Positions 1 to 34,555 of a DNA stretch of 34,555 nt are shown here, in pieces. The translations under genes were made by a program, and so were the position numbers. This DNA comes from an uncultured Clostridia bacterium (lineage in GTDB: Bacteria; Bacillota; Clostridia; UMGS1883), in the NCBI GenBank assembly GCA_947626145.1, contig CANQRB010000015.1, positions 1 through 34,555 of the forward strand, written 5' to 3'. Numbering within the stretch: position 1 is the stretch's first letter; each line of letters opens with the position of its first letter. The notes beneath the pieces are model-generated. The model had not been told where the DNA came from, searched no databases, and saw only the letters and a program-made list of their open reading frames with translations.

Positions 1-97
1 CGGAAAGCCTGTAAATACAGGCTATACCGGCTTATGAGAACTTATAAAGAGATAGTCAAAAACTATATTTTGATTTAGGGTAAATATGACAAATACA

Positions 98-128
98 AAG
101 GCTTCCCTTCCTTGTGGGGAAGCCTTTT
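98..128 (+). terminator. Rho-independent terminator
   Basis: A perfect 10-bp stem (98-107 with 117-126) is followed by a short T run. It probably ends a plus-strand gene lying before the window. Positions 1-97 hold only a small hairpin (6-12 with 17-23) and no supportable gene. Confidence 0.75.
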
Positions 129-132
129 GTAT

Positions 133-300
133 AATGAGGAGTTAGGAATGAGGAATTAGGAATATTAATGTGACAGCTATTTTATTTGTCGTTGGTAACG
201 TAAGACGGTACAGGGAAATTTGATTGATAATTTCGTTTATCATCACCACCGTAAACGTTTGATGGCGGACGCCCGATGGGCGCCCCTACGACTTAAAGGC
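133..300. repeat. Intergenic repeat copy a (left end plus hairpin module)
   Basis: It starts with the family's left end (GAGGAGTTAGGAATGAGGAA) and contains the inner hairpin module GGACGCCC-GAT-GGGCGCCC at about 267-286, here in the orientation opposite to copies j, m and o. No right inverted end is seen. A 64-codon reading frame across it is not credible as a gene. Confidence 0.8.
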
Positions 301-410
301 TACGGCTCGAGCGCAATACCGCCGCGTTGCGGAGGCCGAGGGAAAATCGCATTACCTCGCCGCCGAAAAACTTTTTCCCTAAAAATTTCTGTAAATATTT
401 CTATAAATCA

Positions 411-439
411 TTGATTTATTTCATTTTATAGTGTATAAT
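411..439 (+). promoter_or_regulatory. Sigma-A promoter of the stalk-protein gene
   Basis: TTGATT (411-416), a 17-bp spacer, and TATAAT (434-439). It predicts a leader of about 200 nt before the start codon at 651. Confidence 0.7.
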
Positions 440-513
440 GGAATAGTAAAATAAAAAAAAATAAAAATTTTTTAAAAAAACGGGAACTTTTTTGAAATTT
501 CCACGTCTAAACT

Positions 514-581
514 ATGTAACGCGAAGGCGAGGGGCTCCGGTAAAAGCCGGAAGCCGCCGGGGCCCCCTGCCGGTTTTACAT
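514..581 (+). promoter_or_regulatory. Structured 5' leader with two competing 10-bp helices
   Basis: Two strong helices can form: A pairs 531-540 with 557-566 (10 bp, one G-U), and B pairs 540-550 with 570-579 (10 bp, one bulged G). The 5' arm of B lies in the loop of A, so the two either exclude each other or form a pseudoknot. ATGTAA (514-519) can also pair with TTACAT (576-581). The stretch is GC-rich inside an AT-rich leader. I do not recognise a known riboswitch core in it. Confidence 0.45.
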
Positions 582-650
582 ATCCGGCGCGCGCAGCCAT
601 CAAACAAAAAAACAAAAATAATCGCATTTAGTGCGGAAAGGATGTTTATC

Positions 651-2237
651 ATGAAAAAGAACTCTGCGAGATTTCTGGCCGTTATGACCGCGGCCGCAAC
701 CCTTACCCTCGGCGCCGCGGGAGCCGTGCAGGCCGAGGATCACCCTCCCATCGCCGTTCCCGCCCAGACCGTAACCGAGGCTCCCACCGTTGACCACGGC
801 TACCTTGTTGGCGCCATGACCGTCGGCGAAAACGGCGAGACCATCGTCAACGAGGACGGCAGCCTCCACCTTTACAAAAAGGACGGCGCCTTTATCCTCA
901 ACGACAGGGGCGAGGCCCTGTCCTTCGACGACATCAAGGCCGGCGACAAAATAACCTACTACGTTGACGGGGAGGAGCCCATGACCCTTCAGCTTCCCGT
1001 GCATCACAGTCCCAGTGTTATCGTGGTGTCTTCCGGCGACGCCGTGAGCCAGAAGATAGCCGTCTTTGACGAGGACGGTCTCAGCGACGAGGGCGACCTC
1101 ATCATCAACTACGACCTCGACACCCCCTATTTCAGCCACACCCGGGAGGCCGCTTTCATCAGCGGCAAGGCCCTTGTGCTCTACAATTTCACCACCCGCA
1201 GCATTCCCGCCCAGACCAGCCCCATAGCCATCGTCAAGCTGATTGACGACGAGCCGGAAATCGAGCTGCCCTTCATGGGACACGGCCCGCAGATGCCTCT
1301 GACCGAGGCCTCTCAGCCCGCTTACATCACCGGCGGCCTCACCGTCAGCGAAAACGGTGAGACCCTCTCCTGCGACAGCGGCGGCGAGGAAATATGCTTC
1401 TACAAAAACGAAAACACCCTCATTATTGACAAGAAGGGCGAGCAAAAGACCTTTGACGACATCAAGGCCGGCGACAGCATAATCTATTTTGTGAACGCCG
1501 ACGAGCCCATGACCCTCCAGCTCCCCGTCCACTACAACGCCGAGGTCATCGTCATCGACGACGGCAGCGACGTGAGCGTCCTTCAGGGCGTCTTTGACGG
1601 CGAGCTTCTGGACGCCGCCGCCTCCCTTCAGCTCAACATAAGCGGCGACACCAAAATTTACGGGGCCGACAGCTTTACCGGCGGCAGAGCCCTTGTGCTC
1701 TACAACTTCGCCACCATGAGCATTCCCGCTCAGACTACGCCTATCGCCGTGGTGGTTCTGGCCAACCAACCCAAACTGACGGCCGAGCCCTCCACTCCCG
1801 CTCAGCTTGTGCCCGATCTCTCCGGCGTGAAGAGGATAATTGCCGGCGACAAGGTTCTCGACTACATTCCCGTCACCGTCAACGGCATCCAGATGCTGCC
1901 CGTCCGGGCCGTGGCCGAGGCCCTTGGCAACGAGGTCACCTGGAACGGCGAGGGTCAGACCGTGACGGTGGGCTTCGCCAGCTTCTCAATCGAAAATGAC
2001 AGCTACGCCTTTGCGAAAATGGCGCCTCAGGCTTTGGGTCAGGCTCCCGTGCTTATCGCCCTGCCCGGCCACACGAACGCCACCACCTATGTGCCCGCCG
2101 CCTTCTTTACCGCTGTGATGGACTACGGAATGACGGTGGACGGCGACGCCCTGATCATCAATTCCGCCGACGAGATCAGCAACGGCATCAGCACCATGCC
2201 CATCTTTGAGAAGATTATCAATGTGCCTCAGGAATAA
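651..2237 (+). CDS. Secreted protein with two tandem repeats and a copper-amine-oxidase-like N-terminal (stalk) domain
   Basis: A 528-residue protein. The start at 651 follows GGAAAGGA and opens with a clear Sec signal peptide (Lys-Lys, a hydrophobic core, then Val-Gln-Ala); an upstream in-frame ATG at 492 runs through the structured leader and is unlikely. Residues of about 30-200 and 205-370 are two similar domains sharing the phrases DDIKAGD, EPMTLQLPVH and GRALVLYNF-type ends. The C-terminus carries the motif MLPVRAVAEALGNEVTW, typical of the copper-amine-oxidase N1 stalk domain of Clostridia and Paenibacilli. It is probably an extracellular or wall-bound structural or ligand-binding protein. 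The ligand of the tandem domains is unknown, and nothing suggests oxidase activity. Confidence 0.85.
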   Translation: MKKNSARFLAVMTAAATLTLGAAGAVQAEDHPPIAVPAQTVTEAPTVDHGYLVGAMTVGENGETIVNEDGSLHLYKKDGAFILNDRGEALSFDDIKAGDKITYYVDGEEPMTLQLPVHHSPSVIVVSSGDAVSQKIAVFDEDGLSDEGDLIINYDLDTPYFSHTREAAFISGKALVLYNFTTRSIPAQTSPIAIVKLIDDEPEIELPFMGHGPQMPLTEASQPAYITGGLTVSENGETLSCDSGGEEICFYKNENTLIIDKKGEQKTFDDIKAGDSIIYFVNADEPMTLQLPVHYNAEVIVIDDGSDVSVLQGVFDGELLDAAASLQLNISGDTKIYGADSFTGGRALVLYNFATMSIPAQTTPIAVVVLANQPKLTAEPSTPAQLVPDLSGVKRIIAGDKVLDYIPVTVNGIQMLPVRAVAEALGNEVTWNGEGQTVTVGFASFSIENDSYAFAKMAPQALGQAPVLIALPGHTNATTYVPAAFFTAVMDYGMTVDGDALIINSADEISNGISTMPIFEKIINVPQE

Positions 2238-2251
2238 TTTCAGGTAATTTT

Positions 2252-2283
2252 AAAACGGACGCCCTTCGGGGCGTCCGTTTTGT
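2252..2283 (+). terminator. Rho-independent terminator of the stalk-protein gene
   Basis: A 13-bp perfect stem (2252-2264 with 2269-2281) closes a TTCG tetraloop and ends in a T-rich tail. Confidence 0.9.
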
Positions 2284-2341
2284 TGTGTCAGAATATGTAA
2301 TGAAACGGCGGAAGAAAATTACATAAAATGTAAATAAAAGC

Positions 2342-2370
2342 TTGAAATTTCTCCCAAAACATGGTAAAAT
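2342..2370 (+). promoter_or_regulatory. Sigma-A-like promoter of spo0A
   Basis: TTGAAA (2342-2347), a 17-bp spacer and TAAAAT (2365-2370), 38 bases before the start codon. I see no clear 0A box in the spacer. Confidence 0.6.
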
Positions 2371-2407
2371 AATATCATAAAATAAAACCTGTCGGGAGGA
2401 ATTTGAT

Positions 2408-3166
2408 ATGGAAAAGATTATCAAGGCGGTTATTGCGGGGGACGGCCGTGAGGCGGTTGAGGAGCTGCGGGCCTTTCTGGAGGCCAAGGGCGACATAAGC
2501 GTGTCTGCCACGGCCTTCGACGGGGAGGATACCGTTGAGCGGGTGCGCAAGCTGCGGCCTGACCTTTTGATAATGGATCCGGTCATGAGCCGCATGGACG
2601 GCCTCGCCGTGCTGGAGCGGCTGAGGGACATGAGCCGCCGGCCGGTGATCGTGATAACGGCCTCCACCTCCAACCGCGCCCTGATAAACCGGTATATGGA
2701 GCTGGGAGCGGACTACTTTATGCTTCGTCCCTTCAGCAACGAGACCCTGTATGAGCGGATAAAGCTGCTGTGTGTGAGGTTCCGCGGCAGCGACACCGGC
2801 GACCGGCCCGGCGACCGCGCCATAGAGATAACCGTGACCAACACCATACACTCCGTGGGAGTTCCGGCGAACATCAAGGGCTATCAGTATCTGAGGGACG
2901 CCATAATCATGAGCATAAAGGACAGCGAGCTGATAAACGCCGTGACAAAGCAGCTCTACCCGAAGGTGGCGGAGAAGCATAACACTTCTCCCAGCCGTGT
3001 GGAGCGGGCCATACGCCACGCCATTGAGGTGGCCTGCGTCCGCGGCAACGAGGAGGCGCTGTATAACCTTTTCGGCTACACCGTCAGCAATAACAAGGGC
3101 AAGCCCACAAACTCCGAGTTTATCGCCATGATTGCGGATAAGCTGCGTCTTGAGATGCTGGCGTGA
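2408..3166 (+). CDS. spo0A: Stage 0 sporulation response regulator Spo0A, with a degenerate receiver
   Basis: 252 residues, the normal Spo0A length, preceded by GGGAGGAA. The C-terminal half is a very close match to the Spo0A DNA-binding domain ([53 protein letters not shown]). Spo0A is the master switch for spore formation. The N-terminal receiver keeps the phospho-acceptor Asp57 and Thr84. However, one of the paired acidic residues is glycine (Gly11 before Asp12), the usual lysine is Arg107 (LRPF instead of LKPF), and the DxxMP proline is Ser61. The fold is clearly a receiver. Whether phosphotransfer is normal is open. Confidence 0.95.
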
Positions 3167-3178
3167 TGGGTTCTTTCA

Positions 3179-3260
3179 ATGAGGAATTAGGAATGAGGAG
3201 TGAGGAATACTGGTGGGGCGATTACCGAATATTTTGTCGTTGCTGCCTTCGGATATACCC
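3179..3260. repeat. Intergenic repeat copy b (left end only)
   Basis: A left end (GAGGAATTAGGAATGAGGAG) runs into GGAATACTGGTGGGGCGATTA and the TTTGTCGTTG-type sequence found in other copies. No right end is present; the tRNA promoter follows. Confidence 0.7.
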
Positions 3261-3331
3261 TTTCTTTGCGGGACTTTGCACCACATTTATTGTAAACCCA
3301 CACAACTCTGTAAAAAAATTTGATTTTACCC

Positions 3332-3360
3332 TTGACAAGGCCCGCCGTTTGTGGTATACT
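3332..3360 (+). promoter_or_regulatory. Promoter of tRNA-Trp
   Basis: Consensus TTGACA (3332-3337), a 17-bp spacer, and TATACT (3355-3360), about 15 bases before the mature tRNA end. Confidence 0.85.
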
Positions 3361-3375
3361 AAGTCAGTAAGATTT

Positions 3376-3451
3376 AGGGGTATAGTTCAGTTGGTAGAAT
3401 ATCGGTCTCCAAAACCGCAGGTCGTGGGTTCAAGTCCTACTGCCCCTGCCA
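3376..3451 (+). tRNA. tRNA-Trp (anticodon CCA)
   Basis: A complete cloverleaf. The 7-bp acceptor stem pairs 3376-3382 with 3441-3447 (one G-U), then discriminator G and an encoded CCA at 3449-3451. The D arm contains AGTTGGTAGA, the anticodon loop is CTCCAAA, and the T arm contains GGTTCAAGTCC. It has its own promoter and terminator and is a single-gene unit. Confidence 0.96.
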
Positions 3452-3473
3452 GCAGCCAAAGGCTGCGTCACAG

Positions 3474-3505
3474 ACGCGTTCCGGAATTTTCCGGGGCGCG
3501 TTTTT
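3474..3505 (+). terminator. Terminator of tRNA-Trp
   Basis: ACGCG(TT)CCGG pairs with CCGG(GG)CGCGT through two G-T wobbles and is followed by T residues. A smaller 6-bp hairpin (3452-3457 with 3461-3466) lies directly after the tRNA. Confidence 0.8.
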
Positions 3506-3554
3506 GTGTTTGCTGTGGGAATATATTTGAAAAAATTCCACGCAAAAGTTTTTA

Positions 3555-3583
3555 TTGACAGGCGCAGACTTTTGGTATATAAT
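3555..3583 (+). promoter_or_regulatory. Sigma-A promoter of the BspA-like gene
   Basis: TTGACA (3555-3560), a 17-bp spacer, and TATAAT (3578-3583). The expected start near 3590 argues against the ATG at 3592 as a start codon and supports 3625. Confidence 0.8.
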
Positions 3584-3624
3584 TATTATGTATGTACATA
3601 ATTTGCAGAAAGTTGGTTTTGCTC

Positions 3625-5043
3625 ATGAAAAATATCTTACACAGGCTGCTCTCCCTGCTGTGTGCGTCCGTGCTGACGCTGGCCGCCGCCGTGCCCGCCT
3701 TTGCCGCCGGGGAGGAGCGCTATACCGTCCGTGACGCCTATATGTATTTCGCCGAGGAGGATCCGGAATTCCTCCTCAATATCCTCGAGAGCGGCTACGA
3801 GGACGGCGTCGGCGAGAGCATGATCCTGCGTTTCCTCATCTCGGTTCAGCAGAGCTTTTATTTTCAAAACCGGGTCTCTCCCGTGACCGAGGACAATTTT
3901 CAGTCGGTTTTTATAGATAAGTTAAAGCTGGTCTCCAACGCGGCCGAATACTCGACCCTCCAGACGGCGATATACAACGCCTACCCCGAGGCCTCGAATG
4001 CCATCCGGAACAACCGCATACACTCCAGCATCGCCCCCCTCTATAATGCGGTGAAGGATATGGTTCTCAACCGGAATATGCTGGACAGGCAGGAGGCCAT
4101 GGAAAACTACACCTTCCGCATGGAAGCGGTGGAGGAGCCCGCCCCCCTGTCCGCCGTCCAGCTGGGAGAGCTGCCCGCTCTGCCCGATTCCGTGCGGGTG
4201 CTGTCCGAGTCCGGACTGTATGTTAAAATGCCCGTCAGCTGGAACGAGGCGCCTGACACGGCTTACCCCGGCAGCGCCAAGGTTCTGGGCCGGGTACTGC
4301 CTCAGACCGGTGCCATTCCCGGCGGCTTCGACGGGCGGATAGAACTGGACGTGGAGATAAGCCCCCTGTCCATGAGCGGAACCTGCGGCTCCAACCTGAC
4401 ATGGGCCCTTGAAAACGGCGTCCTGACCGTCAGCGGCAGCGGCCGCATGACCAGCTACTCCAACGCCGACCGGGTCCCCTGGGCCTCCGTGCGGGACGCC
4501 ATAAACAAGATCGTGATCGGGGAGGGAGTGTCCTCCGTGGGCAGCTTCGCCTTTTCGGGGATAAAAAATCTGGCCTCGCCGTCGGTGAATATCCCCTCGA
4601 CGGTCACTTCTCTGGGGCGGAACGCCTTTGCCGGGACGGCCCTTGATACCGTCCGTCTCACAAGCCGGGTGTCCACCGTCAGCTCCGGGGCCTTTGACGC
4701 CGGAGTAACCCTTTACGGCGGAAAAACCGGCGGCGCTGCCTACCGCTATGCCGCCGCCAACGACCTGACCTTCGTGCCGGACGATTGGACGGAGCCCGAG
4801 ATAATCTCCGTTGACGCCCGACGCTCCGGCGGCGTCCTGACCGTGGAGATCGACAGTATGAACACCGACGGCCTTGAGCTTGTGGCGGCGGCCTACGGCA
4901 GCGGAATGGAGCTGCTGGACGCGGCGCCCGTCAGCGGCGGCAGCGCCCGGCTGGCGGATAAGGGAGCCAAATACGTCAAGGTGTTCTGCTGGGACGGCCT
5001 CACTCCCCTGTGCGCGGCCCGTTCCCTGCGGCTGACCGCATAG
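3625..5043 (+). CDS. Secreted BspA-like leucine-rich-repeat protein
   Basis: 472 residues from the ATG at 3625, which gives a clean signal peptide ending Pro-Ala-Phe-Ala; the ATG at 3592 would leave almost no leader. Residues of about 20-200 are a helical, unassigned region. The middle has the signature CGSNLTWALENGVLTVSGSG, followed by VIGEGVSSVGSFAFSG and SLGRNAFAGTAL, which are LRR_5 (BspA-type) units common in surface proteins of gut Clostridia. The C-terminus resembles a small beta-sandwich domain. The likely role is adhesion or binding outside the cell; the target is unknown. No terminator is obvious before pruA. Confidence 0.85.
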   Translation: MKNILHRLLSLLCASVLTLAAAVPAFAAGEERYTVRDAYMYFAEEDPEFLLNILESGYEDGVGESMILRFLISVQQSFYFQNRVSPVTEDNFQSVFIDKLKLVSNAAEYSTLQTAIYNAYPEASNAIRNNRIHSSIAPLYNAVKDMVLNRNMLDRQEAMENYTFRMEAVEEPAPLSAVQLGELPALPDSVRVLSESGLYVKMPVSWNEAPDTAYPGSAKVLGRVLPQTGAIPGGFDGRIELDVEISPLSMSGTCGSNLTWALENGVLTVSGSGRMTSYSNADRVPWASVRDAINKIVIGEGVSSVGSFAFSGIKNLASPSVNIPSTVTSLGRNAFAGTALDTVRLTSRVSTVSSGAFDAGVTLYGGKTGGAAYRYAAANDLTFVPDDWTEPEIISVDARRSGGVLTVEIDSMNTDGLELVAAAYGSGMELLDAAPVSGGSARLADKGAKYVKVFCWDGLTPLCAARSLRLTA

Positions 5044-5064
5044 CAAATAACTGTTGAATAACTG

Positions 5065-5092
5065 TTGACAATTCTGAAAAAAGTTGTATAAT
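5065..5092 (+). promoter_or_regulatory. Promoter of pruA
   Basis: TTGACA (5065-5070), a 16-bp spacer, TATAAT (5087-5092). Confidence 0.7.
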
Positions 5093-5138
5093 AATATATG
5101 TAAAATATATGATAAAACTCAGGAAAGGACGATCTAAC

Positions 5139-6767
5139 ATGAACAACGCGTATTTCTCCATACACGAGCCGGCCAACGAGCCCGTACGCGGCTATATGCC
5201 CGGCAGCCCCGAGCGGGCGGCCCTCAAGGCCGAGCTTGAGCGCCAGAGCGCTCAGGTGGTAAAGATCCCGCTGATCATCGGCGGCAAGGAGATCTTCACC
5301 GAGAACACCGTAACCGTCACCATGCCCCACGACCATCACCATGTGCTGGCCGAGTGCAGCATGGCCGGCGAAAAGGAGCTGAAAATGGCCATCGAGGCGG
5401 TCATGGCCGCCAAGAGCGCCTGGGCCGATATGCCCTGGGAGCACAGAGCATCCATCTTCATGAAGGCCGGCGACCTGCTGGCCGGTCCCTGGCGGGCAAA
5501 GCTCAACGCCGCCACCATGCTGGGCCAGAGCAAGACCGCCTATCAGGCTGAAATCGACTCCGCCTGTGAGCTCACCGACTTTATCCGTTACAACGTTTAC
5601 AACGCCCAGGAGCTGTACAAAATTCAGCCCAACAGCGTTGGCCCCATCTGGAACCGCAACGAATACCGTCCTCTTGACGGCTTTGTCACGGCTCTGACTC
5701 CCTTCAACTTTACCTCCATCGGCGGCAACCTGCCCATGGCTCCGGCCGTAATGGGCAACACTGTGCTCTGGAAGCCATCAACCACGGCCGTGCTTTCCAA
5801 CTATTACTTCATGAAGCTTCTGGAGGAGGCCGGACTTCCCGCCGGCGTAATCAACTTCATCCCCTGCAAGGGCGTGGACATCAGCAAGTACGTTATTCCC
5901 CACCCCGATTTCGGCGGCTTCCACTTCACCGGCTCCACCAAGGTGTTCAGCGGCGTGTGGACCACCGTGGGCCAGAACATCGCGAATTACAGGAGCTATC
6001 CCCGCATCGTGGGCGAGACCGGCGGCAAGGACTTCATCTTCGCTCACAGCAGCGCGGCCATCGAGCCCCTTGTGGCGGCCATTGTCAGGGGTGCCTTTGA
6101 GTATCAGGGCCAGAAGTGCTCCGCCGCCAGCCGTGCCTATATCCCCGCTTCCATTTGGGATCAGGTGCGCGAGCGGGTGCTTGCCGAGGCGGCCAAGCTC
6201 ACCGTGGGCGACGTGGCCGACTTCAGCACCTTCATGGGCGCGGTCATCGACAAGGCTTCCTTTGACAACATCAAGAGCTACATAGATTACGCCAACGCCT
6301 CCGAGGACGCCGAGGTGCTCTGCGGCTCCTATGACGACACCAAGGGCTGGTTCGTGAAGCCCACCGTCATTCTGGCCAAGAAGCCCGACTTCAAGTCAAT
6401 GGTGGAGGAGATATTCGGGCCGGTTATCACGATCTACGTGTATGACGACGACAAGCTGGACGAGACTCTCCGTCTGTGCGACACCACCAGCGCCTATGCC
6501 CTTACCGGCGCCATCTTCGCTCAGGATCGGGCAGCCATCGTACACATGGAGCACGCCCTGAACAACTCCGCCGGCAACTTCTATATCAACGATAAGCCCA
6601 CCGGCGCGGTGGTCGGCCAGCAGCCTTTCGGCGGCGCTAGAGCCTCCGGCACCAACGATAAGGCCGGCAGCATCTTCAACCTCATCCGCTGGGTCAACAT
6701 CAAGTGCACCAAGGAAAACCTTGTGCCAAGCACTGATATTGTTTATCCCTATATGTGCGAAAAGTAA
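5139..6767 (+). CDS. pruA: L-glutamate gamma-semialdehyde (1-pyrroline-5-carboxylate) dehydrogenase
   Basis: 542 residues from the ATG at 5139, behind AGGAAAGGA; the in-frame ATG at 5109 is less well placed. It oxidises glutamate semialdehyde (from proline or ornithine breakdown) to glutamate with NAD+. Visible aldehyde-dehydrogenase hallmarks are the cofactor region TPFNFTSIGGNLP, Glu293 in VGETGGKDF, the catalytic Cys327 in YQGQKCSAASRAY, and EIFGPVITIYVY near the end. The length and the RSYPRIVGETGGKDF context fit the monofunctional P5CDH (ALDH4) group, not the bifunctional PutA. No proline dehydrogenase is beside it, so the substrate may come from arginine or ornithine catabolism or from a distant gene. 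Confidence 0.93.
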   Translation: MNNAYFSIHEPANEPVRGYMPGSPERAALKAELERQSAQVVKIPLIIGGKEIFTENTVTVTMPHDHHHVLAECSMAGEKELKMAIEAVMAAKSAWADMPWEHRASIFMKAGDLLAGPWRAKLNAATMLGQSKTAYQAEIDSACELTDFIRYNVYNAQELYKIQPNSVGPIWNRNEYRPLDGFVTALTPFNFTSIGGNLPMAPAVMGNTVLWKPSTTAVLSNYYFMKLLEEAGLPAGVINFIPCKGVDISKYVIPHPDFGGFHFTGSTKVFSGVWTTVGQNIANYRSYPRIVGETGGKDFIFAHSSAAIEPLVAAIVRGAFEYQGQKCSAASRAYIPASIWDQVRERVLAEAAKLTVGDVADFSTFMGAVIDKASFDNIKSYIDYANASEDAEVLCGSYDDTKGWFVKPTVILAKKPDFKSMVEEIFGPVITIYVYDDDKLDETLRLCDTTSAYALTGAIFAQDRAAIVHMEHALNNSAGNFYINDKPTGAVVGQQPFGGARASGTNDKAGSIFNLIRWVNIKCTKENLVPSTDIVYPYMCEK

Positions 6768-6810
6768 GCGGTATATCCTAAACTACAATGGAAGAAGAGC
6801 AGTCATTTTA

Positions 6811-7026
6811 ATGGAAAAAAATTTTAGCGATTCGGAAGACATTTTCGAAACTGTGAAAAGAATTCAATCAGGAGAAAAAATATCTTGTAATAAATGTCAT
6901 GATGGAGTGTTTGTTGCTCCGGAGTCTTGCAAGGATTTATCACATTGTAATTGTTTTAGGTGTAATAATTGTGGGTGCATGATACATGTAAACAATGTGT
7001 CCATAGATATGTCAGATTTTTGTTGA
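6811..7026 (+). CDS. Small Cys-rich (zinc-ribbon-like) protein of unknown function
   Basis: 71 residues from the ATG at 6811. An acidic N-terminal helix-like stretch is followed by nine cysteines arranged as CNKC, SC, HCNC, CNNC and a final Cys, which suggests one or two metal-binding knuckles. The gene is strikingly AT-rich in its third positions compared with pruA just upstream, which hints at recent acquisition. The ribosome-binding site is weak (GAAGAAGAG). The same frame is open into pruA, but the overlap part has no domain character. It is followed by a strong terminator. I do not recognise the family. Confidence 0.65.
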   Translation: MEKNFSDSEDIFETVKRIQSGEKISCNKCHDGVFVAPESCKDLSHCNCFRCNNCGCMIHVNNVSIDMSDFC

Positions 7027-7036
7027 TAGAATTTGT

Positions 7037-7067
7037 AAAGGGGGCCGCGCATTGCGGCCCCCTTTTT
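7037..7067 (+). terminator. Rho-independent terminator
   Basis: A 12-bp perfect stem (7037-7048 with 7054-7065) and a T run. It ends the pruA-side transcript. Confidence 0.9.
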
Positions 7068-7083
7068 GTGCTGGAATATTTTG

Positions 7084-7399
7084 AAAATTAGGGGTTAGGA
7101 ATGAGAAATTAGGAATACTGACGGAGCAGTTACGGCGTTTTTTTGTGTGTACCGGTTAATTGATAAAATATTCGGTAGGGCGCGACGACCCCGGCGGGCC
7201 TTACGGGTATTTTATCGTTTTTACCATAAGCTGGAACACTGAAATTTGATTTATAATTTCGTTCGTCGTTGCCGCCGTAAACGTTTGATGGCGGACGCCC
7301 GATGGGCGCCCCTACGAAATCAAGGCTGCTTCACTGCCGCATCTACGGTAAATAATATATCTGCCCCGCCAGTATTCCTCATTCCTAACTCCTAATTTT
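7084..7399. repeat. Intergenic repeat copy c (full length)
   Basis: About 316 bp with both ends: AAAATTAGGGGTTAGGAATG at left, and the inverted CATTCCTAACTCCTAATTTT at right. Next to the ends are GACGGAGCAGTTACGGCG and its approximate inverse. Inside are the GGGCGCGACGACCCCGGCG module (about 7177-7195) and the GGACGCCC-GAT-GGGCGCCC hairpin (about 7292-7311). It fills the gap between two convergent transcription units. Confidence 0.9.
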
Positions 7400-7450
7400 C
7401 AATATTTTTCTCTCTTCCGTGCGCGACTCTCGGGGGTTTTGACAAAACGA

Positions 7451-7479
7451 AAAAGTCCCCTGCGGTGGAGGGGACTTTT
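7451..7479 (-). terminator. Terminator of the fumarase-beta/DUF1858 unit
   Basis: An 11-bp stem (7451-7461 with 7469-7479). Read on the minus strand it is followed by a T-rich tail. Confidence 0.85.
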
Positions 7480-7503
7480 CAGTTCGGGTTTTTGCGATAG
7501 CGA

Positions 7504-7707
7504 TTATTTGTCCGCGAGGTAGGCGTTGACCTTTGCGAGGAGGGCGTCGGCGTCGGCTCCATGAACCGCGCAGGCTTCCTCGACGGTCTCTCCGCTGGCG
7601 CTGGGGCAGCCAAGGCAGTGCATCCCTATCTCAAAAAAGAATTGGGCCGTGCCGGGGTCTACCGCCAAAACGTCGCGGATTATCATGTCCTTTGTTACCT
7701 GTGCCAT
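7504..7707 (-). CDS. DUF1858 (hybrid-cluster-associated redox disulfide) protein
   Basis: 67 residues. The pattern TKDMIIRDVLAVDPGTAQFF, then GMHCLGCPSASGETVEEAC, is characteristic of the DUF1858 family, whose CxxC is thought to be redox active. The start follows AGAAAGGATGA. It sits 26 bases after the fumarase beta gene on the same strand and shares its terminator, so the two are probably co-transcribed. A role in maintaining an oxygen-sensitive Fe-S enzyme is plausible but is inference. Confidence 0.85.
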   Translation of the reverse strand: MAQVTKDMIIRDVLAVDPGTAQFFFEIGMHCLGCPSASGETVEEACAVHGADADALLAKVNAYLADK

Positions 7708-7733
7708 TGTTTATCATCCTTTCTTATTATGAT

Positions 7734-8285
7734 TTACTGTTTTCTGTACGCCTGACGCTGGGTTTCGTAGGCGTTATTGCCGAGGCTGTCAATGACCACC
7801 ACGGCGGGGAAGTCCTCCACCTCAAGGCGGACTATTTCCTCGGCCCCAAGGTCGGGAAAGGCCACGGGCGTCCGGGCTTTGACCCGACTGGCCAGCAGCG
7901 CGCCGGCTCCGCCGATGGCGGCAAAGTACACGGCGGTGTGCTTTTTCATGGCTTCTATTACCTCGGGGCGGCGTTCGCCCTTACCTATCATGCCCGTTTC
8001 GCCCAAAGCTATGAGCCTGGGGGCGTAGGCGTCCATCCGGCCGCTGGTGGTGGGGCCGCAGCTGCCGATGATCTCCCCCTCCCGGGCGGGAGTGGGGCCC
8101 ACGTAGTATATCACGCTGTCCTTCAGATCGAAGGGCAGCTCTTCGCCCCGATCCAGCATCTGGCACAGCCGTTTGTGGGCGGCGTCACGGGCGGTGTATA
8201 TGCTGCCGCTGATGAGCACCTCGTCGCCGGCACGGAGCTTGGCGGCCTCGGCCCTGGTCAGCGGGGCAGTTATTTTGATTGGCAT
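7734..8285 (-). CDS. Class I fumarate hydratase, beta subunit (C-terminal domain)
   Basis: 183 residues behind an ideal AAGGAGGT. It shows family motifs: GDEVLISGSIYTARDAAHKRL, YYVGPTP, IGSCGPTTSGRMD, TGMIGKG and YFAAIGGAGALLA. In the two-subunit Fe-S fumarases (and tartrate dehydratases) this chain pairs with an alpha chain that holds the 4Fe-4S cluster; together they interconvert fumarate and malate. The alpha gene normally lies directly upstream, but here the upstream stretch is repeat copy d followed by a HAD gene. The alpha subunit must be elsewhere or missing. Tartrate dehydratase beta cannot be excluded from sequence alone. Confidence 0.9.
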   Translation of the reverse strand: MPIKITAPLTRAEAAKLRAGDEVLISGSIYTARDAAHKRLCQMLDRGEELPFDLKDSVIYYVGPTPAREGEIIGSCGPTTSGRMDAYAPRLIALGETGMIGKGERRPEVIEAMKKHTAVYFAAIGGAGALLASRVKARTPVAFPDLGAEEIVRLEVEDFPAVVVIDSLGNNAYETQRQAYRKQ

Positions 8286-8303
8286 GGGATAACCTCCTTC
8301 GGT

Positions 8304-8712
8304 GAAATTAGGAATGAGGAATTAGGAATGAGGAATAGGTTGTACAGCGGGGTTATTTGTCGTTGTTAACGTAATTGATATGTATAAATGACAGAAGTTC
8401 AGTAGGGCGCGACGACCCCGGCGCGCCGCTGTGCGGGTTTGTAGTAAATATGACAGATTGTGCCAAGGCTTCCCCTGGAGGGGAAGCTGTCGGCGTGAGC
8501 CGACTGATGAGGTGTAGCCGCTTTGCGGCGTTATTTTTTTATTTATAACGGACGCTGCGCGTCCTACACCTCATCCGGCGCTGACGCGCCACCTTCCCCT
8601 CAAAGGGGAAGGCTATGCGGCGGTTGTCATTGTTACATTTACGGTACACACACGCGAACGCCGTAAATGTTCCGTCAGTATTCCTCACTCCTCATTCCTA
8701 ATTCCTCATTTT
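8304..8712. repeat. Intergenic repeat copy d (full length, carrying a nested second repeat)
   Basis: Both inverted ends are present (GAAATTAGGAATGAGGAATT at left; CTCCTCATTCCTAATTCCTC at right), with the GGGCGCGACGACCCCGGCGC module at about 8406-8425. A different element is nested at about 8459-8612. The right end overlaps the last codons of the HAD gene and supplies its TGA stop. Confidence 0.9.
8459..8612. repeat. Nested MITE-like repeat of a second family
   Basis: About 154 bp with its own inverted ends: AAGGCTTCCCCTGGAGGGG against CCCCTCAAAGGGGAAGGCT, and TGATGAGGTGT against ACACCTCATCC. Two GC-rich hairpins lie inside (GTCGGC-GTGA-GCCGAC and GGACGC-TGC-GCGTCC). Similar sequences are, from memory, common in Ruminococcaceae/Oscillospiraceae genomes. 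Confidence 0.7.
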
Positions 8713-9737
8713 TCCATCATGTGCAGCACGTCCGGCAGAATATATTCCGCGCCGGTCTCCTCGAAGTAGGGCCGGGCCTTTTCGCCGCTTATGCCGGTGA
8801 GCACCGCCAGAAAATCCGCGCCCATGGCCTTTGCGGCCAGAATGTCGCTGCCGGCGTCACCCACGACGAGGGCGCGTTCTATGGGGGCGGGGTCATAGTC
8901 CCCCCGATACAGGCGGATATCGTCATAATCCGCGCCGTAGAGGGATTTCAGGAACATATAGGGCCGGGGCTTGGACAGGCTGGTCTCGATACCCGCCAGA
9001 CGGAGGGTTTCCTCCCCACGGACTATAAAGTCGGAGTCGATGGTAGATGCCGGATCGAAGTACCGCAGGCAGTCCCAGCGCTCGAGGGGCTTGGTCAGCT
9101 CGAAGCGGTTGCGGCCGGTGGCTATGCCAAGGGTCTTGTCCCCGCCGGTAAGAGCCGTCAGCAGCTCACGCAGGCCCTCCAAGGGAACTATGGGGTCCTC
9201 GGTCTGCCACATACCCGGCTTGCCCTTGTGAGCGGATCTGCCGCCCCACATACTTTCAAAGAGCTCGTCCCCCAAGTACCACTCCTGGAACAGGTCGCGG
9301 CACTTTTTCCACAGCGGGCCGTCCCGAACCGTTTCGGACAGGGGCAGGGAATAGACCTCCGAGGAAAGGCGCGCCGCTTCCTCATAGAGGTCGAAGGCCA
9401 GCAGGCCGCCGTCCCGCACGTGGGCGGTCATTTCCGCCGGAGCGAGACCCCGGCTCAGATAACAGAAAGCCAGCCAGCACAGATCCCAGTTGGAGTTGAC
9501 GCCTTTTTCCTTGGCGGCGGCGATGAAGCGGTCGTTGTCGAAAAGCTCCGCCCGAATTGAGCGGAAATTTTCTCCGGCGGAGGCGGGGACGTCCCCCACG
9601 CCGTAGTAGAGCCGGTCGTTCAGCAGCTCGTATGCGGTGAGGGCGGCGATGTTCCAGTAATTCTGTTCGCCGGTTATGACGCCGTCCATATCGAATATTA
9701 TTTTGTCGTATTTGTCCAGAAATTTCGCGAGCTTCAT
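8706..9737 (-). CDS. HAD-superfamily phosphatase coupled to hisB-like gene
   Basis: 343 residues. HAD motif I is DMDGV (Asp16, Asp18), motif II is ATGR (Thr207), Lys256 is in SKPRPY, and motif IV is VVGDAGSD (Asp294, Asp298). A large insert of about 170 residues after motif I acts as a cap. It starts one base after the stop of the hisB-like gene, so translation is probably coupled. The context suggests a phosphatase in the same pathway. Histidinol-phosphate phosphatase is the obvious guess, since E. coli HisB fuses a HAD phosphatase to the dehydratase. That is inference, and the neighbours are themselves unusual. The last codons and the TGA stop lie in repeat copy d. Confidence 0.85.
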   Translation of the reverse strand: MKLAKFLDKYDKIIFDMDGVITGEQNYWNIAALTAYELLNDRLYYGVGDVPASAGENFRSIRAELFDNDRFIAAAKEKGVNSNWDLCWLAFCYLSRGLAPAEMTAHVRDGGLLAFDLYEEAARLSSEVYSLPLSETVRDGPLWKKCRDLFQEWYLGDELFESMWGGRSAHKGKPGMWQTEDPIVPLEGLRELLTALTGGDKTLGIATGRNRFELTKPLERWDCLRYFDPASTIDSDFIVRGEETLRLAGIETSLSKPRPYMFLKSLYGADYDDIRLYRGDYDPAPIERALVVGDAGSDILAAKAMGADFLAVLTGISGEKARPYFEETGAEYILPDVLHMMEK

Positions 9738-9738
9738 G

Positions 9739-10347
9739 TCAGTCCTTTTCCACGGTATAAGTAATGCTTCCGGCCACGCCGCTGGTCATGCCCCTGCGGG
9801 AGGGATCCTCGCCGTAGGCCCGGCCCAGAGCCACGCCAAAGGCGCGGAAAGCCGCCTCCCAGATGTGGTGGGAATTTTCGCCCTTGCGGACGTCCAGATG
9901 GACGGTGGCCCTTGCCCCCTGGGCAAAGCCGTCGAGAAAGACAAGGAGATCCTCGCTTGCCATGCCCTCAGTCACCGGGGGAACCTCCACGGCCGAGGAG
10001 AAGTCGAAAAGGCTGCGGCCCTCGAGACTGACGGCGCAGTCGGCCTTGGCTTCGTCGATTATGCCGATACCGTCGCCGAAGCCCCTGCCGGAATTTTCGG
10101 CGGCGTACTCGTAGAAAGCCCGGCCCACGGTCTGGCCCAGATCCTCGCAGACCACGTGGGCCAGGTCGAACTTGTCCAGCTCCACGCCAACCTCGATGTT
10201 GAAGCCACAGCGCCAGACTATCTGCTCAATCATGTGGCTCAGGAAGGGGATCGGGGTGTTGATCTTTTGACGGTAGTCCGCAGCTATGGGGGCGGGGGTG
10301 AGCCTAACCGTGATCTTGCTTTCGGTTGTTTCGCGGGTAACGGTCAT
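9739..10347 (-). CDS. hisB: Divergent imidazoleglycerol-phosphate dehydratase-like protein (HisB family)
   Basis: 202 residues, the normal length, behind GGAGGT. The fold is recognisable: TRETTESKI, KINTPIPFLSHM, CEDLGQTVGRA, IDEAKADCAVSLEGR, and ENSHHIWEAAFRAFG. HisB normally removes water from imidazole-glycerol phosphate using two manganese ions held by two HHxxE motifs. The second motif is intact (His160, His161, Glu164), but the first reads His64-Val65-x-x-Glu68, so one of its histidines is gone. FDHM has become LSHM (Ser37), and the conserved THG near residue 46 is Arg-Cys-Gly. It may be a HisB with altered metal binding, or a paralogue with another substrate. Confidence 0.8.
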   Translation of the reverse strand: MTVTRETTESKITVRLTPAPIAADYRQKINTPIPFLSHMIEQIVWRCGFNIEVGVELDKFDLAHVVCEDLGQTVGRAFYEYAAENSGRGFGDGIGIIDEAKADCAVSLEGRSLFDFSSAVEVPPVTEGMASEDLLVFLDGFAQGARATVHLDVRKGENSHHIWEAAFRAFGVALGRAYGEDPSRRGMTSGVAGSITYTVEKD

Positions 10348-10365
10348 TTGGGATACCTCCTGTGG

Positions 10366-10578
10366 TTTAATTAGGAATGAGGAATGAGGAATATTTTAAA
10401 ATGAGGAATTAGGAATGAGGAATGAGGAATATTGGCAGTGCAGCTCCGGCATTTTGTATGTATGGACCGTAAACATAATTGATACCATAGGTACGACCTC
10501 AGCCGTCTATCGTTAAACATTTACAGCGGAAACGACAATACATTTATTCCTAATTCCTCACTCCTCATTCCTCATTAT
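10366..10578. repeat. Intergenic repeat copy e (between hisD-like and hisB-like genes)
   Basis: The left end is duplicated (about 10371-10393 and 10403-10431, each a run of GGAAT/TGAGGAAT). The right inverted end is at about 10550-10578. The hairpin module is decayed (ACGACCTCAGCCGTC). It lies inside the putative minus-strand operon, five bases beyond the hisD-like stop. Confidence 0.85.
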
Positions 10579-10581
10579 GCT

Positions 10582-11874
10582 TTACTTTCTCTCCTCAACG
10601 GCCAGACGGTGGGTTTCAAATCCCTCGACACGGGCGATTCGGGCGGCGTGGCCGCGCACCATCTCAAAGCCGGCCTTGGAGGCGTAGCCCACGCTGGAGC
10701 GCTTGAGGAAGTCCATGACGGACACGGAGGAATAAGTCTTGGCAAAGCCGCCGGTAGGCAGTATGGCGTTGGGGCCAAGAACAAAGTTGCACAGGGTCAC
10801 GGGGGTGTACTCGCCGAGGAGTATCTCGCCGGCGTTCTTAATGTCGGGCAGAACCTCGAAGGGCTTCTCGCACATTACCTCCATGTGCTCGGGGGCGTAG
10901 TCGTTGACGAACTGCACGGACTCGGCCAGAGAATCGGTGAGGACGATGCCGCCGTAGGTGGAGAACACCGTTTCCACAAAGCTCCGGCGCTTCTCGCTGA
11001 GCTTGGGAAGCTGGGCCTCCACAAGGGGAACGACCTTCCCGGCCAGCTCGGCGCTGTGGGTAACGAGCAGGGCGGCGCTGTCGGGGCCGTGCTCGGCCTC
11101 GATCATCAGGTCGAGTGCCACCTTCTGGGGGTCGGCCTTTTCGTCGGCCAGAATTATGCACTCGCTGGGGCCGGCGGGGAGACCGGCGTCTATCTGCTGG
11201 GCCAGCACACGCTTGGCGGCGGTGGCGTAGGAGTTGCCGGGGCCGATTATCTTGTGGCACTTGGGAATGGTATCGGTGCCGTAGGCCACGGCGGCCACGG
11301 CCTGAATACCGCCGGCCTTATAGATCTCGGTTATGCCGATGACCTTGGCGGCGCAGAGTATGGCGTCGTCAACGTCGCCGTTTTCGTTGGGAGGGGTGAT
11401 CACCCGAATGTGGGGCACCCTGGCCACCGCCGCCGGAACGCCCAGCATGAGCATTACCGAGGGGAAGCTGCCCTTGCCCCGGGGTACGTAAAGGCACACG
11501 TCCACGATGGGGGTGGTCTTTTCGCCCACCATCAGGCCCTTGTCCACGTTGGTGAACCACATTTCCTCGGGGAGCTGCTTCTCGTGGAAGTCATAGATAT
11601 TTTTATACGCGTACTCGATGGCGGCCCGGGTCTCGGGGTCAAGACGGGCATAGCCCGCCTCTATCTCATCGGGAGTGACCTTGATCTTGTCGGGAGCCAG
11701 AGCCACGTGGTCGAACTTTTCGGTGTATTTCAGCACGGCCTTGTCGCCGTCCCGCTTTACCTCGTCGGATATCTCCCTGGCCAGAGCCATCTGCCCGGTG
11801 ATGTCCAGCTCGGCCCGCTTCATTATGAAATCCAGCTTTTCGGGGCTGATTTCGGAGAGCTTGTAGATGTTCAT
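10582..11874 (-). CDS. hisD: Divergent histidinol dehydrogenase-like protein (HisD family)
   Basis: 430 residues, full HisD length. The family is clear from YVPRGKGSFPSVMLM, AGGIQAVAAVAYGT, KIIGPGNSYATAAKR, GLPAGPSE and YAPEHMEV. HisD oxidises histidinol to histidine with NAD+ and one zinc. The catalytic Glu329-His330 pair is kept, as are His262 and a C-terminal His422. Compared with the E. coli enzyme, the zinc ligand Gln259 is Glu, the Asp ligand of GDY is Asn363, and the His of GPNHVLPT is Ala370. Several HisD paralogues act on other alcohols (for example sulfopropanediol dehydrogenase), so the histidine label is provisional. It is first in an operon with the hisB-like and HAD genes. Confidence 0.82.
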   Translation of the reverse strand: MNIYKLSEISPEKLDFIMKRAELDITGQMALAREISDEVKRDGDKAVLKYTEKFDHVALAPDKIKVTPDEIEAGYARLDPETRAAIEYAYKNIYDFHEKQLPEEMWFTNVDKGLMVGEKTTPIVDVCLYVPRGKGSFPSVMLMLGVPAAVARVPHIRVITPPNENGDVDDAILCAAKVIGITEIYKAGGIQAVAAVAYGTDTIPKCHKIIGPGNSYATAAKRVLAQQIDAGLPAGPSECIILADEKADPQKVALDLMIEAEHGPDSAALLVTHSAELAGKVVPLVEAQLPKLSEKRRSFVETVFSTYGGIVLTDSLAESVQFVNDYAPEHMEVMCEKPFEVLPDIKNAGEILLGEYTPVTLCNFVLGPNAILPTGGFAKTYSSVSVMDFLKRSSVGYASKAGFEMVRGHAARIARVEGFETHRLAVEERK

Positions 11875-11910
11875 GGATTAAACACAGTCCTTTCGCGCAC
11901 TTTGTTTTGG

Positions 11911-12132
11911 AAAATTAGGAGTGAGGAGTGATTGAAAATTAGGAATGAGGAGTGAGGAATGAGGAATACTGACGGAACAGTTACGGCGTTTTTTTATGTG
12001 TATCGGCAATATTATAATGACGGGAGATAATTCGGGCAGTACCGCTTTACGTTATCAACGATAAATAAAGCCGATATACAATTTATTCCTCATTCCTCAT
12101 TTCTAATTCCTCATTATTCATTCCTCATTTTC
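11911..12132. repeat. Intergenic repeat copy f (in the hisD-like leader)
   Basis: Left ends at about 11911-11930 and 11936-11967, followed by GACGGAACAGTTACGGCG; right inverted ends at about 12085-12132. It lies between the minus-strand promoter near 12158-12186 and the hisD-like start, so it would be transcribed as part of the 5' leader. Confidence 0.88.
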
Positions 12133-12157
12133 CATAGTTCTTCATTACTATTGTTAC

Positions 12158-12186
12158 ATTATACAATAAAGGTCAGAGTTTTTCAA
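12158..12186 (-). promoter_or_regulatory. Promoter of the hisD-like operon
   Basis: On the minus strand: TTGAAA (12186-12181), a 17-bp spacer, and TATAAT (12163-12158). It diverges from the phage-cluster promoter, with about 32 bp between the two -35 boxes. Confidence 0.75.
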
Positions 12187-12218
12187 TAGGATTTGCCAAA
12201 AAAATTTTTAAAAATATA

Positions 12219-12247
12219 TTGACATGGGAATTTTGGGGTGCTATCAT
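12219..12247 (+). promoter_or_regulatory. Promoter of the head-tail gene cluster
   Basis: Consensus TTGACA (12219-12224), a 17-bp spacer, and TATCAT (12242-12247). The expected start is near 12254. It is the only strong plus-strand promoter I see before the terminase. Confidence 0.72.
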
Positions 12248-12258
12248 ATATTCAAACA

Positions 12259-12272
12259 CGAACATATGTTCG
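12259..12272 (+). promoter_or_regulatory. LexA (SOS) operator
   Basis: CGAACATATGTTCG is a perfect palindrome and an exact match to the Bacillus/Firmicutes LexA box CGAAC-RNRY-GTTYG. It lies at about +5 to +18 of the predicted transcript, where a bound repressor would block initiation. It implies direct SOS control of the particle genes. Confidence 0.85.
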
Positions 12273-12374
12273 CATTTTTGTGACGAACGACCCAAAGATG
12301 AACGCCGGTTAAACAGCATTGTGCCGAACGGCAGGCGTTATTTGATCGGCGTTTACGAAAGACAGGAGGCTGAA

Positions 12375-12671
12375 ATGACAAGAAGAAAAAACGAGCTGGG
12401 CGTCAAATTTTGTATAGTCTGCGGAAAACGGATCCCCGAGTGCAGCAGCCGCCACAAAATTTGCAGCAACCGCTGCGCCCGCAAGCGGAAAAATCTGGCC
12501 CGCCACGGCATGGCCGCTCCCTACGAGTACGCCGCCGAGCCGCCCATCGCCAGCTACACTCTGGGCGAGCTGAACAAAAGGGCGGCGGATATGGGACTGA
12601 GCTACGGCCAATACATGGGCAAAATTTACAGCGGGGGTATAAGCTTTGAAGGTATCCGAAGAGCGAATTGA
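12375..12671 (+). CDS. Small zinc-finger-like phage protein upstream of terminase
   Basis: 98 residues, starting at the ATG at 12375 behind CAGGAGGC. The N-terminal half is basic with CIVCGKR, then CSSRHKICSNRCARKRK, a likely Cys4 zinc knuckle that may bind nucleic acid. The C-terminal half (YTLGELNKRAADMGLSYGQY) looks like a helical motif often seen in small proteins next to terminases. It is the first gene of the LexA-controlled cluster and overlaps the terminase start by 26 bases. It could be a regulator or a packaging accessory; the function is not established. Confidence 0.75.
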   Translation: MTRRKNELGVKFCIVCGKRIPECSSRHKICSNRCARKRKNLARHGMAAPYEYAAEPPIASYTLGELNKRAADMGLSYGQYMGKIYSGGISFEGIRRAN

Positions 12672-14163
12672 GGAATTTTTCCGCGAATGCGAAAGGGACG
12701 GACGGCCGCCCACGACCACGGGACTGGCCATGGCGCTGGACTTCAGCAGCCGGGCCGCCATGGCCGGATACAGGGGAACGGCGGAGGAAAAGGAGCTGCT
12801 GGAGCGGGCGGCGCTGAGGATAGAGAACTTCAACGAGGAAAAGCTCTTTGAAAAGGACTATGTCCGAAGCGCCATCTTCAACCTGACCAACGCTTACGAA
12901 AAGGACGGGTCCGGCGGCGGCGGAAGCCTGAGACTGCCGGCGGAGCTGGTGGGTTCGGCCTTTGTGGATCTGTACCGGGACATAAGCGCCGGCGCCCACG
13001 GGGAGTATGTGCTCAAGGGCGGGCGCGGCAGCGCCAAGTCCTCCTTTACGGCGCTGGTGGTGGTGGAGCGGCTGATGCGCCGCCCCGAGGAACACGCCGT
13101 GGCCATGCGTCAGGTGGGCGCCACCCTCAAGGACAGCGTCTACGCCCGGATTTGCTGGGCCATCGACGCTCTGGGACTGGAGGACGAGTTCGAGAAAAAG
13201 CTCATGCCGCTGGAGCTTGTCCGCCGAAGCACCGGACAGAAGATATACTTCCGAGGGGCGGACGACCCCGCCAAGCTCAAGTCCCTGACGCCGCCCTTCG
13301 GCCACGTGGGCGCACTGTGGCTGGAGGAGCTGGATCAGTTCGGCGGCGAGGCCGGCATAAGGAGCATAATCCAGAGCCTGATCAGGGGCGGGGACGGACT
13401 GGTGATGATGACCTTCAACCCTCCCCCCTCCCGCAACAGCTGGGTCAACCGCTGGGTCGCCATGCCCAAGAAAAACCGCCTTGTCCACCACAGCACCTAT
13501 CTGGACGTGCCGGAGAGCTGGCTGGGGCGGCGCTTTATCGAGGAGGCGGAGTACCTGAAGGAGAGCGACCCCAAGGCCTACGCCCACGAGTATCTGGGCG
13601 AGTGCGTGGGTCTGGGCGGGGCGGTGTTCGAAAATCTGACCCTTCGGGAGATAAGCGACGGGGAAATTTCGGGATTCGACCGGATATACAACGGCATAGA
13701 CTGGGGCTGGTACCCCGACCCCTTCCGCTTCTGCCGCTGCGCCTATATCGCCGGGGAGCGCAGGCTCTTCATCTTTGACGAGCTGAGCGGGAACAAGCTC
13801 TCCAATAGGGTGATAGCCGAAAGGCTGAGGGAAAAGGGCATAAGCTACAGCGACCGGATAACCGCCGACAGCGGCGGCGAAGGCCCCAAGAGCATAGAGG
13901 ATCTCCGGACGGAGGGCTTCATGATAAGAGGGGCCGTCAAGGGGCCGGGCAGCGTGGAGTATTCCATGAAGTGGCTCTGCGGCCTGCGGGAGATAGTCGT
14001 GGACAGCGAGCGGTGCCCCCTGACCGCCAAAGAGTTTATGGAGTACGAGTTCGATACCCGGTGCGGCGAGGTGGTGGGCGGCTATCCCGACCGGAACAAC
14101 CACAGCATCGACGCCGTGAGGTACGCCATGGAGGAGGTTTGGCGGCGCCGGGGGAGGAAGTAG
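12646..14163 (+). CDS. Terminase: small-subunit domain fused to large subunit (packaging ATPase/nuclease)
   Basis: 505 residues. Residues of about 1-85 resemble a terminase small subunit (gp3-like: GRPPTTTGLAMALDFSSRAAM, then RAALRIENFNEEKLF and IFNLTNAYEK). A Gly/Ser linker at 87-95 leads into the large subunit. Walker A is GGRGSAKS (125-132) and Walker B is ALWLEELD (223-230). The C-terminal nuclease has acidic residues in GIDWGW, TADSGG and NNHSIDAVRY. It cuts DNA and pumps it into the prohead. The two subunits are normally separate genes, so a fusion is unusual. The stop codon abuts repeat copy g. Confidence 0.9.
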   Translation: MKVSEERIEEFFRECERDGRPPTTTGLAMALDFSSRAAMAGYRGTAEEKELLERAALRIENFNEEKLFEKDYVRSAIFNLTNAYEKDGSGGGGSLRLPAELVGSAFVDLYRDISAGAHGEYVLKGGRGSAKSSFTALVVVERLMRRPEEHAVAMRQVGATLKDSVYARICWAIDALGLEDEFEKKLMPLELVRRSTGQKIYFRGADDPAKLKSLTPPFGHVGALWLEELDQFGGEAGIRSIIQSLIRGGDGLVMMTFNPPPSRNSWVNRWVAMPKKNRLVHHSTYLDVPESWLGRRFIEEAEYLKESDPKAYAHEYLGECVGLGGAVFENLTLREISDGEISGFDRIYNGIDWGWYPDPFRFCRCAYIAGERRLFIFDELSGNKLSNRVIAERLREKGISYSDRITADSGGEGPKSIEDLRTEGFMIRGAVKGPGSVEYSMKWLCGLREIVVDSERCPLTAKEFMEYEFDTRCGEVVGGYPDRNNHSIDAVRYAMEEVWRRRGRK

Positions 14164-14336
14164 GAAATGAGGAGTGAGGAATGAGGAGTGAGGAATGAGG
14201 AATATTGGGGCGGCAGTTACATTATTTGTCATTGTTTCGTATGCGGTACACACGCCAACAAGATACAACCTCACACTCTCAACGACAAAATGCCGTAACT
14301 GCTTCGTCAGTATTCCTAATTCCTAATTCCTAATTT
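14164..14336. repeat. Intergenic repeat copy g (inside the phage cluster)
   Basis: Left ends are at about 14164-14204 (runs of GAGTGAGGAATGAGGA) and the right inverted end is at about 14308-14336. Near the right end is TGCCGTAACTGCTTCGTCAG. The inner hairpin module is absent. It separates terminase from portal and ends just before the portal ribosome-binding site. Confidence 0.88.
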
Positions 14337-14359
14337 ACAGAGTGGATTGGAGGAGTACA

Positions 14360-15667
14360 ATGTTTTTTGGCACAGGAAAGAAAAAAAGGGCCGCAACGTC
14401 GCAGGCCGCGGCGCCGGAGGACGCAATCCCAACGGCGGCAGGCGCGGCGGAATCGGCCCGCAGGCGCTGGCGCTCCATGTACCTCAGCCCCGAGGGACTC
14501 AGGCTGGCGGCCGCCATCACCGGCGAGCTGGCACGCCTGACCACAATGGAGATGAAGGTCAGGGTGGAGGGCGGCGAAAAGGGCAAATTTCTCAGCGGGG
14601 CGCTGGCGCCCTTTGCCGCCGGACTGCGGCGTGAGCTGGAATACGGCCTGACGGACGGAGGGCTGGTGTTCAGGCCATACTATGACGGGAAGGAGCTTCG
14701 GGTCGAGACCGTCCGGGGGGACTGCTTCATACCCGTCGCCACGGACGGCGCGGGACGGGTCACCGAGGCGGTCTTTCTTCAGGAGATAAAGGGGGAGGAC
14801 GGGTACTACACCCGTGTGGAGCGGCACCGGCTGGAAAAGGGCGGCTGCCGCATAGAAAACACCGCCTACAAGAGCCGCTCCGCCGGTGAAAGGGGCCGGA
14901 AGGTGCCCCTGAGCGAAACCGGCCTGTGGGAGGACATGGCGGAGACCCTCTTTATCGAAAACGTGGATCGGCCCCTGTTCGGCCTGTTCCGCACCCCCTC
15001 GGCCAACCCCGCCGACCCCGCCTCACCTATGGGCGCGGCGGTTTTTGCCGGGGCCGAGGGCCTGATAAGGGACGCGGACAGACTGTACAAAAACCTGCTG
15101 TGGGAGTTCGAGAGCGGCAAGCGCCGCCTGTATGTGGACATCACCGCCTTTGACCGCGACGGCGAGGGCAATCCGAAGCTGCCGGACGCCGAGCTGTTCC
15201 GCACCGTGGACGTGAACGAGAGCAATTTTTTCAGCGAGTGGTCGCCCCAGCTTCGGAACGAGGCCATCCAGTCGGGACTGAACAGCGTCCTCCAGAGGAT
15301 AGAGTTCAACTGCGGACTGGCCTACGGCACCATATCCCAGCCGGTATATGTGGAAAAGACGGCGGAGGAGATAAGGGCATCCAAACAGAGAAGCTACAGC
15401 TTTGTCTGCGACCTCCAGAACCAGCTCAGGCGGGCGCTGGAGGAGCTGATATACGCCATGGACGTGTGGGCTCAGGTCTACGGCCTTGTTCCCGAGGGGG
15501 AGTACGGCTGCGCCTTTGAGTTCGACGACAGCGTGGCCGCCGACCGCCAGAAGGAGTACGAGGAAAGAGTGCGGCTGGTGGAGCTGGGCGTCATGCTGCC
15601 CTGGGAGCTGCGGGCCTGGTACTTGGGCGAGGACGAAAAAACCGCGAGGGAGGCGCTGGCCCCATGA
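14360..15667 (+). CDS. Phage portal protein
   Basis: 435 residues from the ATG at 14360, behind GGAGGAG; an in-frame GTG at 14342 overlaps the repeat end. The order after terminase, the length, and features such as MYLSPEGLRLAAAITGELAR, LRRELEYGLTDGG, GLIRDADRLYKNLLWEFES and an acidic C-terminal adaptor region (SKQRSYSFVCDLQNQLRRAL) fit an SPP1/A118-type portal. The dodecameric portal forms the DNA channel of the capsid vertex. The frame is intact, and it overlaps the next gene by four bases (ATGA). No mu-F-like minor head gene follows it, as one usually would. Confidence 0.85.
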   Translation: MFFGTGKKKRAATSQAAAPEDAIPTAAGAAESARRRWRSMYLSPEGLRLAAAITGELARLTTMEMKVRVEGGEKGKFLSGALAPFAAGLRRELEYGLTDGGLVFRPYYDGKELRVETVRGDCFIPVATDGAGRVTEAVFLQEIKGEDGYYTRVERHRLEKGGCRIENTAYKSRSAGERGRKVPLSETGLWEDMAETLFIENVDRPLFGLFRTPSANPADPASPMGAAVFAGAEGLIRDADRLYKNLLWEFESGKRRLYVDITAFDRDGEGNPKLPDAELFRTVDVNESNFFSEWSPQLRNEAIQSGLNSVLQRIEFNCGLAYGTISQPVYVEKTAEEIRASKQRSYSFVCDLQNQLRRALEELIYAMDVWAQVYGLVPEGEYGCAFEFDDSVAADRQKEYEERVRLVELGVMLPWELRAWYLGEDEKTAREALAP

Positions 15668-15987
15668 AAAGGCGAAGGGTGAGGATATACCGCTACGACC
15701 GAAGCTCCGGCGGATACGTCAGTCGGGATTTCGTCTGCACCGCCGCCCTTGAGGACGGGCGGGCTTCCGAGACCGGCGGGGACTTCCGCCGTGACGGCGG
15801 CAGCATCAGGCTCATGACCCGGGCGGATAACGCCGCCGCTCCGGGGGCCTACGCTTCCTTCGACATGGAGCGGAAGGAGCCGGACAAGGAGACGGACTAT
15901 CTTGTCACCGCCGTCCGGGACAACCGGCGGGGCGGCCTGCCCCATTGGAGGCTGATAGTAAATGGCAGATATAAGAGTCAGCGTTGA
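15664..15987 (+). CDS. Putative head-tail joining/minor capsid protein
   Basis: 107 residues, starting in the ATGA overlap with the portal gene. It is very basic at the N-terminus (MKRRRVRIYRY) and beta-rich, with a fold hint of a head-tail adaptor (AYASFDMERKEPDKETDYLVTAV, HWRLIVNGRY). It overlaps the next gene by 26 bases. In A118-like phages a pair of small minor capsid genes sits after the capsid gene; this one would correspond to the first of that pair. The assignment rests mainly on position and size. Confidence 0.55.
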   Translation: MKRRRVRIYRYDRSSGGYVSRDFVCTAALEDGRASETGGDFRRDGGSIRLMTRADNAAAPGAYASFDMERKEPDKETDYLVTAVRDNRRGGLPHWRLIVNGRYKSQR

Positions 15988-16309
15988 GCTGAAACCCGCG
16001 AATCAAATCATCGGCGAGCGGGGACTGGACAAGGGCGGACGGGTGCAGCGGTACATAGACGGGGCGGTCGTCGACTTTTGCGAGCCATACGTCCCCTTCG
16101 ACACCGGCGCTTTGAAGGAAAGTCCCCGCACCTGCTCCCCGCCTGGTGAGGGACGGGTGGTCTACGGCGTGCCCTACGCCCGCCGCCAGTATTACGAAAA
16201 CAAAGGCGACGGGGGCCTGCGCGGGGCGCGGTGGTTCGACAGAATGAAAGCCGACCGGCTGGACGAGATTGTACAGGGGGCGAAAGAAGCAATTAGGAAT
16301 GAGGAGTGA
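15962..16309 (+). CDS. Minor capsid protein 2-like head-tail connector
   Basis: 115 residues. The core matches the Minor_capsid_2 family by eye: YVPFDTGALKES, VVYGVPYARRQYYE, GLRGARWFDRMKADRLDEIV. The family forms part of the head-tail interface of Firmicutes siphoviruses. The last five residues, Ile-Arg-Asn-Glu-Glu, and the TGA stop are encoded by the left end of repeat copy h, so the natural C-terminus was probably replaced by repeat insertion. It normally lies downstream of the capsid gene; here it precedes the scaffold. Confidence 0.8.
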   Translation: MADIRVSVELKPANQIIGERGLDKGGRVQRYIDGAVVDFCEPYVPFDTGALKESPRTCSPPGEGRVVYGVPYARRQYYENKGDGGLRGARWFDRMKADRLDEIVQGAKEAIRNEE

Positions 16310-16420
16310 GGAATGAGGAATGAGGAAGGAGGAATATTGCGGGGGCAGTTAAGCCTTCACCTCGAAGGGAAGGCTTAATTGTACGGCAGTTACATACTTT
16401 GTTAACAACACAATTACACA
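16291..16420. repeat. Intergenic repeat copy h (left end, truncated)
   Basis: It starts AATTAGGAATGAGGAGTGAG inside the preceding reading frame. Repeated GGAATGA units then lead to GCGGGGGCAGTTA. A separate palindrome (TTAAGCCTTC and AAGGCTTAA, about 16348-16380) interrupts it. No right inverted end is present. Confidence 0.82.
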
Positions 16421-16442
16421 TACATAAAAAAGGAGCGGGAAA

Positions 16443-16763
16443 ATGAAATTCACATACGGAAACTTCAGCCGCGAAATCGACAACATGGACGTGGCGGTGG
16501 TGAAAAGCTACGAGAAAAATCTTGAGGAATTTTACCGGCGGGTGGCCCGCATCGACATGAAAAAGACCGCCAGCGGCATCTACGCCGAGATCTGCGGCGC
16601 CGGCGAGGCCATGCTGGACGGCTTTCTGGGAGAGGGCGCGTACAGGGAGATGTTCGGCGAGAGCCAGAGCGTCCGCAAGGTTATGGAGGCGGTCTGCGGC
16701 CTTAACGCTTTCATGAACGACGTGGGGGCCGTGGTGGACTGCATGAGGAGGGTCGGGGCTTGA
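16443..16763 (+). CDS. Putative tail assembly chaperone (first of pair)
   Basis: 106 residues behind AAAGGAGCGGG. It is all-helical in appearance (NMDVAVVKSYEKNLEEFYRRV, SGIYAEICGAGEAMLDGFLGEGAY) with a C-terminal VRKVMEAVCGLNAFMNDV. It directly precedes a Gp15-like gene and overlaps it by four bases (TTGA). In A118-like phages this two-gene unit sits between the tail-tube and tape-measure genes and chaperones tail assembly. Here the unit lies before the scaffold gene, between two repeats. Confidence 0.65.
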   Translation: MKFTYGNFSREIDNMDVAVVKSYEKNLEEFYRRVARIDMKKTASGIYAEICGAGEAMLDGFLGEGAYREMFGESQSVRKVMEAVCGLNAFMNDVGAVVDCMRRVGA

Positions 16764-17302
16764 GCCTGCTGACCGACGACCTGCCCGACAGCGTCACCCT
16801 TGACGGAGTGAGCTACGGCGTCCGAACCGACTTTCGGGACTGGCTGCGGTTCTACGGCTGCGCGGGGCGGCGGGATCCGGTAGGTATGCTGCTGGTGTAC
16901 CGCCGGCTGCCGCCCTCGCTGGAAAAGGCTCTGGAGCTGGCGGCGGAGTTCGGCCGGGGCGGGGCTTTGCCCTACGGCGAAAAGCGGCCCGGCCGCCGGC
17001 CGGTGCTTGACTACGAGGCCGACGCGCCCCTGATCTACGCGGCCTTTATGAGCGAGTACGGCATCGACCTCTGCGAGGCGCGGCTGCATTGGTATCGGTT
17101 TTGCGCCCTGCTGGCCGGTCTGAGCGAGGATCGGCCGCTGGTAAGGCTCATGAGCCTGCGGGCCGCCGACCCCGCCGACCGGAGCGACAGCCGCCGACGG
17201 GCGGAGATCAGGCGGCTCCAGCGGATATACGCCTGTCCCGACCGCCGCACCGACGCGGAACGGGAGGCGGACGCCATGGAGGCGCTGGGGAAGTTCTATT
17301 AG
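16760..17302 (+). CDS. Gp15-family phage tail assembly protein
   Basis: 180 residues, starting with TTG at 16760, overlapping the previous stop and preceded by GAGGAGGG. Family features: SLLTDDLPDSVTLDGVSYGVRTDFRDWLRF, then a conserved core DYEADAPLIYAAFMSEYGIDL, ARLHWYRFCALLAGL. This is the Gp15 protein of Listeria A118-like phages, taken to be the second tail chaperone. The TAG stop falls in the first bases of repeat copy i (CTATTAGAATGAGG). Confidence 0.82.
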   Translation: MSLLTDDLPDSVTLDGVSYGVRTDFRDWLRFYGCAGRRDPVGMLLVYRRLPPSLEKALELAAEFGRGGALPYGEKRPGRRPVLDYEADAPLIYAAFMSEYGIDLCEARLHWYRFCALLAGLSEDRPLVRLMSLRAADPADRSDSRRRAEIRRLQRIYACPDRRTDAEREADAMEALGKFY

Positions 17303-17487
17303 AATGAGGAGTTAGGAATGAGGAATGAGGAATATTGGCGGGGCAGGTACGGCGTGCGCGTGTGTGTACCGTAAATGAGGTATTTGTCATTCCAGCATTT
17401 ACGGTATAAACCAATAAAAACTTATGGCATCAATGACAAATAATGTAATTGTCACGCTGCTATTCCTCATTCCTCATTTCTAATTTA
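17298..17487. repeat. Intergenic repeat copy i (inside the phage cluster)
   Basis: The left end ATTAGAATGAGGAGTTAGGA begins in the Gp15 stop codon. The right inverted end is at about 17460-17487 (TATTCCTCATTCCTCATTTC). The middle is short and AT-rich, with no GC hairpin module. Confidence 0.88.
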
Positions 17488-17506
17488 CTTGGGGGGAGGT
17501 GATAAA

Positions 17507-17887
17507 ATGAACATGGAGTTTTTGACCGGACTGGGGCTGGACGACGAGACCGCCGGCAGAATAATGGCGGAGCACGAATCCGACGTTCGGGAGCTGGAGG
17601 GCCGCCTGAACGACCGCGACCGGCAGATGGACGAGCTGCGTCTGGACGGCGACATCGACCGTGAGCTAACCGGACTGGGGGCCAGAAACCTACGGGCCGC
17701 GAGGGCCCTGCTGGACATGGAGGCACTGAGGGCCAGCGCCGACCGCGAGGCCGAGCTTCTCGCCCAGCTGGAGGAGATACGCCGGGAAAACGGTTACCTC
17801 TTCAGGGACGGACACACGCCTGTGGTGTCCGGCCCCACCGCCAGGGCCGAAAGGGGCTTTGGCTTCAGATTTACAGGCGTAAGATGA
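17507..17887 (+). CDS. Phage scaffolding protein (GP20-like)
   Basis: 126 residues. The start at 17507 follows an extended GGGGGAGGTG. The N-terminus (FLTGLGLDDETAGRIMAEHE) leads into a long acidic coiled coil (about 25-100), as in phage GP20-type scaffolds. It lies directly upstream of the capsid gene. Scaffolds guide capsid assembly and leave before packaging. No separate prohead protease is visible. Confidence 0.8.
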   Translation: MNMEFLTGLGLDDETAGRIMAEHESDVRELEGRLNDRDRQMDELRLDGDIDRELTGLGARNLRAARALLDMEALRASADREAELLAQLEEIRRENGYLFRDGHTPVVSGPTARAERGFGFRFTGVR

Positions 17888-17915
17888 AAAGTATGAAGGG
17901 AGATCGAAAAAAACT

Positions 17916-18800
17916 ATGGCTGCTATCAACTATGCCACCGAATACGCCGGCACTCTTGCCCAGGCGTACCCCTATGTGCTGAATTTCGGAGCGCTTTACG
18001 CCGCCGAAAACGACAGCCGCTACCGCTGGGTCAACGCCAAGACCATCGAGATACCGTCCATCACAACCACCGGCAGGGTGGACGGCGACCGCGACACCGT
18101 GGCCACGGCCAAGCGCAATTACGACAATGCGTGGGAGATGAAAACCCTCTCCCACCACCGCAAGTGGAGCACCCTTGTCCATCCCATGGACATCGACGAG
18201 ACAAACATGGCCGTCTCCATAAGCAACATAACCCAGGTATACAACGAGGAGCACAAGTTCCCCGAAATGGACGCCTACACCGTGTCGGAGATATACAGGC
18301 TTTGGACCGAGGCGGGCAACACCCCCGACAAGACCGTCCTCACGGCGGAAAACGTCCTTTCGGTATTCGACGCCATGATGGAGAACATGGACGAGGCGAG
18401 GGTTCCCGCCAAGGGCCGCATCCTCTATGTAACCCCCGCCGTCAAGACCATGCTCAAAAACGCCGACCAGCTCTCCCATGTGGTGAACAACGGCGACGCA
18501 AAGATCGACCGCGGCGTGGCCGACCTGGACAGCGTGGAGATAATCGCCGTGCCCAAGGACCTGATGAAAACGGAGTACGACTTCACCACGGGCTGGAAGG
18601 TGGGCGGAGAGGCCAAGCAGATCAATATGCTCCTCGTCCACCCCAGCGCGGTCATAACTCCCGAGAAGTACACCTTTGCCCGACTGGACGAGCCCAGTGC
18701 CGGCAGCGAGGGCAAGTATGTCTACTTCGAGGAGAGCTACGACGGAGTGTTCATCCTCAACAAGCGTATGGGCGGCATCGCCATAAACGCCGAGGCCTGA
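17916..18800 (+). CDS. Major capsid protein
   Basis: 294 residues behind AAGGGAGA. The opening INYATEYAGTLAQAYPYVLNFGALYA, the beta-rich core (KTIEIPSITTTGRVDGDRD), VFDAMMENMDEARVPAKGRILYVTPAVKTMLK and the end VFILNKRMGGIAIN match a common Firmicutes prophage capsid group (HK97-fold by inference). Position after a scaffold and before connectors supports it. The frame is intact. Confidence 0.88.
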   Translation: MAAINYATEYAGTLAQAYPYVLNFGALYAAENDSRYRWVNAKTIEIPSITTTGRVDGDRDTVATAKRNYDNAWEMKTLSHHRKWSTLVHPMDIDETNMAVSISNITQVYNEEHKFPEMDAYTVSEIYRLWTEAGNTPDKTVLTAENVLSVFDAMMENMDEARVPAKGRILYVTPAVKTMLKNADQLSHVVNNGDAKIDRGVADLDSVEIIAVPKDLMKTEYDFTTGWKVGGEAKQINMLLVHPSAVITPEKYTFARLDEPSAGSEGKYVYFEESYDGVFILNKRMGGIAINAEA

Positions 18801-18819
18801 TTCGTCGCGGGGGTGAGTC

Positions 18820-19167
18820 ATGCTTTATGAGGAATATCTTGAGCGTACCTTCGCCTCCGAGCCCGTGCCGGAAAAGGAATTCGGCTTTTACAGGGACAAG
18901 GCGGAGAAGCTCATCGAAACGCTGACCTTCGGCCGGAGCCGCGACTCCGAGCTGGAGGAGGTGGCCTGCGCCGAAACGGAGCTGATACAGTTCTTCTTTG
19001 AGAACGGCGGCGCACGGGGCATCGTCAGCGAGAGCAACGACGGCTACAGCGTGACCTACGCCGCCGGAGGAGAGCCGGCGGCGGCCCGTGACATCGTCCG
19101 CCAGTGGCTGGGGGACACGGGGTTGATGTACGCCGGTGTGGAGGACTGCCGCTATGGCGATAATTGA
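18820..19167 (+). CDS. Putative head-tail connector protein
   Basis: 115 residues behind GGGGGTGAG. Two helical parts (MLYEEYLERTFASEPVPEKEF; DKAEKLIETLTFGR; ELIQFFFENG) precede a short C-terminal region. Its size and position straight after the capsid gene fit a connector that plugs the portal. It overlaps the next gene by 14 bases. The family was not recognised with certainty. Confidence 0.65.
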   Translation: MLYEEYLERTFASEPVPEKEFGFYRDKAEKLIETLTFGRSRDSELEEVACAETELIQFFFENGGARGIVSESNDGYSVTYAAGGEPAAARDIVRQWLGDTGLMYAGVEDCRYGDN

Positions 19168-19573
19168 CAGCCTTAAGGCGTTCTTCGAGGAGTGCCCGCT
19201 GCTGGAGGACGGCCGGATAAACGTGAACTATCTCGGGCCGGAAAAGGCGGACTACAGTATCGAAAGCGTCCCCGCCGCTCCCGTGGTGCGCCGGTACGTG
19301 GACGGAGCCGAGGTGCGGCAGTATGTGTTCGTCTTTGCGTCCCGGGAGTGGTACGACGAGGACCGCCTTGGCAATATGGACACGGCCCGCTTCTATGAGG
19401 AGCTGGGCGGATGGATAGACGAAAGGAACAGGAGCGGCGCGCTGCCGCTCCTGGACAAGGGCATGAGGGCGCTGGGGCTGGAGGTCACCTCGGGGGGATA
19501 TGTGCTGTCCGCCCGTGGCGGCACCGCCAGATTTCAGCTCCAGTGCCGGCTTATATACAGAAAGGAAGGTTGA
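19154..19573 (+). CDS. Minor capsid protein 3/tail terminator-like protein
   Basis: 139 residues from the ATG at 19154. Phrases such as LKAFFEECPLLEDGRINVNYLGP, DYSIESVPAAPVVRRYVDG, RQYVFVFASREWY and TARFQLQCRLIYRKEG are typical of a phage family at the head-tail junction. From memory, it is sometimes misannotated as a chloramphenicol resistance protein. In related phages the other two minor capsid genes sit just before it; here it follows the connector directly, with a 14-base overlap. Confidence 0.75.
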   Translation: MAIIDSLKAFFEECPLLEDGRINVNYLGPEKADYSIESVPAAPVVRRYVDGAEVRQYVFVFASREWYDEDRLGNMDTARFYEELGGWIDERNRSGALPLLDKGMRALGLEVTSGGYVLSARGGTARFQLQCRLIYRKEG

Positions 19574-19577
19574 TCTT

Positions 19578-20039
19578 ATGGCATTGGTTAAGCGCTGCGA
19601 AAAGCTGGCGTTCATGAAGGTGGGCGAAAAGTACTGCCGCATGACCAATTTTACGGAAATATCCGTGGGCAAGAACACTAAGGAATACACCCGTCAGTAT
19701 GTGGACGAGGAATTCGAGCGCTCCAGCGTGGTGGGCTACGCCACCTCGGTGAGCTACAGCTTCGATTACGACAACGAGAACGAGGTTCACGCCGCGATAA
19801 AGAAGATAACCGACGGCGAGCTGCTGGCCGACGACGCCGTGGTGGAGATCGTCATGGTGGACGTCACCGACGAGGAGAGCTCCAACAACGCCATCAGCCG
19901 CAGCTGGAGCGTTATCCCCGAAAACGAGGGCGGCAGCATCGACGCCTACACCTACAGCGGCAGCTTCCGGGCCAACGGCCCCGGCAAGGTCGTGTCCGCC
20001 GTGTCCACCGACGGGTGGCAGACCATAACCGTCAAATAA
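19578..20039 (+). CDS. Major tail (tube) protein
   Basis: 153 residues from the ATG at 19578, behind GGAAGG. It is beta-rich: FMKVGEKYCRMTNFTEISVGKNTKEYTRQYVDEEFE, SVSYSFDYDNENEVH, and a C-terminal YSGSFRANGPGKV. This pattern fits a siphovirus tail-tube subunit. The next gene, 29 bases away, is the tape measure; the chaperone pair normally lying between them is instead at 16443-17302. Confidence 0.8.
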   Translation: MALVKRCEKLAFMKVGEKYCRMTNFTEISVGKNTKEYTRQYVDEEFERSSVVGYATSVSYSFDYDNENEVHAAIKKITDGELLADDAVVEIVMVDVTDEESSNNAISRSWSVIPENEGGSIDAYTYSGSFRANGPGKVVSAVSTDGWQTITVK

Positions 20040-20068
20040 GTCCTTAGTCCTGACAGGGAGGTGAAAGC

Positions 20069-22045
20069 ATGGCGGGAGACGGAAGTATAATCATAGACAC
20101 CCAACTTGATACCGAGGGTCTGGAAAAAGGGCTCGGCGAGCTTAAGTCCCTCATCGAGAACGGTATGGGCGGGGCAAAGGACGCCTTCAGCAAGGCCATA
20201 GACGAAATGGGCTCCGCCATGGCCGCGGATTCCCTGGCCGAGGGTGCGGGAAAGATGATGTCGGCGGCGGCGGAAGCCGTCAGGGGCGGGGCCTCGGAGC
20301 TGTATTCCGCCGCCGAAAGCGCGGCACGGAATGCGGCGGAGGGGCTGAGCTACTCCGCCGGTGATTTCGGCTCCGGCGGACGGGAACTTGCCGACGCCGC
20401 AGCCGGAGGTTACCGTGGGGCCGGAGGCGGACTGGGAGACGCCGCCGTTTCCTCCGCCGAAAGCGCGGCTCGGGGGCTGTCCTCCAAGACCGGGGACTTC
20501 GGCTCCGGCGGACGGGGCCTTGCCGACGCCGCCGCCGGGGGCTACCGCGCCGTTGGGGGCGGACTGGGTGACGCCGCCGAAGCCTCCGCCAACGAGGCGT
20601 TGGGCCGGCTGAACGGAACGGGCGAAAGCTTCCGCACCGGCGGTCAGGGCCTGTCCTCGGCCACGGCGGAGGGAATTTCCGCCGGAGCGCCCCAGGTGGG
20701 GGACGCGGCGGAGTCCGCCGTGAGGAACGCCGCCGCCCGTATGAGGATAGACGGCGAGTTCAGCGGCATCGGCGCCAACCTTATGAGCGCCCTGCGCGGG
20801 GGCCTTGCCGCCGGAGCCGGAGCGCTGTACGCCAAGGCCGCCGAGATAGCCGCCCAAGTGGTGGCCGTCATGAAAAGCGCCTTCAGCATACACTCCCCCT
20901 CGGCGGTGTTCCGGGACGAGATAGGCAAAATGCTGATGCTGGGCCTGCGGGACGGCATCGTGAACAATCGGGAGCTCGTTCTGGCCGCCACGGAGGAGCT
21001 GGCGAAGGATATGCTGGACTCGGAGCGCCGCTATCTCGAGGAAAAGGAGCGCCTTGACCTTGAAAGCGACAAGGCCGAGGAGGAGCGGCGGGTCAGGGAG
21101 TACGAAATCAAGCTGAGTCAGGCCCAAAGCCAATCCGAGCGGGAGGAGCTGATCGAGGAGGAAAGGCTGCGGCTGAAAAAGCGGGCCGACAGCCGCTATC
21201 TGGATCAGCTGAAGGAAACGGCCGAAAACGAAAGGGAGATAATCGACACCCTCAAGGACGACATAACCTCCATGTACGAGGAGATCGCCGCCCGAATCGA
21301 GGACAGTCTCGAGCCCATAGCCGAGAGTCGGGAAAAGCTGGAGAAAAGCCTTAAAAGCTACGCCTCCGCCAGCACCGGCGCGAGGGAGCTAAGGATACTG
21401 AACTCCGATGGAGAGGTGGAGTCCACCCTTTACGGTCTGGCGGATCAGCGGGAGAGCATAGATATGCTCAACCGCTACGCCCAAGCCATGGAGCGGGCCG
21501 CCGACCGCATAAAAACGGAGTTCGACACAGCGACGGCACGGGACTTCATGCGTGCTCTGGCGGACATGGACATCGACGAGGGGGCGCTGTTCGCCGAGAC
21601 CCTGTCGGCCGCTCCGGCGGAGGACTTCCACCGGTACATACGAGACTGGGGCCTGAAAAACACTCTGGCGGAGGAGATCTCCCGCCAGATCTACGGCGAG
21701 GAGTTCACCGAGGCGGTGGACAGCGCCACGGAATACATGAGGTCGGAGCTGGAGGCCATGGGCCTTGAGGTGCCGGAGGGCTTCTTCGCCAGCGGCACTC
21801 TCAGCGCACGGGAGTTCGGCGAGGGCTTCGCTCAGGGGCTCAACGAGGTGCTGGAGGACGCCCGCCGGACGGTGGAGGGCTTCGGCTCCTTTGCGGGCGT
21901 GGTGATAAGCGCCGCCGCTCCGGTTGTGACCAACAACAACTATTACAGCACTTATTCCGTCAACGGAACCAGAAGCACGGCCGCCGAGAGCATTTTTGCC
22001 CTTGAGGCGGCGGCCACAATGAACAGGTACAGGGGGCTTGACTGA
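20069..22045 (+). CDS. Tail tape measure protein with internal 44-residue repeats
   Basis: 658 residues behind GGAGGTG. An N-terminal GSIIIDTQLDTEGLEKGLGEL is typical of tape measures. An Ala/Gly-rich region holds three tandem units of 44 residues (GDFGSGGR-type motifs at nucleotides about 20363, 20495 and, diverged, 20627). Then comes the family motif FSIHSPSAVFRDEIGKM at about residues 271-287, a charged coiled coil at about 310-430, and a C-terminal region. The protein sets tail length. Its repeat number may vary between strains. It overlaps the next gene by one base. Confidence 0.9.
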   Translation: MAGDGSIIIDTQLDTEGLEKGLGELKSLIENGMGGAKDAFSKAIDEMGSAMAADSLAEGAGKMMSAAAEAVRGGASELYSAAESAARNAAEGLSYSAGDFGSGGRELADAAAGGYRGAGGGLGDAAVSSAESAARGLSSKTGDFGSGGRGLADAAAGGYRAVGGGLGDAAEASANEALGRLNGTGESFRTGGQGLSSATAEGISAGAPQVGDAAESAVRNAAARMRIDGEFSGIGANLMSALRGGLAAGAGALYAKAAEIAAQVVAVMKSAFSIHSPSAVFRDEIGKMLMLGLRDGIVNNRELVLAATEELAKDMLDSERRYLEEKERLDLESDKAEEERRVREYEIKLSQAQSQSEREELIEEERLRLKKRADSRYLDQLKETAENEREIIDTLKDDITSMYEEIAARIEDSLEPIAESREKLEKSLKSYASASTGARELRILNSDGEVESTLYGLADQRESIDMLNRYAQAMERAADRIKTEFDTATARDFMRALADMDIDEGALFAETLSAAPAEDFHRYIRDWGLKNTLAEEISRQIYGEEFTEAVDSATEYMRSELEAMGLEVPEGFFASGTLSAREFGEGFAQGLNEVLEDARRTVEGFGSFAGVVISAAAPVVTNNNYYSTYSVNGTRSTAAESIFALEAAATMNRYRGLD

Positions 22046-22893
22046 TGGAGATGATTTTTACCGGCGCCGGTTCCGCGGTGCGGATGGACGGGGGCGGCGG
22101 AGGCGCGCCCCTGAAGATACTTAAGACCGAGGGGCTGGGCTTCCTGCCCCAGAACGCGGTCACGGCCTCCTATCCCTTTTTGAGCGGACAGCGCACCCTG
22201 TCCCGGTCGCCGGGGGCGCGGCTCATAACCGTGTCCGCCGAGGCCGCACGGGGAGGGGTCAGCCACGAGGGCGCCATTGCCGCCGCCGTCCACTATCCCG
22301 GACGGCTGGAGATAGTCCACGGCGGCAGGCGGGTCTACGCCGAATGTTACGTCAGCGGCATGGACGTCACCCGTGCCGTGGGCGGACAGTTCGAGCGCTA
22401 CGTGTTCCAGTTCACCTGCGACTACCCCTACTTTCGGGACAGCGTCCCCTCCGGAACCAGCCTGTTCCGGAGGGAGAATTACATCAAGGGGAGGTTCACC
22501 CTGCCCAAGGTGTTCTCCGGACGGGTCACAGGCGGGCTGGTCAGGGTCACAGGCGACAGGGAGGTGCTGCCCCGCATAACCGTCAACGGTCTCGACGGCG
22601 GCGACGGGCTGCCGCTGGAGATAGTCAACGCCACCACGGGAGCGGCCCTGCGGCTCGACCTCCCCGCCGGAGAGTACGGGCCGGTGGTCTTTGACCTGTG
22701 GAACGGCAGGATATACTCGGGTCAGACGGATCTGACAAAATATCTGGACGAGGACAGCTTCATGAGCGATTTTTACCTTGTCAGAGGGGACAACCGTCTG
22801 GAGATAAAGGCCATGGACGTTTCGGTGAACACCTCCGCCTCCGTGACATTTGAAAACGAGTACTATTCCGCCTGGGAGGACAGCGATGCATAG
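22045..22893 (+). CDS. Distal tail protein (Dit)
   Basis: 282 residues; the start overlaps the tape-measure stop (TGATG). Features of the siphovirus Dit family include SGQRTLSRSPGARLITV, RVYAECYVSGMDVTRAVGGQFERYVFQFTCDYPYF, SLFRREN and a C-terminal NRLEIKAMDVSVNTSASVTFE. Dit forms the ring linking the tail tube to the tip. Confidence 0.85.
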   Translation: MEMIFTGAGSAVRMDGGGGGAPLKILKTEGLGFLPQNAVTASYPFLSGQRTLSRSPGARLITVSAEAARGGVSHEGAIAAAVHYPGRLEIVHGGRRVYAECYVSGMDVTRAVGGQFERYVFQFTCDYPYFRDSVPSGTSLFRRENYIKGRFTLPKVFSGRVTGGLVRVTGDREVLPRITVNGLDGGDGLPLEIVNATTGAALRLDLPAGEYGPVVFDLWNGRIYSGQTDLTKYLDEDSFMSDFYLVRGDNRLEIKAMDVSVNTSASVTFENEYYSAWEDSDA

Positions 22894-23827
22894 AGAGCTG
22901 ATATTCTACGACTACGAGTTCAACCCCCTGGGCAGGGCGTCGGGGGTGTCGGACATCTATTACAAGGAAATGTACAACGGAATTGGAACCTTCGAGGCGG
23001 AGCTGGACGCGGACGGGTCCATGGCGGCGGAGCTGATGGATCGGGACTACACCGTGGCGGTGTGGGACGGGCTTCAGGCCGTGATAACCTCGGTGCGGGC
23101 CGCAGAGGGCGAGGGCGTGCTAAAGGTCTACGGCCGCACGCCCAACTGGCTCCTGTCCCGACGGGCCTGTCCCAACTTCGGCCACAGAACCGGCGAACCT
23201 CACGCGCTGGCCCACCGGCTGACGGAGGAGGTCTGGGGCGACAGCATCGTCACCGGCTCCGGAGCGGACATCAAAACGGGAGAGATAACCTTCTGGCGCA
23301 ACGTCTACAACCCCCTCAGCGAGGTGGTGGCCGACTGTCTGGACAGGGCCGGAGGCGGCCATCGGGTGGTCTTTGATACGCGGTCGAGGGAGTGGCGCTT
23401 CGAGACCTACGAGGGGCGGCGGCGCAGGCTTATGTTCTCCGCCGACCGGCGCAGCGCGGCGGGCATGACCTACAGCCGCAGCGTGCTGGATCACTACAAC
23501 GGCGGCTTTTATACCACCGACGAGGACGAGAAGGTCTGGAAGGAGCTGCCCTCGGACAGGGAGGGCATCTACCGCTGGACGGCCCGGCTCACCAGTTCCG
23601 GCGCCAGCTCGGCGGAGAGCGAACTGAAAAGGAAGAAGATCGAGAACAGCGTTGACTTCACCGCCTTGGGGCTGCGGCGGGGCGTGGACTACGAGCTGGG
23701 GGACATAGTTTACGGCTCGAGCCTTTTCGGCAGGAAAAAGGTGACAGGCGAACTGCGGGTGGCCGCCGTGGAGCGGTGGGCGTCGTATAACGACAGCGGC
23801 GAGCGGCCATTGTTAGAGAGTGTGTGA
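22886..23827 (+). CDS. Tail hub protein (Gp37/Tal-like)
   Basis: 313 residues from the ATG at 22886, behind GGGAGGACA and overlapping Dit by eight bases. The N-terminus (ELIFYDYEFNPLGRASGVSDIYYKEMYNGIGTFEAEL) and GVLKVYGRTPNWLLSRR match the ReqiPepy6 Gp37-like tail proteins. The C-terminus (GVDYELGDIVYGSSLFGRKKVTGELRVAAVE) is the usual end of the hub domain. No peptidase or lysin extension is present. It closes the core tail module; repeat copy j follows. Confidence 0.83.
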   Translation: MHRELIFYDYEFNPLGRASGVSDIYYKEMYNGIGTFEAELDADGSMAAELMDRDYTVAVWDGLQAVITSVRAAEGEGVLKVYGRTPNWLLSRRACPNFGHRTGEPHALAHRLTEEVWGDSIVTGSGADIKTGEITFWRNVYNPLSEVVADCLDRAGGGHRVVFDTRSREWRFETYEGRRRRLMFSADRRSAAGMTYSRSVLDHYNGGFYTTDEDEKVWKELPSDREGIYRWTARLTSSGASSAESELKRKKIENSVDFTALGLRRGVDYELGDIVYGSSLFGRKKVTGELRVAAVERWASYNDSGERPLLESV

Positions 23828-23833
23828 GAGTGG

Positions 23834-24098
23834 ATAATTAGGAATATTGGATAATTAGGAGTTAGGAATGAGGAATGAGGAATACTGACGGGGCAGTTAC
23901 GGCGAGTGGCTTGTGTGTGCCGGTAATGTGACCTGTACTCCGTAGGGGCGCTCATTGGGCGCCTGCCATCAAACGTTTACGGCGACAACGATAAACGAAA
24001 TTACAAATTAAATTTTCCTGTACCGCCTTACGTTAACAATGACAAATAATGTAACTGTCGCATATATTCCTAATTCCTCACTCCTCATTCCTAATTTC
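23834..24098. repeat. Intergenic repeat copy j (full length)
   Basis: The left end is partly doubled (23834-23850, 23852-23884). GACGGGGCAGTTACGGCG follows, then a hairpin module GGGGCGCTC-ATT-GGGCGCC at about 23944-23963, then ACGTTAACAATGACAAATAA and a right inverted end to 24098. It is one of the two best full copies. Confidence 0.92.
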
Positions 24099-24119
24099 AA
24101 AAACAGAAGGAGATAAAAA

Positions 24120-24986
24120 ATGAAATATTATTTTGGCGACAACAGAGAATACGGCGCGGGGGACATAAAAAAGGCCCTCGGCGCGCTGGCGGCCACAGGG
24201 GGCATCGAGCTGGAGTTAAGCGACGGCAGCGAGTACACGCCCTCCAAGCTCAACTCCATCATCGCCTCCGCCGTGTCCCATGGGGTGCTGACCGAAAGCA
24301 ACAGCTGTCTGCGGCTAGAAAAGAGCGGCGGCAGTTACTATATCAGCCCCGGAAGGGGAATTTTCGCCGACGGGGGCGTGGCCGAGGTGGAGGAGCGCAC
24401 CGAGGTGGACGTGCTCCCCGGCCAGTACCTGTACATAGCATATAACAGTATGCTGGACGATGTGTATTTCCTTGCCGATGCTCAGGAGCACAGCGACGGC
24501 GGCGACCTCCTGCTCATACCCATAGCCTATATAGAAAACGGCGGCGCGGTGACGGACAGGCGGGTTTTTGCCCGGGGCAGGATACCGGCCCTGCCCTCCG
24601 CCACATGGAACGTCCTTCGGGAAACGGAGTTCGTCATCGATGACAGCACCGTCACCCACGGCGACATTGGCGTCGGCGGCTATGTGGAGGCGCGCCACCC
24701 CATAGACGGGGAGATCAATTTCATGATGGTGGAGAGCCTCACCCGCATAGCCACCATGTCGCTGGAGGCCGACGGGCCGGTGTATCACACCGTGGCCGCG
24801 GGCGGGGGCGGCAACGAGGGCCGCTGGATGGACTTCATGAGCGTGGGCTATACCACCGGCCAGATTAAGGCCACCTATCTGGACAGCGGCCCCGGCTTTA
24901 TCAGCCTTCGGTACTATCTGCCCAGTAAGTATCCCGGCTCCCGGCGCTATGCTTATAAGGCCCTTGTGGGGATAAAGGTGAAATGA
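24120..24986 (+). CDS. Putative tail fibre/baseplate-associated protein
   Basis: 288 residues behind AGAAGGAGA. The N-terminus (YYFGDNREYGAGDIKKALGAL) and the middle (SYYISPGRGIFADGGVAEVEERTEVDVLPGQYLYIAYN, LLLIPIAYIENGGAVTDRRVFARG) resemble N-terminal attachment domains of phage baseplate or fibre proteins. The C-terminus looks like a small beta domain. The stop TGA lies in the first bases of repeat copy k. It is the last recognisable particle gene. Confidence 0.6.
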   Translation: MKYYFGDNREYGAGDIKKALGALAATGGIELELSDGSEYTPSKLNSIIASAVSHGVLTESNSCLRLEKSGGSYYISPGRGIFADGGVAEVEERTEVDVLPGQYLYIAYNSMLDDVYFLADAQEHSDGGDLLLIPIAYIENGGAVTDRRVFARGRIPALPSATWNVLRETEFVIDDSTVTHGDIGVGGYVEARHPIDGEINFMMVESLTRIATMSLEADGPVYHTVAAGGGGNEGRWMDFMSVGYTTGQIKATYLDSGPGFISLRYYLPSKYPGSRRYAYKALVGIKVK

Positions 24987-25085
24987 GGAATGAGGAATAA
25001 ATAATGCGGCAGTTACACACCATGGCAACGATGACAAGTTTATCGGTAGGTCGCGCCGATGTGCGGCGTTAGTGTGACCGTAAAA
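24981..25085. repeat. Intergenic repeat copy k (left half)
   Basis: The left end AAATGAGGAATGAGGAATAA starts in the stop codon of the preceding gene. GCGGCAGTTACA and a decayed GGTCGCGCCGATGTGCGGCG module follow. It runs straight into the toxin-antitoxin locus; the matching right half appears beyond it (copy l). Confidence 0.75.
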
Positions 25086-25108
25086 GTGAAATTTTAAATT
25101 AAAATCAC

Positions 25109-25137
25109 TTGACAAAGCAAAAAATACCGTGTATAAT
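25109..25137 (+). promoter_or_regulatory. Promoter of antitoxin-like RNA, locus 2
   Basis: A perfect consensus: TTGACA (25109-25114), a 17-bp spacer, TATAAT (25132-25137). Confidence 0.88.
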
Positions 25138-25143
25138 AAAAAC

Positions 25144-25229
25144 AGATAGAGGCAAGCCCGTAAAACGGTTAGCCGAGTGTATTAGTTAAAATAACTGCCA
25201 CACTTGACCATGGGGGCAGTTATTTTTTT
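25144..25229 (+). ncRNA. Antitoxin-like small RNA, locus 2
   Basis: An RNA of about 85 nt from a consensus promoter to a strong hairpin terminator, with no reading frame of note. Its 5' part carries a stem-loop (CCGT-AAA-ACGG inside GGC...GCC). Its 3' part is antisense to the end of the peptide gene 25220-25315. It is nearly identical at its 5' end to the RNA at 30308. Confidence 0.7.
25188..25229. terminator. Bidirectional terminator, locus 2
   Basis: A 12-bp stem (25188-25199 with 25215-25226), with T runs on both strands. It serves the small RNA (plus) and the toxin-like mRNA (minus); the toxin stop codon lies in the stem. Confidence 0.85.
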
Positions 25230-25315
25230 GTGGTGTAGTAAATGATGATCCAACACGCTATGTTTATGCCCCATGTTAATGCGAGCATAAAAAACAATGT
25301 GAACACATCAAGCAT
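25220..25315 (-). CDS. Hydrophobic 31-residue toxin-like peptide (type I TA), locus 2
   Basis: 31 residues starting at 25315, behind the strong GGGAGGTGG at about 25322-25331. A nearly continuous hydrophobic segment (residues 4-28, with two Trp) ends in Thr-Thr-Lys-Lys. That fits a single membrane-spanning toxin of the Fst/TxpA kind, although no specific family was identified. A convergent antisense RNA and shared terminator support type I toxin-antitoxin organisation. Unlike locus 1, no convincing promoter lies upstream: repeat copy l begins where it should be. It may be poorly expressed or silent. Confidence 0.65.
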   Translation of the reverse strand: MLDVFTLFFMLALTWGINIACWIIIYYTTKK

Positions 25316-25380
25316 CACAAACCACCTCCCTTCCATTGTTAAAATGAAAGTGTTGATGGCAGGCAACTAATGCTCTCACA

Positions 25381-25460
25381 TACGGAGTACAGGCTACATT
25401 TATGGTACACATACGCAAAACGCCGTAAATGTCCCGTCAGTATTCCTCATTCCTGATTTT
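25381..25460. repeat. Intergenic repeat copy l (right half)
   Basis: AAACGCCGTAAATGTCCCGT and the inverted end CAGTATTCCTCATTCCTGAT. With copy k on the other side it brackets toxin-antitoxin locus 2. Confidence 0.8.
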
Positions 25461-25463
25461 CCA

Positions 25464-25511
25464 CAAAAAAAGGTACGGCCGCGCAACCGCAGGGCGGGGC
25501 GCGACCGTACC
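25464..25511 (-). terminator. Terminator of apgM
   Basis: On the minus strand, GGTACGG(T)CGCG pairs with CGCG(G)CCGTACC and is followed by seven T residues. Confidence 0.85.
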
Positions 25512-25532
25512 GATATATCACGTTTTAAAAAT

Positions 25533-26732
25533 TCAAGAAAGAAATTCCCTCATCAGCTCATGTCCGACGGTGCGCACCTGTCCGTGTTTCTCGGCGCAGG
25601 CCTCGGAGTAAACGAAGCCGGTTTTATTATCCTCGCCCTTCCTGTACATAACGCAGGGAATACTCTCGCCGCTGTGGGTCTTGATGGACACGGGTGTGGG
25701 GTGGTCGGGCAGCACCATGAACTTATAGTCCTCGCCGCTCTCGTCCAGCCGGGCCTTTACATAGCCGATTATCTTTTCGTCTATGAGCTCAAGGCTGCGC
25801 TTCTTGCCCTCGGGATCACCCTGATGGCCGCACTCGTCCGGAGCCTCAAGGTGAATGTACACCAGATCGCAGCCCTCTTTCAGCAGAGCGTCGGCGGCGG
25901 CTTTGGCCTTGCCGTCGAAGTTGGTGCTCAGGGTGCCGGTGGCCCCCTCCACGTCGATGCTGCGCATACCGGCCAGAATGCCGATGCCCTTGATGAGATC
26001 GACGGCGCTGACCACGGCGCCCTTCACGCCGTAAAGCTCCTCGAAGCTTGACAGTGCGGGCTTTTTGCCCTCGCCCCATATCCAAAGGGAGGTGGCGGGA
26101 TTTTTGCCGGCGGCGATACGGGCCTTGTTCACCGGATGCTCGCGAAGTATCTTTTCGCTCTTTTTCATCAGGTCGAGAATGACCTCGTTGTCGGGCAGGT
26201 AGGGCCCGACCTTTTTGTCGGAAATGTCGTGAGGCGGAGTGAGCCTGAAGCTCTCCGGTGCATCGTCCCAGACGAAGAGGTGGCGGTAGCTGACGCCGGG
26301 ATAGAAGTGTATTCCGCCGCCGCCAAGCTCGGCCTCCACGGCACGCAGGAGCTGTGTGCTCTCGGCGGTGGTTATCTCGCCGGAGCTGTAGTCCACCATG
26401 GTTTTGTCGGCGTAGTCCGCCTCATCGCTGAGGGTGACGGTGTTGGCCCGAAAGGCCGTCTGGTTGGGCAGAAGCTCCACTCCGATGGAGGCGGCCTCCA
26501 GAGGGGAGCGGCCGGTGTAGTAGAGGTGAGGGTCGTAGCCCATGACCGAGAGATTGGCCACGTCGCTGCCGGGCTTCATGCCGGTGGGCACCGTCTGGAC
26601 AAAATACAGGCTGCCTTTGTCGGCGAAGCTGTCCATGTTGGGCGTATATGCGGCCTCGAGAGGGGTCTTGCCCCCAAGAGACTCCACGGGACGGTCCGCG
26701 CAGCCGTCCGCCAAAACTATTACGTATTTCAT
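25533..26732 (-). CDS. apgM: Cofactor-independent phosphoglycerate mutase, archaeal (ApgM) type
   Basis: 399 residues from the ATG at 26732, behind GGAAAGGATTGA; an upstream in-frame ATG has no such site. It interconverts 3- and 2-phosphoglycerate in glycolysis using two metal ions and a phosphoserine. Visible residues: Asp9 in VLADGCADRP, the nucleophile Ser62 in DVANLSVMGYDP, HLEAPDECGHQGD, and LPDHPTPVSIKTHSGE near the end. The group is the archaeal-type iPGM, also common in Clostridia, and related to phosphonopyruvate decarboxylase-like mutases. It is transcribed alone, with its own promoter and terminator. Confidence 0.92.
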   Translation of the reverse strand: MKYVIVLADGCADRPVESLGGKTPLEAAYTPNMDSFADKGSLYFVQTVPTGMKPGSDVANLSVMGYDPHLYYTGRSPLEAASIGVELLPNQTAFRANTVTLSDEADYADKTMVDYSSGEITTAESTQLLRAVEAELGGGGIHFYPGVSYRHLFVWDDAPESFRLTPPHDISDKKVGPYLPDNEVILDLMKKSEKILREHPVNKARIAAGKNPATSLWIWGEGKKPALSSFEELYGVKGAVVSAVDLIKGIGILAGMRSIDVEGATGTLSTNFDGKAKAAADALLKEGCDLVYIHLEAPDECGHQGDPEGKKRSLELIDEKIIGYVKARLDESGEDYKFMVLPDHPTPVSIKTHSGESIPCVMYRKGEDNKTGFVYSEACAEKHGQVRTVGHELMREFLS

Positions 26733-26756
26733 GAAATCAATCCTTTCCTTCATAAT

Positions 26757-26785
26757 ATAATAACATTTCCCGAAAAAAATTGCAA
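26757..26785 (-). promoter_or_regulatory. Promoter of apgM
   Basis: On the minus strand: TTGCAA (26785-26780), a 17-bp spacer, TATTAT (26762-26757). Confidence 0.65.
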
Positions 26786-26843
26786 CCTCGCCGCATAAAT
26801 TTAACAAAAAACATTAAAAATAACAGGGATTAGGAGGATGGAT

Positions 26844-28157
26844 ATGAGCAAATTCAGACAGTACGGACAACACATAATACTTTCGCTGCTGCTGGCGGCG
26901 CTGACGGTTTTCGGCCTGTGGCAGTTCGGCCGGGCAAAGAAGCTGGAGTACGCCCAGGATATGATGTACCGCCAGATCTTTACGGAGTTCACCGGCTACG
27001 TCGACGACGTCCAAACCCAGCTGATGAAGAGCCGCCTTGTCGGCGATCCGGGGCGGCTGGTGGATCTGAGCGGCGAGCTTTACCGCAGCGCGGCGGCGGC
27101 CAAGGCCAGCCTCTGTTCCCTGCCGCTGGGCGATGTGTCGGTGGCGCGGACGGCGGAGTTCCTGTCCCAGGTGGGGGATTACGCCCACAGCGTTTCCATG
27201 CGGGTGCTGAGGGGCGGCGAAATGACCGACGCCGAGCTGGACACCATCGCCCGGCTCGGCAAATACGCCCAAGGGCTGCAATCCGGCCTTGACGGGCTGC
27301 TGACGGAGATGAACAACGGCAATCTCAGCCTCAGCCGCGAAAACGCCCGCAGGCTGAACGGCGGAGCCACGGCTCTGGCGGGGAGCATGGCCGATTTGGA
27401 GGAGGAAATACACGACTATCCTTCGCTGGTCTACGACGGGCCCTTTTCCCAGCACGTAATGAATAAGAGTCCGGTCTGGCTGGAGGGCAGGGCCGACGTG
27501 AGCGAGGACGCCGCCCTGGAGACGGCACGGGGCTTTATAGGCCCGGAGGCCCGGCTCACCGGCGTCGGCGAAGGAAAGATACCCTCGTATTACTTTGAGA
27601 ACGGCTCCTGTCGGCTTGAACTGTCCAGAGCCGGGGGCTGTCCGCTGTGGCTGCTGAACGACAGGCCCGTGGACACCGCCGCCCTCAGCCTTGAGGAGGC
27701 CAGGCAGTACGCCGCCGACTTTTTGCGGAGGAACGGCTACTATGACATGACCGAGAGCTATTATGACCTCAAGAACGGCTGCGCCGTGCTGAACTACGCA
27801 TGGACCCAAAACGGCTACACCGTCTATCCCGATCTCGTGAAGGTAAAGGTGGCCCTTGACACCGGCGAAGTGGTGGGCTTTGAGGGCCGTGGCTATGTGA
27901 TGAACCACCGGGCACGGGACATCCCCGAGCCGAAAATAACCCCCGAGGAGGCGGCGAAGATGGTGAGCCGGGGCGCCCCCATCGAGAGCACGTCCTACGC
28001 AGTAATTCCCCTTGACGGCGGCGGAGAGGCCTTCTGCTACCAGCTTCGGGGCAGTCTGGACGGAAAGAATTTCCTCATTTATATAAATACCCAGACCGGA
28101 GCCGAGGAGGACGTGATGATCCTGCTGGAGAGCGACACGGGTGTGCTGGCCGTGTAG
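26844..28157 (+). CDS. ypeB: Germination protein YpeB
   Basis: 437 residues. The ATG at 26844 is six bases from GGAGG; the ATG at 26838 touches the GGAGG and is too close. An N-terminal membrane anchor (about 10-26) is followed by helical repeats and C-terminal PepSY-like domains (LSLEEARQYAADFLRRNGY, VALDTGEVVGFEG, ITPEEAAKMV). YpeB stabilises the cortex-lytic enzyme SleB in the spore. The sleB gene usually sits next to it but is not in this window. The downstream neighbours are other sporulation genes. Confidence 0.9.
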   Translation: MSKFRQYGQHIILSLLLAALTVFGLWQFGRAKKLEYAQDMMYRQIFTEFTGYVDDVQTQLMKSRLVGDPGRLVDLSGELYRSAAAAKASLCSLPLGDVSVARTAEFLSQVGDYAHSVSMRVLRGGEMTDAELDTIARLGKYAQGLQSGLDGLLTEMNNGNLSLSRENARRLNGGATALAGSMADLEEEIHDYPSLVYDGPFSQHVMNKSPVWLEGRADVSEDAALETARGFIGPEARLTGVGEGKIPSYYFENGSCRLELSRAGGCPLWLLNDRPVDTAALSLEEARQYAADFLRRNGYYDMTESYYDLKNGCAVLNYAWTQNGYTVYPDLVKVKVALDTGEVVGFEGRGYVMNHRARDIPEPKITPEEAAKMVSRGAPIESTSYAVIPLDGGGEAFCYQLRGSLDGKNFLIYINTQTGAEEDVMILLESDTGVLAV

Positions 28158-28160
28158 CTT

Positions 28161-28484
28161 TGAGTGAGGAGTGGGGAATGTTGGGAAATGAGGAATTAGG
28201 AGTGAGAAATTAGGAATACTGACGGGGCAGCTACGGCGTTTTGCGTATGTGTACTGTAAATGTGACCTTGTTTTGTCGTGACTGTACCGTAAACGTAACC
28301 TTGATATCGTAGGGGCGACCATCGGTCGTCCGCCATCAAACGTTTATGGCGGCAACAGTGAATGAAATTACAAATCAAATTTCACTGTGCCGTCTTGCGG
28401 CAGCAACGACAAATAAAGTAGCCGTCCCGCCGGTATTCCTCACTCCTCATTCCTCATTCCTAATTTTCCAGTATTCCTAATTTA
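28161..28484. repeat. Intergenic repeat copy m (full length)
   Basis: Left ends from 28161 (degenerate) and 28185; then GACGGGGCAGCTACGGCG, the hairpin module GGCGACC-ATC-GGTCGTC at about 28313-28330, CAAACGTTTATGGCGGCAAC, and right inverted ends to 28484 (one extra partial unit). Confidence 0.92.
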
Positions 28485-28544
28485 CAACCCCCTTCTGCGC
28501 ATATGGCGAAGCGGCATCGGCGTCAGCAGAACGGGAGAGATGTA

Positions 28545-28571
28545 ATATTCCCCACCCCCGAGGCATATAAT
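28545..28571 (+). promoter_or_regulatory. Candidate sigma-E promoter of yabP-yabQ
   Basis: ATATT (28545-28549), a 14-bp gap, and CATATAAT (28564-28571). It matches the sigma-E pattern ATA-N16-CATACANT in all but one base of the -10 box. yabP and yabQ are mother-cell genes in Bacillus, which fits. Confidence 0.6.
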
Positions 28572-28601
28572 ATTATGGCTGATGGCTGAGGGGGTGTTTT
28601 T

Positions 28602-28856
28602 GTGTCCGAATACGGAAATCTAATACTCGAGAACAGGGAGAAGCTCTGCATTTCGGCGGTGAGCGACGTGGAGAGCTACGACGACCGGAAGATCGTACTC
28701 AGGATAGGCGATGAGCGGCTGACCGTGACCGGCAGCGGTCTCCGGCTCAGTCAGGTGAATGTGGAGGACGGAGAGGCAACCGTGGAGGGCTCCATTGACG
28801 GCTGCGTCTATTCCCGGCCGGCCAAGGGCTCCTTCTGGGGACGGCTGACCAAATGA
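28602..28856 (+). CDS. yabP: Sporulation protein YabP
   Basis: 84 residues, starting with GTG at 28602 after GGGGGTG. The pattern LILENREKLCISAVSDVESYDDRKIVLRIGDERLTVTGSGL, ending in GSFWGRL, is the YabP/YqfC family of spore-coat and cortex assembly proteins. It overlaps yabQ by four bases (ATGA). The order yabP-yabQ-divIC-yabR matches Bacillus. Confidence 0.93.
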   Translation: MSEYGNLILENREKLCISAVSDVESYDDRKIVLRIGDERLTVTGSGLRLSQVNVEDGEATVEGSIDGCVYSRPAKGSFWGRLTK

Positions 28857-29338
28857 CGGTGTCCGCCGCCGTCCAGCTCATGGCCCTGCTGAGAGGGCTG
28901 CTTACCGGAGGGGCCTGCGGCGCTCTGGCCGCCGTTATGAACGCCGTCCGGGAACGGCTCCGCATGGGCCGGGGCCTGTCGATGGTCTGGGATCTGCTGT
29001 TCTGGCTCCTCTGCGGGCTGACCGTGGTCTTGGTGGACCTGCGGATGGGCGGGGAACCGTTCCGCGGCCCGCAGCTCATCGCGGCGGTCTGCGGCCTTGT
29101 GCTGTACCTGCTGACACTGGGGCGCCTTACCGAACGGCTGACCGGCCTTGTGATGACCGGCATCAGGTTCGCCCTCTCGCCGGTGTTTTTTCTGGGCCGG
29201 GGACTCAGGCTCTACCTTGGCGCGTGGGCGGAAAAGGCCCGCTCCCTTTTTTTGCTCGGCCGCCGCAGACTCCGCCGCCGCTCCTCCGCCGACAGAGTCC
29301 GAAAAAAAATCCGAAAAAATTACAAAAAAATGCTTTAA
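28853..29338 (+). CDS. yabQ: Spore cortex biosynthesis protein YabQ
   Basis: 161 residues, starting in the ATGA overlap with yabP. Four hydrophobic segments (about 5-27, 45-62, 70-90, 98-115) and a strongly basic C-terminus (RRRLRRRSSADRVRKKIRKN). YabQ is a membrane protein of the outer forespore membrane needed for cortex formation. Confidence 0.9.
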   Translation: MTVSAAVQLMALLRGLLTGGACGALAAVMNAVRERLRMGRGLSMVWDLLFWLLCGLTVVLVDLRMGGEPFRGPQLIAAVCGLVLYLLTLGRLTERLTGLVMTGIRFALSPVFFLGRGLRLYLGAWAEKARSLFLLGRRRLRRRSSADRVRKKIRKNYKKML

Positions 29339-29343
29339 AACCC

Positions 29344-29372
29344 TTTACAAAACAAAAAATTTGTTATATACT
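29344..29372 (+). promoter_or_regulatory. Sigma-A promoter of divIC
   Basis: TTTACA (29344-29349), a 17-bp spacer, TATACT (29367-29372). It lets divIC be made in growing cells independently of the sporulation genes upstream. Confidence 0.75.
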
Positions 29373-29465
29373 ATTAGTTGAGCAAATTATTTGCTCTTGT
29401 CGGCGACCGTAAAATTACGGCCGGCGGACACGAGGAACAGGCATTCGGCTTTGGGAGTGATACCG

Positions 29466-29762
29466 ATGAGACTTTTCGGCAGACACATATCGAAAAAGCG
29501 TTTCCGCGGTCTTTTGGTCGCGGGCTTTACGGGTGTGTTTGTTTCGGTCTTTATATTTATGGTATGCAGCACCTGGATACATATTCTCCGTGTGCGCCGC
29601 GACATCAGCGAGTGCAACGAGGCAATCGCGCAGAAGAAAAGCGAGCTCAGTCAGCTTGAACAGAAAAAAGCCTACTACGAAAGCGACGAGTTTTTTGAGG
29701 ACGCTGTCCGAAACGGCGGCTACGTGGACGAGGATGAAACGGTTTTTGTTGTAACAAACTGA
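29466..29762 (+). CDS. divIC: Septum formation initiator DivIC/FtsB family
   Basis: 98 residues from the ATG at 29466, behind GGGAGTGAT. A basic N-terminus (RLFGRHISKKRFRG), one membrane span (about 18-38), then a coiled coil (RDISECNEAIAQKKSELSQLEQKK) and a short acidic end. It works with FtsL and DivIB in the division septum. Position after yabQ and before an S1-domain gene is the conserved arrangement. Confidence 0.9.
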   Translation: MRLFGRHISKKRFRGLLVAGFTGVFVSVFIFMVCSTWIHILRVRRDISECNEAIAQKKSELSQLEQKKAYYESDEFFEDAVRNGGYVDEDETVFVVTN

Positions 29763-29800
29763 ATCGCTAATTTACATTTTGAAAGGGGTCTCATACCTTT

Positions 29801-30211
29801 ATGGCTCTGGAAGTTGGAAGCATTGTGGAAGGCAAGGTCTCGGGCATAACGGGATTTGGCGCGTTTGTGGATCTGCCCGAGAAAAAAACGGGATTGGTAC
29901 ATATCTCCGAGATAGCCCGCGACTATGTGAAGGATGTGCATGACCATCTCACCGTGGGACAGACCGTCAGGGTGAAGATACTGACCATGGAGCCCAACGG
30001 CAAGATAAGTCTGTCCATAAAGAAGGCCGTCGAGCCCAAGCCCAGGAGCGCGCCGTTTTCCGGCCGCCCGGCCGAGGTGACCTTTCCCGCTTCCTCCGGC
30101 GGCGCCGAGCTGTCCTTCGAGGACAAGATGGCGAAGTTCAAGCAGACCAGCGACGAGCGTATGCTGGACATCAAGCGTAATGTTGAGTCCAGACGCGGAA
30201 GGAGAAAATAG
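29801..30211 (+). CDS. yabR: S1-domain RNA-binding protein (YabR-like)
   Basis: 136 residues behind AAAGGGG. Residues of about 3-72 are one S1 RNA-binding domain (EVGSIVEGKVSGITGFGAFVDLP, GLVHISEIA, VKDVHDHLTVGQTVRVKIL, ISLSIKKA). A low-complexity linker and a basic tail (RGRRK) follow. It belongs to the YabR/general stress protein 13 group. It sits next to divIC as in Bacillus. Confidence 0.92.
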   Translation: MALEVGSIVEGKVSGITGFGAFVDLPEKKTGLVHISEIARDYVKDVHDHLTVGQTVRVKILTMEPNGKISLSIKKAVEPKPRSAPFSGRPAEVTFPASSGGAELSFEDKMAKFKQTSDERMLDIKRNVESRRGRRK

Positions 30212-30272
30212 AATAAACTGCTGCAGTGCGGCGTTATTGTGACGTAAATGTGGAATTTTCAATTAAAATCAC

Positions 30273-30301
30273 TTGACAAAGCAAAAATAATCGTGTATAA
30301 T
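30273..30301 (+). promoter_or_regulatory. Promoter of antitoxin-like RNA, locus 1
   Basis: A perfect consensus: TTGACA (30273-30278), a 17-bp spacer, TATAAT (30296-30301). Confidence 0.9.
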
Positions 30302-30307
30302 AAGAAT

Positions 30308-30399
30308 AGATAGAGGCAAGCCCGTAAAACGGTTAGCCAAAGGGTTTATCAGTTATAAAAATAACTGCCCATTTTAGCTACGGGGGCAGTTATTTTTTT
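30308..30399 (+). ncRNA. Antitoxin-like small RNA, locus 1
   Basis: A predicted RNA of about 90 nt, from a consensus promoter to a strong terminator, with no credible reading frame. Its 5' end reads GAGGCAAGCCCGTAAAACGG and continues TTAGCC, a small stem-loop. The 3' part is antisense to the end of the toxin-like mRNA. The toxin-like mRNA, on the other strand, starts with a similar GCAAG...ACGGTTAGCC, so the two RNAs share a 5' motif. Confidence 0.72.
30357..30399. terminator. Bidirectional terminator, locus 1
   Basis: A 14-bp perfect stem (30357-30370 with 30384-30397) flanked by T runs on both strands. It ends both convergent RNAs; the toxin stop codon (30390-30392) lies inside the stem. 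Confidence 0.88.
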
Positions 30400-30461
30400 A
30401 TGATGATAATGATACAGAGGATTAATATTAAAACTAATACTAAAAATTCCTTCTCAGTCAT
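30390..30461 (-). CDS. Hydrophobic 23-residue toxin-like peptide (type I TA), locus 1
   Basis: 23 residues: Met-Thr-Glu-Lys-Glu, then about 16 almost purely aliphatic residues (Leu, Val, Ile, one Cys), ending Lys-Lys. A strong GGGAGGTGG lies nine bases before the ATG, and a clean promoter is upstream (30541-30569). A tiny single-span membrane peptide, a convergent small RNA and a common terminator are the layout of type I toxin-antitoxin pairs such as Fst/par or SprA/SprF. I do not recognise the exact peptide family. Toxicity is inferred. Confidence 0.7.
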   Translation of the reverse strand: MTEKEFLVLVLILILCIIIIIKK

Positions 30462-30540
30462 CACAAACCACCTCCCTTCCATTATGTAATGAAAGTGCCG
30501 GTGGCTAACCGTCCCACTACTTGCGCTCTATCCGAAGGAT

Positions 30541-30569
30541 ATTATAACACATATTCCGACAAAATGCAA
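30541..30569 (-). promoter_or_regulatory. Promoter of toxin-like mRNA, locus 1
   Basis: On the minus strand: TTGCAT (30569-30564), a 17-bp spacer, TATAAT (30546-30541). It gives a leader of about 73 nt. Confidence 0.78.
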
Positions 30570-30582
30570 GATTATATATATA

Positions 30583-30842
30583 ATTTATTTGTCATTGTTG
30601 CCGTAAGGCAGCGCAGGAGAAATTAATTTATAATTTCGTTTATTATTGCTGTTATAAACGTTTGATGGCGGGCGGCCGATGGCCGCCCCTACGGAGTAAA
30701 GGTTACATTTATGGTTTTGACGCGCCGGGGTCGTCGCGCCCTACCATGGTATTTTGTCATTTTTAATTTATCGGCATACACGCAAACGCCGTATATGCCC
30801 CGTCAATATTCCTCACTCCTCATTCCTAATTCCTCATTTTTC
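30583..30842. repeat. Intergenic repeat copy n (right part)
   Basis: It contains TTATTTGTCATTGTTGCCGT, the hairpin module GGGCGGCC-GAT-GGCCGCCC at about 30669-30687, the inverted GGCGCGAC module (GCGCCGGGGTCGTCGCGCC, about 30722-30740), and the inverted right end to 30842. A short piece related to the family (GTGCGGCGTTATTGTGACGT, about 30226-30245) lies on the far side of toxin-antitoxin locus 1. Confidence 0.88.
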
Positions 30843-30883
30843 AATATTCCCCTAACAAACTCCCATTGCTGTAATTAAACAAG

Positions 30884-30913
30884 CCCCCTCGGTAATACAT
30901 TTTACCAAGGGGG
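30884..30913 (+). promoter_or_regulatory. Hairpin covering the ribosome-binding site of the carboxypeptidase gene
   Basis: CCCCCT-C-GGTAA (30884-30895) pairs with TTACC-A-AGGGGG (30902-30913): 11 pairs with one mismatch and a 6-base loop. The AGGGGG arm is the ribosome-binding site of the TTG start at 30922. It could limit translation or be a leftover terminator. Confidence 0.6.
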
Positions 30914-30921
30914 TATTTATT

Positions 30922-32049
30922 TTGAAAAAAATCATTTCCGCACTTCTTGTCCTTGTCCTGACCGCCCTGTCCGTGCCGGTTCTGGCCGATCCGGCGGTCA
31001 ACGCCCGGGCCGCCATACTCATGGACTGCGGCACCGGCTCCGTCCTCTGGGAGCTGAACCCCGACGAGCCTTTGCCGCCCGCCAGCGTCACCAAGGTCAT
31101 GACCCTGCTGCTGACCATGGAGGCCATAGACCGGGGGGAGATAGGCTACGACACCGTTGTCACCGCCAGCGAACGGGCCAAAAGCATGGGCGGCAGCACC
31201 ATTTTTCTGGACACCGGCGAGCAGATGACCGTGGACGACCTGCTCAAGGGCATAGCCGTGGCCTCGGGCAACGATGCCTGCGTGGCCGTGGCCGAGCATC
31301 TGGCCGGCAGCGTGGAGGCCTTCGTTGACCGCATGAACGCCCGGGCCGCCGAGCTGGGCATGAACAACACCCACTTCGTCAACTGCAACGGACTGGACGC
31401 CGAGGGACACTATTCCTCGGCCCGTGACATCGCCATAATGAGCCGGGAGCTCATGCGGCACCCCGACATCTTCCGCTACACCACAATATGGATGGACTCG
31501 CTCCGGAACGGGGCCTTTCAGCTGGCCAACACCAACAAGCTGATCCGCTTCTATGACGGGGCCACCGGTCTCAAAACCGGCTCCACCGACGGGGCACTCT
31601 GCTGCGTCAGCGCCACCGCCCGACGGGACGATCTGCACCTCATCGCCGTGGTTCTGGGCAGTCCCGACTCAAAAAGCCGCTTCGCCTCCGCCCGGGAGCT
31701 GCTGGACTACGGCTTCGCCAACTACCGCAACGTCCGTTTGGGCGAGAAGGATAAGACCGTCACCTCCGTGCCCGTGAAAAAGGGGCTCAAGGAGCAGGTA
31801 ACGCTGGTCTCCGCCGACGACGCCTTTGCCCTGCTCTCCGCCGATCGGGTGAGCGAGGTCAAAACCGAAACCCGTCTGGAGCCGGACATCTCCGCCCCGA
31901 TAAAAAAGGGCGACCTCCTGGGCGAGGCGGTGGCCACCCTTGACGGCGAGGTGATAGCGAGCTGCCGCCTTATAGCCGCCGACGACGTGGGACGGCGGAC
32001 GGTGTTCTCATATTTTAAAAGCCTGATGGAGCGGTTTATGGTGGTCTGA
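30922..32049 (+). CDS. D-alanyl-D-alanine carboxypeptidase (DacF/PBP5-like)
   Basis: 375 residues starting with TTG at 30922, the only start that keeps the signal peptide (KKIISALLVLVLTALSVPVLA). The serine-hydrolase motifs are all there: S55-V-T-K58 in PASVTKVM, S115-G-N117, and K218-T-G220 in GLKTGS. After the catalytic domain (to about 250) comes the PBP5-type C-terminal beta domain and an amphipathic end (SYFKSLMERFMVV) for membrane attachment. It trims the last D-Ala of peptidoglycan stem peptides. The sporulation setting suggests DacF or DacB, but a vegetative DacA cannot be excluded. feoB follows 46 bases later. Confidence 0.92.
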   Translation: MKKIISALLVLVLTALSVPVLADPAVNARAAILMDCGTGSVLWELNPDEPLPPASVTKVMTLLLTMEAIDRGEIGYDTVVTASERAKSMGGSTIFLDTGEQMTVDDLLKGIAVASGNDACVAVAEHLAGSVEAFVDRMNARAAELGMNNTHFVNCNGLDAEGHYSSARDIAIMSRELMRHPDIFRYTTIWMDSLRNGAFQLANTNKLIRFYDGATGLKTGSTDGALCCVSATARRDDLHLIAVVLGSPDSKSRFASARELLDYGFANYRNVRLGEKDKTVTSVPVKKGLKEQVTLVSADDAFALLSADRVSEVKTETRLEPDISAPIKKGDLLGEAVATLDGEVIASCRLIAADDVGRRTVFSYFKSLMERFMVV

Positions 32050-32095
32050 ACAACTGTCGGCTCCGCCGCATAATATGTGTGTGGAGCGTGATGTT

Positions 32096-34123
32096 ATGAC
32101 CAGAACCCTGGCCCTCGCGGGCAATCCCAACGTTGGCAAATCCACGGTGTTCAACGCCCTGACCGGCGCCCGCCAGCACACCGGCAACTGGGCGGGTAAG
32201 ACCGTGGAGCTGGCCGAGGGGAGTTTTACCTTCCGAGGAGAAAAAATAAAGGTGACGGATCTGCCGGGCACCTACAGTCTTTCGGCCCGAAGCGCCGACG
32301 AGCTGGCCGCCCGGGACTACATATGCTTTGGCGGCGCCGATCTGACCGTCATAGTCTGCGACGCCACCTGTCTGGAGCGGAACCTCATTCTGGCGGTGCA
32401 GACGCTGGAGATAACGGGCCGGGCGGTCGTATGCCTGAACCTGATGGACGAGGCGGCCCGTAAGAAGATCGTGGTGGACACAGAGGAGCTGTCCCGTCGG
32501 CTGGGGGTGGAGGTCATTCCCATGACGGCGCGGAGCGGGAAAGGCCTCGACCGGCTCAGGGAGGCCGCGCTGGAGCCTCCGGCGGGGCGGCCCCTGAGGG
32601 TGGATTACGGCCCGGCGGCCGAGGCGGCCATCGCTCCGGTGGAGAAGGCCGTGTCCGGCAAGCTCTGCCGCGGACTCGAGCCCCGGTGGATAGCCGTAAT
32701 GCTGCTGGAGCGGGACGAGGCTCTCCTCCGTCGGCTGGACAGCTATCTTGGCTACAGCATAACGGCCTTTGACGATGTGGCCCACGCCTTGAGAATGGCC
32801 CGTGAGACCGGGCCGGGGCCCGAGTTTTTCCGTCGTGAGGCGGGCCGGGGCCGCATAGCCCTCGCTGAGGACATTGCCGCCGGGGTAATAAAGGAAAAGG
32901 GCAGCTTTGCCGCCGACAGGCGCCTCGACAGGATATTCACGGGCAGGACCCTCGCCGTGCCGGTCATGCTGGCGCTGCTGCTGGCGGTGATGTGGCTCAC
33001 GGCTCAGGGAGCCAACTACCCCTCCGCCGCCCTCGGCGCCCTTTTCGACCGGGCGGAGGAATGGCTTTGGAACCTGCTCTCCGGCTGGGATCCCTTTTTG
33101 CGGGATATGCTGACGCGGGGAATGTTCCGGGTGCTGGGCTGGGTAGTGGCGGTGATGCTGCCGCCCATGGCCATCTTTTTCCCTTTGTTCACCCTGCTCG
33201 AGGATTTCGGCTACCTGCCCCGGGTGGCCTTCAATCTGGACGGCTGTTTCCGTCGGTGCGGAGCCTGCGGCAAGCAGGCTCTCACCACCTGCATGGGCTT
33301 CGGCTGCAACGCCGTGGGGGTCACGGGCTGTCGGATAATCGACTCGCCCCGGGAGAAGCTCATGGCCATGCTCACCAACTCCCTCGTCCCCTGCAACGGC
33401 CGGCTTCCGGCCCTCATCACCGTCACCGGCCTGTTTCTGGCGGGGAGCGGCGGCTCGGCGCTGAGCGCCCTGATCGTGACCCTGACGGTGGTTTTCAGCG
33501 TGGGCCTGACCATGGGGGTCTGCGCCCTGCTGAATAAGACTCTGCTTCGGGGCCTGCCCTCGTCATTCACGCTGGAGCTGCCGCCCTACCGTCGGCCACA
33601 GGTGGGCCGGGTCATAGTGCGTTCCGTCCTCGACCGCACGGTTCATGTGCTGGGCCGGGCGGCGGCGGTGGCCGCTCCGGCCGGACTTCTGATATGGCTG
33701 CTGGCCAACGTCAGCGCCGGAGGGATGTCGCTGCTGGCCCGGCTGGCGTCCCTGCTGGATCCTCTGGGACGGCTCATGGGGCTGGACGGGGTCATTCTCA
33801 CCGGCTTTCTGCTGGGCTTTCCGGCCAACGAGATAGTCCTGCCGCTGGTGCTCATGGGCTATACCGGCGGCGGGGTGCTCACCGACTGGGCAGGACCCTC
33901 GGCTCTGGGATCGGTGCTGACCGCAAACGGCTGGACGCCCGTCACCGCCGTCTGCTTTATCATTTTCACCCTCTGTCACTTCCCCTGCTCCACCACGGTG
34001 CTGACCTTTTATAAGGAGAGCGGCAGTTTGCGCTGGACGGTCTGGAGCGTCCTTGTTCCGCTTTTGACCGGAATTGTCCTTTGCGCCGCTGTTAATTTTG
34101 CCGCCGGGATCGTTTTGGGATAA
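32096..34123 (+). CDS. feoB: Ferrous iron transporter FeoB
   Basis: 675 residues from the ATG at 32096, nine bases behind GGAG; an in-frame ATG at 32075 is also possible. The N-terminal G domain has G1 GNPNVGKS (9-16), G3 DLPG (55-58) and G4 NLMD, then a helical GDI region. The membrane part contains the two Gate regions (LLEDFGYLPRVAF, CMGFGCNAVGV and LVPCNGRLPAL; later FPANEIVLPL and CHFPCSTT). It imports Fe2+, using the G domain for control. No feoA is next to it in this window. The TAA stop is followed at once by repeat copy o. Confidence 0.95.
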   Translation: MTRTLALAGNPNVGKSTVFNALTGARQHTGNWAGKTVELAEGSFTFRGEKIKVTDLPGTYSLSARSADELAARDYICFGGADLTVIVCDATCLERNLILAVQTLEITGRAVVCLNLMDEAARKKIVVDTEELSRRLGVEVIPMTARSGKGLDRLREAALEPPAGRPLRVDYGPAAEAAIAPVEKAVSGKLCRGLEPRWIAVMLLERDEALLRRLDSYLGYSITAFDDVAHALRMARETGPGPEFFRREAGRGRIALAEDIAAGVIKEKGSFAADRRLDRIFTGRTLAVPVMLALLLAVMWLTAQGANYPSAALGALFDRAEEWLWNLLSGWDPFLRDMLTRGMFRVLGWVVAVMLPPMAIFFPLFTLLEDFGYLPRVAFNLDGCFRRCGACGKQALTTCMGFGCNAVGVTGCRIIDSPREKLMAMLTNSLVPCNGRLPALITVTGLFLAGSGGSALSALIVTLTVVFSVGLTMGVCALLNKTLLRGLPSSFTLELPPYRRPQVGRVIVRSVLDRTVHVLGRAAAVAAPAGLLIWLLANVSAGGMSLLARLASLLDPLGRLMGLDGVILTGFLLGFPANEIVLPLVLMGYTGGGVLTDWAGPSALGSVLTANGWTPVTAVCFIIFTLCHFPCSTTVLTFYKESGSLRWTVWSVLVPLLTGIVLCAAVNFAAGIVLG

Positions 34124-34413
34124 AAATTAGGAATTAGGAATGAGGAATGAGGAATACTGACGGGGCAGCTATGGCGTTTGCGTGTATGTACCGTAAATGT
34201 AATCTTGTTTGGCGTGACTGTACCGGTAATGTAACCTGTATTCCGTAGGGGCGACCATCGGTCGTCCGCCATCAAACGTTTAAGGCGGTAATGATAAATG
34301 AAATTATCAATAAAAATTTTGTGTTTCAATTTATGGTAAACACGACAAAGCACCATGGTAGGGCGCGACGACCCCGGCGCGCCGCTGTACCGCTTTATGT
34401 TAACAATGACAAA
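34124..34413. repeat. Intergenic repeat copy o (left end and modules)
   Basis: It begins at the base after the feoB stop (AAATTAGGAATTAGGAATGA), then GACGGGGCAGCTATGGCG, the hairpin module GGCGACC-ATC-GGTCGTC at about 34250-34267, the GGGCGCGACGACCCCGGCGC module at about 34362-34381, and TTAACAATGACAAATAA. The right inverted end is absent. Confidence 0.88.
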
Positions 34414-34441
34414 TAAAAAAAGCCGTCCCCTTTGAGGGGAC
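34414..34441 (-). terminator. Minus-strand terminator-like hairpin
   Basis: GTCCCCT pairs with AGGGGAC (34425-34431 with 34435-34441). On the minus strand it is followed by GGC and a run of seven T. No minus-strand gene is visible just upstream of it within the window. Confidence 0.55.
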
Positions 34442-34481
34442 AGACGATATGTTATCATATGAAGTGCAACACAAATAAGTG

Positions 34482-34510
34482 TGGACAACACAGCAATTTT
34501 TGTGTAAAAT
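34482..34510 (+). promoter_or_regulatory. Promoter of the gene starting at the window edge
   Basis: TGGACA (34482-34487), a 17-bp spacer, TAAAAT (34505-34510). Confidence 0.55.
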
Positions 34511-34548
34511 GAATTTACCACAAAACATTAACACAAAGGAAGATCGCT

Positions 34549-34555
34549 ATGTTGT
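34549..34555 (+). CDS. Start of a gene cut by the window end
   Basis: An ATG at 34549 follows AAAGGAAG with seven bases of spacing and a plausible promoter 39 bases upstream. Only Met-Leu can be read, so the product is unknown. Confidence 0.45.

Follow-up and report, generated by a model that had tools for sequence, protein, structure and literature searches.

What is a cluster of phage head, packaging and tail genes doing in a bacterial chromosome, directly behind a LexA box and with no genes for lysogeny, replication or lysis beside it? The original prediction was that the host itself induces a particle resembling PBSX or a gene transfer agent (GTA). We analyzed the stretch of DNA concerned (the window: contig C15, bases 1-34555, of the 2.44-Mb genome G000) within a genus sample of eight MAGs (G000-G007), every locus being on a MAG contig. 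The records are labeled 'uncultured Clostridia bacterium' and 'Lapin', and we read the latter as placing the genus in the rabbit gut. Gene content and order, conservation, the host-like tree, the LexA and promoter motifs and the lysis genes of a second operon were read directly from the sequence.

Results

Gene content of the cluster

The cluster, which we call operon I, has 16 open genes in G000 (12375-24986) for head, packaging and tail (Table 1). The promoter, the LexA box and the approximately 16 intact genes of the original prediction were all found where it had placed them. The genes are not as tightly packed as it had described, however: the cluster contains four gaps, each about 130-290 bp long and occupied by GGAATGAGGAAT-type repeats. 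The first gene starts at the ATG at 12375, and the TTG at 12219 is part of the -35 box.

Profile matches support the identification of the terminase large subunit (TerL), portal, minor capsid, Gp15, scaffold, major capsid (MCP) and adaptor proteins, and of the tail completion, tape measure, Dit and Gp37-like tail proteins. The N-terminus of TerL matches the gp3/small-terminase family (PF16677, phrog_606), as if a small and a large terminase had been fused. In all complete copies, from five species, the Walker A (GGRGSxKS) and Walker B (LWLEELDQ) motifs are invariant, as are D352, D408 and D489, which are likely the nuclease residues. A structure prediction for the last protein (mean pLDDT 63) has only weak matches to phage tail fibers and receptor-binding proteins, and we take from it no more than that the protein is beta-rich. 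The homologue of this protein in a prophage of G003 sits between a tail protein and a fiber. The DUF6673-like and Gp15 genes (16443-17302) precede the scaffold and capsid genes, an unusual position for apparent tail-assembly genes, and this placement is kept in every species of the genus that has the cluster.

The remainder of the window contains host genes: spo0A, hisD, ypeB, yabP, yabQ, feoB, and genes for an aldehyde dehydrogenase, a phosphoglycerate mutase, an S1 protein and a D-Ala-D-Ala carboxypeptidase. Among the main window ORFs scanned there was no integrase, repressor, lysogeny, replication or lysis family, in keeping with the claim that no such gene lies alongside the cluster.

Table 1. 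Coordinates of the promoter, LexA box and genes of operon I in the window, and of operon II in the same genome
Feature	Position	Strand	Support or remark
Operon I promoter, TTGACA-17-TATCAT, spacer motif GGGAATTTTGGGGTGC, extended -10 (TGCTATCAT)	12219..12247	+	kept in 5/5 species
LexA (SOS) box CGAACATATGTTCG, perfect palindrome	12259..12272	.	just 3' of -10
Zinc-ribbon-like protein, 98 aa	12375..12671	+	homologue in G007 prophage, 59%
Terminase large subunit, Terminase_3 + nuclease domain	12646..14163	+	family match
Portal protein	14342..15667	+	phrog_533, E 3.6e-103
Small protein, probable head-completion or adaptor	15664..15987	+	role inferred from position; 50-92% within genus
Minor capsid protein	15962..16309	+	PF11114
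DUF6673-like protein, probable tail-assembly chaperone (inferred)	16443..16763	+	just below Pfam cut-off
Phage Gp15	16760..17302	+	PF06854
Capsid scaffold	17489..17887	+	PF06810
Major capsid protein	17916..18800	+	phrog_422
Head-tail adaptor	18820..19167	+	phrog_541
Tail completion protein	19136..19573	+	phrog_3266
Probable tail tube protein	19578..20039	+	phrog_3099, unannotated; role inferred from position
Tape measure protein, 658 aa	20069..22045	+	family match
Distal tail protein Dit	22045..22893	+	phrog_33
Gp37-like tail protein	22886..23827	+	PF14594
Last protein, beta-rich tail-tip or baseplate, 288 aa	24120..24986	+	homologue in G003 prophage
Operon II	G000:C14, about 24832-29679	minus	holin + amidase families

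Promoter and LexA box of operon I

The -35 element (TTGACA, 12219-12224) and the -10 element (TATCAT, 12242-12247) are separated by a 17-bp spacer. By motif count alone the LexA box is unexceptional: the 2.44-Mb genome has two copies of CGAACNNNNGTTCG and seven of the reversed control. It is exceptional by its conservation. Promoter and box are retained in all five species of the genus with the region assembled (the box as the variant CGAACAAATGTTTG in G003), and the DNA upstream of the promoter is not conserved in the same five. The same box type is found ahead of lexA in seven genomes and ahead of recA in three (G003, G001 and G007). Across the genus, RAACAWATGTTY gives a handful of sites per genome; lexA, recA, a radical-SAM gene, a YneA-like LysM gene and operon I were among those checked. 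Because the box is conserved and is of the type found at lexA and recA, operon I appears to belong to the host SOS regulon, in line with the direct induction by the host that the original prediction had proposed.

Elsewhere in the genus, a stretch of about 60 bp ahead of a Wzz/chain-length-like gene contains three GAACNNNNGTTC sites (G000:C2:164842-164904). A possible further SOS-linked element, at G003:C4:97619, consists of a 91-aa gene and a recombinase-like ORF behind a LexA box and a promoter that contains AGGGTGCTATAATA.

A second operon with a matching promoter

Searching the genus for SOS boxes alone found lexA, recA, the LysM and radical-SAM genes and the cluster, and no lysis gene. 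A holin family search across the genus detected operon II, which contains one or more baseplate/fiber genes, a holin and an N-acetylmuramoyl-L-alanine amidase with an SLH domain. In G000 it is on contig C14, which agrees with the forecast that a lysis gene would lie elsewhere.

The two promoters are alike through the spacer (TTTACAGGGAAATTTTAGGGTGATACTATT at operon II versus TTGACATGGGAATTTTGGGGTGCTATCATA at operon I). Genus-wide, a combined 25-base pattern matches exactly at the promoters of these two operons and nowhere else; with up to two mismatches there were two other weak sites, and the reversed control gave 0. Because the combined pattern was built from both promoter sets, we also derived a weight matrix (PWM) from the five operon I promoters alone and scanned 604 kb on both strands, covering selected stretches only. 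After the operon I promoters themselves, the five operon II promoters ranked highest among distinct loci (25.0-27.3 bits), followed by a site scoring 22.8.

A perfect LexA box (GCGAACATACGTTCGC) also accompanies operon II in G006 and G004, positioned with respect to the promoter as it is at operon I. No perfect box was found at operon II in G000, G007 and G003, and coordination in these three must therefore come from the shared promoter, some other regulator or a weaker LexA site. Operon II was not found in the fragmented assemblies of G001 and G002. Baseplate and fiber genes are separate in G000 and G007, and are a single fused protein in G003, G006 and G004. Since the holin tree has unequal branch lengths and the fiber genes differ between subclades, operon II evolves faster and may have exchanged modules.

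We considered the lysis cassettes of prophages on G000:C1 and G007:C4 as the partner of operon I and rejected them: the endolysin differs, and these prophages have no match to the shared promoter pattern. A prophage in G003 (C18, about 27.7-50 kb) carries tape measure (TMP), Dit, Tal, last, fiber and amidase genes contiguously. These are homologous to genes of operon I and operon II, at about 29-31% for tape measure, Dit and last. Because the homologues are contiguous there, the simplest history is the division of a phage late region into two parts that were kept behind matching promoters and domesticated.

Distribution, descent and chromosomal site

The 16-gene set, whole or cut by contig ends, is present in seven of the eight genomes. 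All 16 genes have the same order in G000, G007, G003 and G006, and the set is contig-cut in G001, G002 and G004. No operon I genes were found in G005 (assembly 91% complete, in 260 contigs). MCP orthologues are 85-97% identical in six of the seven other genomes of the genus. An MCP search in 60 relatives gave any match in 12, those outside the genus being 24-29% identical; the best identity outside the genus was at most 65% in genome contigs and at most 69% in viral contigs. For TerL the best identity in IMG/VR was 62%, and the Gp37-like protein had no confirmed relative there. No locus outside the genus had detectable relatives of at least eight of the 16 genes, and the zinc-ribbon, g4, DUF6673, Dit, Gp37-like and last proteins had no relatives in those loci. 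We found no circulating phage with the same genes among the 60 relatives or in IMG/VR.

Some phage relatives reside within the genus itself. Prophages at G000:C1:429735 and G007:C4:28550 have an MCP 61-69% identical to that of the cluster and different lysis cassettes, and the latter has the homologue of the zinc-ribbon protein. A second, distant TerL (36%) at G000:C5:60144-61310 has one in-frame TAG and is probably part of a decaying prophage.

Purifying selection, put forward in the original prediction as a check across relatives, is evident in the G000/G007 pair, in which dN/dS is 0.04-0.26 across all operon I genes. Portal, scaffold and capsid are constrained, the capsid most strongly (MCP 0.04-0.11), and the host yardstick hisD has a value of 0.06. 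Three forward ORFs to the left of hisD have dN/dS >1 compared to values well below 1 for the cluster genes, so the measure discriminates. We set these ORFs aside as evidence in themselves since they are probably antisense shadows of minus-strand genes. There were no broken frames or frameshifts in cluster genes in the seven species. An apparent disruption of the tail completion gene in G006 and G004 was discounted because the stop precedes the start and the frame is intact.

The tree of concatenated particle proteins, with full support, is ((G006,G004),((G003,G001),(G002,(G000,G007)))). Ribosomal-protein and lexA trees are compatible with it for the genomes in common, and we read this as descent of the cluster with its host.

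The chromosomal site is not fixed, contrary to what had been expected. The left neighbor is hisD in G000 and G007, and yabPQ lies 3-4 kb downstream in G000, G003 and G001 with differing intervening genes. The flanks in G006 (coaX and comF/pgsA/rimO) and in G002 (coaD/rsmD) are unrelated to the others. There is no integrase or att-like repeat at the cluster ends, and the repeats of at least 13 bp common to both flanks are generic GGAATGAGGAAT only. Because a recombinase and att-like repeats are absent, the changing neighborhood is most simply read as the result of chromosomal rearrangement around the cluster.

In both G000 and G007, MITE-like GAGGAATGAGGAAT-type repeats fill intergenic gaps within the cluster and on both sides of it (in the window at 10379, 10417, 11954, 12085, 14190, 16308, 17320, 17462, 23870, 24985 and 34142). 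They interrupt none of the cluster genes and are absent from the examined stretches of other species. Such repeats could promote rearrangement around the cluster.

These results bear on whether the genus has been entered repeatedly by a prophage, ordinary or defective, or by a satellite-type element. Repeated entry would fit the phage-type genes, the several chromosomal neighborhoods and the occurrence of MCP relatives in complete phages and prophages. However, the trees are compatible with that of the host, integrase and replication genes are absent, the frames are intact in seven species, orthologues are limited to the genus (60 relatives, IMG/VR), and the promoter is common to a separate lysis operon. 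We consider repeated entry very unlikely, and on the trees and distribution we reject a recent prophage. The congruent trees, low dN/dS, lack of frameshifts and lack of a circulating phage with the same genes instead argue for domestication, as the original prediction proposed.

Discussion

A probable domesticated particle system

Based on our results, we conclude that the cluster is probably (at a rough probability of 0.7) the first of two operons that together encode a phage-like particle of the GTA type, domesticated by the host and inherited vertically. Several hallmarks of a GTA are present: phage-type head, tail and packaging genes within the host chromosome, a structural cluster without genes for self-replication or integration, and vertical inheritance across species divergence (seven of eight genomes, compatible trees, dN/dS <1). 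To these the sequence adds predicted production under a host regulator, through the conserved LexA box, and host-encoded lysis functions in operon II. Two hallmarks of an ordinary prophage, a phylogeny independent of the host and an integrase or att sites at the ends, were not found. The idea of a host-induced particle like PBSX or a GTA thus stands with respect to the SOS link, domestication and lysis genes elsewhere, and falls with respect to a fixed chromosomal site.

We see about even odds for a more specific reading, a siphovirus-type GTA of spore-forming gut Clostridia that is wired directly into the SOS regulon and by which, upon DNA damage, part of the population lyses and shares chromosome fragments. 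Such fragments could be used by kin for repair. Under the main reading, DNA damage would activate RecA and lead to cleavage of LexA, which presumably binds the box at the beginning of operon I and would thereby vacate it. Heads and siphovirus-like tails would then be made, and operon II would provide fibers and lyse the producing cell. Heads would most likely package host chromosomal DNA, presumably at random, and release it to kin, which could take it up by transfer. DNA-filled heads appear to be under selection, because the TerL motifs are kept and portal, scaffold and capsid are constrained, and the packaged DNA is most likely chromosomal because a replication gene and an integrase are absent.

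Several observations weigh against the GTA reading. Functional phages also show purifying selection. The site varies across the genus, and G005 has no operon I genes. In addition, the searches gave no operon II for G001 or G002, its LexA box is absent in G000, G007 and G003, and the holin branch lengths suggest module exchange.

The sequence of the terminase does not reveal cargo specificity, and domesticated heads might carry a specific cargo, or the particle might be extracellular and empty. However, neither locus showed a cargo gene, and an intact terminase and portal imply DNA packaging. We regard such a particle as extremely unlikely.

The main rival to the GTA reading is a PBSX-like killing particle that is SOS-induced, holds host DNA in its heads without delivering it, and kills relatives lacking immunity, in the role of a bacteriocin. 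The SOS link, host-only inheritance and the variable fiber operon would suit a weapon of competition. In contrast, the strong selection on capsid, portal and terminase (dN/dS of 0.04-0.11 for the MCP) would be superfluous for a killer acting by its tail only, and the regulators and lysis genes of PBSX are in one element rather than in a split system like the one here. PBSX has been described as a GTA-like element without DNA injection (PMC12946183). Delivery and killing are inseparable by sequence alone; we judge the killing particle unlikely.

If the GTA reading is true, a particle owned by the host could move pieces of bacterial DNA between cells upon DNA damage, which would directly tie it to the DNA-damage response. 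The conserved two-promoter architecture would account for the coordination of head-tail and lysis operons that lie apart from each other. Known GTAs outside the Alphaproteobacteria are few, and this system would add one from a different phage type. The 25-bp promoter pattern (spacer GGGAATTTTGGGG), the LexA box and the operon I capsid are sequence handles for searches of gut Clostridia, and could help to assign random host DNA in gut virus-like particles to a machine.

Comparison with known systems

Clostridial siphoviruses and prophages, such as that on G003:C18, share the order TMP-Dit-Tal-last-fiber-amidase with this system. That prophage has these genes in one piece, whereas here the late region is divided between two loci and comes without genes for lysogeny and replication.

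In PBSX, a single locus encodes an Xre repressor of its own, a sigma-like factor and the lysis genes. In contrast, an Xre-type repressor and a sigma-like factor are absent among the 16 genes, and the lysis genes are at a second locus, on another contig. The system would nevertheless resemble PBSX in being an SOS-induced, domesticated Gram-positive particle with heads, as its genes suggest (compare PMC12946183).

The original prediction held that such a particle would be unusual for this lineage. This view needs updating, since GTA-like packaging has by now been described for gut members of the Ruminococcaceae, Oscillospiraceae and Christensenellaceae (PMC12946183). FpGTA of Faecalibacterium prausnitzii, which is backed by particle and DNA evidence, has a domesticated structural operon in all 12 Faecalibacterium genomes examined in that study and a second, distant operon with baseplate, fiber, holin and endolysin genes; it is podovirus-like, with 10 ORFs in 10.5 kb, and the word 'LexA' does not occur in the text of the paper (PMC12946183). 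The system described here, known from its genes, likewise belongs to gut Clostridia and has a domesticated structural operon (TerL, portal, scaffold, capsid) and a second operon with fiber, holin and lysis enzyme, a likeness of architecture. Unlike podovirus-like FpGTA, the cluster is siphovirus-like (tape measure, Dit, Gp37-like and probable tube proteins), with 16 genes in 12.6 kb, and it has a LexA box, whereas no LexA control is mentioned for FpGTA.

RcGTA and its relatives in the Alphaproteobacteria have split loci, with a main cluster and with lysis and fiber genes elsewhere. Our system appears to share with them vertical inheritance, host regulation and this splitting of loci. Links between LexA and GTAs have a precedent there: LexA works through cckA in Rhodobacter capsulatus, and the GTA cluster of D. 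shibae has a predicted LexA site (PMC6473078). The system here belongs to a different phylum. What is unusual in it, compared to RcGTA, is a predicted LexA box that lies directly on the structural operon, is conserved across five species, and in two of them is also found on the lysis operon.
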